From Isoetes taiwanensis (taxonomy: Eukaryota; Streptophyta; Lycopodiopsida; Isoetales; Isoetaceae), in NCBI GenBank assembly GCA_021234155.1, contig JAJEKV010000001.1, positions 25,469,189 to 25,533,188 on the forward strand: DNA of 64,000 nt, given 5' to 3'. This document shows positions 1 to 64,000 of the stretch, piece by piece; position 1 is the first letter of the stretch; each line of letters begins with the position of its first letter. Below the pieces are notes generated by a model that saw only the letters and a list, made by a program, of their open reading frames with translations, was not told the origin of the DNA and did no database searches. A program made the position numbers and the translations under genes.

Positions 1-583
1 AATAAAACCATTAAGAATTTGATGGAGATACCATAACCAATTGCATCTTCTAAATAGAAATGGTTTTTAGGTTCAATATCTCTTATTATGTTTAGTAAAC
101 AAACATTAATTGCATTTTCTAGAACAACATGGGTTTCTCAGTAATACCAAGTAGGCTCATGATACAAGCCTTTAGTATCTTGATGGAAAAACCATTAACA
201 GTTACCTATACTTCTTTGATAAAAGATTGAGACCTTTTATCTTATGGAGCAACATTGGTTTGTATGAAAAGATATGGATAACTTTATTAGACAACCCGTT
301 TAAGTTGCATAAATAGAACCATTAATGGTTTTTGTCCTTTAGTATAACTGGACCACATACTTAAAACATAGGATTAAAGCACTATTAAAACTATGATGTT
401 AAACCAAAACTACCTTAAAAAAAACCATGATGGTGAACTATCATAATAAACTAGAATAAAATATCATAAGAGAGAACCATGCTATGTAACTGTTCGTGGT
501 TATTCAACATATTAACCCACAAAGTAACATTGTTTTATTATACTTGTTTTGTGTAAAAAGTATCACGAAAAACTGATAGTATT
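1..583. other. AT-rich stretch with no recognisable gene
   Basis: No coding pattern is visible on either strand. The sequence is AT-rich, and the word AACCAT recurs many times without forming a clear tandem array. It abuts the broken 3' end of the gypsy element that starts at 584, so the junction near 590 probably marks the deletion or insertion that removed the rest of the integrase. Confidence 0.4.
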
Positions 584-2020
584 TTATTTTTGGGGGCCTT
601 GTGTATCACTGACCAGCTCCGTGGGGCAGCCAAAACGCGTGATGATTTGCTGATAGATGACCTTGGCTGTGCTTGCCGCAGTGTTGTCTAGAAGTGCGCA
701 AGCTTCCGCCCATTTGGTAGCGTAGTCAGTGAGAACCAGAATGTAGCGGGCACGGGTGTGCCGCGCAAGAGGATCAATGGGTCCCACAAAATCCATCCCC
801 CATTTGCTAAAAGGAAGTGGCGTGGCGACCGGCGTCAATGGAAGAGCGTCACGGGCCGTGGGCCTTCCCACACGCTGACAAGCATCACACGTGCGGGCGT
901 GGGCGTGAGCGTCTTTGAAGAGCGTTGGCCAAAAATAACCTGCAAGAAGGATTTTGCGTGCCGTGGTGTCACCATGAAAATGACCACCACCTAGCCCTTC
1001 ATGGGCTTCTCGGACAATATCTGGGACCTCATGAGGGAGAACACAACGTCGAAGGACGGTATCCTTGCCCCTTTTGTACAGATGGCCTGCAACTATGGTG
1101 TAGTCACGGACCTCGCAGAGAAATTGGTGTCGACGGGATTGACGCTTGGCTGGAGAGAGCGTGGCGTCCTCTGGTGGAAGAGCACCTGTGAGGAGATACT
1201 GCTGAAAGTTGTGGAACCAATGTGGTGTTGCCGTGACCAGAAAGAGTTGAGCATCAGGAAAGGCGTCTGAGACTCCCGTGGAGGGATCATCTGTGTGGAT
1301 GCGTGAAAGATAATCCGGGACAACATGAGATTTGCCTGCCTTGTGAACAATTTCAAAGGGTGCAAATTCTTGCAGAAGGAGGACCCAACGAGCAATGCGG
1401 CCTGTAGGCGTGGATTTGTTGATCAAATAAAGGAGGGCTTGGTGATCAACAAAGAATTTGATCTGACTGCCTAAAAGATAGTGACGGAAGCGTTGGACAC
1501 AGAAAATTAAACCCAAGGCTTCACGCTCTGTGGCAGAGTAGTTGCGCTCAGCAGGATTGAGTTTTCTGCTGGCATATCGATTTGGTTTGTCAGTGTGCGC
1601 ATCATATTCTTGAGAAAGAACAGCTCCAATAGCGAACGCCCAGACATCGACATGGACATGAAAGGGCTTGTCCCATTGAGGAGGAACAAGTACCGGGGCC
1701 TGAGTAAGCAAAAGCTTCAACTGTTGGAAAGCAGCATCCGCCTGGGAATTCCAAGCCCAGGTGGATTCATCACCCGTGAGTTTATGAATGGGATGCGCAA
1801 TGGCCGCAAGTCCGTGAATGAAGGTGGAGTAATAATTAACCTTACCCGTGAAAGAGCGTGTCTCCTTGATATTGGTCGGTGCTTGAGCCTTGAGCACACA
1901 ATCGATTTTGGCGGGATCCGTGGTGATACCGCTTTGGCGACAACGTGTCCTAACAGAAACACCGGTGATGCAAAAGGTGCATTTCTGATTGAGACTAATA
2001 CCGGACTCATCGCATTTCAT
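584..2020 (-). pseudogene. gypsy polyprotein part: RT C-terminus, RNase H, integrase N-part
   Basis: This is a 478-residue open frame. It begins with the thumb/connection region typical of Ty3 RT (PTNIKETRSFTGKVNYYSTF), followed by an RNase H domain (VHVDVWAFAIGAVLSQE, then ATEREALGLIFCVQRFRHYL and FFVDHQALLYL). The usual first catalytic D of RNase H is present in HVHVD. Next comes the integrase zinc finger (H-x-H with CDACQRVGR) and the start of the core (KWGMDFVGPID, with the first catalytic D). The frame stops just after the second core motif (ELVSDTQGP), where a normal element continues, so integrase is truncated by about half. The same frame starts near the RT active site, which lies in another frame upstream. 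Confidence 0.9.
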
Positions 2021-3104
2021 CGAAAGACGAGTTCCAATTTATCCAAATGGTCAGCCATGGAATCAGAGGGCGAGAAGTCATCTTGAAAAATTTGCAAGAA
2101 GGGATTTTCCTTCATAAAATCATGAAAAACCCGATAGCATTATTCGTTGAAACGTTGATGGAGAGTTTGATAATCCAAAAGGAACCACCTTGTAGGCAAA
2201 AAGTGCCCCGCCGGGTGGTGAAAGTTGTCTTGAGTTGATCGTGATTCTTTGATTGAGATCCGATTGTAGCCGTAAAAACCATCCATGAAGGAGTACATCT
2301 CATGTCCGGCGACCTCTTCCGAACCTCAGTCCGTGAAGGGAAGTGGAAAATGATCACGCCCGTGGCTTTGATTTAGTTTCCTAGTCCACGCAAACACGGA
2401 TCTTTCCATTGTGTTTGAGTGCAATGACAATGGGGCTCACCCATTCGAGAATGTTTGACCTCATAGATCAAACCCGCGGCAAGGAGTTTGTCAATTTACG
2501 CCCTTGACGCGATCCGCGGTAATTGGGGTTGAGCCCGCATCGTTGCTATCTTTAATCGGCGTGCATCGGATTTGGTAGGAATGGTGAGTTCCCCAAGGTT
2601 TTGTTGATCCCCGGAAGGTCTCTCAGTAGCTCCGGGCGAAAATGTGTTTGAACTTTTGAAAAGCGTGGCGGTCCCCGCGGACGATAGGGTGTCGGAAGAT
2701 TGGCGGCAATGCGACGGTGATTGTTGCCCATGTCCACAATCTCGACTTGAGAGTTTGAATATGTGGGATAACTTCCGTGTCTTTGACAATATGAGCGGGA
2801 GGTTGAAGCATGATAGGATGAGTGGCGCTTCTGCGGGTGAAAAAAGAGAGGTTGCTGATTTTCATCAAGCAAAGGTTGCTTCATGACAGGCGTGTACATC
2901 AACGGGAGCGGGAGGAGGAAGTTCGGATCCGAAAAGTGATCAACACGTTGGATGCGATTGCAAGGGAGCGGTAGGGGTCAAGCAAGGCAGCCACGGCTGT
3001 CCCGATCAAGAGTCATTTCTCCCCAAGGATCAAGATATTCGGGGTAGGATGACAGAGGCGCTTCGGCAGTGGAGCCCGAACTTGATAGATATTCTCGGGC
3101 GCCC
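2021..3104 (-). pseudogene. gypsy reverse transcriptase core, frameshifted
   Basis: No long open frame survives, but RT motifs can be read in short frames on the minus strand. Near 2030-2110 the catalytic box reads F-Q-D-D followed by FSPSDSMADHLDKL, the position of the Y-x-D-D box of Ty3 RTs. Further upstream (about 2230-2310) the segment SFMDGFYGYNRI matches the conserved F-x-D-G-x-x-G-Y-N motif. Several frame changes lie between these motifs and the protease. Both flanking domains belong to the same element, so the assignment is firm although the gene is dead. Confidence 0.75.
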
Positions 3105-4064
3105 CTAAGTCGGTTCGGAGAGAGAGGGTTCAGCATTGTCGACCGAAATGATTTTACCTGTTTCCAAGTCCATAGTGGCATTGAGGTGACCATCGGTGAT
3201 GACTAACTGATCCGTGGCCCAATAATGGATACTCTTGGCCTGGCGGAGAAAAGGTCTGCCGACCAACATTTCATAATCACACGGATCTTCTCCAAATTTC
3301 CAAACACCAAATTCTAAGGGGAATCGGAGATCACCAATGTTGATGTGAAGAAGAGGTGTGACGCCTTGAGGTCTCGTGATGTGGCCATTAGCCAATTTGA
3401 TGTCATATGGGGCACGATAGAGTTGTTTGATGCCCATTTGTTTGCGGAGTTTATCCGTGATGAGATTGACAGCGCTACCTCCGTCAATTTGAACATGATT
3501 GACTTGTTGATTGCCCACCGTGGCATGTACCGTGGGTGTAGAGGTAGCGACGGCCCAACCAAAACAAATGGGAGTGGTAACCGGTCCTTGAGAGCAGGAC
3601 ATAGTTTCAAAATTGTTGCCAGACTTAAGGGAATTTTGATTTTTGCCAGCTCCTCTTGGAGTTCCAGAGGCACATGAGAAAAAGGATCTGCTTTGATCCA
3701 CGGGTCTTTGGGAGTGCGTGGTAATGAAGCAAAGAAACTTCTTTTTAGTAGGTCGACCTCTGCAGCAATATTCTGGATATGTCCGAGAGCGTGGAGGTTG
3801 AGATATGGAAGGTGCATCTTGTCTTTGCCGAAGCTCGTGGTGGCATGAACATTTGCCAACGTCGCGGCCTTCGCCAGCTTTGCATGAGGTTCGAATGCTT
3901 TGGCGTGCTTTAGGCATGACATGAGGCATGAGTTTTTCCAAGTCGGTAAAGTGAACCTTTTGTCCCGCGGCATGAGGGATTGTGTCGACCGCAAAGGTAG
4001 GTTGCGTGCCATTAGGAATAATGGTTAAGGGGACGTGACGCCTGGTCAGTCGGCGTGAAACCAA
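3105..4064 (-). pseudogene. gypsy aspartic protease region
   Basis: A 319-residue frame whose second half is a retropepsin-like domain: VNHVQIDGGSAVNLIT carries the catalytic D in a D-G-G-S form instead of the common D-T/S-G, and the second half ends with YEMLVGRPFLRQ, the usual I-L-G-R-x-W/F-L region. The domain lies between gag (higher coordinates) and RT (lower coordinates), as expected. The D-G-G-S form occurs in some plant Ty3 proteases, so it is not by itself a sign of decay. Confidence 0.8.
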
Positions 4065-4079
4065 ACCAGCCCAATTTGA

Positions 4080-5848
4080 CTACCGGACCGGAGGATTAAG
4101 AGCCTGAAAAATTTCTTCCCCGTGCTTGTTGATCCATCCGAGGTTGATTGGCGTGGAGCTGGTTGATAGCGTGATTGCCGAGGCGCCGCCTTGAGGTGGC
4201 TTCCGAAGAACGGGACGCTGGCCTTGTTTGCCATTGGCAATCCAAAGTTGGTAAGCCGTGAGGCGGACCGAGGTGGTCCGATTGGTGCCGTGAAGCCGCA
4301 CCAACTTGTGGAAGTTGAGGACATCTTTGTGGTGGTATGACCCCATTCGTGATGCTGATAACACCGAAGCTTTAGAAGGATCAAAAGAGGGGCGTGTGTT
4401 GGGTCCCCTTTGTTGCCTCAGGTCTTGATAGAGTTGATTGGTTTGAGCCCGCAAAGTTGGTTGCGGCTGATATTGCGATTGTTGCTGAGTTGTTGTTTGC
4501 ACTTGATAAACCAGCTTGTTGCGGAAAGGTGTAGGATGAGTGCGAGTGCACTCTTCCGTTGCATGATTGCACATGTTGCATCTTTTACAATGAGGCGGGC
4601 CATTGGTGGAGTTGCACTCATTCGCCAAGTGGCCTTGATGTTTGCAGATATGGCACCAGATCTGACTGCGCTGCGGATTGGCATGTTGAGGTTGGACAGC
4701 AGTCTGTGGAACCATGACTGGTGGTATGAAAGGGAGCTCCTGAAGAGCCACGCCATGGGAGGAAACATTGACGGAGTGATTGACAAGGTCGATAGCCTGC
4801 TCCAAGGTCTTCGGGCGCAGGTATTTAGTCATGAGTCGGATAGCTGGAGGAAGTCCTTGGAGAAACCAGACCAAGATCTGGCTCTGTGTCGGGTACTCCT
4901 TGAGTTTGCTGAGCAGGATGTGAAGTCGATCCGCAAAATCCCTGGCGGACTCCGTGGGCTCTTGTTGAAGGTCATTGAGTTGCTTGAGATGAAGTTGATC
5001 ATCATCCGTGGTTCCATAGTGAGAAAGAAAAGCATTTTTTCATTTCTGACCAATCTTGTTTCCAGTGGCTTTTGTTGGACATAAGCCATTGATGAGGAGA
5101 GCCACGCAGTGTGGTGGAAAAGATATGGAATTTCAGTTGAGGTTGTGCATGACCATTTAGGATAGCCAGAGCCTCAAATTCTTCCATGTGGGCCTGAGCA
5201 CTTTGGTCTAATGATTTGCCTTTCGTGTTGCCAAAGGTGGGATAAGTCAACTTAAGGGTCTGAAAGGTAGAGGTGAAAGTGCTTGGCTGGACAGGAACTG
5301 GATAGGGAGTATATTGAGGTGGAGTTGGAGGTGGCATGGTGCCTGAAAGACCCTGATGAAGGGGTGACTGAGGGGGAGGTACTGGAGGTGCTTGATCATT
5401 GGTTTTGAGGTCGGTAAGGTTGTAAACAGGAAGAGCAGTGGAAAATGTAGGGAAGGGAAATTCCTGGGGAGGAGCAAAAGAGACATGTGGATATCCCTGT
5501 CCGCCCGGAGGAGATGATGGTTGTGAAGGCAGAGGCGTATGGCCAGAAGAATGATGGATGTAAGCATGTTCTGGGGTATGAAAGTAAGGTTGAGAAGGTT
5601 GAGCCTGATAGGGCTCCGGATAGTGATGAGGTGATTGAGGCTGTGAGCAATGTTTGCACGCTTGAGGCGGGGAACTGGGACGAGAAAGGCACGAGGGGTG
5701 GGTGGCGCCGACTGAGCCATAGACCGAATGTGGCCTCCCTCAATGCAGATCCATACATGTCGCGAACAACTTCCCTTCGATGATGGCGCTCCAAGCGAGA
5801 CGCCATCTGGGAAAGGAGTTCTTCTGGCGTGAAGTTTCGGGCAGACAT
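4080..5848 (-). pseudogene. gypsy gag with two CCHC knuckles
   Basis: The start is chosen at the ATG at 5848 (MSARNFTPEELLSQMASRLE), the first good start upstream of the capsid region. Frame changes then lead to a proline- and tyrosine-rich segment, a capsid-like stretch (SAQAHMEEFEALAILNG, then TTLRGSPHQWL, which resembles the Retrotrans_gag motif) at about 5000-5240, and finally the 264-residue frame at 4080-4874. That frame has two zinc knuckles of the form C-x2-C-x4-H-x4-C (CHICKHQGHLANEC and CKRCNMCNHATEEC). At least two frameshifts break the gene. Confidence 0.8.
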
Positions 5849-6487
5849 GGCGACAGAAGAAAGGAAAATCGAATCAGACCCGGCAGCGGCGACAGTGTTT
5901 GGGGTCTGGGTTCGGGAACTCCTGCAAGACAGCCCTCTGTGAGGACCCTTGGATCTAACAGGAGAATCCGGGGACTATGTCACGCGGGATTTGCAAGAAA
6001 ACAAAGGAAAGGGAAAAGAAAACAAAGAACAATGAGACAACAAAGATAAGCTTCCTTGATATCAATGGTGATGATACATGAGCTCTCGCAACCGAGAGAA
6101 AACTGAAGTGAGACAAGACTCAAAACTCCTCTAAAAACTCATGTGCTAGCTCTACTCATATATATAGTACAATGGCCTTTGGCCCAATATAGACACTCTG
6201 ACTGATTTCGGTGCCGACTCCTGGAAGGAGGCCTGATTTGCAGGAATGCTGGCGGTGCCTCTTGAAAAGCCTGAAATTACGCTGACGCTGACGCGGGCGG
6301 TGACGGGCCGTCACTTGTCTGAGCGGCGCCTCTTGGTAGCAGACCCAGGCTTTGACTGCGTGGTCTGCTGCTTGGTCTTCTGCTGGGCCTTTGACGACTG
6401 ACCCGTGCCCGACTGTGGATCCTTGGACCTGACGTGGTCCGTCGTATGCATGAATAGTCCTGTACCAGGAGGCACAGGACTAACAAT
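5849..6487 (-). other. Leader region upstream of gypsy gag
   Basis: No gene is seen. It lies just upstream of the gag start and should contain the leader, primer binding site and part of the 5' LTR of the gypsy element. I looked for a tRNA-Met type primer site (complement of TGGTATCAGAGC) and did not find one, so the LTR boundaries stay undefined. Confidence 0.3.
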
Positions 6488-6515
6488 AAGGAAGGAAGGA
6501 AGGAAGGAAGGAAGA
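6488..6515. repeat. GGAA microsatellite
   Basis: About six to seven perfect copies of AAGG in a row. Confidence 0.9.
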
Positions 6516-6748
6516 AAATTTTAACGTCCACAGAACCCAATCGGGTTATGGGACCAGAACAAACAAAGGGGGCATAAGCCCTAACAGATCAGAGGGCCGA
6601 AGCCCAAAAAAGTAGCACATGGGGTCCAAGCCCCGTTTCAACACAGAAATAACGAAACCAGAACGAAACAACAAAAAAAATACAGAGCTATACAGTAAGT
6701 GCCCATGGATCAGATGACCACTGATCTCGAATGATAGGTTGACCTCCC

Positions 6749-7725
6749 CTATAAACAGCCCACTTCCGCTGTAGGCGAGCCTCTCGCCACGACATAACTC
6801 TTCTTTCCGCCTACGAGAGTCAGGCTTTGAGTCAAGTCTTCATGGACGAAGAAGGTGGTTCCTTTCAAATGGTTGCCATGTCGCAGGATGTGCAATCGGG
6901 AAAGAGCATCTTGAAAGCGCACCAAGAGGTGACGAGGGCCGGTCGATCCGCCTTGCTCCAACCCGGCCGGGCGAGACAATACCATGTGCTTGGATATGCA
7001 TCACTTGGGTAAAAAACTGTGCGGCTTCATCTGTAGCAAGAGAATCACCCGTCTCCTGAATACCCACAATACGTAGGTTCAAGTATGCATCCTCAGGCAA
7101 AGTATGTGTGGATCCTCGTCTTTGGCATCATCTTTAGGCATATCATTCACATGGTCGGGCCCGGTATCGTGGATCCATGTACTCTGTTATCAGCCTGCGT
7201 GCCTATCATTCACATGCTCAAAAGGGCATTGTGCTAGACACCCGCGGCGAAGACTATGATCTACCGGTGGGCCCACGATTGTAGCAACAACTCTAGAAGC
7301 TGCACCCAGCTTTGTAAGGGTAACTGAGCGCATTCTTGCCGCGGATGGCGATGAAAGAGCATACCGCCAGTATCTTTGGCTAGGATATCTGGATGCAGGC
7401 AGTTCATCTGAGCATGAAGCCTATCTAGCGCGGCATTCGGGGACGATCGAGAACCGGGTTGTGGATCCTACCCGACGTAAATAGGACGTTGGGGCCCAAA
7501 AGAAGGGGCTGCCTGGAGATAGGGCTCTATCGTGGGATCATAAGGCTTATCAGATGATACAGGTACCGTGATAAGGTTCTTTGCCTTGCGGGTCTCTCTG
7601 GCTATACGTTTGATTGTACGGGTCATGTTGAACACCTTTTGGGGGTGCCAAAGTTTGAGGGGTCTCTGGCTGCCTGAAGGGTGCTTAGAATCCAATTTGG
7701 GGACTCCAAAAAGCGGGCAGAGCAC
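6749..7725 (-). pseudogene. L1-type LINE ORF1 remnant
   Basis: On the minus strand a frame from 7100 reads NLRIVGIQETG... and a second, shifted frame from about 6985 reads RHLLVRFQDALSRLHILRHG then KGTTFFVHEDLTQ. These are the two landmark segments of L1 ORF1 proteins of the RRM-plus-CTD type: N-x-R-I-x-G-I at the RRM start, and the V-x-F-x-x-x-x-R-x-x-I-L ... F-x-x-E-D-L segment in the CTD. A further frame at 7468-7725 (MTRTIKRIARETRKAKN) may be the N-terminal part. Stops and shifts make it non-functional. No reverse transcriptase follows at lower coordinates before the gypsy element, so only the 5' part of the LINE remains. Confidence 0.5.
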
Positions 7726-9229
7726 CTTTTGGGCGTTTGGGGGTTTTGGGGCTAGAGAGAGATTGTAAACCCTAGAGAGAGGAAACCGGAAAGGGGCAAA
7801 TCAAGGGGGTCTATGCAAGGGCAGTGAGGGCGCAGTGCTAAGAGCAATACTGGGACACAAAACAGGCCAAAATAATTCAAAGCAATCCAAAACCTGGTAC
7901 CTATGACCGATGCTGTGGATGGAAATCCTTGCTGGCCGGAGGCTTGGGCTGGTAACCTCGGAGTAGAACGGAACCAGATCCGATTCTGTAACTTGATGCT
8001 AACTCTCTGGTACGGAGTTACATGAGCATGGCCTCAAGGCCTTCAGAGCTTAGGCGCACAGCTTAGAAGATACTAAGGCAAAATCCATGAGAGGAAACAT
8101 GGCAAACGAAGGGTTTGGAAAAGGGTGCACATGTAGTAAACATGGTCATAATGATGTATTATATCCAGTTGTTTTGTCTAAATTACGACTTTTGCATAGG
8201 AGAGAGACTGAGAAAAATCAACAATGTGTATCTATATAGGAGTGAGAGGAGAACCTGGATATGTTATGCTGGACAGGATGTATAAAACTCAAGTTTCCCA
8301 TGAAATATGAACATGCAAACTTGAGAATATGTGAAAGCAAATGGTGTTTTAAGTTCAATTGCAAAATATCACATGCACATACACTCCAAGGCTGCAAAAT
8401 AAATAATATTTTACAATATCATGATCAGGACGAAGACAGATCTGCGCTACAAAAATAAACCGATGAATCTAAATAGAAAAAACAGGGCTCACATATTAAG
8501 ACAGATATCTTTATATGCAACAAATAATGTGTGTACCAGCGCATATGGTGCATCAGCATTCCCAAATGATGAGCTTGTCTTATCTCCAAACAATTTAATA
8601 ACAGTAGATTGCAACAGACATGCTATGTAGAATATTGGGCCGGCTTAAATAGAGCAATTGCATCTTCTTGGACACCGCATCACATTAGCTGCAGCAACTT
8701 CAACAACATCCAAAGAACCAATGCATCACATCTCTAGCATAGAAACAGAAGTAATCTAGTTATAGCTTGCAACTCTAAAGACTCTAAAACCGTTCCTCTA
8801 CAACAGATGTTAAGCCATATTACATTATTAGAAGACCGTGCCAGACTGTAGCATCCCAAATAAAGAAAAGGACCTGAAAGATTCGAAAAAGGACGAAGCA
8901 AACCAGGAAATCTATTCCTGTCGTAAATATCCATCAAAAAAATTCAACCCCAATAGATGTACTGCCAGATCCGAAAAAGTAAAACCTTCTCTGTATATGC
9001 TCACCGCCAAGCCAAGCAGGAAAGCAAGCAGTCCTAGCATGCACCTGGGATACAAAAAATATTGTTATATGATGGAGCACCGTAAAACTGCCAGAAGAAT
9101 GGATTAAAAGCATACTACATACTTACAGAAAAACCTTGAACTTGGGCATGGCATGCATGCATATCTGCAATCAGATAAGAAGAGGAATCCCATCGAAAAT
9201 CGGGTAGAAGGAGATACGCCTGCCGGAAT
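7726..9229. other. No recognisable gene
   Basis: The first 350 bp may be the 5' region of the LINE remnant. The rest is AT-rich with short open frames lacking coding character or known motifs. It ends at the LTR boundary at 9230. Confidence 0.35.
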
Positions 9230-10744
9230 TGTGACGTCCCCTACTCATATACGGTGCCCGCACCGTATACAAACAGGAGTTCATCCCCCATACCAGCTCC
9301 ATACTGATACAGGGCCCTCCACGTATCATTGCAATCTTGATGAGTTCCAGTGGGAAGAATGAAGGGGTCATTTACCCTGTCTTCCTTAGGGCCTACCTAG
9401 CTGCGGAAGCGTAAACATACATGTCAGTATACAACTTCAACATCACATAACCATCTCGAAGGATGGCTCATCACATATCTGCATAGACAAAGAGCAGTAC
9501 ATCACATGGGGAATCCTACCCAAGGCTCAGACTCAAAGGAATGACTGACGGCTTGGGTCTCCAGAGTTCATTGCAGACAGAATTCATGGCAATGGATTTG
9601 GCTGGCATGAGAACATGGCTTAGGGTAGTCCACTCCATCCGTCCCTCCTGTGCACACTTTGCAGAGTAGGTTGAAGAGTGTTGGGACCTGACTGTAGCCC
9701 GCCGAATGCATAGCCAAAGGGGCTATTCCTGGGTTGCATCTCCCCAGTTCCGATGGGGCAGGTAGGGATCACTCCCTCCAGAGATCTACATGCTGACTCA
9801 AGGTGACTAGAGGGCCACCGCCCTTATTCGACTTGAACCCAATGGAGAGTGACGCATCACTCCACGGGTGTCGAGCCCATGCCTTACCCACACTCAGTGG
9901 CAAGCCATTAGACCTAGTCCACAGTGATCCCCTGTAGACTTTACACACCAGGGGGATCGTTCAAGAGTCAGAACACGAACCTCCTTATGAGGCAGTCTGG
10001 CCCCTTCACCCACAACCAGGTGTGGTTCTTGTACACAGGCCGAATACTAGTAATGCACTAAAGGGACTAGCTAGGAGTATCAACTACTAGGCTATAGGTC
10101 TCTACCCCCCTTCCCAATACAATGAGTCCACAGAGATCGTCCATACATCAGTATCATCACAAAACTAAAGAATAATATCTAATCTATATCATAGAAGTTA
10201 TGTTCTTTAGTTAGGGCTCGCTATCTAGGGTTCTATGTGGCTGCTATGGGCAATTCAATAGGCTAAACCTGCTAACTCTGTGCCCGGAAGGCGGATTAGG
10301 CTATTGAATTGATGAAATACCTGGTCCTTGGTTCGCTCCTCTTGCTCCGAATGCGTCCATGTCGCTATCTTGCTTCGAGATGCGGTCGGAAAGGAAATCT
10401 GACGAGCTAGGGCGCTCAGGCAGATCTTGGGAGTCGGGATTGACTCTTGAGACGCGCGAAACGGAGCTCGGAAGGTTCGTGGGCGAAAAAGGGAAAGTTA
10501 GGGTTTGGTGGCCTTATGTAGGCTATCAGTTAGGGTTAGGGTTTCCATGACCCTTGGTATGCCTCTTAATGGTTAGAGGTCTAAAGTGCGCACATTGATA
10601 AATGTGTGCACACTTGCAAGTTGCCCCCTAGGGCGCTACTTGCTTGGCTATACGTCGGCGTACACGTCAATCGGGATGGCGTGTATGCGTGACGGTGCAG
10701 TACGGTATACGTCTTGAGACCGTATATCATACTGGAACGTCACA
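9230..10744 (-). repeat. Long terminal repeat (about 1.5 kb), probably the 3' LTR of a minus-strand element
   Basis: The segment begins TGTGACGT and ends ACGTCACA, giving canonical TG...CA ends within an 8-bp terminal inverted repeat. Immediately outside the high-coordinate end the minus strand reads AAGGTGGGGAGAA, a good polypurine tract abutting the LTR start. This orients the element on the minus strand with its internal region at coordinates above 10745. Inside lie further palindromic tracts such as ATACGGTGCCCGCACCGTAT near the left end. No second LTR copy is visible in the window, so it is a solo or truncated LTR. Confidence 0.55.
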
Positions 10745-10757
10745 TTCTCCCCACCTT
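10745..10757 (-). promoter_or_regulatory. Polypurine tract beside the LTR
   Basis: On the minus strand AAGGTGGGGAGAA directly precedes the LTR start TGTGACGT. This is the expected site of plus-strand priming in an LTR retrotransposon. A second near-copy of the purine block lies about 35 bp further in (10784-10799). Confidence 0.5.
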
Positions 10758-11989
10758 AAAATGATGTTGTCCGCAGCATCGTGGTTCTCCCCACCTTGGG
10801 ATCTTCTTAACCTGCAATCAACTTGATGCATACAATTTATTATTATTATACTTACCAATTATTAGAATTACTCTAGGGTAATGTTTAAGACATTACTGTA
10901 CTATTTCATTATCCACTTAACTTATCACTTCATAACTTAATCAACGCAAGGTAATTTTACTTAATACAACATTTAAGTTTATCAAAGTTTATCAAAGTTT
11001 ATCAATTTCATACAAAATTTACACTTCCAAGGTATTCTTCATGCCTTGCAACACGTTATAACAAAATTCGTGTTGCAAGTCTTTGCACCTTAAAATCCTG
11101 CATTAATTTTACAATATCTATAATTATATATTTACTAGCTTACACAAGATTTAGTTTCAATGGTAGAAATCACAACTACTCTAGAACTATCTATACAAGT
11201 GCTCGTGGTGCGGCTCCCTGCCGGTTCTTCGTTCTCATTGGCCTCCTGGATTCACACCACGCTAGAATATTAATGTAAAGTTGGTTATACGGGAACCACC
11301 CCATCTATCTACATGAATGCATGACTAACCTCCCGGCGTAGAAAGAGGATGCTTCTTCCATCGTGGCCGCGGAGACAGCGCCCTATAATGCCTATATGAC
11401 GCTCATGCCTACACCTTTAGTTGCCTGAGACGTGGAGGATAGGGTCCTTCCCGTATTTGGGCGTGAAGGATAGGGTCCTCCCCGTAGGCATTGACTAGAG
11501 GTGCTTTCCTATCAATGCATTCCTGAATGACCTCTTATCTCTCGAGGTCGTCTACTTCCGTGGGACGGAAGTAGACTTTTTAATCTACCTTCCACTCATC
11601 CAAGCAGAACCACGGTCATGCCTGCATTGACATTACACCACGTCCTAGAGATCACCGTAGTGGTCCTATCATCGGTAATTATGCATGCAACCCATACCTG
11701 GCATAGGTTGCATGCGTAGATTAATCTTAACTACACATGAAATTAATCTAAACACAAATCGACATGCCTGAGCCGATTTTTGTTGGCTCCTTTAATGCAT
11801 GTGATTAACATAATTACCCTAAGGTAATATTTATGAATTAACATTATCATAGTATCGGTTACATTACTTCCGATAGTACAATTATATTTACTCTAAGCTT
11901 TGCAATATTTAACGACTTTTAGATCACGATTATTTAAACAATAACCCTAATTTAGACCTATTGTTACATAGACAAGGTTTTAATTATCA
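10758..11989. other. Possible remnant of retrotransposon interior, no gene
   Basis: Lies where the interior of the minus-strand LTR element would be, but has no coding frame above 60 codons. It contains short tandem words (for example a repeated AAGTTTATC near 10980) and duplicated GGATAGGGTCCT boxes near 11440-11480. Confidence 0.3.
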
Positions 11990-12017
11990 CTAGTTATGGT
12001 GCCCGGCGTTGCCGGGC
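11990..12017 (-). mobile_element. Helitron-type 3' terminus
   Basis: On the minus strand the sequence is a GC-rich hairpin (GCCCGGC, loop AAC, GCCGGGC at 12001-12017), a 7-nt spacer ACCATAA, then CTAG followed by T. A hairpin a few bases before CTRR with insertion before T is the hallmark of Helitron 3' ends. The element body therefore extends to higher coordinates. A matching end occurs at 32632. I could not locate the 5' TC terminus or any Rep/helicase gene, so it is probably non-autonomous. Confidence 0.6.
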
Positions 12018-15000
12018 TTTACTACAATTTGAAATAGTAGTTGTTTCATTGTTGGCTATTATAAAGATTATGGCGATTTTTGTATTTGACAAAAGGTATT
12101 TGTGGGGGTGTCAGTGGCATATTTTGTGTTGATTTGCTGTGCAATAGAATGCTAAAGAGTCGGCTCTAGTTGCATCGTGAAATGTATTATGATACGAAAT
12201 AGATAGAGGCCTTGACTACATGTTATATGGGCAATGGCGTTGTTGGGTTTTAGCGACAATAAGTTATATAGAGGGACATAAATACTAAAAGAAGTGCTTG
12301 TTTAATTTACTACATGGAAGGTGGCAATGTGGATAGCAATGCATGGTGTAAGTGTGAAATGAAGTCCTAAGATGTGGTTGGCCTCGGTTAATTAAGATTT
12401 CCTTAGTTGTATTGGATTGTGAGGGATTGTTTGTTCAACATAAGATACCAATGTTAAGTTTCCCAAGTAATGCTTGTCATTGAGATGTAATTGACGTTTA
12501 TTTTTTGTTCTGTCTTGATTACTTGAACTTTGGATTAAGGAAGCATATTTAGAAAACCTCATGGCATTTGGGGCTTATCTTGGGAGTAAAAAAGCACAAT
12601 TAATTTGTAAAATGTAATGGCATTTAAGCTTAAGCAATCATCACTTAAAAGGGGACTATTACATAAGTAATATGGTTATGGGCAAGTGCATTTAGGATAG
12701 CACTTGGAACATAGAATTTAGGTCGACACTTGGGACATGGACTAATGATAAGATGTAGAGCTACACGAAATTATGGGTTTGGAACCTAGATATGATATGG
12801 ATGACGATGATATCTATATAGTTAGGGGTTTGGACACACATTACACTGAAGTTTTTGTCAAATGTTGGACAAACATGTATTACTTACAGTATAGCAATGG
12901 TATATAATAATCAAAAGGTCTATAGACCATATGAAGTCAAATAAATTGAATTGCATTTGTAACCTTTAAATGAAATGCCAATATATCATATCCATATTGT
13001 GCAATTTAAATGGGCGAGCAACTATTAAATAAATGGACACTTCCTTAGACACCACTTTGTACTGGTAATAAAGCAAAATATATATTATATAAAAGCTAAG
13101 ATCAAATATTTGGAGCTCTTTTGCAAATAGTTGTTGTTCAGCTGCCAACATGAGATCGAACAATCAGTTACAAATGACTTTGGCATAGCTTAGCAGAAGA
13201 GATATGCTCATAAGTTGCCAACTGCTCTGTGAACTCCATTAACATCATGCTCCAAGTAGTGCAAAAAGTTTGTTTGAGAATTCCAAAGAGAGGATCTACA
13301 AATTTCATCAAAATATCTTTTATATGTCAGTCATTAGGACATTCAGAAATGTGAAATAAATATATCTCACAAAAGTTTGCAATTCCAAAGTAACTTGCAT
13401 AATGAGAAAGACCTAAGAACAAAATAGTAAAATGGAACTTCCAAATGGAGAATTACAGAACGCAGCATTTTGTCATCAAAAGATTCCATGAGCAGCAGGA
13501 AAGTTCATTACATACCTTAAGACTACATATCAAATGCAAATGATTTCCTCAAACCCGTTCACACATTAACATCACTGCTGGGAATGGAGGAATATGTTAT
13601 CCCCTCAACCTCATACTTATAAGCATAACGCACCCAGCAAATCCAGATGAAATATCTGAAGTATCAACATGAATCTGTTTGTATTCAAGGTTTCCCGTTG
13701 TAAGATATGAGTTATTCACCTGGAAAATGAGAAGCTATTGGCATAAGAAATATCACAAACTGTCTCAATAAATCAAACTTCAATAATGCAATCTCCTTTT
13801 ATACTCTGTACGTCTTGATATCCATAATGAGATCAAGGATCTTGCTTTCAAAGCTTGAATTTTGTCTTAGTCTTTAGGAGGCAGCACTTTGAAAAGAAGA
13901 AGAGGCCTGAACAAATTGCAACAGACAGTAACAACTTCACCTATTTAAGACGTTACACTTTCTCCATTGTAAAGGTTTAGCATGTAATCCATAATCAAAG
14001 ATGCAAGAAACCTTATCATTTGGCTCTTGTCCTCAGTACCCCTATAATAGTGCATGGCTAAGTGCCTGGCCCATGGTTGCCTGTCAGGATTTATGTATAG
14101 CCTTAATTGCTGCGCTTATTTTCTTACATAATAGAAATTGGTCCTCAATGAGATGATGCTACAGCTTACAACAGTAAAGGAATACGGCATGTCGTTGGCA
14201 TTTGAGCAAAACCAGATACTGTCTATATAGGATGTTATAAACATTCCTATCATGCATATAATGCAAAACATCCATAGCATCTTTTCTGCATCAACCAAAG
14301 GTCCTCATTTAAAAAGGACAATTGCAAATGACAAAATAGCCTAGTATCGCAAATAACTTAGTAAAGGCTTAAATGATTGCATGCCAAGATCCGGTTGCTC
14401 TTTTTCTCTGCCATCCTTTCTACTGCAATTGATAAAGCTTGATTTACTGTGTACCGTCTTGATTTACTTAAGCATACAATCTTACATCAAATAAGCTTAA
14501 AACATGCAGTTAGCTACAAAATAAATACACACTTGACTCATTTCATGTATCATATGACCTACTGCACACATGCAAAGCTACAAAGTAACATCTAACATTG
14601 AACCAACCTGTGAACAAATCTAGCACTGTCCTGCTGCCACGGAGGCAGATGCTCTTATAAATGAACCCTAGGAAAATAAAGGGTGTATCATCTTCAAAAA
14701 TAAAATGGCAGCGTGAGAGTGCATGCTTTGTGCAGGCATAAGAATTGCAGTTTAATGGCAGAGTGATTAGCAAGCAAAATATAGGAAAAGGGCTAACTAA
14801 CCTGATCACATTATTTATAGTCTCCAAATACTTGGAAAGTTAAGTCCAAATCCTTCTAGGACAACGGACCTGTGTGCCTACAATAAGAAAAAGTTAAGCC
14901 ATTTTGATCAAAGCGATTTGCTACAGGACACAAAGCTTGTACATGAAATTGAATTCCAACTTTAAAAGCATCCCACAAATGTTTTATACTTTTCATCAAC

Positions 15001-17413
15001 TCTCGTGGCAATAGATGTTACCATATAGTGCAGCATTTGACATGGAACCTTGCAGCATTAAATACTTAATTTCATAGAAATCTGTATCAATACAGGATGG
15101 AATAGATGCAATGTATCATTGCCAATATGGCAAGCAGAGGTCTGAGTGTAAGAATTAGGAAGATACTTGTGGATTTTCACATGCAAATAGAGAGAGTTTA
15201 AACAATAGATATACAATTACATCAAAACTCAAAAGTTTAACGGTGACCCATAACAGATATTCTCTTAAATAATAGAGAGAGAGAGAGAGAGAGAAAGTTT
15301 AAACAATAGATATAACAGTGACCCATAACAGATATTCTCTCAAAGCGTGACCTAGTGCATCCAGAAATGATGTTTTCTTGAAGTTAAAAGGTTTGGAAAA
15401 CTCAAGAATGAAGGAAAACTGTCGGAAGAGACCCATTGTTCGAAGAAATAAGCAAAACACAGAAATCAGAGAAAGATATGACCTAGGCCCTGGCAGTATC
15501 CAAATATAATACCAGTATGGTAGCGTTCCACATGCAGTAAGTATTCCACGGAGAAAAATAAATAAATAAGAAAGTCCGATCAGGTATTATTTAGACTACA
15601 TGATAGAACAAACCCTAACTCACAACTTGAAGCTCTGTATCCATCCCAAGCCACCTGCGAGCGCCTAGATCACCACTGTAAGCATGCATCACTATCATAA
15701 GAATGCCAAAAATGATTATGCTTCAACAAATGGAGCGAAACATACCACGGCAAAGAGGGAGAGCGAAGCATGAAGAATGGATTTTCAACAAAATCTAAGG
15801 TGCCGAGCTCTTGAGAAATCGTGGCATGCATGCCAGGATGCAGCCAGAAAGGGAAACAAATACGAATTGGGATCGGATAACGCAAGCAAGAAAATGTCAA
15901 AATAATCATAGGAAAAGAAAAACATTCGATTTTTGGCAGATCGGAATTGTTTTCCGGCCACCAAAACCATTGAAACCTTAGGAAATCAAATCAAGAAAAA
16001 ATTCCAAAAAATTTTCGGAACCCCGGAAAAACCAAATTTAAACAATAGGATACACAAGAATTAGGTGTGCTTCTTATTCTCTTCCTTGGGTCCTGCATTA
16101 CCCTTGGAAGTATATCCCTAAGATGCATTTAAGTATATCTGAATTCTATTTTCTATTTATATTTATAAGGACCCGAGGTCATATAGCTATCCTTGGAAGG
16201 AATTGCATCCTTGCGAAGGATTAATTAACATGCTACCTCACATTACCATTGTTATTTAACTTATTTCCCTATGATACATATACGTACAGCAAATTCTATG
16301 CAGTTATTAGGATCTATATTTAACTTGTCAATAAGACACATTAAAGCTTATTATACATGGGCACACCTTACCTAAGGCTAGGACGCATCCACCCATTGAG
16401 CCGGCATGGAGTAATTTGGAGATGACTTGGTCGTTGCATTGCTCCCATAGTTTTGCTCCACTTCATTGGTGTAGTTAACTACTATGTCAGTCTCGCACGT
16501 TGAAGGCCTCCTGAGCACTAAGGTATCTATCTATTTTACGCTCTATTCGCTTCGGCCATTGCCGGAGTGAACTCTATTCTACGGGTCGGTCAATTCGATG
16601 CAAGTACATTCAATCATAAGATTGAGCCCTCCCACTTTCTTCGAAAAGAAAATGGTCCTGCACCCCTTCAATGACGTTGTACACAACGTCATATCTATTC
16701 TCTCCCCTTAAGAGGTTATACGCTTCTTACTTAGCGCATTAATTTACTAGCCTTAGCTGACATATATAACCATCTAAAATGGATATACATATGTTATCAT
16801 TTATTTCAATATAGTTATGGGTTACCTACTTAGTTAGAACGATTCTAAACCACAAGATTTTGTCATCATGACAATTCCTTTTGTCTCAAAAGACTATTTG
16901 GTTACTATAATTCTTATTTTAGATGTACCTTACATGTATTATTCTTTTATATTCTAGAGATTCCCCCTTTCTTAGTTATTTAAACTCTTGGAATATTCCT
17001 ACCAATCGAATTGATGTCATCGTAACAAGTTGGCCGGACTTGTTAGATTACTTCTTTTCTTTCAGTTGGATTATTCTTTTGGAGGTACTAGATTTATATA
17101 TGGTCAACAATTATCCTAGTAATGATTCCTTCTTAGCGAGGTGATCAATCTCACCAAGTGGTTTCAATATGTTGGATGTCTGTTAACAATCGTGTATAAT
17201 TTTAGTTACTCCTATGCGTTTCCTTCCCAATCCTTGACGCTTAGCCCAATCTTGGGGCAATCCTTTCAACGAGAATATCTGGAAATGCCTTTTGCCTTGA
17301 TAGTAAGTAAGATCTTGCATTAGTACTCAGTGACTTTCATTGCCATATTTGTGTTTTCATTTCCATATTATAAGGAGGTAGGCAATCATTCTGATGGGGT
17401 GCCTTTTCTGCAG
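12018..17413. other. Long AT-rich non-coding region
   Basis: No open frame with coding character. It probably includes the Helitron body and possibly introns of the anoctamin gene that ends at 17914, but I found no further anoctamin exons. Near 15785-16050 (minus strand) a segment resembles 42066-42330 and may be a shared 5' end of two diverged units. The 16.0-16.9 kb part is also gene-free. Confidence 0.35.
15190..15350. repeat. Tandem duplication with GA microsatellite
   Basis: A unit containing GAGTTTAAACAATAGATAT and GACCCATAACAGATATTCTCT occurs twice in a row, the two copies separated by a (GA)n run at about 15275-15295. Confidence 0.75.
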
Positions 17414-17914
17414 AACAATTTGATGGAGATACGATCTGATTCACTGAAGCTCTTGGTAATGTTCAGGAGACCTGTGCCATATAATGTATCCTCCATTGGT
17501 GCTTGGCTTAACATTTTCATGCTCCTTTGTCCCGAGATAATGAAGTTATTTTACATCTTACAAATGTTCTGTCTAGACAGTACTTGGGTGTGGTGGCAAT
17601 ATGCACGAACTGTGCATTGTTGGTTTGTTTATATGATCAAGTAGGGACATGGAGTTTGGAGCCTGGCTTGGCAGCCATCCTGGTTATAGAACATTTTTTA
17701 TTGCTAGCAAAGTTCGGATTCTCTTGCTTTGTTCCAGAGGTAATTGGAACTCATGTTTTTATTTTTTATGCACAAATCTTGTTCTAACGAAATTAGATGC
17801 CAACTTTTCGATCAGAAACCAGCTTGGGTGAAGGCCAAGAAGGAGAGGAGCGCCCGTTTACAAGAGCATTACTCTGTGCATCTTTTACAAAGCATTTCCA
17901 AGAAACATTTGTAA
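17414..17914 (+). pseudogene. Anoctamin-like (TMEM16) protein, last three exons
   Basis: Three segments encode the C-terminal part of a plant anoctamin, a family of membrane ion channels or lipid scramblases. Exon a (from 17414, after a TTTTCTGCAG acceptor) reads [20 protein letters not shown] and ends GAWLNIF. Exon b (17581-17739) reads [19 protein letters not shown] then [22 protein letters not shown]. Exon c (17816-17914) reads KPAWVKAKKERSARLQEHYS and reaches a stop. Exon b is followed by a good GT donor. After exon a no GT donor is present at the expected boundary, which suggests decay or a shifted junction. Full-length plant anoctamins are about 600-700 residues, so only the last fifth is seen. 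Either this is a gene fragment, or the upstream exons lie behind long, transposon-filled introns. Confidence 0.7.
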
Positions 17915-19462
17915 ATTTGGGTGTGTATTATTTTTTTTTTATAAATGTGGACTGAGCTTGTATTGCATAGATGTAAGAATGGTAGAATGTTATCTGTCGT
18001 TTGTTCATTCTGGACTATTGAGTTTGTGTAAATATGCAAATTGCGAGAATATAAGAGTCTGATATTTTCTTATCCATATATTTATCTGTAGCTTCTTTTT
18101 ATTCTTTCCTTCATGCATACAACCAGGCTTCGAAATCCCAGCAAGTTTGCCAATGTTCGGCTATAAATATATCTTTCTTCTGGATAATATGTCAAACTAT
18201 ATAAGCACTGTCTTTTCTACCAGCGTGGAAAAAACTAACCGGATTGTTTCGATTTCATTAAGACTTGGGGAAACATATACATTTCGGAATTCTCCTAAAA
18301 ATCTTAGAAACTAAAGAAAATTTTAGTGAATAAGTGAAGATCAAACTTTTTTTAGTATAATATTTTGTATATGAAATTAAATCATGTATTAAGTGGAAAT
18401 GTTGTGCTAAACAACTTGCATCAATTGTTAAGATATGCCAATGCACTGTGGATTGCACTGTGGATTGTAGGGCTTGTGAATCGGCAATTCTTCTAATAGA
18501 TACAATGTACCACCCCTTAGAATTACATTGCACTTAAAAAGCAATGACAAAGTTACCCTAAACAAAGAGGAAATATATACAATCACAACGTGCAATGGGC
18601 TTAAAACTACCATACAAACATATTACACCGACGACTAATTTTTCAACACGAAGCCATTTATTCCATCTATCCAAACTCAGATAAGTGTAAAGATAACATC
18701 CTTTGGAACCAAATTGAAGCAATTGACATGCGACATAGCTAGTTAGCTTTTATGCTGGGTCTAGCAGATAGTAACGTGACCATTTCACATATACTCCTCA
18801 AACTATTACCACACCAACATCAACCTATAGGATCTGGCTAAACATGACAACCTATTAACACAAACATATCAAGAAGTCCCATTTTTCAGAAACATGAAAC
18901 ATGTGCTACATACCCCATCTGACCAGTGCAAGCTTTCAGTCTAATCCCCTTCTAGACCTGCATGCCCTATTTTACCCATCACCGAAACACCCAACCTTGT
19001 ATGCTCCTCTAGTAGCAACAAGACCCAACTCAAAAGAACGAAACAGAACCCATGAAAACACACTCTCGGGCCATCGGAGGGCAACCCCTCGTGCGCAGCA
19101 TCTTGTATTTCCTTTGCTTTTTTATTTCCTGCTTTTATTTAACCATGCTAAATTCTAATCTAGATTTTAAGGCATATTATATTGTGTTATATATTCTAGG
19201 TAATTATTTTCCAACCTCTAAAACTTAAAACCGGGAATTTGCCGTCTCTACAAAATCACAACATGCAATTTGTCCATTGCACATATTTTTTGCTAGAACC
19301 ACCTCCCGGCACTTTGATGGTCCAAGTGGAAATCTCAAGCATCAAGTGGAATTTTAAGGGCCTAAACCCCCACTTTTTCGAACCCCGACTCGCTGCCTCA
19401 GGATATTCTCTCGAGGAATCTGAGTAGATTCCCTAGCACGTAAGCTTATTAGTAAGCTTATT
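17915..19462. other. Intergenic region between anoctamin end and PNO1
   Basis: No gene seen. It holds the 3' UTR of the anoctamin gene and the presumed promoter of PNO1. Short open frames have no recognisable motif. Confidence 0.4.
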
Positions 19463-20485
19463 ATGGAAGACACGGGTTCCCAAGAGCAAGGGCAAGGGCA
19501 AGGGCAAAGGCGGGTTAGGGCTTTGCTTTTGAGTATGGCACCGGAGCTTATGGATACGGAGCAACCTGCGAAGGAGGCCGTGGTTCCATTGAAGCCCAAG
19601 TTTACCCCACTTACGGCACATGAAATTCATGGTGGTAAGCCTCAGTTTAGAAAACTGTTCGTTTCCCCACATCGTTACACACCGTTAAAGAAGCAATGGA
19701 TGGAGATTTATACTCCGATTTATGAGCAGATGAAGGTTGATATTCGTATGAACCTCAAGGTACTCTTTCTCAAATATGAGGCTTGAAAAAGCGGTCATCT
19801 GAAAATCTTGATTTTTGACTCCAGTCTTAAGTCTTAGGTTTTCCGTAGTTAGAATGATGGATGGTACTGAATGGCAGCTTCTTCCACAGCATTTTTAAGG
19901 GTTCAGAATCCTTTTAATGCTATAATTCTATTTTCGTGGACTGTTAAGATCATCTTGAAGGGCTTCTGTAGTTGTGTTGAAGATTGTTTGTTATTTGGAG
20001 TCTGTTTGGGGAAAAAAAGTATGGCTTATAACTAATCTTAATTTTTAACTGCTGTTTTGCAGTCTCGCAAGGTTGAATTAAAAAGCAGGCGTGATACTCC
20101 CGATGCTGGTGCCTTGCAGAAATGTGCGGATTTTGTTCATGCCTTCATACTTGGTTTTGAAGTTGCTGATGCCATTGCACTGCTGCGTCTAGATGACTTG
20201 TACATAGATTCTTTTGAAATCAAAGATGTAAAGACATTGAAAGGGGACCATCTATCACGTGCTATTGGTAGGTTATCTGGAAAGGGTGGTAAGACCAAGT
20301 TTGCAATTGAAAATTCTACTCGTACTAGAATAGTTATTGCAGAGACTCGAATCCATATTCTCGGCTCCTTTGCAAATATTAGAATAGCTAGGGATGCTTT
20401 GTGCCACTTGATTCTAGGTTCTCCTGCTGGAAAAGTTTATTCAAAATTGAGGACCATGGCAAGCAGGTTAGCCGAGAAATATTGA
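19463..20485 (+). CDS. PNO1: RNA-binding protein PNO1 (partner of NOB1, DIM2)
   Basis: PNO1 is a KH-domain assembly factor of the 40S ribosomal subunit that partners the nuclease NOB1 in 18S rRNA 3'-end maturation, acting in nucleolus and cytoplasm. Two exons are visible: 19463-19759 and 20063-20485, with an intron 19760-20062 bearing GT and TTTTGCAG ends in phase 0. The spliced protein has 239 residues, the family's normal length. The N-terminus is variable and Gln/Gly-rich. The conserved core starts around FRKLFVSPHRYTPLKKQWME. The KH-like half shows LYIDSFEIKDVKTLKGDHLS and the G-K-G-G loop at about residues 172-175 (GRLSGKGGKTKFAIEN), followed by IHILGSFANIRIARDALC and the C-terminal LRTMASRLAEKY. 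The ATG at 19463 is the first in frame and lies in the expected place before the conserved core. No stops or shifts, so it should be functional. It is an essential single-copy housekeeping gene and the best orthology anchor in the window. Confidence 0.95.
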
Positions 20486-21529
20486 GTTGTAGTTTTGCAG
20501 TCATTTGTGTTGCAATACAGTACAGTGTTTCATGATTGGAGGAAATGGTAACGAAATACTCATGATGCATGATTTCACAGTTAGAATTGTCATGTGGTAA
20601 TGAGGTAATAGGTGTTTATGACAAATGGTAGGTTTTCTAATTGTGCGTACTGAAAGTAATAGCTTTCTTCTTCTTTATTTTAAAAACTGAACCACTTTCT
20701 TCTATGTGAGCAACTTTCCACTTGATTCCAAGTTTCACTGTTTTCCTAGCCCTTTGGATCACCAGCACTGCATATTAATGCGGGGTAGATTGCCAAATTT
20801 CCCAAGTAATTGATTGGTATTTTTTCTGAGGAAGTTGAGATCTGGAGAAGCAAACTTGTTATTGAAGAAATGAAAAGGTTCATTATTTAAAGGTGCCCTG
20901 GTACAGCGGATGATGTAGGTTTGAAGAGGAAACTGTTATGTGTCCAAACTGCACCTGGGGTTTGATCTTGGCCTCAAGAAGCCCCTGTTAAAATTTGGGT
21001 TTTTTGTTCTATGCTCGCCAAACAAAAAATTGTCGCATCCCCTATCACGTGTTTGCAAGCTATTCCCAGAGTAAAGGCGCCATTCCTTAACTGTCACCTG
21101 TTTCACTTCATTATTTGTCGAAAAGAAAAGAGGGAGGACAGGTTCATAAATTTTAACTTCGCACCTAAGCTAAGGAACGTGGACATGAGCAGCGGGCCTC
21201 CAACTGCCCTCCCATATTTTACACCTGGATAGCTGCTTAAATCTGTTATCAATTGTTTCCAGCTATGTTATTATGCTTAAATCTGTTATCAATTGTTTCC
21301 AGCTATGTTATTATCTGCATATGGTCTTAACAATCTCCAAATTCCATTGCTTTTGTTTTTCTCGATTCTTCCTGCATCAAAGCATTGGCCAGAAAATCTC
21401 TTAAAATTTGTGACAGATCCTTACTTCCTCTCACATTGGAACATGATACAAATACAATGTATTGATCTGCAAAATTGTGTAGAATGTATTGATCATAAAT
21501 GGAAGCATAGAATGATTGGATAGTAGTTG
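20486..21529. other. PNO1 3' flank, no further gene
   Basis: Holds the PNO1 3' UTR and gene-free DNA. A perfect 40-bp tandem duplication occurs at 21235-21314 and is listed separately. Confidence 0.4.
21235..21314. repeat. Perfect 40-bp tandem duplication
   Basis: The 40-bp unit starting GCTTAAATCTGTTATCAATT occurs twice without a gap (21235-21274 and 21275-21314) and without a mismatch, so it is a recent event. Confidence 0.9.
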
Positions 21530-21742
21530 ATTGGAAATGCCTATGTTTCTGATCAAAATATTAAGATATTAAGACCGATTGATCAAAAATCTGATCAGTC
21601 AATGGCTGGAAGGATAGTAGCAGTGAAGCATGTGCTATGCAACACCCACATCTATGCTTCATCTCTCTTTATAGCTCCATCAAAGAAAGTAAAAGAAATG
21701 GAAGGGACAATTAGGAACTTTGTGTGGGGAGGCAATGAATGA
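21530..21742 (+). pseudogene. Fragment of L1-type LINE reverse transcriptase C-terminal region
   Basis: The frame reads SMAGRIVAVKHVLCNTHIYA then KVKEMEGTIRNFVWGG. This matches the conserved segment downstream of the RT domain in plant L1 ORF2 proteins (S-x-A-G-R-x-x-L-I-K-x-V-L ... I-x-x-x-x-R-x-F-L-W-G). Nothing else of the LINE is recognisable nearby. Confidence 0.6.
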
Positions 21743-22359
21743 GCACTAATGAAAATGGCACAGTGGAAGATATGAAGATATTGAAGAGATGACGTTATCA
21801 TGGACGTGTTTTGTATCGGAAAAAAAAAATTGAAACTTTTTGTTTTAGTGTGTTATGGGAGATGTTTTTTTGGTTTGAAAAAAAAAATAAAAATTTAAAA
21901 ATCATTGACAAGTTCATAAATAATATATAAACCATTAAATATAGCTGATATACGATCGAGAGAAAAGCAAGGTTGCCATAAATAGAGATGCTGTGATTAA
22001 AATTTTTTTTATAAGGCCAGATGCTATTTGAACCTGATACTGAAGTAGAAAAGAAGGGGGAAAAGAACCCAAAGCAAACAATGATAGATATTTTAGATGA
22101 TGATGATGTGTTTGATGATGGTAACAAATTTGTTGTAATGCCAAATATCCATGATCAGAAAGTTGCAGTGGAGTAACTAATGTGGAGCACACAGAAACTC
22201 ACTCCGAATCTTCACATTAGACCTACAAGACGAAAACACACGCAAACCTAAATATTGGAGGATGAGTTAAAGGTATGGTAGAGATGCGCATGATAGAAGT
22301 CTAAGGCTAAAAGAAAACGTGAACGTTAACAACGCATAAACATTGATAACCATGGACAC

Positions 22360-22640
22360 TAATGTCCCAAATTTTTATTTAGAAGCTATAAATGCAGATG
22401 ACTCTGCTAAATGAATAGAAGCAATGGAAAATGAAGTGGACTATAGAAGCAATGGAAAATGAAGTGGACTCTTTTAAAAGGACAGATATCTATGATGTTG
22501 ATTTGTTAGAAGGCAAAAACATTGTAGGAAACAAGTGCATTTTTAAGCTAAAACCAGGGATTGATGGAGCAAATACTAAATATAAAGGAAAACTTGTTGC
22601 TTAGGGGTTTTCTCAGAAAAAGTATGTGGACTAGAACATT
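22360..22640 (+). pseudogene. Ty1/copia RT N-terminal fragment
   Basis: Short frames read EAMENEVDSFKRTDIYDVDL, then KNIVGNKCIFKLKPGIDG and KYKGKLVA followed by a stop and GFSQK. This is the start of a copia RT domain (A-M-x-x-E ... I-G-x-K-W-x-F-K-x-K ... D-G ... Y-K-A-R-L-V-A-K-G-F-x-Q). A 28-bp direct duplication (22415-22442 and 22443-22470) shifts the frame, and stops are present. Only this scrap remains. Confidence 0.6.
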
Positions 22641-22921
22641 ATTTTCGCACATAGAACAGCGGAAAGAAAAGATCTACATCAGGCAAAGAGAACGAATGGA
22701 TATGCTGGTTTGCAAAACACATATGCAGCTCTCATGATGCAAATTTTCCCTTTAACGGTGGGCCAACACTTGTCTCATAAAACTAATAGACACGCTACCT
22801 CGTAAACAACTATTGCATCACGAGAGCTGTATAGTTGTTTTGCTTACACTTATTTGCATTCTATTGTGATGCATCCATTTATTCTATTGTGCATGTAGTC
22901 GGCAGGTAGCATGAATGACCT

Positions 22922-23169
22922 AAATGGTGCCACGGCGCCATTTGCCTTCTCTACAAGAGCATCACATGTTGAATTAAATATTCTTGCTTGTAAGCGAACA
23001 CAGATGCAACTTATTGAAGGCAAATGGTGCCACGACGCCATTAGACCATCAATAGGCCAACAAATGTCTTACAAAACTGCTAGACAAGTAGTAGCAGCTA
23101 CATGCCTGCTACTTTAATAAGACGGGCGTTGGACAAGCTGTGAAGGCAAGTGGCGCCATGGCGCCGTTT
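22922..23169. repeat. Three family-B palindromes
   Basis: Three 22-bp near-palindromes at 22922-22943, 23022-23043 and 23148-23169. Each half reads about AAATGGCGCCA and is mirrored to the other half. The second is the most degenerate. Spacing is roughly 100-125 bp. Similar sites occur at 50314-51126 and 59972-60156. Confidence 0.85.
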
Positions 23170-23233
23170 GTCTTCAGAGAGCTGCATCTGTGTTTGCCCA
23201 CAAAGATGTCCAGTCTACCAATTATGTCTCCAA

Positions 23234-23290
23234 ACCATCATTCAATTAAATTGGGATTATGTCTTGATTTTGGGACAAATTTCATATTGC
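23234..23290 (+). repeat. 31-bp dispersed repeat with extended similarity
   Basis: A 31-bp block starting ACCATCATTCAATTAAATTG is identical to 51129-51159 and, in inverse orientation, to 49715-49745. Similarity to the 51-kb copy continues to about 57 bp with two or three mismatches. In both direct copies it follows a cluster of family-B palindromes, so it looks like the end of one element type. Confidence 0.8.
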
Positions 23291-23468
23291 AATTTTTTAG
23301 TAACTTGATAAAAGTCACTACACGTTAACATATAATCACACACCTTAATATAAATTCACACCTTAACTTCAAATTACAAAATCATATATCACACTGCTCA
23401 AGTAGTACACAACTTTTATTAACTGTGATTGATACATAGTAATGTAGAAAACATATTTACATAGTTTT

Positions 23469-26430
23469 TCATTTTTCCACCAGCATCCCCAAGGATATGA
23501 TAGCCTTATCCCTTACATCCTGAGGTATTGTAACTCTCGCTGTTTTACTTGGAATAGTTTTTGGAGTCCACGAGTACAATACGGTTTCAATGTCTAGCCA
23601 AAGATCAGGATCACTAGGATTTCTCCTCCACCTCTTTGTCCAACAATCTGAACATCTTTCTTTATCGGTGACATTACTCAACTGATGTACTGGACACCAC
23701 CATTCCACGCACACCTTATTGAAGTTAACATCACCTTCTTCTTTGCAAATATCCGAGATAGTGTATCCCAACCACGCTGGATAGGTCTCTAGATCTGCTA
23801 GTTTTACTTCTACAAATTGGTGGCACTCCACGTCAGTAGAAGGTTCATAACAATCCATGCCTAGATATTTTGGCCTATCCTTCTTAGGACCAACATAGTG
23901 TTTATCAGATTGAGGAGGAGTATATGCCTTAACAATGCTACTAATGGTACCATAATCTTCATCAGCACCAGCTAATGTTTTCCACCTACTTTTAGGGAAG
24001 CACCCTTCTTTCAGCTCTTCTGAGGATGTGTCTACCTCATCCAACAAGTTGATCACCTTCTTCCAATAATCTATCAATGCACGATTAGTCTCATCCGAAT
24101 TAGTTTGCCAATGCTTGATGTAGTCATTGATGCCATCCTTAGTCAATCCCAATTGCTTCACTTCTTCAGTTGGTTTTAGAGCGTTTGGTTGACCAGGAGG
24201 TATCATAGGCTTGCCATTTGCATCCTTGTGCCGAATTTCTGCCCCACCTCTCCACTTCTCCTCTGAAGGTCTCATTTTCCATTGCATGATTGGAATCCCT
24301 TCTCTCACCCAAAAAGTGAATTGAAGAGGTCTAGAATGACCTTCCATGTCGAGAGCATAACCATCTACAAAACTCTTCCAATCACGCACTTCTTCTATGA
24401 GAGATCCTATAGGAGATAGATTTGTACATCCATGAAATATTTCCAATAGCCTGGGAAAGTTGGTAACTGTCTGCTGTCTCAATACATGACTATATTTTTC
24501 AAACAATGCGTCCACATCCTCATGAGTATGTCCGGGCATTAGGAACCCCAAATTGACTCTTTCAAAAATACCCACAGCTGTTAAGTAGGATAGGAAAGAA
24601 AACATCCACCTGTTCTTATTTTGACCAGCACAATTATCTAGTTGCAAGAGGAGCTTTCTGGGCAGATCTCGAGGTTTAGCACGAGATGTTGAAGCTCTAG
24701 CATGTTCATTAGGTCCATGCCTCCTAAACCTGGCCTTGCTAAACTTTTCAATACTATTAGGGGTTCCATCCAACAATGCACTATGTAGTGCCTGGCTAGC
24801 TGTAGGATCCTGGAGGTGACCATTGTAACCATTCTCATAGTTTCTTAAATACCTCATGATACTCCCAATGTAAAAATCTGGACCATCACTCCACAACTCT
24901 AAACTGAAATGGCCATAGTAGGTCTGAGACTACCCATGCAATATTGCCCCAGTCATTGAAAATCTGCAAAGGGTATGATCTTCCACATGACTTAGGAATG
25001 TACTTGAATTGTGGAAGACAAGTCTTCTGTTGGTCCATTTTATCATGTATAATACATAGATAGTTATTAGGTTCCATTGCAGATAAGGTCCTCCACATCC
25101 AATAAGTTGATCTACATGATAGTTGATATGTCATATGGTCCTTCATATGTTCCCTTATCTTTGCCCTTAGACTTGGTTGCAAAGTCTTATCTAGTGTCTC
25201 CTTCAGCTTAGCACATAAATTGCACTTTGCAAAGTTGTTTGAAGTTGCTATGGTCACATGCTTGAAATGCTTATTCCATAGCCTACTAAAATGGGCTGGG
25301 ATATAGAGGCTACTCCAAGTTCCTGAAGCAATGCATTTATTTCCTCTAATATGCTCTTCTGGGTACAATGGGGTGGCAATCTCTTTTAAACAATAACTCT
25401 ACCCTGTTCATCCTTCTTACTCTTATGTGGCATGTTTTTTGCATTGAAATCCACATATCTTTCAAATATTTCCTTTGCAGCTATAGTTCTTGAGGTAGGC
25501 CTTACTAGGCCAGTGTTCCCGTGCAATGCAATTTTACTACCATTTTCATGTCTCTTTTGCCAGTTGTGCCAAGAAGAGGTTGGAATTCCATGTATAGCCA
25601 TCCATGCTTTTGAACATATCCACTTTTCGTTCAATGGGAATCTTTTCTTCTTTGATCTTTCATCCTGAATTGCATAGCCAAATATGGTGTACATGAATTC
25701 CTCCTGTTATCACACTTCTGTTTCTGATATGTAGCTCTTGCTCCCACCATCTCGTCTATTGTGAACATTCTAATATAGGAGGCCCAACAACATTCACTTC
25801 CTCTAACCTTCATCAGGGCTTCAGGAGAACAATCATAATCTGATTTGCATCTTTTGGTGGGATAATGTTTGAAAGTTGGAAGTGGCCTCTTGCTACACTG
25901 TGTGAACATTATTGACAATGGTTCTGCATCTATAGGAAACATGTAGTTCCCCTCCAGTTGAATACTGTCCCTAGGCCATGCAACAATAGTTGGAACCTCT
26001 AGTTGCTTCACACGAGCAAGGGATTCTTGTTTGCCTGAACCCTTTTCCTTCCAATTGTCATATAATTTTGAGATTGCCACACCTAACCTGTCCTCCCCTA
26101 ATCTTTCATCATTGACTGCATTGATAGGATCTGCTAGAACAATAATCCCTTCTCCTACTGCCTCTCCGTTGCATGCATGCAGGATCTTGACCTTCTTGTT
26201 TTTCCAATCGACCTGAGTATAAAGTACAATTTCCTTTCTTTTGGCATCATCCTTTTCATTTGTGGTCTTTTCCTTTCCTTTGGCATCGTTAACATCATTT
26301 GGAGTCTTTTGCTTTCGTTTGCCATCATCAACATCATTTGAGGTATTTTCCTTTCCTTGGGCATCATCTTCATTATTTGGGGATTTTTCCTTGCCTTGAT
26401 CAGCATCATTGGGCGCATTTTTTTAGCATG
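23469..26430 (-). pseudogene. DUF7869-like, transposase-like multidomain protein, frameshifted
   Basis: Minus-strand frames in order are 26430-25631, 25694-25386, 25368-24886 and 24896-23469. The first begins with five imperfect acidic/basic repeats (such as NDVDDAKGKEKT), then SKLYDNWKEKGSG. The second contains LNEKWICSKAWMAIHGIPTS. The third has a zinc-binding-like CNLCAKL and IHDKMDQQKTCLPQFK. The last carries LLLQLDNCAGQNKNRWMFSF and FLMPGHTHEDVDALFEKYS. The spaced D ... D-N-x-x-x-x-N-K-N ... H-T-H-E-D pattern is what I know from the DUF7869 family, common in algae, invertebrates and seed-free plants and suspected to be transposase-derived. Cysteine pairs near the C-terminus (WWCPVHQ, CSDCWTK) may bind metal. 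At least two frameshifts or stops break the gene unless undetected introns explain them. I infer a transposon origin but see no terminal repeats that clearly bound it. Confidence 0.65.
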
Positions 26431-26589
26431 TTGCATGCCATTGACCTAAAATGCATAAAAACATAAAGTAAGTTAGCATATCCAAATAACATCACCCTAA
26501 CATGTTCTTAAATGAAAGCATACTTTTCTTAATCAATAAAAGAAAGCATGCTTTGAAAACAATTGAAGAAAACCCTCTAACATCTAACA

Positions 26590-26720
26590 TTCTAACTTTT
26601 AACCTATAATAACCTTAAATGTTGTAACCTTAGAAACAACTTTTAAGATTATTATAGGTTAGACCTATAATAACCTTAAAAGTTGTAACCTTAGAAACAA
26701 CTTTTAAGGTTATTATCACA
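26590..26720. repeat. Two AT-rich hairpin units
   Basis: Two tandem units of about 60 bp, each an inverted repeat built from AACCTATAATAACCTTAAAA and its complement around a short loop. The same unit occurs twice inside the small element at 28340-28788, which ties the two regions together. Confidence 0.8.
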
Positions 26721-27450
26721 ACATATATAATTCAGTTTCTAATTTTCCATTTTTGTCGCAGTTCGAATTTTTCTGCGCCGCAATCTATTCTTTCATTGTA
26801 TTGCCACGTATTTTTTTCGAGATCCGTCGATGCTTAGCGCCTGGAAGAGGAGCCGGATTCTGCCGAGCGAATCTCCCCTTCTCTGGCCGCTTCTGTGGGT
26901 TTGCGGAGTGATTTGATGGGGATTTTGGATGGATTGAAGATTGTGAGGCACAGGAGATTATGCACAGGAGATTTGTGGGTTATCCGGGCCATTTAAAAGC
27001 TGACAGAAATTATGCCTAGAAGCTATTTTGAAAGACAGATCTCTGAAGCCGGTTTTGGCATGGCGAATGTTCCCGGATTTGACAGAGCTCTCAGCTGCTT
27101 CTGGATATGCAGGAGGCACAAAAATCATGGAGGAAGATGCTCGTTATACCCGTAAGCAGCCTAGCATATGGATAATAACTTACCAGTTTCTTTTTAACCT
27201 CAATTTGCCGTTTCGGCGCAGAGCTTCTGCAAGAAGCAAGGTGGAGCTTTGCCTGGCCATTTAAAAGGATCTTGCCAACCAAATCTCGATTTGTGCTGCT
27301 TCAAGATCCACGCAGAACGTGAAACTTTTGTTACTATTTCCGTTATTCTTTCTTTGATTTCCTTTGTGTTCACTGTTTCGTTTCCCTTTTGTTTCATAAA
27401 TTCAGGAAGAATTTTGATACACCGTGTTCATGGGTTGACTCCAGCAAGCG

Positions 27451-27915
27451 GTGGCTTGGTCCCTATTCATTTTCCTGCAAGGATCATCACTTGATACCAG
27501 ATTTTGGTGTCTGCCACAACAAAAATGCTGGGCAGATGATGAGATATGGAGAGCATTTAATAAATCTGTGCAGGGCCGTTTGATTGAGCATCTTCCATCT
27601 GCGTTTCCGTGCCATTATCCTCACCACGATTCTGAGGCTTGTGAAATTGTCAGAACGAACTGGACCAACGGATTCTGGGGGGCATATCAAACAGGGTCAA
27701 CTCAAGCTGCAAATTGGAAGGCGCTTGGGGACCAGAATTGTCTGATTGAGAACGATCCGAGCATCCCCTGTTCTCAAGGTTCGGTACCAAAATACGCAGT
27801 GAGGGTTGGGTCAATAGAAGATGTTCAAAAGAGAAACGGCTTCAGAAAAATCGTGCCCTACTTAAGTACTGCAATTTCGATTTCGATTTCCTCCTCTGTT
27901 TGTTCATCGGCCTGA
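27451..27915 (+). pseudogene. N-terminal fragment of secreted FAD-linked oxidase (BBE-like)
   Basis: The frame reads CLPQQKCWADDEIWRAFNKS, then GRLIEHLPSAFPCHYPHHDS, then a W-G-A-Y-Q-T segment, NWKALGDQNCLIEND and IPCSQGSVPKYAVRVGSIED. This is the segment just before and at the start of the FAD-binding PCMH domain in fungal-type berberine-bridge-like oxidases, where C-x-Q-G-x-V-P-x-Y-x-V and S-x-E-D-V-Q are hallmark motifs. The sequence then leaves the family (KRNGFRK...) and stops. The FAD-binding and substrate domains are missing, leaving about one fifth of a protein of 500-600 residues. A possible upstream exon with a hydrophobic segment lies at 27249-27400. It sits inside an inverted-repeat element, so I read it as a captured fragment. 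Confidence 0.65.
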
Positions 27916-28339
27916 GCTCCACATCATTTTGTGGTCGACGGCCTTGCTATAGTTCTCAGGGATACCGGACAATGGTATCTCTGCGTTTTTTTTTAGTGTA
28001 TTTTAGTGATTTGAACCATTTGTTTCTTTCTAATTAACTTACTTGATGGTACCCATTGCCTAAAGGCTTTTGTCACTTGCTACCATGGTACCGTAATATT
28101 TCAATTCTCTTCTTGCCATCGTGTCCATGTTTTTCCCCTCAATCCATGCCTAATAATCGACCCCTAGAAACAATAATGCCTAGCATAAAACCATGGTCTA
28201 GAATTCTTGCATAGAATGCATGACTCAAATAGACCCAAAGATCCAAAACCAAGGCTATACCACGACAATGCTCTCAAGCTAGGCATTTCTTACAATATAA
28301 AACTTCCTTGCACTGTCTCGAAAACAAGTTGGGGACAAA

Positions 28340-28788
28340 AGAAATGTTCGCGGCGGCCTTGGCCGCCGCGATAAATTTCTTGTAGGTCTAACCTATAATA
28401 ACCTTAAAAGTTGTAAGCTTAGAAACAACTTTTAAGGTTATTAGAGGTCTAACCTATAATAACCTTAAAAGTTGTAAGCTTAGAAACAACTTTTAAGGTT
28501 ACTATAGGTTAGCATTTTTAAGGTAAAAGTTTAGTATAGGTTTTTGTAGGTTAGAAGTTTTAAGGTTAGAAGGTTATTATAGGTTAAAAGTTTTTAGTTT
28601 AGAAGTTCTAATGTTAGAACTTTTAAGGTTAAAAGTTTTAAGGTTAGAAGTTTTAAGGTTAAAACTTCTAACCTTAAATAAATATAACTTTAAAACTTCT
28701 AAAACTTAAAACTTTTAAATTCTAATTCATAAACTTTAAAACTTACAAGAAATTTATCGCGGCGGCCAAGGCCGCCGCGAACATTTCT
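28340..28788. mobile_element. 449-bp element with perfect 45-bp inverted ends (family-D palindromes)
   Basis: Positions 28340-28384 and 28744-28788 are perfect inverted repeats of 45 bp. Each end also contains its own GC-rich palindrome (CGCGGCGGCC, two-base centre, GGCCGCCGCG) flanked by A/T runs. The interior is AT-rich and built from TAACCTATAATAACCTTAAA hairpin units and shorter AAGGTTA repeats. No gene inside. It behaves like a foldback-type or MITE-type element. A partial end (AAGAAATTTATCGCG) recurs at about 29346. Confidence 0.8.
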
Positions 28789-29719
28789 CTTTACCAAACA
28801 TATTAATTCTGGACATGTGAATCTAAAGCAACGCCTACGCTTGAAGATTTTGAACCGCCATATGTGGCAGAACATCCAAAAGCACACAAGCATTCATTTA
28901 TAAAATTACCTCGATGAAATTAGCTCAAGAGATATAGTAAACATGTGCTTACGACATATAAGGACATGGGTGTAATGGGCTCAATGCAATTCCCCAATGA
29001 GATAGACCTCTTCATTCGGTTTGTGAACTACTGCAGTAATAATTGGGGCTCTATTTAACCTCTCAATATACGCTTCCTAAACCATTTTGTAGTCCTTAGA
29101 ATCATTCTGTTACGTAGCGCTAAGATGATTAAAGCAGCGGTTTTTTAAATATTCACTACAATCTATTAAATTATTTGACAATAAAAATAAGTGCCCAAAA
29201 TTTCAATGCATTGCATAAAGCGTTGCTAGGTTTATTTCTTCATGCAGCCTTGTTAAGAAGCACATAATAAAACTTGGTTTAAATTTCAATAGGATAACAT
29301 TGCAAATCCTCCATGAAGGTGTTTTCTTCATATGATCTAATAACACAAGAAATTTATCGCGTTGGTTCCAAACAATGTCTAAGGTGTGTTTGTTCAAAGT
29401 TTATTGGGTTCATGTTGTGAGGCAAGGGTGATAAATATTTTGAGCTGTAAGGAAAGAAACTCTTCAAGGTGAGAAATCATTTGAGAGTAAGGCTTCCAAT
29501 CTTACATAATGTACCAGTCTCTCTGTTGTATCAGCGGCATATAGTTTGTTTTATTATACAAATCAAGTTGCAGAATGCTCCGTGCGTAGATATGCGGGCT
29601 CCAACAGCCCCAATGCCCATCCCTCTAAGGTCATCCATGGTTAACAATGGTAGCACATCATTATCCACCTCATGAAGCTCAAATATGTCTGCATGCTTAC
29701 CCAATCCAAGCCCATCAAG

Positions 29720-30604
29720 TCATCTTTGCACATTATATTTCAGACTAAAATCCTGCCCCTTGGATGGTTGTATCATATTCTCATGATCCTTTGCTGTCCC
29801 CGTCTCCTCAGTATCAAGACTGTCATCCAACTCATCATCATGCATAGACCCATCATCATTAACTAGACGGTGTTCTTGAGTATCCCATTCTACATCACCA
29901 TGACCACGACCATGGCCATGTGACCTAAGCCCTAACATTTTTCCAGAATCCTCTGCCCTCTTCTCTAAATACTCAAAGCTATGTTTACTAAGTTTCTGAT
30001 TTGCACCCATTAGATCATCTTCCTGCTCTTGCTCTGTAGCATTTCCATTACACAACACTGGACCTAATGTATCACCACCAGCCTTAGATTGATTTTCCTT
30101 TGTCTTGCACTCGCCCGATTGCCCTTTGCCTTGCCTTGAAGGCGGTGGCTGTCACAGTTCTGATGCACGCTTTGCGCTTTCCATATCTACCTCTTTTCAC
30201 ATAAGTTCTTAAAGCTGGTCTCATTGCATTGTTACTTGCATTACGACCCAAGGATAACCCACCCACCTTATCTTCATTTCCGCCCATATCGGACCCATGG
30301 GTGAACCGGTCCCCACCTCCTTCGCATCGTGTCCATTTATGCTTACTTGCTCATAATTACGATCATGTGAAACATCTTCCGTGGAGGATCCGAATTCTCG
30401 GTGGCCTCCCAAACCCTACCCTAGCGGCTGTCGCCTTGGAGGGGCTCGGCGGGCGTGCATCTTCTTGCCGTCTTTTTTTTGCGCTTTGAAGGTCCTTTCC
30501 AACATAAAAGAAATAGATTGATCTCCTATTTCTTCCAATCTAACACTAGGTCGCCATTGTCTCTTTGTGTTGATACCGGCTCTTTGGGGCTTCCAAAGGG
30601 CCAT
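29720..30604 (-). pseudogene. Decayed coding-like frames, unidentified
   Basis: Four short minus-strand frames follow one another: 30604-30416 (basic), 30412-30221, 30287-30084 (NAMRPALRTYVKRGRYGKRK) and 30058-29720 (EDDLMGANQKLSKHSFEYLE then a His/Asp-rich tail). Their order and continuity across shifts suggest one former gene. I do not recognise the protein. It lies in the right half of the inverted-repeat element and may be a second captured fragment. Confidence 0.3.
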
Positions 30605-31299
30605 TTACAACCACCGGCCGGTGCGGCGTCAATTTTGGGCATCTCCTGCTGCAAATCGAGAAAGAAGTGGGTGCTAAACTACGGTGGTTCAAAAGATTTC
30701 TGGAAGTTTGAGAAGCTGGGAAGGCAGAAATGCAAGAACTTAGACTTACACTAGACGCAGCTGCTCTCTGAGAAAAATGCCGACCGATTCCAGACCAAAG
30801 TTGTGCACAAGCTTCACGCCGGACCTGTGCAAAGAAGCTCTTCACAGTTTTTATTCATACTGTGTAGGTTGATTTATGCTCTTGTTGCCGCCATAGCTTC
30901 TCGCCATCGCTGTAGCTTCTCTTGGATCCGGCTTCTCTGCCAGGCGTCGAGATCTTTGAGGAAGAAAAAATACGTGGCAACTAAACATCAAATTAGATTG
31001 CGGCGCAGAAAAAATAAGGAGGCACAAGAACAATGAAAAATAACAAACTGAATTATATATGAAGTGATAACCTTAACTTTTGACCTTTTAACTTCATTTA
31101 TATTAAACCTTCTAACCTTAAAACTATTAACCCTTCTAACTTATAACCTTAACTTCTGACCTATTAACTTCTAAATTCTAATTCCTTATATAACCTTCTA
31201 ACTTCATATTAACCTTCTAACATTTAAATAAATACATGTAATAAATTTTCGCGGCAGTTATTATGGCGCGGTACGATTTTTTTAAAGCAGTTATTATTT

Positions 31300-32410
31300 C
31301 CAGTTTACAATCCCTTTCAAACTTTTCTCATTCTCTTTCGATTTTTTCTGCTTTCGAACTTGCGCTTCTATCTGCTTTCGAACTCGGCTTCTATCTGCTT
31401 CTATCTGCTTTCAATCTGCTTCAATCTTGGCTATCTGCTTTTCAGCTATTGCAATCTCGGCTATCTGCTTTTCGGCTATTGCAATCTCGGCTTCTCGACT
31501 TCTCCTCTGCTATTCCAAATTCTCGGCTTCTTCTCGGCTTATATTGTAAATCTCGGCTGTTTTCTGAAAAATTGGCTATTGTTTTCGGCTTTTGGCTTCG
31601 GATCAAAGGTTTCGACTCAAATCTCGGGTACAGAAGACAAATAGGTTGGTATTTTCCTAGCTTTCACTTAAAGTCTGCTATTTTGTTCTTATTTTTATTC
31701 TGGTATTTGAAAGAACACATATTTTCTTCTAGTTCTCCTATTCATATCTCTATCTGCTCTTATTCTGCTCTATCTGCTCTCATTCTTATTAAATAATGTG
31801 TATTATATATCTGTTCTATCTGCTCTATCTGTTCTTATTCTATCTGTTCTTTTCTTATTCTATCTGCTCATATTCTATTCATATCTCTTATTCTTATTTC
31901 TTTTCTAGGTATTCTTTTGTTTAGAACAGATACAATCAGAAAATGAACTAAATAATGTGTATTATATATCTGCTCTATCTGCTCTTATTCTATCTGCTCT
32001 ATCTGCTCTTATATCTGCTCTAACTGCTCTTATTCTTATTAAATAATGTGTATTATATATCTGTTCTATCTGTTCTTATTCTATCTGTTCTGTTCTTATT
32101 CTATCTGCTCATATTCTATTCCCCTGGCTTCATATTCTATTTCACTGGCTCTTACTCTATTCTAATGCCTTCATATTCTGTTTCACTGGCTCTTATTCTA
32201 TTTCTCTGGCTCTTATTCTATTCCACTGGCTCTGATTCTATTTCACTGGCTTCATATTCTGCTATTTCGTATCTGCTATTTATTTTGCATTCTGCTCTTA
32301 CTCCATTTCATATATCTATTCATTTTCACTGGCTTCTAGTAATTCATCTTTGCTCTCTGCCTGTAAGTAGACATGTTTTTTTTTATGCTTATTTCTTTTC
32401 TATAGAATGA
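31300..32410 (+). repeat. Pyrimidine-rich minisatellite
   Basis: Over 1 kb of strand-asymmetric sequence made of TCTATCTGCTCTTATTC-like and TCTGTTCTTATTC-like words, passing into CACTGGCTCTTATTCTATTT words near 32100-32330. Higher-order duplication is visible: TTATTAAATAATGTGTATTATATATCTG recurs at about 31786, 31946 and 32036 (in part). The long open frame here is a by-product of the stop-poor pyrimidine repeat. Confidence 0.8.
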
Positions 32411-32423
32411 TATGTTAGAATGG

Positions 32424-32610
32424 GCGAAATCGCGCTTGGCGCATTTCTAGTTTGGCTTTCTATCTCCTACTAGGTTAATCAAATCGCGCTAGGCGCGTTT
32501 CTAGTTTGGCCTTTCTATTTCATACTACTTTATACAAATTGCGCCAGACGCGTGTGAAGTAGATCTTTGAAAAAACACACTATAAAAAATGCGCCTGGCG
32601 CGTTTTGAAC
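32424..32610. repeat. Four family-A palindromes
   Basis: Four imperfect copies of the AAATCGCGCC-W-mirror palindrome at about 32424, 32480, 32537 and 32588, spaced about 50-57 bp. They end some 25 bp before a Helitron-type terminus. No gene of the ParB-FCP1 family is recognised next to them. Confidence 0.8.
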
Positions 32611-32631
32611 TATTTTGAATCTTTAGAATTA

Positions 32632-32659
32632 CTAGTTATGGTGCCTGGCGTTGCCGGGC
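32632..32659 (-). mobile_element. Second Helitron-type 3' terminus
   Basis: On the minus strand: hairpin GCCCGGCAACGCCAGGC (32643-32659), spacer ACCATAA, then CTAG followed by T. The last 28 bases are nearly identical to those at 11990-12017, so both are ends of one Helitron family in the same orientation. The body would lie at higher coordinates. Confidence 0.6.
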
Positions 32660-35070
32660 ATAAATACAATTTTATTGTAGAATGTATGAATAAGATGTAG
32701 GGTTTAGGAACATATGTAGGGTTGTCAATTTTGCTCGTTTAAGTTATTGTCCAAGTTAGTTGTTTAATACTCAAAAAAGATTCGAAGCATAGATTGTGGG
32801 AACAACAATGAAGCACACTTTTTGTATTCCTGCCAGACGTATTTCATATATAAAACTTTGGGCATTTCCACTCTGGCTTGAAGCTCCCAACTACTCGTGT
32901 TTCAACATGCCAAGTAATTTGTAGCCCCCTTCCTATACAAAATAGAATGTAATGTTATGGTTTTCTTTGACACCTATTTGGACAAAGGAAAAGAATGTGA
33001 GCAACCCTGACAATCAACTGATCCCTCTATTGTCCCCTTCCCATGTAAAATAGGATGTAATATTATGGTTTTTCCTCGATATGTATTTGAACATAGGAAA
33101 AGAATATGAGCAACTATGGCAATCAAGGATGTGTGTTTACAATACCAACGAAAAGAAAGACATTCAATGTACCATTGTACATTGGAGGGAGAGTAAAAAA
33201 TTTCCTACCATTCATTCATATTCAATAAATGGAGTTTAGCAATTCTTGCTCAGGACAAATTTCTTGTAGTTTAGAAAATATAAATTATTAAGAGTTCAAA
33301 ATCTTATATCTTGATTAGGAAAGACACCATGCAAGCAGAGAAATGGAATTTGTAGGTCTTTATATCTTCATAAATTTGAAAAAGATTAATAATATAAATA
33401 GGTAGAAAATTTCAAAGATATATTATTCTGATTTTATTATATCGTGTCATTTGAATGGAGGTGTTTTGGGACATTGACAATGTGGCCAATTGAGAACTGA
33501 AACTTGCATGTAATAGAGGAGTATAATGTTGCACATTAAAGGAATTTTTAAGCACTTTGGATGACACCTTATTAGACATAGCCAAAGTAATGAGCCATAG
33601 AAAGAATAGTGCCACAAAGAAAATTTACATTTGATATACGATGGCACCAAGTGTCATCTTAAATTACCATTCAACTGAATAATACACAATAATGGGCCTT
33701 TGACACTGCTTGCCTATGGAACACACTCCTACTGTATTATTGACTTCTCAAGCTTTTTAAGAAACAATCGTGGATCTAGAGCAACTTGCATATAGGGTAA
33801 CATTTGTCGTTCTGCTGCATATCATCTTCTAGTGTCAATTTCTGAAAATACAGCCATTAGTTAACTAAGTACTTGAGTCGAAATACTTTCTTGCTAATTA
33901 CACTTCATTATCAAGAAAATTAGAGGCCATACGATTTTATTGTAGGAATTGAACTTGATTCCTTGCATCTAAAGTTTTACCCAGCATTGTCACGCTTTGG
34001 CAACAAATTCTTACATTGGTGTTGGTATATGAGGGTGGGAAGGAGATGGAGCGACATCATTTAACTTCCATACTACAATAGTTGTCTTCAAAACTCCAAT
34101 GTGTAATTGTATGGTTATAGAGGACAATCACAATCGTCTTTCATTCATGGTGTTGCACGGTCCCTAGACTACAATGCACAAGGCTTGTGTAAATGATAAT
34201 AAGGTTCTACTATGCCTTTGGAAAAGAAAATAAGTGGTAGCATTTTTTGCACAACTGCTTGATAATAGATGGAAATTCAAAAACATACAAAGACAATGTA
34301 GCAACCCAAGGTCGAAATAATAGTGACATGTTAAAAACGTTACTTATCCTTCAACTTTGTGCTAACATACGTTCATACTCGCCATGACATCACAATGTAT
34401 AGGGAAAGGGGATGCACTCATATGTAGGGGAGGTATGCCATCTGCATTTGAGAGGTGGCAAAAATTACCAGTAATATATTTGTTTGTTATACCTAAGCAT
34501 TAAAGCTTGCTAAGCTATAGAAATGTGCTTGGTACCTAAGCATAAAGTTGCCAAGCTATAGAAATATGTCGGGCATTAGTGGGCAATTTGCTATGTAGAG
34601 ATTCTACTGGGAAAACAAATGAGTAATTGTGTGGAACCCATTTTACAATTCCCATCAATTTGAATGAGTTGCAATGTGGTAAATGCTCATGCTAAGTATC
34701 ATTTCTTTATTGTCGTATGTCAATCCATTCAATAGTATGTCGATCCATCCAATACTGGATGCCTGTAGAGATTTCTACCAATGGATCATCGTATTAGGGC
34801 TAACAAAATATCTCATCACTAACCTAACTGCTAATTGACACAACTCTTGGCATAACTCTTGAGATAGTGAAGGCAAAAGGGATAGCATCACCATGTCTAC
34901 ACCCTAAGAAAGTCACCTTGAAGTGCCAATGTTCAGATTACATAAACATGCACAAAGTAATGGAGACCTAACTAATCTATTTGCTATATGGCATGGACCA
35001 TATCAATGGACCGCAAATGGTTGCTATAAAGGTCAATTAAATATACATAAACTTCTAATTGACAGAACTC

Positions 35071-35244
35071 TTCAGATATTGAAGGCAAAAGGAGATGGCC
35101 TCACTATGTGTAATCTCTAAGCAAGTCGCCTTTGACTGCCATTGTTCAGATTACATATTCAGATATTGAAGGCAAAAGGAGATGGCCTCACTATGTGTAA
35201 TCTCTAAGCAAGTTGCCTTGGAGTGACATTGTTCAAATTACATA
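35071..35244. repeat. 87-bp tandem duplication
   Basis: Unit starting TTCAGATATTGAAGGCAAAA at 35071 repeats at 35158 with few mismatches. A more diverged related copy lies near 34866. Confidence 0.85.
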
Positions 35245-35482
35245 TTTGAACATGTATGCACTAATGGAGACCCATCTACTCTATTTGCTTATAACACCAT
35301 ACAAATGGACTGCAAATTGCTGCTATGAAGGGTGCAATTCAATAAGCCACTTATATCTATAAAAATTCGAACTAACTTGCATTTAGGTATGTCAAGACTC
35401 AAAACTCTTAACATCGCCTATCCTGGAATAAACAATCTGACATAGATGGAGCAATAGCAATAGCAATCTCCGTATTGTTAAG

Positions 35483-35618
35483 AACATTGTTTTCATCGAT
35501 ATGAATAATAATCTGATTACCCTCTGCAAGCTGAAAAGCACGTGTTACATAACATTGTTTTTGTCAATATGAACAATAATCTGATTACACTCTGCAAGCT
35601 GAAAAGCATGTGCTACAT
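35483..35618. repeat. 68-bp tandem duplication
   Basis: Unit starting AACATTGTTTTCATCGATAT at 35483 repeats at 35551 with about six mismatches. Confidence 0.85.
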
Positions 35619-35809
35619 CCCTCCAAAAATATGTCCGTCAATATGAAATGAGCTTGCAACATTCCTAGCTGCAAATACTAAGCTAGAACTCATGATAGAA
35701 AGCAATATTCTTAAGCACCTAAGCTGCAAATTGTAGCTAGTAGAGCGAGTAGAGGATCGCTCTGGTTCTGGAACACAGGTTGTGCATGGATTTGAGAGGG
35801 ACCAGTGGT

Positions 35810-36060
35810 GGGCAAAAGTATGCTGGTGGGTATCAAAAGCAGGCGTTCGGACACATGCTGACAGCACTCATATAGCACCCCATATGGCAGCTTGTTTAAG
35901 GTGTTACTGGTACTAGCACATGGTAATTAGGTAATCAATAGAAATATGCAACAACTCCAATTAATAACAAGTGGAATACTATGATAGAATAGTACATCCA
36001 GGGTGCTGATCTAAGTGCTGGGGCCGCGTTTTTTTGATACCCACCAGCATACTTTTGCCC
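35810..36060. repeat. Perfect 29-bp inverted repeat at the LINE 5' edge
   Basis: 35810-35838 and 36032-36060 are exact inverted copies (right copy TTTTGATACCCACCAGCATA and nine more bases). They enclose about 190 bp and the right copy sits at the start of LINE-like sequence. Confidence 0.85.
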
Positions 36061-36753
36061 TGGTCTCGTTTGTTGCAGGATTTGGCCTTGGTTGAGGTCC
36101 CTGGGGACTTGTCTTTCACCTATTGTAATAGGCAGATTGGTACGGGCCGGGCGTATGCTAGGCATGACCGGTGTTATGCTTCCCCATGCGCATTGGATGG
36201 TGTGCCCTCTTTGCGCCGGAGTAACATTCTGTCTACCTCCATTTCGATCATTACCCTCGGGTTTTGTCCAGTCGGTGCGGTTTGCCTCTCGGCCCTCTAG
36301 GGCGGTGTTCCGTTTGAACACCCTTACCGGGCCGATGCGGATTTCGGTCCCAAAGGCCGAGTTGTGGCTTGATACCTTTTCATCTCTAAAGGGTATGTCT
36401 GGTATGGTGACTGCCTTGGCCAGGGTGAAGCGTTTTGCCAAGGTCTTTGGTAGGCAGCGTGTGCAGCAGGAGGTGCGGCAGGAGTTGCATGGTCTCTATC
36501 AGGAGTTGGAGAGGATTCGGGCGCAACCTTCGATGGCATTAGGGAGAATGCAAAGTGTTGCAGCGTATTGTTGCTTTCTGAGCAGGTTAAAGTCGCGGGA
36601 GGCACATGTGAAGGCGGCCCCTTACGGTTGAAGGAGGGGGACACAAGTTCGCTTGGTGTTCTTGAGCAGCTAGGCAAATGATATCAAAGATCTATGGCGC
36701 CCCTTGCTTTGCCCGATGGCGGACTTTGGAGGATCCCACTGATTTGCTGAGGT

Positions 36754-37753
36754 ATGTGCATGCCCATTTCTCGGGTTTTTCGCGACAAGACTCTTCCCTA
36801 TGAGCAGGAGATGCAGGAGCTTGTTTTGGGGGCTGTTAAGCCATCTATTCTGCCTCATCAGCGTGAGATCTTGGAGCAGGAGCTCTCCAGAGAGGATTTA
36901 GCTGCGACATGTATGTGCATGGCCAAGGATAAATGTCCTGGGCTGGATGGCATCCCTGTGGAGTTCTTTCAGACTTATTGGGAGTGGGCTGGTGAGTCGG
37001 TGTACCAGGTGTATCTTGAGTTGCTGCAGTCTTTTCAAATGGATAGGATCTTGAATACCGCATGCATTTCCTTGATTCCTAAGGTTAAGCAGCCTTCTAC
37101 TATTAATGATTGGAGGCCTATCTCCTTGTTGTCCTCTGTGTATAAGATTATTGCGAAAGCCCTGGCAGAGAAGTTGAAGCCAGTGTTGACTAGTCTGGGT
37201 TTGTCCCCGGGAGGAACATTTTGACTAATGTTGCCGCAGCTTATGAGGGCCTTTATTGGGCCAGAAGAACAGGTCAAGACATTGCCTATCTTAAGCTTGA
37301 CTTTTCCAAAGCTTACGATAGTGTCCGTTGGGAGTTCTTGTCTGCCATGATGTTAGCATTGGGCTGTGGTCCACGCTTTACAGAGACAGTCATGAATTTG
37401 CATAGGTCAGCACGGGCTACGATGGTGTGCCAGGGTGAACCCTCCGCCTTTTTCTCCTTAGGCAGAGGGGTGCGTCAGGGGTGCCCTTTGGCGCCGTTTT
37501 TGTTTACGATTGTGGCGGAGGCAATTGTCTCCGATTGTTTTTGGCTGCGGTGGAGGAGGGAGTGGTGGATGGGCTTCGGATGCAGGATGGTAGCCAGCAG
37601 ATTATTAACCAGTTTGCCAATGACACTTTCCTCTTCTTGGTGGCAGAAGAGAGGAATTTGCGGAATGTGAAGGGTTTGTTGGATACTTTCTCCTTGGCCT
37701 CAGGCATTCTTCCGAATTGGGGTAAGTGCTCTCGCGATTATGGGCCCAAATGA
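36754..37753 (+). pseudogene. L1 ORF2 reverse transcriptase domain
   Basis: Frame 1 (36754-37224) has the N-terminal RT motifs KDKCPGLDGIPVEFFQTYWE and ACISLIPKVKQPSTINDWRP then ISLLSSVYKIIAKALA. After a shift near 37205, frame 2 (37221-37670) has ILTNVAAAYEGL, LKLDFSKAYDSVRWEFL (catalytic D) and GVRQGCPLAPFLF. After another shift, frame 3 (37481-37753) has QFANDTFLFL. The catalytic A-D-D triad position reads A-N-D, so even a restored frame would carry a changed metal-binding residue. Confidence 0.9.
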
Positions 37754-37999
37754 CTCGCCTCCCCTTATTTGGCTCTATTCCCTTGGAAGGTGCTTCCGGT
37801 AATGTGTGTACTAAGTCTGTGGGTATTCCCTTTGGAGGGATGTTTCCATGGGGAGGGTGTGGGATGAGATTTTGCGGGGGCTTGCGTAAACACCTCAATT
37901 GGTGGAAGGGTAGCAAGTTGTCCATGGCGGTAGGATCACTATTGCCAAGTCGAGTTTTGTAGCACTCATGTGTATCGGCATCTGCGATGCTAGCTCCCG

Positions 38000-39309
38000 A
38001 GGGTAAGATCACGGGCTTTGGATAAGATTGTTCAAATTTTGTGTGGGGCGGGGGATGATGAAGGGGCGGTTGTTAAAGTGGCTTGGTGGAAGTGTCTCCG
38101 CCCGGGAGGATGGGGGCTTGGCCATTCTGGATTTGGCGCTGCATAGTAAGGTGTTGGTCTCCAAGTTTGTTTGGAGCATTCTGCAGGATGGAGCATCTTC
38201 TCCTGGTGCGGCGCTGTTGTTGCAGTCTCTTCGCCATTGTGTGGCATTTGGGAAGCCGCCTCATGCATGTGGAGTTGCCACAGGCCTTTGTTGTATGGTC
38301 TCCGGCCTTTCCCACATGCATCCCCTTTTCTCCGCAGGAGTGTTGCGGGCTTGGGATCATGTCGCGTGCTCTTCAAGCTAGATTATGCCTCGGTTTATCA
38401 CCACTCTTCTCCTTTCTTGTGGGTTCCTCTACCCCTGCACTTGCCCTTGGCTGCCATCGTGCATGCTTTCGGGGCCTTGAGCCCGTTGGAGGCTGAGCTG
38501 CATGCTCACCTTGGAGGATTGGTATTGGGGGTCAGCTAGCTTCGTGGGAGTTCTTTTCGAGCTCGCTTTTCGCTGGGGCGTGGGAGCTATCACGGGAGCA
38601 CGTGGCGGGGAGTATTCCGCTACACATACCTATAGTCCCTCGGGATGATGTGGTGGTGCGGGTTTGGCGGTTCATCCGGATGTTGTGTCTTCTTGCTTTG
38701 TGCGGTCTTCTTCTGGGGTGCTGGCTATTCATGACACCGCCCCCTTCGGGCAAGTGGTCTCTGCAGCTTAGGGTTCTCGATGGCGCTCGGTTTGGACGTG
38801 GACATGGAGCTCACTTCCCCCACCGAAGGTTAGGGTGCTTCTGTGGCAGGTGGTGCACCGCTGTATCAGGGTGAATGCCCTTGTGAGTCGGTTTAGGCCG
38901 GGTGTGAGCCCTCTCTGCCCTTGTTGTGGCCTTCATCATGAGATTGTGGAGCATTGTCCGGTTTTATGCCCCTCACTTGCGCTGCCTCGGGATTGGGTTA
39001 GGGCCTCTGTTTGGTGAGATTGACTAGCCGCCAGCTTCTTTGCTTCATGTGTATCCTGGTGGTTGGCCGCTCTTGCGGCAGCAAGCCTTGCATCTGTGCG
39101 TGGCTTGGTTGGTGTGGTTGATTTGGAAGCGGCAGCAGTTGTGGATCTTTCAGGGGATTCGGCAGCCTACAGCCTCTCTGATTTCTCGACTCAGGTACAA
39201 GCTATTTCAGAGCTTTCTGGTATTCCCGGGAGTAGTAGAGCGGAAGTTTGCCATTTGGCGGGACTTCTTGGGTGTTATAGATGGTGATGGTCGGTTTGTA
39301 CAGCAGTAG
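38000..39309 (+). pseudogene. L1 ORF2 C-terminal region with zf-RVT domain
   Basis: Scattered frames include an AREDGGLAILDLALHSKVLV segment, typical of plant L1 elements after the RT, and at 38835-39017 LLWQVVHRCIRVNALVSRF followed by CPCCGLHHEIVEHCPVLCP, the zinc-binding zf-RVT motif (C-x2-C ... H-x2-H/C). The last frame (39040-39309) ends just before the A-rich tail. Several frameshifts. Confidence 0.8.
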
Positions 39310-39450
39310 AGTTGCAGTTTTTCTGTGAGTTTGTTGTGGAGTGTCGAGGTATCGCTGTCTCTTTGGGGCAGTTCTCCTTCCTCCTCACTTGCTTTGTAAC
39401 ATTACCATTCTTTTAATATATTGATGACACAGTTCTTCAAAAAACAAAAA

Positions 39451-42423
39451 ACAAATATCCACCAAAGAAAATGAAGTCTTGGCACATGCCATGCAGCTAT
39501 GATGAGTGTAACAACAGGCAGTGGCATAGTTAGTGACATGAAGAGAAGAATAAAACCTTCTACCGATTGCAGTTATGCCACTGCTTCATTTGCTTCCTGC
39601 ACGTGCCATGTGGCTATAGGTTAGCATGTAGCAACATGTAGTGACATAATCAAAGAGATCAAGGGAAGAATAAAAGCTTCCACTGATTGCAGTTGCACCA
39701 TTGCCTCATTTGCTTCTTGTCACCTAAAGTGTTCCTAGATTCTTGCTCCATTTGCTTGGTGAAACCATGTTTGTTGTAGGTGTTTCAGTCAGACTGCTCT
39801 CAAGTTTACACAGATTTAAAATATTCTAGTGCAATGGGTTCTTGGTCCATATATAAGAGTTCTTTGAACCATAAACTCTCAAGTTGGTTGAGGGTTTAAC
39901 ACTAGCATCAATAGGACATGCATGAGGAGCATATCTTACCTCTCTGGTAGTGATTTAGCCAAGTTGATGTAGAACAATTCAAGGAGGAGCCACACTTGTG
40001 AAGATCTTGCTGCACCCGTATTAGATGACATTACACCAGATCCGAGCAAATAAAGGCAGTGATTAAAAAGAAATACTTACAATTTGAATCAAGCAACTAA
40101 ATTACATGTCATGTTGAATATAAATGGCATGATAGGCTCTTCACAGCTCATGCCAAATATAAATGGCATGCTGCAAGACCCCATAAAAACTGAGCCCCTC
40201 AGCATAGTCACCAGAACATTGGCAATAACATCAATTGGAGATCAATTGAAACATGTCCTGGAGTAAAATACATTTTTCCTAGCAAGATAAAGAAGTGCAA
40301 ATTTTATAATAAGCTTTAGATGTTTGTAACCTAGAATCAGATGTTGCCATCCTGCCAAGGGCTGTTATTTTTGAGAAATAAATCTTTTACACAGAAGTAA
40401 GCAAAAGGAAATAAGCCAGATTTTCAAGTCTTCGGTACATGAAAAATGAATCATGCTGAACTCGCGCTTGCATTCATGTAAGCAAGTTCTAAAAATGGCA
40501 GAAGAATAGACAGAGGGGTCGTTTAAAGATGAAAAGTTAAAACAAAGTTACCTGAGCTAAAGGAAATACCCGAGAGGAAGTCCTGTAAGCCGGGCAGTGA
40601 ACAAAATTGTATGTTAGACAACCTTCTAGACACCAATATTATTTCTTATCTTGAGCAAGAAAAGAAAGAACCTGAGACCATGGCGGCTATATTGCAGAAG
40701 CAATGACACGTTCAGGCAAAATAGCTATAAGTTGGGCCAAATCAACGAATTAGGCTCTGTAAACCCAGGGAGTGGCCGCAAATGTAAGCCAGGACGTAAG
40801 AGAGAAAATCAAATTGAAGGAAGAATTGGATTCAATATCCCTATTTTGTTGCAGCGTATGTCTTGAATGTCAAACAAAGGAATCCATGCAAGATGTCCTG
40901 CACATTCGAAGATAGCTTACCATGACTAAGATCTGAAGCTGAGAGTAGTTGCATGGCTAGCCCTGAGAAACTGTTTTTATACTCACTCCAGAAACTAAAT
41001 CCCGACCTCCTACATAATATAACAATATGTTGCATCAGCTAAGAACATTTATAACCTGTATAAAAAGAAAGATATATAAGATCAAACAGGGAAAGAAAAA
41101 TGACCTTGAGCTGTCGTTTACTAAATGAATCCACCTGAAGCTAGACCTGAAATGGAAAATCGTCTCAAATATTTTCTCTCAGATTTTTTTCATGTAATAT
41201 AGAATGAAATTCAATCAGAAATAAGAGTACCTTCTGAATTTGTTGACTCCTGATGCCCTTGCAGCTCCAGGATCTAGATGAAAAGCTCCAGCTCAAGCTG
41301 AACAATGACTGAAGAATGTAAAGATGAAAAAGGCAATAACAAAATTACCTGTAAGCTAGATAATGGGTCAGAATTATAGTTTAGAAACGGATGTGGGCAT
41401 TCCTCTGTTGCCTCTTTCTTCTAAACTCTATCTTTCTTCTAAACTCTATCTGGCTCATTATAATACCGACGCCTAAGCCGAGAATTAATATAAATCAAAT
41501 CATGGTTAAAAAGGACCAGTAGGCGATTGTAGCATGCAACTCCACCCATTTGCAATCAGATAGGATAGATAGATAGCCCAACTTTTCTTGGCAAAGCTGA
41601 AGACGTAAGGAAGCACTATGGCATGAGTTCTGGCATGCATCTGGCAATAAGGCTTTGTGGTTGCATCTAAGCAATAAGATCCCAGCTCTTGAACACGGCA
41701 ACCAAACTCTCTAAAATGTAGATTCGATTTGTCTAATCATTAATGCGCTTCAGTAAAAACAATACCTGACATGTATCCCCTTTTAGCAATTGTCGAATCC
41801 AGTGTGACCCAGAGTTGATTCGGCTTGTAGAGCTATGTTCTGAAAAATCCAAAGCAAACAAAAAGCCAAAGTTATTCAAACTCCCAAATCAGTAGGTGAA
41901 CAGAAGCGAATTACAAAATGGATTTACCAATCCACAGATCAATAGACCCACAACACTACAGCATCTATTGCAACAAAAAACACCATTTCACATACCCATC
42001 AGCAAAAATATGTGAAATCGCACCTGGTTCGGAGCTAAAAGAAGATCTATCCATTTCGAAATGGATTATACCTGTCGGTGAATAGATGGTGCACACAGAA
42101 AGGGAAAAAATTTCGTGGCAATGCATGCCCGGATGGAAAGGGGCAAAAAAGCAATAAAAACCCCCAAGACCCTCAGCTTTGAAATCATATTAAAAAATTT
42201 GCTAGCGATTTTTGGAAGCACCGGAATATTTTTCGACGACCAAAATGCCAACAATCTTAGGAAATCATGCTTAAAAAAAAACCAAAAACCTTTCTCACCA
42301 AGCCAGAAAATCTCAAATTAACAAGATTGATTTTCTAGGGAGAAGAATATCATTTGCTAATTAGTTAATTTCTCTCGTTCTAGTGCATTACACATAGCTG
42401 ATTCTCGTTCAACTATACTTCCT
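39451..42423. other. Non-coding, repeat-bearing region
   Basis: No gene. Includes two consecutive copies of a block of about 125 bp (roughly 39477-39600 and 39595-39722, sharing GAAGAATAAAA and TGATTGCAGTT), and a pair of TATAAATGGCATG boxes at 40120-40170. The part at 42066-42330 resembles 15785-16050 in layout and sequence. Confidence 0.4.
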
Positions 42424-42678
42424 TTGGACGACAATCAACGCTGGACCCTATACAAGATGCTACTTAATTGTGTTGTTTCTATGTGTCATGGTGTTCCTCT
42501 TGGAAACAGTTTCTGTAAGATTTCCATTATAAATTGCAATTATGAAGATGAGGCTCTTCCACGAAGACATCCCGGTGGCGATACAGTTGGGGAAAGCGTG
42601 GGCACATTTGTAGCATGGCCAAAATCTGGAAAAGATATGTATATGAGGATTATAAAAAAAAATATGAATATATCATAA
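42424..42678 (+). pseudogene. Fragment resembling DUF8039-type transposon-associated protein
   Basis: The frame reads VPLGNSFCKISIINCNYEDE, then LPRRHPGGDTVGESVGTFVA followed by WPKSG. This resembles a domain often found in plant CACTA-associated proteins (G-x-x-L-G ... V-x-V ... L-P-x-P-x-G-x-x-x-T-x-x-x-A-x-G-x-x-V-x-W-P). Only the domain end is present. Two family-A palindromes follow at about 42806 and 42870. The family name is given from memory and is tentative. Confidence 0.35.
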
Positions 42679-42805
42679 CATCTGTGTGATGTTGTGAATT
42701 TTGAATTCTTTGATGCTCTTTAGCCAGTCTTATCAACCCCATGAAACCACACATTAATTAAAAAAACATAATAAAATAAGTGTGACATAAAAGTATAAGC
42801 TGCAA

Positions 42806-42895
42806 AATTGCGCCAGGTGCGAGTTTGTATTGTATTCAAAAAATAGATGTACATTTCTTCTTCTGTGAAAATGCGCTAGGCGCGAGTTCTTTCTA
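42806..42895. repeat. Two family-A palindromes
   Basis: Imperfect copies at about 42806-42826 and 42869-42889, with arms TTGCGCC and GCGCTAGGCGCG cores, spaced about 63 bp. They lie between the transposon-like fragment and copy 1 of the ParB-FCP1 family. Confidence 0.75.
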
Positions 42896-43254
42896 AACTA
42901 ACATAGGAGGATGTATATATCTCTACAAAATGTCACATAGGCCCACTTCATCGGCTACATACTGAGTCACCTGTACCATTCTGATATGACATCATCCTCC
43001 CATTCATTGGGAATGTCGAGTCTCTAAATCAGAGTGTCCCGTCGATCTTTGGCCTTCCTAATCATAGCCTCATATTTATTTGTTGGCATGAGCTTTACTA
43101 AGAGCATGAGGAGCCGCATAAATCCTGTGATGTGATGGCTGTTAAAAGATAGCATTCAACTAGAATGCTAGAATTGGCATTGGAAAAAAAACAGGACGAA
43201 GGTGTGCATATTCGGAATGGAATCACACTCACCTTAGTTCAGCAGATATCTCGA

Positions 43255-43390
43255 TTGATCTTGGGATTGAAGGCGGGTCGATTGATCTTGGGTCGATGAT
43301 CTTGGGCCCTCAAGACGGGTCGATAATATTCGGATTAAAGACGCTCAAGACGGGTCGATTGAGGGCGCTCAAGACGGGTGAGCTTCTGAG
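43255..43390. repeat. Short tandem repeat GGGTCGAT / CTCAAGACGGGTCGAT
   Basis: Alternating words CTCAAGACGGGTCGAT and GATCTTGGG recur about five times. It lies upstream of the presumed promoter of copy 1. Confidence 0.8.
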
Positions 43391-43596
43391 AGTAGGTGGC
43401 CGATTAGATGGTAGTAGCTTGCCACATATGCGTTTCTTGAAAATAAGAATTAATTGTTTTCTTGAAATTGCACTAAAAAGAAAAGCACATTTTAAATTTG
43501 TAAATGAGCGGGGCGGGCGGTTAATTTAGGCGGTATAATTTTAAAATGACGCGAATTTAAATTTACGGTTCTAAATCTGACGGCTTAGATTATCAT

Positions 43597-43605
43597 ACAT
43601 ATAAG
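43597..43605 (+). promoter_or_regulatory. Possible TATA box of copy 1
   Basis: ACATATAAG about 46-54 bp before the ATG at 43651. Distance and sequence fit, but the 5' UTR would be very short. Confidence 0.35.
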
Positions 43606-43768
43606 TTTAAACCAAAACTCCAGTCTCATATTATCCGTACTTGCAGTTCTATGGTGTCTAGAGGATCTGGCAGCCGCGGCCGAGGCGCGGGTAGAGGTGG
43701 GTGACAGGCCAAAGCAAGCCTGGAGCTTGCTGAACAAGCAGAAAGCACAAATCCAGCTAGCGCCTCAG

Positions 43769-44378
43769 GTATTAATCGGTGTTTTCGTTCTGTATTTTAT
43801 TTCTGTGTCCTTCTTTTTGTTAGGTTTTTAGGATGTTTTTCCTTAATAGTAGAGTTATTATCCGATAAGAAGCATATGTCCTGTAATACTTGAGTTCATA
43901 TGTCCCAAAATGTATGCAAATATATGCAAAATGTTATGCATATATATATGTATGTGTTCATGTCGTTTTTCTTTCAATGTTGTATGTGCTGTTTTAATCG
44001 TTTATACTTAGTTGAACAGTATTGAGTAGAGCCTGGTGCTTGTTATAGTTTAAAGCGTTTTAAGATCATTTCTAAAGCGCGCCAAGCGCGTATTTGTTGC
44101 ATATTTTCCAAGCGGTAGGGTTAGTTTCTTATCTTTCGATTATGTATTGACAAACTACTTTTGATTCGGACAAAAAGTCCCTGGCGCAGTTTAATAAGTC
44201 AGTACGTTAGTTTCATTTCCTTTGAATCTATATTGACAAAACGCCCCTGGCGCAATTTAATAAATTTATAATCTCTCTTCAGTTTCAAAACGCGCCAAAC
44301 GCGTTTTTGATTGCATACGTTGCAAGTTAGCATATATTTTCTCATTAAACGATTAACCCATGTGCTGTAATTTTGCAG
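43769..44378 (+). other. Intron 1 of copy 1 with four family-A palindromes
   Basis: GTATTAAT donor and TTTTGCAG acceptor, phase 1. Imperfect palindromes at about 44076, 44172, 44238 and 44286 with cores GCGCCAAGCGCG, CCCTGGCGCA, CCCCTGGCGC and GCGCCAAACGCG. The intervening DNA is AT-rich. Confidence 0.7.
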
Positions 44379-45095
44379 GAACACAAAAAACAAGCAAAAG
44401 GAAAACCAAACACAGTGAGACCTCTTCAGCCCAGAACAAGCAAAGGACAGTTGAAGATGTTACTGTTACAGACCTGCAGCATGTATTGACGTTAGAAGAT
44501 ACATCTGGAATAATAAAGGCTCATATAGAACCTCCATGTCCAGAAGAAGATCTTATAGAGGGGTCAAAATGGTATGTCGAGATCTTCAAAACTGGTGGGA
44601 AGACAGACCTTATATTCATGTCTAGGGTAAGAGAGACTGATTAAATGAAAAAGCAGGGAATTCTTATCACATGCGAAGAACAGGATGATTCTTCTTGTTC
44701 AATGTTAGTTGAAGTGGGTCAAAAAAATAAGAAGAGCCTGAAGAAGATCAATCGATGCAGTTCTAGCTCTTTTAAAGAGACTACATTAAGATCAGACGAC
44801 AAGGCCAATTCCCTCTTCAAATTTGGCTGGATAGTTGGCGAGCCATTGACGCCTAAAAGAATATGCGAAGGGCTTTCAGCTGTTCGACGAGCCATCAGCA
44901 CGAGGCCCTCGGACAGTGTCTACCTACAGGCAGTGAAGGATAAGGAAGATGCTAGTTCTAGAGGCAGGGACACTACAGAAGTGACAGCAGGCCGTACAAG
45001 TGATGGTGACAAGGCCAGGCAGTTGGAGGCAATGAGCAAACTGAAAAAATGCTGACAAGTATCCACTGGGCCTGAACTTCACCCATCCAGTCCAC

Positions 45096-45449
45096 GTGGA
45101 TAGGCTTTTCAGGTCCACTAAAGCCATTTATATCAGCAGAAGGTACGACAAGCAGCACTCCTTGGAGATAGCTAGCAGTATGATCGAAAATCCAGGGCAG
45201 GTGCCAATGCCTGCAGATGTAGTGCCTTACGATACGAGAACAAAGAAGGTAATCATGTGGAGCAAGCTGGAGGACTTCATCGAGAACCAAGACGTACATT
45301 TCATGATAATAGATGGCCAGCACTCAATTGAAGCCCAGAAGGTTCTGATTAAGAAGGCCGCGAGAATCTTGGAAATCAGCCGTTCTATAAAAGTCGTATT
45401 CTCGCCGAAGCTACCGGTTCTGGCGGCTCAACAACACCTGCCGAGCTAG
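45096..45449 (+). pseudogene. ParB/sulfiredoxin-like domain of copy 1
   Basis: This frame holds the best preserved part: KAIYISRRYDKQHSLEIASS, then PGQVPMPADVVPYDTRTKKV, then VHFMIIDGQHSIEAQKVLIK. The pattern of a strand, an alternative strand with V-P, then I-I-D-G-Q-H-S/R followed by a helix with alanine is that of ParB-N, sulfiredoxin and DGQHR-type folds, where this loop binds phosphate or nucleotide. Copy 2 shows the equivalent PVPVVVNPFNPLTR and YYIVNGNHSILAAQLVCRK, so the motif is conserved between diverged copies. The arginine of classical ParB (G-x-x-R-R) is not present. Catalytic activity cannot be claimed. Confidence 0.55.
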
Positions 45450-45501
45450 CCGAAATAAGCGCACTCCTGAATGACCTGGGAAAAACTTTCCTATACAAAA
45501 G

Positions 45502-46060
45502 GTAACTCTCTTCCCTCATTTTTCGTTTTCATATTTGCAAATCGTGCCAGGCGCGATTTCCTTACTTCAAATCGCGCCAGGTATGATGAAATTTACTGAA
45601 GAAAAGGCTTCCTAGAATGGTAGCCGTTTCTCTTCAAATAAGCAAATCGCGCCTGGCGCGATTTCATATTAGAATGCAAATCATGCCACGCGCGAGTTGT
45701 CTACTCGGAGGAGAAACGGCTCTCTTGAATAATAGTCGTTTCTCCTCAGAGTAGGCAAATCGCGCGTGGCGCGATTTGCATTCTAATATGAAACTGCGCC
45801 AGGCGCGATTTGTTTATTTGAAGAGAAACGGATACCATTCTAGGAAGCCTTTTCACTTCAGAGTAGGTAAATCGCGCCTGGCGCGATTTGCATTCCAATT
45901 TGAAATCGCGCCAGGCGCGATTTGCCTATTTGAGAAGATACAGCTAGCATTCAATGCAACCGTTTCTCTACAGAGTAGAGAAATCGCGCCTGGCACGATT
46001 TCAAACTGAAAGGATTGTTTGAATCCACGATTACTGGAGCTAACAAAGTATTTTTTGCAG
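45502..46060 (+). other. Intron 2 of copy 1 packed with nine family-A palindromes
   Basis: GTAACTCT donor and TTTTTTGCAG acceptor. Palindromes of the AAATCGCGCC-W-mirror form start at about 45539, 45569, 45643, 45677, 45755, 45789, 45869, 45903 and 45981. Several are perfect over 21 bp. Palindromes come in pairs about 34 bp apart and form part of the long inverted repeat at 45598-45859. Confidence 0.85.
45598..45859. repeat. Long inverted repeat (arms about 122 bp, loop 16 bp)
   Basis: Left arm 45598-45719 and right arm 45736-45859 are inverted copies with roughly 90 percent identity by eye. Each arm carries two family-A palindromes. Marker blocks are GGCTTCCTAGAATGGTA, GTTTCTCTTCAAATAA and TATTAGAATGCAAATC in the left arm, each found reversed and complemented in the right arm. 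Transcribed, it would fold into a long hairpin inside intron 2 of copy 1. Confidence 0.9.
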
Positions 46061-48035
46061 TCCCTATATAGAGCAACTGCGGCATGCTCGAAACCAGTGG
46101 ATTGAACATGGGAAGCCAATTCCGATTAGACAAGGCCAGTCCAAAAGCGCTGAATTCAAGTTTCTAGAAAGGACACTTTGTCAGACGATAATACAGGACA
46201 AAACTAAGAGCATCAGATCAAAGAAAAAAAAAGGAGATGAAAAGGGAGATGCTTCCGAAGTTCAAACTGTACCCAAGGATGCCTGCAAAATAATTTTTTC
46301 TTCAGATCAGGTATGGGCGAAATGGAATGAATTCTGGGATGCCTACGTGGAGAAGTTGCCAGATTCACAAGACAGATTTCCTCCTGTTGACACATCAATT
46401 TTGATCTCCATACAACAGAGATGAGGAAGGCCCAGGGATTGGACGATGAAGAACTGATCTCAGTTCTGGACGGGTGCATCAGAAAGGAAATCCTTTAAGA
46501 AAACCTCAGCAACAAAGGACAGGGAATCATTTAAAGAGGCATGCGACCAACTTAAAAATATTAGAGTGCTCAAGAAGGTAGTTGGGGAGGAATTACAAAG
46601 GCTTACAGGGGACTGGTCGTTGTCGGAGCTAGGACTCATGCAAAAGTACAACGTCTCCAACGATGACCTGAAGAAGTATGTCTTTTGGTCCAAAGACTTT
46701 GTCAAGCATCAGAAGTTGAAGAACGTTGCAAACCTTAAAGGGATTCACACGAAAGTTGCATCCGACTTGAAAAGAAAAGTCGCGTTGGTGAAGCAGACCC
46801 CGGAGACGGAATCCACATTCTTTTATCACGTGTCCACTGGTTTCAAGTGTGCATTGCCAGATGTGGGTGCAGGTCCCCATGATATCACACTATTCGTGCT
46901 TGATAGCCGAGGCACCAGATGGTCGCTTGAAGATTATAATACGTTCTACAACATATGCAGTGGTTGCACGACGGAAATGAATTACACAATTGTCACTATA
47001 CATATGCCCCTCCGACATGTCCTATGCATATGCTCTAACTGCTGCAAATGACTTAGAATGCGTCAAAGTCATACGACAGGCGATCCTCATAGATGAAAAC
47101 AGGGACAGTGAATTTAGCACAGTAAGTAAAATTTCTCATGTGCTTATCATTATGATAGCTATGATGGATGATAAGGAATATGAAAGGCTTAAGGGAAAAC
47201 CAGATGGAGATAAACTTGCATGGCAGTGCTATCAGCTAGATGAACGCGTCCTGCGAAACGTCTTTTATCTGGAGCAAGAAGATAAGGGGAAGGGTATCAA
47301 AGACGTGGAACAGCTAGAGGAAGAAGAGGAAGAAGAGGAAGAAAACCAAGCCGACCCCGTTCTTGTGGAGCACATTAAGTATGAGCTTCTAACGTCACAT
47401 AGGGGGAAGCTAAACAAGAACGGGTTCTCTATGGCCCTTTCTCATTATCTCATTGAAGCATTTTGCCCATTGGGGACAACTTGCTAGGAGCTTCACGTTG
47501 GAGGTTACATCGGTAGGGAAGCTTTGAAGTTAGCAAGGAAATGCCAGAGCGTCGTCTCCGATGATCGAGCCAAAAATTTCTTGGATCTCTTCTTTGAGAA
47601 AGTGCTAGAGGAAACACCTAGGGGACCAATCGACAGTGCAAAAAACAAAGCTTCTACCTCTAAGGCCGAAATACCTGCAGATTTGGCTAAAGAACGGGAG
47701 GCTATGAGACAGCTCATGGTTGGCATCAGCATGGATGACAACGAAGAGCAGACAGTGGTCCCGGTACCTGTCGACATGCCTGTGAACATCCTTGACGGTG
47801 AAAATATAGAACAGGAAAAAAATAACAAGGATGATGATAATAACAAGGATGATGATGAAGGAGAGTCCAATTCTGAAAGCTCTAGCCAGGTTAGCTTAAA
47901 GAGTAATGAACTATCAAGCATAGTTCAAACTGTATAGATCTCAACTGATGTGGTTGGTGCTTCTAGCAGACCGGAGACAACTCAGAATAAGGATGCAACG
48001 GAAGAAGACACCACGGGGATTGATGAAGAAGAAAG

Positions 48036-48237
48036 GTATTATGACAATGCTCGTTTTCTTATGATATCCATGCATTTTACAAACGACAAGCATATAGAAA
48101 TCGGGTCTGGCGCGATTTAGAGTTTCCTTGACTTTCATATTTTTAGATTTTGTTGACTTGCATCATTAATGAAATCGCGCCTAGCGCGTTTTCTTGTTCC
48201 ATTTCTTTCATCTCATACGTTATTGTTTGCATTACAG
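48036..48237 (+). other. Intron 3 of copy 1 with two family-A palindromes
   Basis: GTATTATG donor and TTGCATTACAG acceptor. It splits a codon after its second base (AG, then A), joining EEE-R to HDSASPKVLVFDLNGVL. Palindromes at about 48098-48118 and 48171-48191. The homologous intron of copy 3 (63406-63538) has the same position and phase. Confidence 0.75.
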
Positions 48238-48871
48238 ACATGATTCGGCTTCCCCAAAAGTATTGGTCTTCGATTTGAATGGTGTGCTATGTAGAACGTT
48301 ACCTAAAGCAAATTTTGATAAGTCATGGTATGCGCAACAACCATTTGAGACGCGTACCAAATACGTTTACCCCCGCCCTTATCTAAAGGAGATGTTGGAC
48401 CAGGCCTTCAGTCTGTTTCATTGTGCAATTTGGTCATCTATGGAGCATAGAAATATACAGGAAGTTTTGAAAGTAGTGCCTGAGCTAAACAGAGATTGGG
48501 CGTCCATCTGGGATCAAAGCAAATGTGCTTCATTCACAAACCCTAAAGATCCTTCAGGTAAAAAGATATTTGTGAAATGCTTGCGCAACATGATAGATGC
48601 CCTAGGTGTTGAGGAAAAGGAAGGCATGATCATGGTTGATGATGACGCCCTAAAGTGTTGTTTCAATCAGCCACAGTCATTAAATCCGCCATCCTATCAT
48701 CCTGATATGTTCAAGGAAGATGACTTCCTACTTCGTTTTGTCAGTGTCTTGCAAGAAATAGCTTCAGGGAAAATGGTCGAAGAGATACAAACACTATACC
48801 CGCTACTTGATCGGACAGGGGAGATTGACAGGGACCTTGAGAAAATCGTTCTAGAAAGGGAACTCTTTTGA
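48238..48871 (+). pseudogene. FCP1/NIF-type HAD domain of copy 1
   Basis: This last exon is open to its stop. It reads VLVFDLNGVLC (HAD motif I), YVYPRPYLKEMLDQAF, FHCAIWSSMEHRNIQEVLKV (motif II region with S), IWDQSKCASF, PSGKKIFVKCLRN (motif III Lys) and GMIMVDDDALKCCFNQP (motif IV). FCP1-type phosphatases use D-x-D-x-T/V. Here the second Asp is Asn, as in a plant HAD subfamily with D-V/L-N-G-L/V-L. Loss of the acid/base Asp suggests weak or no phosphatase activity, or a binding role. I list it as a pseudogene because the upstream exons are broken, although this exon alone has no defect. Confidence 0.8.
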
Positions 48872-49133
48872 TATATATGTATACCGGAAATACACTTTCC
48901 ATAAAAGTTTTGAATATGAAATATACTTTACACCAAAGCTTTTGAATATATATTGTGTTCTTGTAGCAGCATTATTAGTTCTGTGTACGTATTGTATTAT
49001 TATATTATGTGTATGGTTTGCTATACTTGTAATAATTTGTATGTATATACCGTCAATAATTTAGGTGTGTATAAATAAATATGCATGAAATAGCCAAACC
49101 ATCGGCTTTGGCCTCCGCCTGCTTCTTGTTATT
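48872..49133. other. Copy 1 3' UTR, AT-rich
   Basis: AT-rich with many TATATATT words. No gene. Confidence 0.4.
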
Positions 49134-49355
49134 ATGGCACATTCTATTACCTGCAAGATGAACCATGAGGACCTCTGCAGGTGCCGCCAGCTAGAAATAG
49201 AACTTGAGGACTGGCTGACTGTCGTTGCTATGAATCCCGTCCGCTTCTATCCCGATCCCTTTGATGTTGTAATCCATCTTCTATGGAATCCAGAGCATGG
49301 TTTGTTCATGATTGAGAGGATCTCAGGAGCGCCTGTCGACGATGAATCGGAATAG
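49134..49355 (+). CDS. Small hypothetical protein beside copy 1
   Basis: A 73-residue frame, MAHSITCKMNHEDLCRCRQL, then an ELEDWL segment and HLLWNPEHGLFMIERISGAP, ending in an acidic tail. The amino-acid composition looks coding (C, W, H, D well spread), and it follows the HAD exon by 260 bp on the same strand. A family-A palindrome lies 45 bp after the stop (49400-49420). Function unknown. It could be a second gene of the same element or a chance frame. Confidence 0.35.
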   Translation: MAHSITCKMNHEDLCRCRQLEIELEDWLTVVAMNPVRFYPDPFDVVIHLLWNPEHGLFMIERISGAPVDDESE

Positions 49356-49399
49356 TTTTTGAAGTTTATGTTCTTTGATAATGCTATATTTATGCCAAC

Positions 49400-49420
49400 A
49401 AAATCGCGCCACGCGCGATT
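49400..49420. repeat. Family-A palindrome, last of the copy 1 block
   Basis: AAATCGCGCC, then A, then the mirrored arm with one change. Marks the right limit of the family-A zone. Confidence 0.85.
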
Positions 49421-49714
49421 TGAACCACGAAGATCTCTGTTTTGTGGCAACTTGCTTGCCGTTATTTATTCATAAAGCACTAAAATTCCAATCTATAGAT
49501 TTCGTTGTCGTCCGTGATAGTACGAAATAATAAGCAATTTCCTACTTTTTATATTGCCAACATTCTGTCATAATATGGGTGATTTGCATCGAATATTTGA
49601 ATGCCTTTCCATTTCAACACAAAATACATCTTTCTAGCCCAAAAATGAACTGCAAAAGTGTGGTTAATTCAATATAATGGTCAATAAAAGGCTTATACAC
49701 CGCGATTTTGGAAT

Positions 49715-51159
49715 AGACATAATCCCAATTTAATTGAATGATGGTTTTTACCTTCCAAAAGGCCCCAAAATGGCAAAAATTTGTACAATATGACGCCAGT
49801 TTTGTGGCCATTTTTGTACAATCTGTTCGTTGGGGGACAATTGTTGCTAGGGGTTATATTTTGAAAAGAACGACTCTTCATGGCAAGGATATGAATCCTA
49901 TGAATGTGGAAATAGAAGCATAGTTACAAACGGCCGTATCTGTCGTATGAAACAGAAAATATGGAGATTTAAAAAAATCCATATTAAAAACAAAATACGA
50001 TGAGGGGGAAATACGGGTACCAAATATGCCATTTTTTGTGTTAAATACGCCGTATACATCATTTTTCTTAATGTTTTTGTTAACAGAAAATCAGAGTACA
50101 GTAAAAAACCCACCAAACACGATTTTTCTAGTCCCTCTTCTATTCTCACTAAGTCAGCGACACAAAGCTGAAGCTGTTTGGAATCCAGTTGTTTTAGAAT
50201 CGGTGAGCTTTCTTCTTTCAGCCCCTTTTGATCTTTGGTTGCATTTGTTTATCTTGCTTTTTTCATTTTGCACTGCCTTCTTGACCGGAATGATTTCTAC
50301 TAAAATGATAGGCAAATGGCACTGTGGCGCCATTTAGGTCTTTCACGCTACCTATGGACAATAGCCGACCTACTGAACAATGCTCCAACCTATAAAGATA
50401 ATGCAAACGATAGAGACAATGTCTATGAACCAACCTAAAAGGCAACTCAATATCAAGTAAGTCTATTGCTGTTAATGAATGTGTTGTACAAGTTTTCTTT
50501 CATAATTTGTCTAATGAAGCACTCTGAATTCAGTTCTACTAATGTTGAAAAGAGTACGACACTTAAAATTTCATGATTAATACACACCCTAAAATGAGTA
50601 TCCAGTTTTTCCCCTGGTTGAATCCAAGAAAACCACAAATTTTATGCTGGTAGAGCTAAATTGCGCCATGGCACCATTTGAGAAATAATGGGCTGCCCTT
50701 GTTATGCATACCTGCTCATATTGACACATGTTTATCAATATGATCAAGAAGCACCTCATTCATTGATGTGGTGGTGCCTTTCTACTCTTATTGGGTTATA
50801 TGGCATCGTGTTGCAATTAGAGAATGTTAATGGGGTCCCTTGTTATACATACCTGCTCCTATTAACACATGTTTATCAATATGAGAAAGAATGCATAACA
50901 TAGGCATCTCAAAAATATTCTCCAAAAGAAAATGCTCGTGCCACTTTAAGCACAATCCTCCAAATAGCGCCATGGCGCCATTTGCTTCCGTTCCTGCCTA
51001 AATGGCTAACACGTGCATGTTGGACGTGTCACCTAATGCCATTTTGGATCAAATGGCACCATGGCGCCATTTCGTGGCTGATGTCAACCTGTTGGCGGGG
51101 GAGGTAAATGGCGCCATGGCACCTTTAAACCATCATTCAATTAAATTGGGATTATGTCT
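49715..51159. mobile_element. Candidate 1.4-kb element bounded by 31-bp inverted repeats, with five family-B palindromes
   Basis: 49715-49745 and 51129-51159 are identical 31-bp sequences in inverse orientation. Between them lie five family-B palindromes at about 50314, 50658, 50962, 51051 and 51106, and a repeated block (GCCCTTGTTATGCATACCTG and CCCTTGTTATACATACCTGC near 50694 and 50837). No recognisable gene. The same 31-bp end plus family-B palindromes recurs at 22922-23264. I did not find target-site duplications. Confidence 0.5.
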
Positions 51160-52103
51160 TAATTTTGGGACAAATTTTATATTGCGTGTTTTTAATGATA
51201 TATTCAACTTCTCAAAGTCTTATGTGAAAAGCACAAAAATATAATACCATATTACTTTAAGGATAGACAACATTTCATAATATAGCATAATAGCACGCAA
51301 ATGATAGAAGAAAATGATGAAGAAATTTGAGTACGCCAGTGTTATTGTAGAAATATGCACAAAAATAAAATACACAACCGAGTTTCATAAAGTTGTGGAT
51401 CACCAAATAAAAAAAGGCACTCCATGTTACTTTATATAGAACTAGAACTTTTTTCCTCCACCTTCCACATTCCATCTTTTAGAACTACAATGTTTCTCCT
51501 CCACCTTTTGACCTACAAATCCTAATGTAGATCACTTCTTCACTATCCAAAGAGGAATTCATCCTAGCATATTTCTTCTTGTAAGAATCGTGCCATTACG
51601 ACCAAAGCTACGACACTGAAAACACAAAGGATTAGTCCTTCAAAATTCACATGGCAGAAGTTGGAAATGCAAGAAGATTCACATTTTCGAAGTTGGACTC
51701 ATAATAAGAAGCTGAACATGTAAGAAGATACACATTTTCGAATTGACACTACCCACATGAATTATGCTACCAAAATTGCTTTTGTATTCTAAACCAAGAA
51801 CTTTATGGTACCTAACATCGCGAATAAGCTTAGATATAGTCAATATAGCAAACGTAATGGTGGAATACAAAAGTGTTTAGTTTACCTTGAAAATGCGCTG
51901 AAACAGGTGGGTTTTCTCCAAAATAGGCTTACTTATAAACGCATCCCATCACCTAAAAAATTAGCCAAAAAAGACCAATTTATTAAAAGATCGGCTTAAA
52001 CAGAAGCTAGTTATCTAAAAAAAGTTGGATAAGAGCCAAAAAAGAGAGCACACTTGGCGAGGTTTTTCAAGCCCATTTACATGCTAGAACATGCTAAAAC
52101 TAA
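51160..52103. other. No recognisable gene
   Basis: AT-rich sequence between two mobile elements. No coding pattern seen. Confidence 0.4.
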
Positions 52104-54086
52104 GGGTGTGTTCCCATTAGGCCAAAAAAGGCCGGTAACTGTGCCAGCTGGCAAGTTGCAGGTCTGGTTCGTCCATTCCCGTTACATTCACCGGCACTAA
52201 ATTTTGCTGACATGGCAAGGGCCTGGAGTTCGAGTTCGGATGGATTGCGGAGCTTCTGAATTAACCAAACAGTCCCCTTGCTTTGTCGGGTAGTAGAAAC
52301 ACGTCATCATTCTTGTTAGGATTTGGGATGGCACTCCTCCACGAATTTGGCGCCAATAGAGCATGTATTTGGAGGCAGCAAATTTCTTTAAAGAAGCATT
52401 CGTGGAGGCAGCAAATTTCTTCAAAGCAGCATTCGGGAACCTTTCTTGCTGCTCTTATCATGAGAGGCAACAATCGAAACCTCAGTTTTATTAGGCAAAT
52501 GCATGGTTTCAGGTCTTTCTCTGTAAACCAGGTAAGATTTGTATTCTAGGTTATGCTTCCTTCTTATATTTTGAGTTGCTTGATGTATCTTAGAGCTTGA
52601 AGTAGAATAGACAAAGCTAGTGGAAGAGAAATAGAAGTCTGGTATATTTTTATATAAATCCTGATGTAGCAAAAAATTGATATTTGGCTAAAGAAGATGG
52701 ATGGATTGCACATATGGATTGAGACCTTTGTAATAATTTGTAAAGAGAATTTATAATTTGGATGGATTGTGGCAGTTTGATTGCGACAGTTGTAATGATT
52801 TTTTAACTACTTACGTTTACAGGGATCCTTTACTAAGCTGTTACATGATTGTGAAGAGGATGTTGTGTTAGAAACTCAAGGCTTGGATACATAAACTCAT
52901 GGGCAACCTGGTACACAGGATGCAATATCCTTGCCTCAGGCGCAGCGTGCTCCTCAAGTCATGGAACCAAGGCATTATGCCACGACGCATTGGACAGCAC
53001 ATGAACTGATGGTGCTTCAAGCTGCAAAGAAGGAAGATGAGGAGAGACGCTTATTTGGTGGCACAAGAGAGAAACACAAACGAAAAGATGTGAGATGGTC
53101 AGAAATAGAGGACTTTTGTTGGCAGCATGATGTGCGGAGGTCTGCCAAGGCATGTTTAGCAAGGTGGGAGACATTGACACAGGATTTCAAAAAAATTCAT
53201 GATTACATGAAGGAGATTCCAAGTGGACGTGATGGCTACTGGCAGATGACCTCTTCTGAGCGTAAGGATGTCCTCTAAGTTTCTTTTCAGATGTATATGA
53301 AGCCATAGATTGCTGGTATAGCAAGAAGACCGCTGTCAATCCTACTGGATTGGTGACTGAGTCTTCTATTCCTGCTTCATTTTCTACTCCATTATCACAA
53401 CCAGGTTTGTAGATGTTATTATGCATTTTACTTTCCATGTTCCCTTACTTGAATAGTAACTTTTGTGCATGACCTGCAGAGGTTGCACAGGAAGTCGAAG
53501 ATGAGCAAGACAGTCCAGATAGTCCAGATGGTGCTGACATACAGAGTGACAGTACATAATCCTCAAAATGGTACCACCAATGTGTTGATCATGGCCTTAT
53601 ATACCGATGACCATAACTAATTCCTGTCAAGGTTCCTCTGGGCAATGTAACATCAGAGTTAAGCATTGAAAACAATAAAATTCTGGACACGGTATGAGCT
53701 TGGTTTCTTTCAAGGCATGTGGCTTGATGAATATCTGTCTCATCATCTTCTAAAATGGCATTCACTCTTTCTAAATTATCCAGTGCAATTGTCAAAGCTT
53801 GCATAAGAACCATAAGAAGAAGAACCTGTTGTTGATCCATTGGAACAGTATGAGGAGGATCTTACTTGTAAAACGTTTCATGAATTGTTGCAGAGCGCTA
53901 TCAGATGAACAGAGACGTTTTTCCTTCGATTTCGATGGAGATGCTTCCCGTAGAACAATTCTGGGAGGCGATGACGTGGAGACGGTCTAATGGGAATGGA
54001 ACATTGGAAAACCGGTAAAAGGGACCAGCAAATATCTGACGTGGCAAACTCAGAAATACAGGTCGGGTAGTAATGGGAATGCACCC
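52104..54086. mobile_element. PIF/Harbinger-type DNA transposon, 1983 bp
   Basis: The ends are GGGTGTGTTCCCATTA at 52104 and its inverse GGGTGCATTCCCATTA ending at 54086, differing at two positions. Both ends are flanked by TAA (52101-52103 and 54087-54089), matching the 3-bp TWA target duplication of PIF/Harbinger elements. Subterminal GACATGGCAA/GACGTGGCAA boxes are also inverted. Inside lies a Myb/SANT-like gene, but no DDE transposase, so it would depend on a partner for transposition. Confidence 0.8.
52283..53560 (+). pseudogene. Myb/SANT (trihelix-like) protein of the Harbinger element
   Basis: A possible first exon (52283-52529) ends before GTAAG, and a TTTACAG acceptor at 52823 starts the main exon. 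This exon has an in-frame TAA near 52890, then the domain HWTAHELMVLQAAKKEDEER ... DVRWSEIEDFCWQHDVRRSA ... CLARWETLTQDFKKIHDYMK ... GYWQMTSSERKD. Three tryptophan-centred helices and a following F-x-x-x-V-Y-x-A-I-D-x-W segment (53285-53310, in a shifted frame) are typical of Myb/SANT-like trihelix proteins. A further intron (donor near 53404, acceptor near 53479) leads to an acidic end, EVAQEVEDEQDSPDSPDGAD. Harbinger elements normally encode such a DNA-binding protein alongside the transposase. The internal stop and frameshift indicate decay. Confidence 0.7.
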
Positions 54087-54089
54087 TAA

Positions 54090-55741
54090 AAGCAGAATAT
54101 AACAAACTTGCTTGCTCGTATTGCTCGTATGTAGAAGAAACGAAGATAAAGAAACAAGGAGAAACTTTGTTGCTATGAATCAGCTAATTAGATGCCCCAA
54201 ACTCATTCCTGACACATACATACCTTAGAAAATGAGCAAAGAAAACCTTCTAATCGGCTATTGCAACCTCAGCACGAAGAACAAGCTTTGAAGAAGAAGA
54301 AAAAAAGGAAGAAGAAGCAATCTCGGCAAGAAGAATAGATTTCTGGCACCATGGCAAGTGGAAAAGGAGTTGCTTAGGCCATTAGAAATGCTGATCAGAG
54401 TGTCCGGCACCGCATCCTTGCTGTAAAATGATGCTCCTGATCATGCTGGAGATATAAAAAATACAGTTAGATTCCCAATATCAGAGAACAACCATGTTGA
54501 ATTTATGTACACCATACCATGTATGGCTTACAATATGCTTTATATCCAAGAAAAGAAAGGGCGAAGCAAAACAAAATTTGGACAAATTTGTAGCCCATAA
54601 AAACCACAGGTTGTTCATGAAAAATTGGTCTATATAATCCATTTCAATATTGCGCATGGTTTGAAGAACCGTTTGAAGACACCCATGTTGGTTCTTCTTA
54701 CATATTTTTGCAAAAATAAGTGCAGAAAGAAGAACACAATGTGCACTTTTGCTAGAATACTCATTCATAGAAGACATAACATAACCCGACTATACTACAT
54801 GAAATACCTTGGTTTGCCCGGTTGAATTATTCTTATACACATCTTTCTGGATTGACCATTCCAAAAACTCCTTTGCCATCCTGGTGGATTCAAATCAATG
54901 GCTTTTAGAACGGGATTTTGTATCCTTGATCCAACATTAGTTGGCAATTTCGCAAATGGCTGTGCAATATACAGATCTTATTTCATCATCAAAACTGACA
55001 GAACCTTCTTCTCTTCCTCCGCCGCCAACTTGCTGCAATGATCATCTGAATTAACAAAATACTACAAGACAATAAGAACTAACGTGGGAATCTGCTTCGG
55101 CATGGCAAACAGTAAAAAACATTCTGCAATAAACATATTCTAACAAAAAAACTGCCACATGGCAAGGCGCCATGGGCTTATACAGCTAATGTAATTTAAG
55201 TTGCTTTTAGATAGAGCTCAGAGCTTTGTGAGGGTCAGCTTTTGCCAAGCTGGGTGGCGAATACCCAGAAACAACCAATATTTGGCTTTATTCGCTCTAG
55301 TCAACTCCTTTGTGAAGCCAATATTTGGATCCATTCGCTCTAGTCAACCAATATGCAGTTCATTTCTTATATCACTAGGCGGCCAACTACATGCAAGCAT
55401 TAACTTAGCCAACTTAAAGCAGGCTTTCTGGCTCATATTCAGGCGTTCTTTGAATCTGAACTGGGCGGTACCAGATTCTTAAGATTTCCTTTCAAACTGG
55501 AGGTTTCCAGGCATCTCATGTGCTTGAAAGCAAAGCAACCGTTTGCTAATAGTAATGGAAACCTGTGCTTAAAAAAAAAAGCGCAGAGCCTTTTTGCCGA
55601 CAATTTTCAGAACTTACAGATTTCGGTGAAAACGTAGAAAGTGTCAAAGAGCGGCTTCGGCAAACGTGGTGCCGCCTTCGAGAGGAAGAATGGTCCGTCC
55701 ATTACACGAGAGAATGGCGGGCACTCAAGTAGCCTATTAAG
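54090..55741. other. No recognisable gene
   Basis: Non-coding DNA upstream of the dirigent gene. A short box CGCTCTAGTCAAC with ATATTTGG recurs three times near 55275-55355. A weak family-B-like GGCAAGGCGCCATGG lies near 55160. Confidence 0.4.
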
Positions 55742-55749
55742 TATAAAAG
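55742..55749 (+). promoter_or_regulatory. TATA box of the dirigent gene
   Basis: TATAAAAG 70 bp upstream of the ATG at 55819. This fits a transcription start about 45 bp before the ATG. Confidence 0.65.
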
Positions 55750-55818
55750 AAGTTTTTGCCCCAACCAAACAAAGTACCCATATATCCTAAACAAGCACAA
55801 TAGCCCATCAAGCAAAAA

Positions 55819-56313
55819 ATGCGCGCCCTTGTCTTTGTGCTCTTGTGTTCTTTCACACTCGCCATCCCAGCCACTAGAGTTTCCAACATAGCATTCTTCA
55901 TCCATGCCAAAGTTAGCAAGCCCAATGCTACCGCGGTCATTGTTGCTGGCCCAAATGGTGACACCACTAGCCTCGCTTTTGGCTCCGTTTATGTTGTTGA
56001 TGATGTGATTACAGCTGCACAATCCAATACCTCTGCCATAATTGGCAGAGCCAAAGGTATGGTGATGGCTACTGAGGAAAATCTCCAATATGCTACCTAT
56101 GTCTTCTCTGTTGTCCTTCAGAATGAAAAGTATAATGGTACCATAGCTTATCAAGGCACTGACCGTGTTGTTAAGGGTGTCAGTGAATTGGCTGTTGTTG
56201 GAGGCACTGGAGATTTCCGTCTAGTCACTGGCTATGCTAGTATCATTCATGTTGAGCTTAACCTGCCAGATTCTACCATTCTGATCAATTCTACCTTGTA
56301 TCACAAAATATGA
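55819..56313 (+). CDS. Dirigent protein
   Basis: Dirigent proteins are small extracellular beta-barrel proteins that guide stereoselective coupling of phenoxy radicals, mainly in lignan formation and defence. This one has 164 residues. The N-terminus (MRALVFVLLCSFTLAIPATR) is a typical signal peptide. The family motifs are clear: TAVIVAGPNGDTT (about 38-50), FGSVYVVDD (54-62, with the conserved D-D), IIGRAKGMVMATEENLQYAT (74-93), YNGTIAYQGTD and VSELAVVGGTGDFRLVTGYA (121-140). Four N-glycosylation sites are visible (N36, N70, N106, N157). A single exon, the usual state for dirigent genes. The ATG is the first after a TATA box at 55742. No defects, so it is probably functional. It is shorter than most (180-190 residues), mainly in the segment after the signal peptide. 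Confidence 0.95.
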   Translation: MRALVFVLLCSFTLAIPATRVSNIAFFIHAKVSKPNATAVIVAGPNGDTTSLAFGSVYVVDDVITAAQSNTSAIIGRAKGMVMATEENLQYATYVFSVVLQNEKYNGTIAYQGTDRVVKGVSELAVVGGTGDFRLVTGYASIIHVELNLPDSTILINSTLYHKI

Positions 56314-56359
56314 GTTAGAATATCTAAATCTCTAATTCGCTATATATGTCAAACATTAA

Positions 56360-56365
56360 AATAAA
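56360..56365 (+). terminator. Polyadenylation signal of the dirigent gene
   Basis: AATAAA 47 bp after the stop codon. Confidence 0.5.
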
Positions 56366-57047
56366 ATTGTTCCATCCTATGAATATCTCCTAAAATACAT
56401 TGCAAACCTAGACTTTGGAATGTTGTTTTGATTTAGCTTATCACATCCTAATTTAAGAAAAAAATATTAACCAAAAAGTTGTAGAGCATTCTAGAGGAAA
56501 CTCATTCATATGGTGGTGACATCCACTAGCAATACAAGTGAATACCCAGCATAACTAGTAGTAGGGCAAGCTTGGGACAAAGTTTTCTTTCTTTCTTTCT
56601 TTCTTTCCATGTTTTATAGATAAACCTGTGTATTGTAGATTGTTTATGTATCCATCTTAAAACTGTGGTTTTTTGTCATAAGTCTTTTTAAATTTCCAGA
56701 ACATTGTTCCAATAAAGCATCCAACTTAAATCAACATGTTAAGATTTTGAGATCTTGCAGTATATGGTAGTGATGGATTCACAATTAAACGATAGGCAAA
56801 TTTATCAAGAGCATAAAGAGACGGATCTATCAAAGCAAGGTTCGACAGCCAAAAATGGCCGCTTCCAAATTTGGTTCAACAAAAGCACTTGCCGGATTAC
56901 TATTCCGCACAAGTCAATTGCGGCCGCCTCTTTTTCACCATTATACAATGATAAAATAGAAGGCTACATGCATGCATGTGATCATTGCACAACAAGTTCT
57001 AATGTACAATATATACAACAAATAATAGGATATGATATGAATTATCA
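56366..57047. other. Intergenic, no gene
   Basis: Contains only a TTTC microsatellite (56585-56608) and AT-rich sequence. The frame at 56755-57207 has no recognisable domain and partly overlaps the copia remnant. Confidence 0.4.
56585..56608. repeat. TTTC microsatellite
   Basis: About six copies of CTTT in a row. Confidence 0.9.
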
Positions 57048-58340
57048 TCATCCCCCTTTCATATCATATTTTGTACAAGACAACGATTTCCTCAACTGCA
57101 CTAACCTTTTTTCTGAGAAAGCTTTGGTTAGGAGATCTGCCAGCGAATGTTCTGTGCTAACATATTTCAACTGTATAAGATTTCTGTTCACAAGATCCTT
57201 GATATAATGCATATGAATTTCGATATGCTTAGACCTCTCATCCAAGACCAAATTTTTGCACATAGCGATGCAACTAAAGTTATCAAAATTAAGAACAAGG
57301 GGATGATCCATGGCTATGCCAAGTTCTTCTAATAGCCTTTTGCACCAAACCATTCCTTTTGCAGATAAAGTGGCTGCTGCATATTCGACTTCTGTTGTAG
57401 ACAAGGCAACTGAGGTTTGCTTCTTGCATTTCCATGAGATATGTGCTCCAGCAAGCATCATAATAAACCCTGATGTTGACTTTCTGCAATCTAAATCACC
57501 TGCCCAGTCAGAATCACAAAATGTTTTTAGTTCAAGGTCCTCTGAACAAAATAATATACCAACATGCTTTGTTCTCTGTAAATATCTGACAATCCGCTCA
57601 GCTGTTGCCTAATAAGCTTTACCTGGATTGTTGTTATATCTGATAAGCGTATTAACAGTAAATGCCACATCTAGTCTTGTGCAATTTGCCAAGTATATCA
57701 AGCAACCAACCAGTTCTCTCTATGGAACACATTCCATTTCTTTTATCGGTTCCTATAACTCTCCTGATATCTTCTGAAGTGGAGTATTGATGGCTTTGAA
57801 ATTGGCCATGTTAAACCTTTTTAGTATAGCATCAACGTATCTACCTTGAGGCAAGAAGAGCTTCTTGTTCTTCTTGTCTCTTTTTACTTCAATCCCAAGG
57901 CATCTTTGTAGCTCCCCCAGATCAATCATTCGAAACCTGCTTCTGAGAATATTTTTATACTTATCAAGTATGGTTAAACCTGTTAAAACCGTCACACAGT
58001 CATCAACATAAAGTGCAATAATACAATATTCCTTTCCTTGTCTGTATACATACAGGTTCCCATCACAATTAAGTTTAATAAAGCCTTGCTTTCTAAAATA
58101 AAAGTCCATATGGAAATACCATTGTCTAAGAGCTTGCTTTAGGCCGTATACTGCTCTCTTTAATTTCCACGCCTTGTTCTTCTCACTCTCAAAGCCTGGA
58201 GCTTCTTTCATGTAAATTTTTTCTTCTAATTTAGCATTGAAAAAAGCAGTAACATCCATGTGATGGATTTCTAAATTTTGTGCATTTGCTAATGCTAGTA
58301 AAATTCTAATACTATCATTTTGACTATAAGACGAGCCTAG
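57048..58340 (-). mobile_element. Truncated Ty1/copia element, RT and RNase H only
   Basis: On the minus strand the frame 58259-57753 is a copia RT: MDVTAFFNAKLEEKIYMKEA, then WKLKRAVYGLKQALRQWYFH and IIALYVDDCVTVLTG with the Y-V-D-D box. After a damaged stretch, 57461-57048 is the RNase H: SVALSTTEVEYAAATLSAKG, HIEIHMHYIKDLV and EHSLADLLTKAF. Reading further upstream the RT starts within QNDSIRILLALANAQNLEIH near 58330, where similarity stops abruptly at the start of copy 2. Gag, protease, integrase and the 5' part of RT are missing. Confidence 0.9.
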
Positions 58341-58343
58341 TGT

Positions 58344-61219
58344 ATGAAGATAATGAGGGTGAGCACTTCTTCTCGTTCGAGTTCAAAGGGTGATACTAGG
58401 AGAGAGGTCTATTTAGTGACAAAGGAGATGTCCGACAAAACAGAAGGAGTTTACCAGTCGGGCATCATCGTTAACATGAGAGCAACTCTCAATAGCGGGC
58501 GGGATGAGAATACAGAAGAAATGAAGCCAAACATATACTATATGGACTGGCGGTTCTATGATCCTACAATGAAGTCCGCGAGTATTTCGAATATCAGTAG
58601 CTCCTCCAAGAGACAGGGATGGGCTCTTTCCTCTTAAGAGCTTCGAAGAGGCAGACATAAAAGGCCCAGCTAAAATTTTAAGGGACTACAACATTCTTCA
58701 GATTCGAATGAACGAGTCTAAGAATTCTCCTTTTTAGTTGTCAAGGCCTTGAACTCGCAAAATGCTCCTCACTTCGTGTACACCAATTGGCTTCGAGCTC
58801 AGAGAAAGGGTAAGCCTCGTGCTGTCAAGGAGGCTATTGCAACTGAGAAGGAATCCTCTTCTGATACGGAAGAAGAGGTTAAAAAATCAGAAGCAAAAGT
58901 AGCAGAGAAACATCAAAAGGAAAAGAAGGACGAGGGGAAGGGAAGCAAGAAGGAAAGAAAAGGAAAGGGAGCAAGAAATCGAGCAAGAAGAAGAAGAAAG
59001 GAAGAGAAGGGATGGAAGGCAGTGTAAGGAAGGGGACGGAAGAGAAAGGAGAGGGAAAAAAAGAGAAAACAAAGAGGCGAAAAACATAGACCTGGCACAT
59101 CTGATGTCGAGGGCACTCCAAAGAAACAATGAAGACGAAGCCCTCGACCAAGTCCTATGCCTAGTCCTCCTGAAATTTCGGTGCCCTCTCCATAGCACGA
59201 GGAGTCCATTAGCAGTGGTCGTGGTGGTGGTGGTGCTTCGCATGCCATTGCAAGCACTGGAGAGAGGGATGGTACCTCGACGCCACAACTCCAGATATTT
59301 GCGCCATCCCAATTGATAAAATGGAGGATAGCCCATCACTTGTTAGAGGTGCCCCAAGGCCTCAAGGTCGAAAGGTCCGAGGAGAAAAAGATGGCCGAAA
59401 CTACTTTGAACAAGATATATGACCATCGTCATCTTTTTCCTCTTGGAATTACCTTCACCGAAAAAATTAATGTGTTCAATTTATACCAGGGCCCTCCAAA
59501 TTTGACTTCAAGGCCAAAAAATATGAAACACGTTAAGACTTTGCTAGAATCTTTCCAGAATGGCCCTCACCCAGTTCCAGTTGTTGTGAACCCATTCAAC
59601 CCCCTCACTAGGAATCTGGTTCCTTAGAAAACCTAAGACGATCTAATGGGGTTGCACTACTATATAGTGAATGGTAATCACTCGATACTTGCAGCGCAGT
59701 TGGTTTGCAGAAAACTAGGCACCACAAAGTCTCAAGAGCTGATGTCTAAAATCTATGCCGAGATGCCGGGTGTTGTCTAGAGATGTGAATGAGCAAGACT
59801 GCCTATAGCCCAGTTGTGAGGTGATTGGCGTTGCGGCAAAGACTATCTTCAAGGAGTCTTTCATGGACAAAATCACCCACCAGAGGCACCAGTACGCACT
59901 TTGTGGCAAGTCCGATCCATCTGATAGTGGGCAGACTCGATCGAAACCTTACAAGATATGTTTTTTATATCAAATGACGTCGCGGCGTCATTTCATATCA
60001 AATGGTGTTGGGGCGCCATTTCAGGTTGAGTAGGCTTGATTGTAGGTTAGGATTATGACGTTATACTCTTGAACTGTCGCGCGCCATTTGAAGTTTCCTA
60101 GGCTTCACATAATGAATTTTATGTTTTACCTTCGAAATGGGGTCACAGTGCCATTCGGATTCCATTACTAACACATGTCTTCTACATTCAGTGGTATCTG
60201 GCTCTGGCAGAAGTTACCATGCATGGTAACCAACCCAAAGACTTCAACTGGTGGGTCTTCATGCCAGAGGATATCTTTCAGCTGTTCCAATCTCTTTGAA
60301 GCTAATGAAAAACTGGCAAGCTGAAAGACAACAGAGACCAGACGATAGTATGTAATTGGGCCAAGGATAGTGACTACTTCTGTCAGACTTATCTGAGGTG
60401 CCTCAGAGGCATGCACTATGCGGACTGTAGGGTCTTATTCCAAGAAGTGCTTGACGAGAAGATATATGTAAAGATCTCTGGTGATTACACAGGTGATCAC
60501 TTCTTCAAGACGAGGGCTAAAACTCTTAAGACATTAGCATTCTTGAAGAAAGAAATATTTGAATATGTCAAGGATATTTGAATATGTCAAGGAGGAAGTT
60601 TACCTCCTTCGAAGACTTCTGTTCCTATGTGCCAGACTTTGACGGTGATAGCTTGAAGGGCATAGGGGCACTGCATAACAAATGGAACAATGATGGCATT
60701 TCCAGGGAGAGAATTTTTGGAAATATACCTTCAGCCTTGGCAAGGGTCATAAGAAATAAAGTTATGCAAAGGGATGACACTGAAGACTTCTGCTACGAGG
60801 TTGAGCTCACTGATAGGAGAGGCCAGATCAAATGCACTCCTATGCCAGCCTCTTTGATTGTTCTAGATACGAGAAGTCTAACTCCAATGTGGGACCAACT
60901 GACACTATCCAAGGTCTTTGACATTGCTGTCAAGAACACCACTATTGAATCTTTCTGGATAGTTTATTTTGCATGCCTAGAACACAATTTTGTTATCTCC
61001 TCAGTATTGGATAACCTGGACTCTAGGTCCATAGTATATATTGGCATGTATGAGGATGAATACAAGAATGCGGCACCAACAGGGGTGTTTGAACCGCATG
61101 CACTCGTCTATGCAACGAAGATCCTGTCTTCTGCCCTAACTGTTGTCGAAGAATTTGACTTGAGGTTTTCCTATGCCGATCACCCAGAGGAGATCCTGCT
61201 CACAACGAAGAAGAGGTAG
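58344..61219 (+). pseudogene. Copy 2: ParB-like gene-family member, decayed, HAD domain missing
   Basis: Frames in order: 58344-58637; a charged Lys/Glu-rich part at 58749-59027; the ParB-like region from 59313 (HLFPLGITFTEKINVFNLYQ, then PHPVPVVVNPFNPLTR) continuing past a stop to YYIVNGNHSILAAQLVCRK near 59675-59730; then FMDKITHQRHQYALCGKSDP (59860-59950), corresponding to the exon 2/3 junction of copy 1; and the middle domain at 60578-61219 (FTSFEDFCSYVPDFDGDSLK, SLIVLDTRSLTPMWDQLTLS). Order and motifs match copy 1 (PLGLNFT against PLGITFT; IIDGQHSIEAQ against IVNGNHSILAA; FVLDSRG against IVLDTRS). An intron of about 230 bp (roughly 59958-60190) holds family-B palindromes. Many stops and shifts. 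The 3' part with acidic linker and HAD domain is absent. Confidence 0.6.
59972..60156. repeat. Four degenerate family-B palindromes in the copy 2 intron
   Basis: At 59972-59993 (AAATGACGTCG mirrored), 60000-60021, about 60076-60090 (half site) and 60135-60156. Degenerate relative to those at 50-51 kb. They lie where copy 1 has its palindrome-packed intron 2. The acceptor CTACATTCAG at about 60190 is good, while the donor is unclear. Confidence 0.7.
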
Positions 61220-61533
61220 ATGGGGAGACTGAGGCTATGACTAAAAAATTCTTTCATATAAGTCGTATTTAATTAAAGTGGGACTCATTCCATTCCCACT
61301 TTTTTTTCGGAACCCTGTTAATTTACACGAAAAGGAGCACCCTGACCCGAAAACTATCCTTAATTCGAATTTTTGTTGTTATTGTGCATCCAAGCTTTCT
61401 TCCAGTTTTCCTTGGATAGCGAGTCGAGAACAAGAACAATGCAACTAAAACAAAGGAAATTCATTAAAGATTGAAACCAAAGCTCTAGTTGAAAAAGAAT
61501 TTTTATTAATAAATTGAATAGGTACAATGTATT
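61220..61533. other. No recognisable gene
   Basis: Short AT-rich spacer between copy 2 (plus strand) and copy 3 (minus strand). Head-to-head 3' ends. Confidence 0.4.
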
Positions 61534-62051
61534 TTACATCGGACGCAGAGACCATGGCGGTCTTGCTGTCACTACAGTTACATCATCGTGGTAGGTGGTC
61601 CACCTTAGGGGATTAACTTGCGGCGCTTCTTCACGCCGACTGTAAGCCTTGGGGGCAACCTGAAGAGTGTGGAATGCCTCACGTGGAGGTGCCTCTGGAG
61701 CCACCGGCTGACCTGTCCACCCGACTTCTCCACTCTCCTCCCGCAGCTTTTCATCGAATATGCTCCTTCCCCAACCTCCGTGGATGTTATGCAATGCTTG
61801 CAAGATGCTTTGAGCTTTCTGGACTGTCTCTAATTTCTTCTCCTCTTCTTTATCCCGAGCGTGTGCATGGCGTCTGCATTCACGAGCAACATTATCCCAA
61901 AGGCCGGGCAAGAGTGTAGTGTGAGCGGGATCTGTGCCAGAACGGTATCTCTTCCGCCTTGAGCGGGATCTGTGCCGCCTGGAGCGGTCTCTGTGATGCC
62001 TGAACGGGATCTTTGCTGGTGTCGGATCTGTGCCTGAACCACCTGGAGCAA
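61534..62051 (-). CDS. RS-rich exon downstream of copy 3, hypothetical
   Basis: On the minus strand a CTTGCTCCAG acceptor near 62051 is followed by an open frame rich in Arg/Ser (HHRDRSRRHRSRSRRKRYRS) and then GLWDNVARECRRHAHARDKE and a Pro-rich end, stopping at 61534. The RS part comes from a DNA repeat of CAGATCCCGCTCA-like words. It might be the last exon of copy 3, spliced over the palindrome-bearing stretch 62060-62560, or a separate gene's exon. I do not recognise the protein. Confidence 0.35.
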
Positions 62052-62149
62052 GGAGAGTCTATGATTAACAATTACGGTGCCATTAGTCAAAACGAAGAAA
62101 AGAATGGTGAAATCAAATTACAATAGAGAACATTCATTCCATATAACGG

Positions 62150-62470
62150 CATCCAATCACGCGAAAAGTAGTCTTTCTCGACTCGCGAGTCGAGAAAGGC
62201 CCGGAAAAGTCAAAGTACAATCATTCCCATTAGAATATGGTTGCATCCAATCACACATGGAAGCATACAAATGGTTGCGTCAATGAGACAAGCAGTGCCT
62301 TTCTTGACTCGCGAGTCGAGAAAGGCCCAGGAAACCCAATGTACAACCATTATCATAATAGATTATGGCTGCATCCAGTCACACAAACAAACATACAAAT
62401 GGTTTCATCAACAGGACAAGCATGTCTTTCTCGACTCGCGAGTCGAGAAAGCCAGCGAAAACTCAATATA
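62150..62470. repeat. Tandem repeat of about 126 bp carrying family-C palindromes
   Basis: Three palindromes at 62173-62198, 62299-62324 and 62426-62451 lie exactly 126-127 bp apart. The sequence between them is also repeated (GGTTGCATCCAATCACACA, then ACATACAAATGGTT and AGACAAGCA). So the palindrome sits in a tandem array of two to three units. The arm reads CTTTCTCGACTCG. The first and third are perfect over 26 bp, the second has one change. Confidence 0.9.
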
Positions 62471-62529
62471 CATGTATATTCATTACAAAACATAGTACAT
62501 TTCTTCACGTTTCTTTACAATATTCACAC

Positions 62530-64000
62530 AATTTGACTATCTGAAAGCGGAGGTCACTCTTCTTGATCACCAAAATATTTGTCGTCCATAGCTTTCATGA
62601 TCGCTACTCTGCTCGGATCGGGTTCCTTGAGGCTCGGATAGTTCGTAATCACATCGGCCACAAGAATGGCAAAGAGGGATTCCGCCAAGACAGGACAAAG
62701 TCCGAAAGACAGCCACTATCCGTCTCATACTCTTCTGGTCGATAAGTCTTAGCAATGATTGTATTTTGCGAGTTATGATAGCACTTGTAGGCGGAGTCAT
62801 CTATGATCAGCGTGTTGTGTTTGCCAAAGTCCGGGAATTGTTCATAAACCCTGTCCAGCCTTTTCACCATAATATGCTTCCCCTTTGTGATGGCTGGATC
62901 GAGGTCTGACACATGCTCGACCCTTTCGCTTCCCCAAACAAACTTGAACTTCAAAACTGGAAGGCCGAGAACACCAAGAACATTGACAATATTTTTCTTT
63001 GCCATACAAGACCATATGGCCACTTCGAATCCCCGTTCCAGGCACCATTTAACAATTTCCTTTGCTCTAGGCCTCGGATACACGATTTTATGCTCCGTTT
63101 TCGTCGGGATCTGCGAGGTGTTAAGCTCAGGGACGTCTTTATCGTGGTATACTGCAGCTAATACTCCATTGACGTCAAATATTACAAGCTTGGTTGGACC
63201 AGCTGGATCCCAGTTGGAGTTTGGCTCTGACCATATTTCCGGTTCATCGGGATCCATATGCGGGATCATTATTTTGTCAGCTCCTTTCTGGCTGCCCGCA
63301 ATGTCTTCTTGCTCTTGATTGTCTTTGGGGAGTGCATTGTCCTCCTCGCGACGTGAACCGCCACTAGATATTGTCAATGATCCGGAGTCGTTGACTTCGA
63401 TCTCCCTGAAATGATGAGAGATGTCAGATAGGAAACGAGTTTTCTCGACTCGCGAGTCGAGAATGGAAAAAAAAGTTAGTCCAGAAAGGTTTCTCGACTC
63501 GCGAGTCGAGAAACACCGAGAGAGCAAAGTGAACTCACCTCAATCTCAGATTCTCAAGAATTTGTTCCGCAGCATTCTGGTCTAAACCTTCGACATTCTC
63601 TTCTCCGTCATGTTTCTCTCCTTCGCTCTCAGGTTTGTCTTCGTCATCATCGTCCTTACTGCTTCCATTTGTCTTCCTCCCTTTGAAATGCTCATGAAGC
63701 AGATCCAGGTATGACTGAATGGTTTCAACCATGTCCTTATTTCCAACCACGGATATAGGTTTCATTCCATAAAGCATAGCCCCCTGAGAGAACAGGCCAT
63801 TCATGTACCACTCGCATACAATTTGATCTTCCTCGACCAAGCTGGTTATGAAGTACTTGATAACTCTTGGCCGGATAGGAATTCTATGTATAGGACCTGT
63901 CGCACCATCATTGCTGACTTTGTCCATCGATGGCACATCCTCCATAAATCTGCCGCCCTTCCAGGGTTCCATCTGCTCTTGAGAAATCATGAACCTGTCG
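62530..64000 (-). pseudogene. Copy 3: ParB-FCP1 gene-family member, 3' half (partial at window end)
   Basis: The gene enters from beyond 64000. Exon A (64000-63539) reads DRFMISQEQMEPWKGGRFME, then IVCEWYMNGLFSQGAMLYGM, MVETIQSYLDLLHEHFKGRK and an acidic D/E-rich stretch. Intron 63406-63538. Exon B (63405 downward) has an acidic linker, then KLVIFDVNGVLAAVYHDKDV, IVYPRPRAKEIVKWCLERGF, EVAIWSCMAKKNIVNVLGVL, a KGKHIMVKRLDRVY Lys segment and NTLIIDDSAYKCYHNSQNT. This is the same FCP1/NIF-type HAD domain as copy 1, with the same D-x-N-G-V-L motif. Near 62700 the frame YETDSGCLSDFVLSW runs into a stop at 62649, while the neighbouring frame continues as LAESLFAILVADVITNYPSL to a stop near 62557, so one frameshift is likely. 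Upstream exons cannot be judged. This may be the least damaged copy. Confidence 0.7.
63406..63538 (-). other. Copy 3 intron with two family-C palindromes
   Basis: Minus-strand donor GTGAGTTC and acceptor CATTTCAG. Phase 2: the codon is split AG then G, joining ENLRL-R to EIEVNDSGS. Two perfect palindromes at 63443-63462 and 63490-63513 (arm TTTCTCGACTCG). They fill about one third of the 133-bp intron. Position and phase equal those of intron 3 in copy 1. Confidence 0.85.

Follow-up and report, generated by a model that had tools for sequence, protein, structure and literature searches.

Lineage-specific palindrome arrays, candidate recognition sites of a transposon-like ParB/methyltransferase-like gene family in the quillwort Isoetes taiwanensis

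Among the described systems closest to the one presented here, the VANDAL elements of Arabidopsis carry, according to the available part of the study concerned, motif arrays in introns and upstream regions, and motif binding and demethylation have been shown for VANC (PMC5735166). In VANC21 the motif is a 9-mer whose arrayed copies all point the same way, and the text of that paper contains no word starting with "palindrom" (PMC5735166). In turn, transposons of algae, such as Sola1-1 of Ectocarpus and others from green and red algae, have been described to encode ParB-like and N4/N6 methyltransferase accessory proteins which, as suggested by the authors in the available part of their account, would bind and modify the sequence of their own transposon (PMC12477816).

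In the genome of the quillwort Isoetes taiwanensis there is a repeated, dispersed and transposon-like gene family with three lineages (A, B and C) that encode a ParB-like domain and a beta-class methyltransferase-like fold, together with an FCP1/NIF HAD domain in A and C. Like the VANDAL elements, as far as the available part of that study describes them, it holds short lineage-specific motif arrays in the non-coding DNA of the element, both in introns and upstream, and the motif differs between related elements (PMC5735166); the quillwort motifs, however, are two-fold symmetric and the protein is ParB/methyltransferase-like. No VANC-type DUF1985 Pfam match was found in the scanned exons of the three lineages. 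Judged by analogy, the quillwort palindrome system resembles, but is not, VANDAL/VANC anti-silencing. With the algal proteins, compared by described domains rather than by sequence, it would share a putative ParB-like domain, next to a DNA methyltransferase fold of the amino-methyltransferase type, in a transposon-like gene, but the quillwort is a lycophyte, its domains lie on separate exons, a HAD domain is added in two lineages, the catalytic motif [DNS]PP[YFW] appears in none of 13 aligned rows, and there are palindrome arrays, of which the available part of the algal study makes no mention (PMC12477816).

In the window, i.e., the whole stretch of 64,000 nucleotides that was analysed, copy 1 belongs to lineage A, copy 2 to lineage B and copy 3 to lineage C, with the following features.

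44080..44310, unstranded: degenerate A-type sites, likely in an upstream intron of copy 1 (44238 by search, the others by eye or repeat search)
45045..45446, plus strand: copy 1, part of the ParB-like exon (DGQHS), in a broken frame; weak DndB match
45539..46001, unstranded: array of eight A-type palindromes within long inverted repeats, in the copy 1 intron that follows the ParB-like exon
46061..47487, plus strand: methyltransferase-like part of copy 1; frame broken, open homologue at L003:6078-7577
47488..48035, plus strand: acidic linker of copy 1
48239..48868, plus strand: HAD domain of copy 1 (NIF/FCP1-like, DLNGVL), PF03031 E 7.9e-17
49401..49421, unstranded: A palindrome downstream of copy 1
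49715..49747, plus strand: 3' terminus of the A element; same end with different flanks in copy 1, L001, L002 and L004
59370..59624, plus strand: ParB-like exon part of copy 2, matching 13/14 B loci, e.g. L128
59972..59993, unstranded: B-type palindrome of copy 2, in the next intron
60563..61216, plus strand: methyltransferase-like exon of copy 2, with the fold of its homologue L128
61255..61290, minus strand: probable 3' terminus of the C element; end common to the window and L005
62173..62451, unstranded: C palindromes downstream of copy 3, three in number and spaced 126-127 apart
62652..63404, minus strand: HAD exon of copy 3, PF03031 E 6.7e-10, 150 scored matches

The domain make-up of the family is established, though weakly for the ParB-like part. 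By sequence, the ParB-like exon gives only weak matches (DndB, E 0.006; phrog_1033, E 0.076), and the six best fold matches of the model of a C homologue are all KorB chains (E 0.03-0.09, probability 0.82-0.99), with E-values above the usual cut-off, TM-scores of 0.16-0.18 by query and a model mean pLDDT of 51.6. The likeness to KorB and ParB lies in these best fold matches, weak as they are, and in palindromic sites with a short centre, as the operators OB and parS are described in the available part of the source (PMC11790492). An arginine in the GxxRxxA motif is typical of CTP-using ParB proteins; in lineages A, B and C a conserved S replaces it.

As regards the methyltransferase-like exon, the model of L128 (lineage B; pLDDT 61.5, moderate) finds CcrM, RsrI and HpyAVI as best fold matches, with E down to 1.9e-7 and rmsd of at least 9 Å; there are 103 matches at E <= 0.001, and the 50 listed are all DNA/RNA amino-methyltransferases. 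The open homologue of the copy 1 part aligns with lineage B (hhalign E 1.2e-8), and the profile match between the C linker and the B methyltransferase is insignificant (E 0.09, probability 0.6%). Unlike CcrM and RsrI, which are DNA N6-adenine methyltransferases, the quillwort proteins have a methyltransferase-like fold from which the catalytic motif seems, by sequence, to have been lost; a single SPPF exists in a C exon, its equivalence of position to the catalytic motif not being established. No strong match was obtained in NCBIfam, PHROGs or PDB sequence searches. A join of A and C in the HAD tree, for which 27 of 30 picked rows were used, was set aside as unsafe on account of long branches.

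As to whether the element is mobile, four copies of A end alike at the 3' side while their flanks differ, the regular-expression search for this tail having returned both true ends and chance hits. Three of these four copies show no target-site duplication, and no transposase was identified. The probable 3' terminus of the C element is similar in design to that of A. In L005, a DUF7869 gene was rejected as part of the element and is probably a nested insertion, since a match to the ParB-like exon was located another 4.4 kb upstream.

Every lineage carries a palindrome of its own, namely AAATCGCGCC-W-GGCGCGATTT in A, AAATGGCGCC-RY-GGCGCCATTT in B and TTCTCGACT-CGCG-AGTCGAGAA in C, the families of A and C being different sequences, as had been proposed. 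Exact palindromes amount to 613, 1195 and 3678, respectively, in the whole genome, and to 0 in each of the reversed controls. The loci fetched comprise 33 A HAD loci and 45 C HAD loci, each set hand-picked from 150 matches listed, together with 14 B loci out of 152 matches and 10 further C introns out of 109. All of them stay on their own side of the divide between A/B and C (A 37/37, B 14/14, C 57/57): A- or B-type sites occur in 0/57 C loci, and C-type sites in 0/37 A and 0/14 B loci, in agreement with the claim that the sequence is specific to each gene lineage. Random mixing of families within one gene was not seen in the fetched loci either. The exception is L132, a B gene in which one site is of the A type (with C/G at position 5 of each half-site) and another is an A/B hybrid. 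Since the copies are related, part of this lineage purity, and of the conservation described below, is mere inheritance.

Arrays are largest in the intron that directly follows the ParB-like exon; as judged from open reading frames, it has the same place in A and C and lies about 34 residues further on in B. This intron contains sites in 13/14 B loci, in 10/10 further C loci (3-7 each), and in L006, copy 1 and L003. With exon limits drawn by us from open reading frames, 0/23 sites of L006 and 0/12 of copy 1 fall inside exons, all of them being in introns and flanks. Of the 50 B site pairs listed, out of 138, 22 lie 440-670 nt upstream of a listed methyltransferase-like exon and 0 within 2 kb downstream of one. 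The sites go with the ParB/methyltransferase gene, because the 14 B loci have them with no HAD match (0/14) within their 3.6 kb, while sites of types A, B and C are absent from 34 of the 35 HAD loci that belong to other, non-host-type lineages, and weak in the remaining one. Three of these 35, extended upstream, have no ParB/methyltransferase exon, and RING-like open reading frames in two, so they are different genes and were dropped as possible relatives without palindromes. Palindromes as such, however, may not be confined to ParB/methyltransferase genes: unlike ones lie upstream of 8 of the 35 other HAD loci, and other families exist in L004 and, in L002, close to a kinase/RING gene.

Palindromes are also present in the intron preceding the HAD exon, for which the following features were read in the window.

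48036..48237, plus strand: HAD intron of copy 1 (lineage A), GT..AG, 202 nt, phase 2, read directly
48098..48118, unstranded: degraded A palindrome in this intron, 8/10 pairs
48172..48192, unstranded: degraded A palindrome in this intron, 8/10 pairs
63406..63538, minus strand: HAD intron of copy 3 (lineage C), GT..AG, 133 nt, phase 2
63442..63463, unstranded: perfect C palindrome in this intron, 11/11 pairs
63489..63514, unstranded: perfect C palindrome in this intron, 13/13 pairs

The earlier note had described two near-perfect palindromes in each of these introns, which is true of copy 3, both being perfect and matched by 0/3000 shuffles, but not of copy 1, where both are degraded and would be weak evidence alone, as 48/3000 shuffles give two that good. 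The perfect form of the A palindrome is present in relatives of copy 1, whose HAD intron has 40 scored copies genome-wide with 88-100% identity. The earlier note had also taken both introns to split the same codon: each does interrupt a codon after its second base, between an acidic stretch and the HAD exon, but as the HAD core begins about 7 residues away in one copy and about 70 in the other (copies 1 and 3, respectively), homology of position is likely, not proven. The idea of an equal number per intron does not stand, for strict palindromes counted in roughly the 220 nt that precede the HAD exon vary from 0 to 2 in 46 C loci (45 fetched and copy 3) and from 0 to 3 in 34 A loci (33 fetched and copy 1). 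At least one is found in 44/46 C and 29/34 A loci, copy 1 being among the five A loci that lack it. The palindromes are not peculiar to this intron, and bigger arrays occupy the flanks and the intron that follows the ParB-like exon.

The palindromes are constrained, as anticipated. In C introns, identity reaches 0.978 in the half-sites (36 positions) and 0.896 in the centre (8), against 0.823 in the remaining 92 positions, and CpG positions show 0.962 (8) versus 0.718 (4) in the same comparison. Among sites of modal spacing (46 in B and, in C, 99 from the set that preceded the final ten introns), CpG was lost in 32/198 cases at the centre versus 11/198 in the half-sites of C (p 0.001), and in 38/92 versus 26/92 in B (p 0.09). 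The half-sites are each conserved independently, as in the site of a dimeric protein.

We lean, by a little, towards reading the palindromes as cis recognition sites of their own transposon-like element, read by its own ParB/methyltransferase-like protein. Each palindrome would offer two identical half-sites to a DNA-binding protein that acts as a symmetric dimer. That protein would most likely be encoded by the element itself, with a ParB-like domain, a helical region and a beta-class methyltransferase-like fold and, in lineages A and C, an extra HAD phosphatase domain. The gene would gather many sites in its own introns and flanks, and when the protein of a lineage shifts its specificity, the half-site would shift throughout that lineage. 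Bound to the array, the protein would probably control the expression or the silencing of its own element, as VANC does in VANDAL elements. Binding, dimerisation, co-evolution of protein and site and anti-silencing are what we infer from these patterns. A bolder version, which we hold to be possible but doubtful, would be a eukaryotic ParB-parS-like self-recognition, in which a ParB-methyltransferase protein, captured from a bacterium or phage and no longer catalytic, would load on the lineage-specific arrays of its own introns and spread along the element so that the latter stays active, protein and half-site co-evolving as an orthogonal lock and key in each lineage.

The behaviour of the two arms bears on other readings. 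With at most two mismatches per half-site, changes in one arm number 200 (A 81, B 64, C 55) and matching changes in both arms 9 (A 0, B 4, C 5, with 2.1, 2.0 and 1.0 expected from independent arms), so that the claim that arms change in concert fails in the three lineages, arm covariation is rejected as the main process, and a single consensus, constraining each half-site alike, accounts better for the mirror symmetry. Copying from arm to arm, by quasi-palindrome correction or gene conversion, would keep the symmetry without selection; the excess of symmetric changes in B and C that would speak for it is only small (4 vs 2.0, 5 vs 1.0). At three mismatches per half-site, which is noisier, one-arm and matching two-arm changes are 109/2 in A, 98/13 in B (4.4 two-arm changes expected) and 500/28 in C (22.1 expected), with both arms altered differently in 2, 9 and 34 cases. 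The flanks of B sites would also speak for it, since their complementarity is higher inside a site than between loci (p 0.0015), though not higher than with other sites of the same locus (p 0.74). The predominance of one-arm changes disfavours the copying process tied to the palindrome that had been proposed, at least as the main one, making it the least probable of the readings considered here. RNA hairpins in introns, acting in splicing or as dsRNA or siRNA and kept by base pairing, are hardly more probable; the perfect arms, the many intronic sites and the inverted spacers in B arrays would suit them, but a compensatory pattern is absent from the arm test, gene-strand transitions that keep a G-U pair (45) do not outnumber those that break it (53, p 0.48), and sites exist in upstream and downstream flanks too.

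Passive satellites, i.e., short inverted units spread through the non-coding DNA of each lineage by slippage or unequal exchange and shared by descent, deserve more weight, even if we consider them rather improbable. The tandem period of 29 nt seen in B, the long inverted repeats of A, the common arrays that C copies hold by descent and a C intron (L018) that resembles a deletion between its two palindromes are consistent with them, as is the array intron of B, whose different place means that arrays need no fixed one. Nevertheless, the half-sites of C show better conservation than both their own centre and the remaining intron, all three lineages have arrived at two-fold symmetric units, with a different sequence in each, and no site lies in mapped exons. 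The reader might, alternatively, be a host factor or a separate transposase with subterminal sites, which we regard as unlikely. It would account for B-type palindromes with no ParB/methyltransferase gene found beside them, in the window at 22.9-23.1 kb and at 50.3-51.1 kb, the latter stretch comprising:

50314..51072, unstranded: four B-type palindromes of the gene-less stretch (half-site search; no gene found beside)
51101-51126, unstranded: fifth B-type palindrome of this stretch (repeat search)

Moreover, the A terminus is common to another element of the window, at 23232, beside which open reading frames resemble, by eye only, a DUF7869 gene; the one scanned there (24889-25398) has no Pfam match. 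The densest arrays of copy 1 and L006, however, lie in the intron of the gene and not at termini, and lineage-specific switching would fit a reader encoded by the element better.

A literature search found no palindrome arrays in such ParB/methyltransferase-like genes, a wider absence not being claimed. On the best explanation, the palindrome arrays would be sets of operator-like sites, with a functional likeness to the arrays of VANDAL/VANC. If the reading of the palindromes as sites of the element's own protein is true, they would provide, in a land plant, candidate target sites for the kind of protein proposed in algae to bind and modify its own transposon, as well as three natural pairs of protein and site (A, B and C) and an A/B intermediate (L132) in which a change of DNA-recognition specificity could be followed, and the family would represent, independently of VANC, a palindromic equivalent of its anti-silencing strategy.

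The HAD introns of copies 1 and 3, the window's gene copies of lineages A and C, are both present, each with GT..AG ends, in phase 2 and at the linker/HAD boundary, and the family of palindromes differs between them, as the earlier note had it.

48036-48237, + strand: HAD intron of copy 1
63406-63538, - strand: HAD intron of copy 3
A palindrome: AAATCGCGCC-W-GGCGCGATTT
B palindrome: AAATGGCGCC-RY-GGCGCCATTT
C palindrome: TTCTCGACT-CGCG-AGTCGAGAA

That note had credited each intron with two near-perfect palindromes, which holds for copy 3, where two perfect ones stand far above chance (0 of 3000 shuffles as good); the two of copy 1 are degraded and, taken alone, unremarkable (48 of 3000). In the roughly 220 nt that precede the HAD exon, one or more strict palindromes are present in 44 of the 46 C loci and in 29 of the 34 A loci, with 0 to 3 per locus, and because relatives vary to this extent, the equal number in the two introns is a coincidence. 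The intron of one C locus (L018) resembles a deletion between its two palindromes, one remaining.

Across the surrounding genome (1,658,258,908 bases, 1110 contigs), exact A, B and C sites number 613, 1195 and 3678 respectively, against 0 for each reversed pattern. What separates the A from the B palindrome is one symmetric position plus a single base in the centre; the centre is purine-pyrimidine in all 46 modal-length B sites. In the fetched loci, palindromes are true to lineage (37/37 A, 14/14 B, 57/57 C) and the divide between A/B and C is never crossed, a tally that counts lineages rather than independent events, since the loci are kin. One B gene (L132) carries A type, B type and one hybrid site; no G/C-type site was found among the fetched A loci. 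B-type palindromes centred on CCATGG and repeated every 59 nt (e.g., C26:44617-44815) are apparently another type of array.

Copy 3, in its extended form (L006), comprises an N-terminal exon, a ParB-like exon (VDGQHSVRAAQ), another exon, an acidic linker exon and HAD, and this exon order is common to A and C, whose identity is low (E 8e-24 and 1e-19 for L003 vs C exons). Lineage B (copy 2; 14 loci) has ParB-like and methyltransferase-like (MTase-like) parts, with no HAD match within 3.6 kb of its loci. A matches the B profile at E 1.2e-8; the comparison of the C linker with that profile is below significance (E 0.09). The modelled B MTase exon has beta-class amino-methyltransferases as its top predicted fold matches (CcrM, E 1.9e-7), and the catalytic motif [DNS]PP[YFW] is absent from all 13 aligned MTase-like rows. 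For the ParB-like exon, the six top matches of a low-confidence model are all KorB chains (E 0.03-0.09), a suggestive result. The HAD domain matches PF03031, with DxNGVL where DxDxT is usual. Apart from one weak site, other DxNGVL HAD genes, which belong to several lineages (L139-L141, L089, L091-L124), lack palindromes of A, B or C type; the ORFs upstream of L139 and L141 show, by eye, a RING-like cysteine pattern.

First-look candidates genome-wide amount to 6682 for the C HAD (150 scored), 6385 for the A HAD (150 scored), 5531 for the C ParB-like exon (104 scored) and 1444 for the B MTase-like exon (150 scored), and such dispersed copies suggest a mobile element. Four A copies (copy 1, L001, L002 and L004) have one common 3′ terminus and unrelated flanks; no target-site duplication was found in the three inspected for it, nor a transposase in the element. 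The same 33-nt terminal sequence closes three window stretches (23232, 49747, 51127), one of which adjoins the ORFs of 23469-26422, and the probable terminus of the C element at 61255 is similar to it. A DUF7869 gene (L005 5148-7907; PF25273, E 1.9e-48) is apparently nested in a C element, and window ORFs at 584-5039, 36751-37670 and 57048-58382 resemble, by eye, fragments of gypsy-type, LINE-type and copia-type retroelements.

The intron next after the ParB-like exon holds 8 sites in copy 1, 3-7 sites in each of 10/10 further C loci, and sites also in L003, L006 and 13 of 14 B loci; palindromes occur in the HAD intron and flanks as well. With exon limits set by hand, none lies inside exons (0/23 in L006, 0/12 in copy 1). 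Judging from ORFs, A and C have the array intron in the same position, ahead of a HARNQW or HARQQW segment; B lacks this intron and has its array in one about 34 residues further on, which is therefore not homologous. Half of the B spacings under 200 nt (16/32) equal 29 nt, a period that L134 shows as a 29-nt tandem array.

As to how symmetry persists, arm copying or pairing would lead us to expect changes in both arms; one-arm changes prevail over matching two-arm changes (A 81/0, B 64/4, C 55/5), contrary to the proposal that arms change in concert. In no lineage does the likeness between the arms of one site significantly exceed that between shuffled arms (p 1.0 in A, 0.08 in B, 0.18 in C). 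Transitions that keep a wobble pair are as common as those that break it (45/53). Among the 46 C introns, half-sites show 0.978 identity (36 positions) vs 0.823 (92 positions), and CpG positions 0.962 (8) vs 0.718 (only 4). Centre CpGs in C are lost faster than half-site CpGs (32/198 vs 11/198, p 0.001); in B the figures are 38/92 vs 26/92 (p 0.09). Such constraint would be the mark of two half-sites read by a symmetric protein.

The sites go with the ParB/MTase gene: arrays are present in B although it has no HAD match, and of the 35 HAD loci that belong to other, non-host-type lineages, 34 have no site of A, B or C type, the single exception being weak. Among the 50 listed B site pairs (138 in all), at least 22 are followed, 440-670 nt downstream, by a listed MTase-like exon. 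Unlike palindromes do occur upstream of 8 of the 35 other HAD loci, and the window has B-type sites with no ParB/MTase gene found alongside. Further families were seen in L002 at about 2.9-3.3 kb and upstream of the ORF 4253-5944, where GCGTACGCGAAAATATTTTCGCGTACGC-type palindromes lie near a protein kinase ORF (PF07714, E 5e-9) and a RING ORF, and in L004 (261-725 and 2968), of AAGTGTATTCCGGAATACACTT type, where no gene was identified. All these palindromes are either remnants or chance, or else belong to other elements with the same trick, in which case the ParB/MTase-like protein would not be the general reader.

A reader encoded by the element itself would best explain the lineage switching of the palindromes. 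In VANDAL elements, the motif arrays of the anti-silencing protein VANC occupy the same kinds of place as the palindromes here (PMC5735166), and algal ParB/MTase accessory proteins are proposed to bind their own transposon (PMC12477816). By analogy with these arrays and with the algal proposal, the putative reader of the Isoetes taiwanensis family may serve a comparable purpose.
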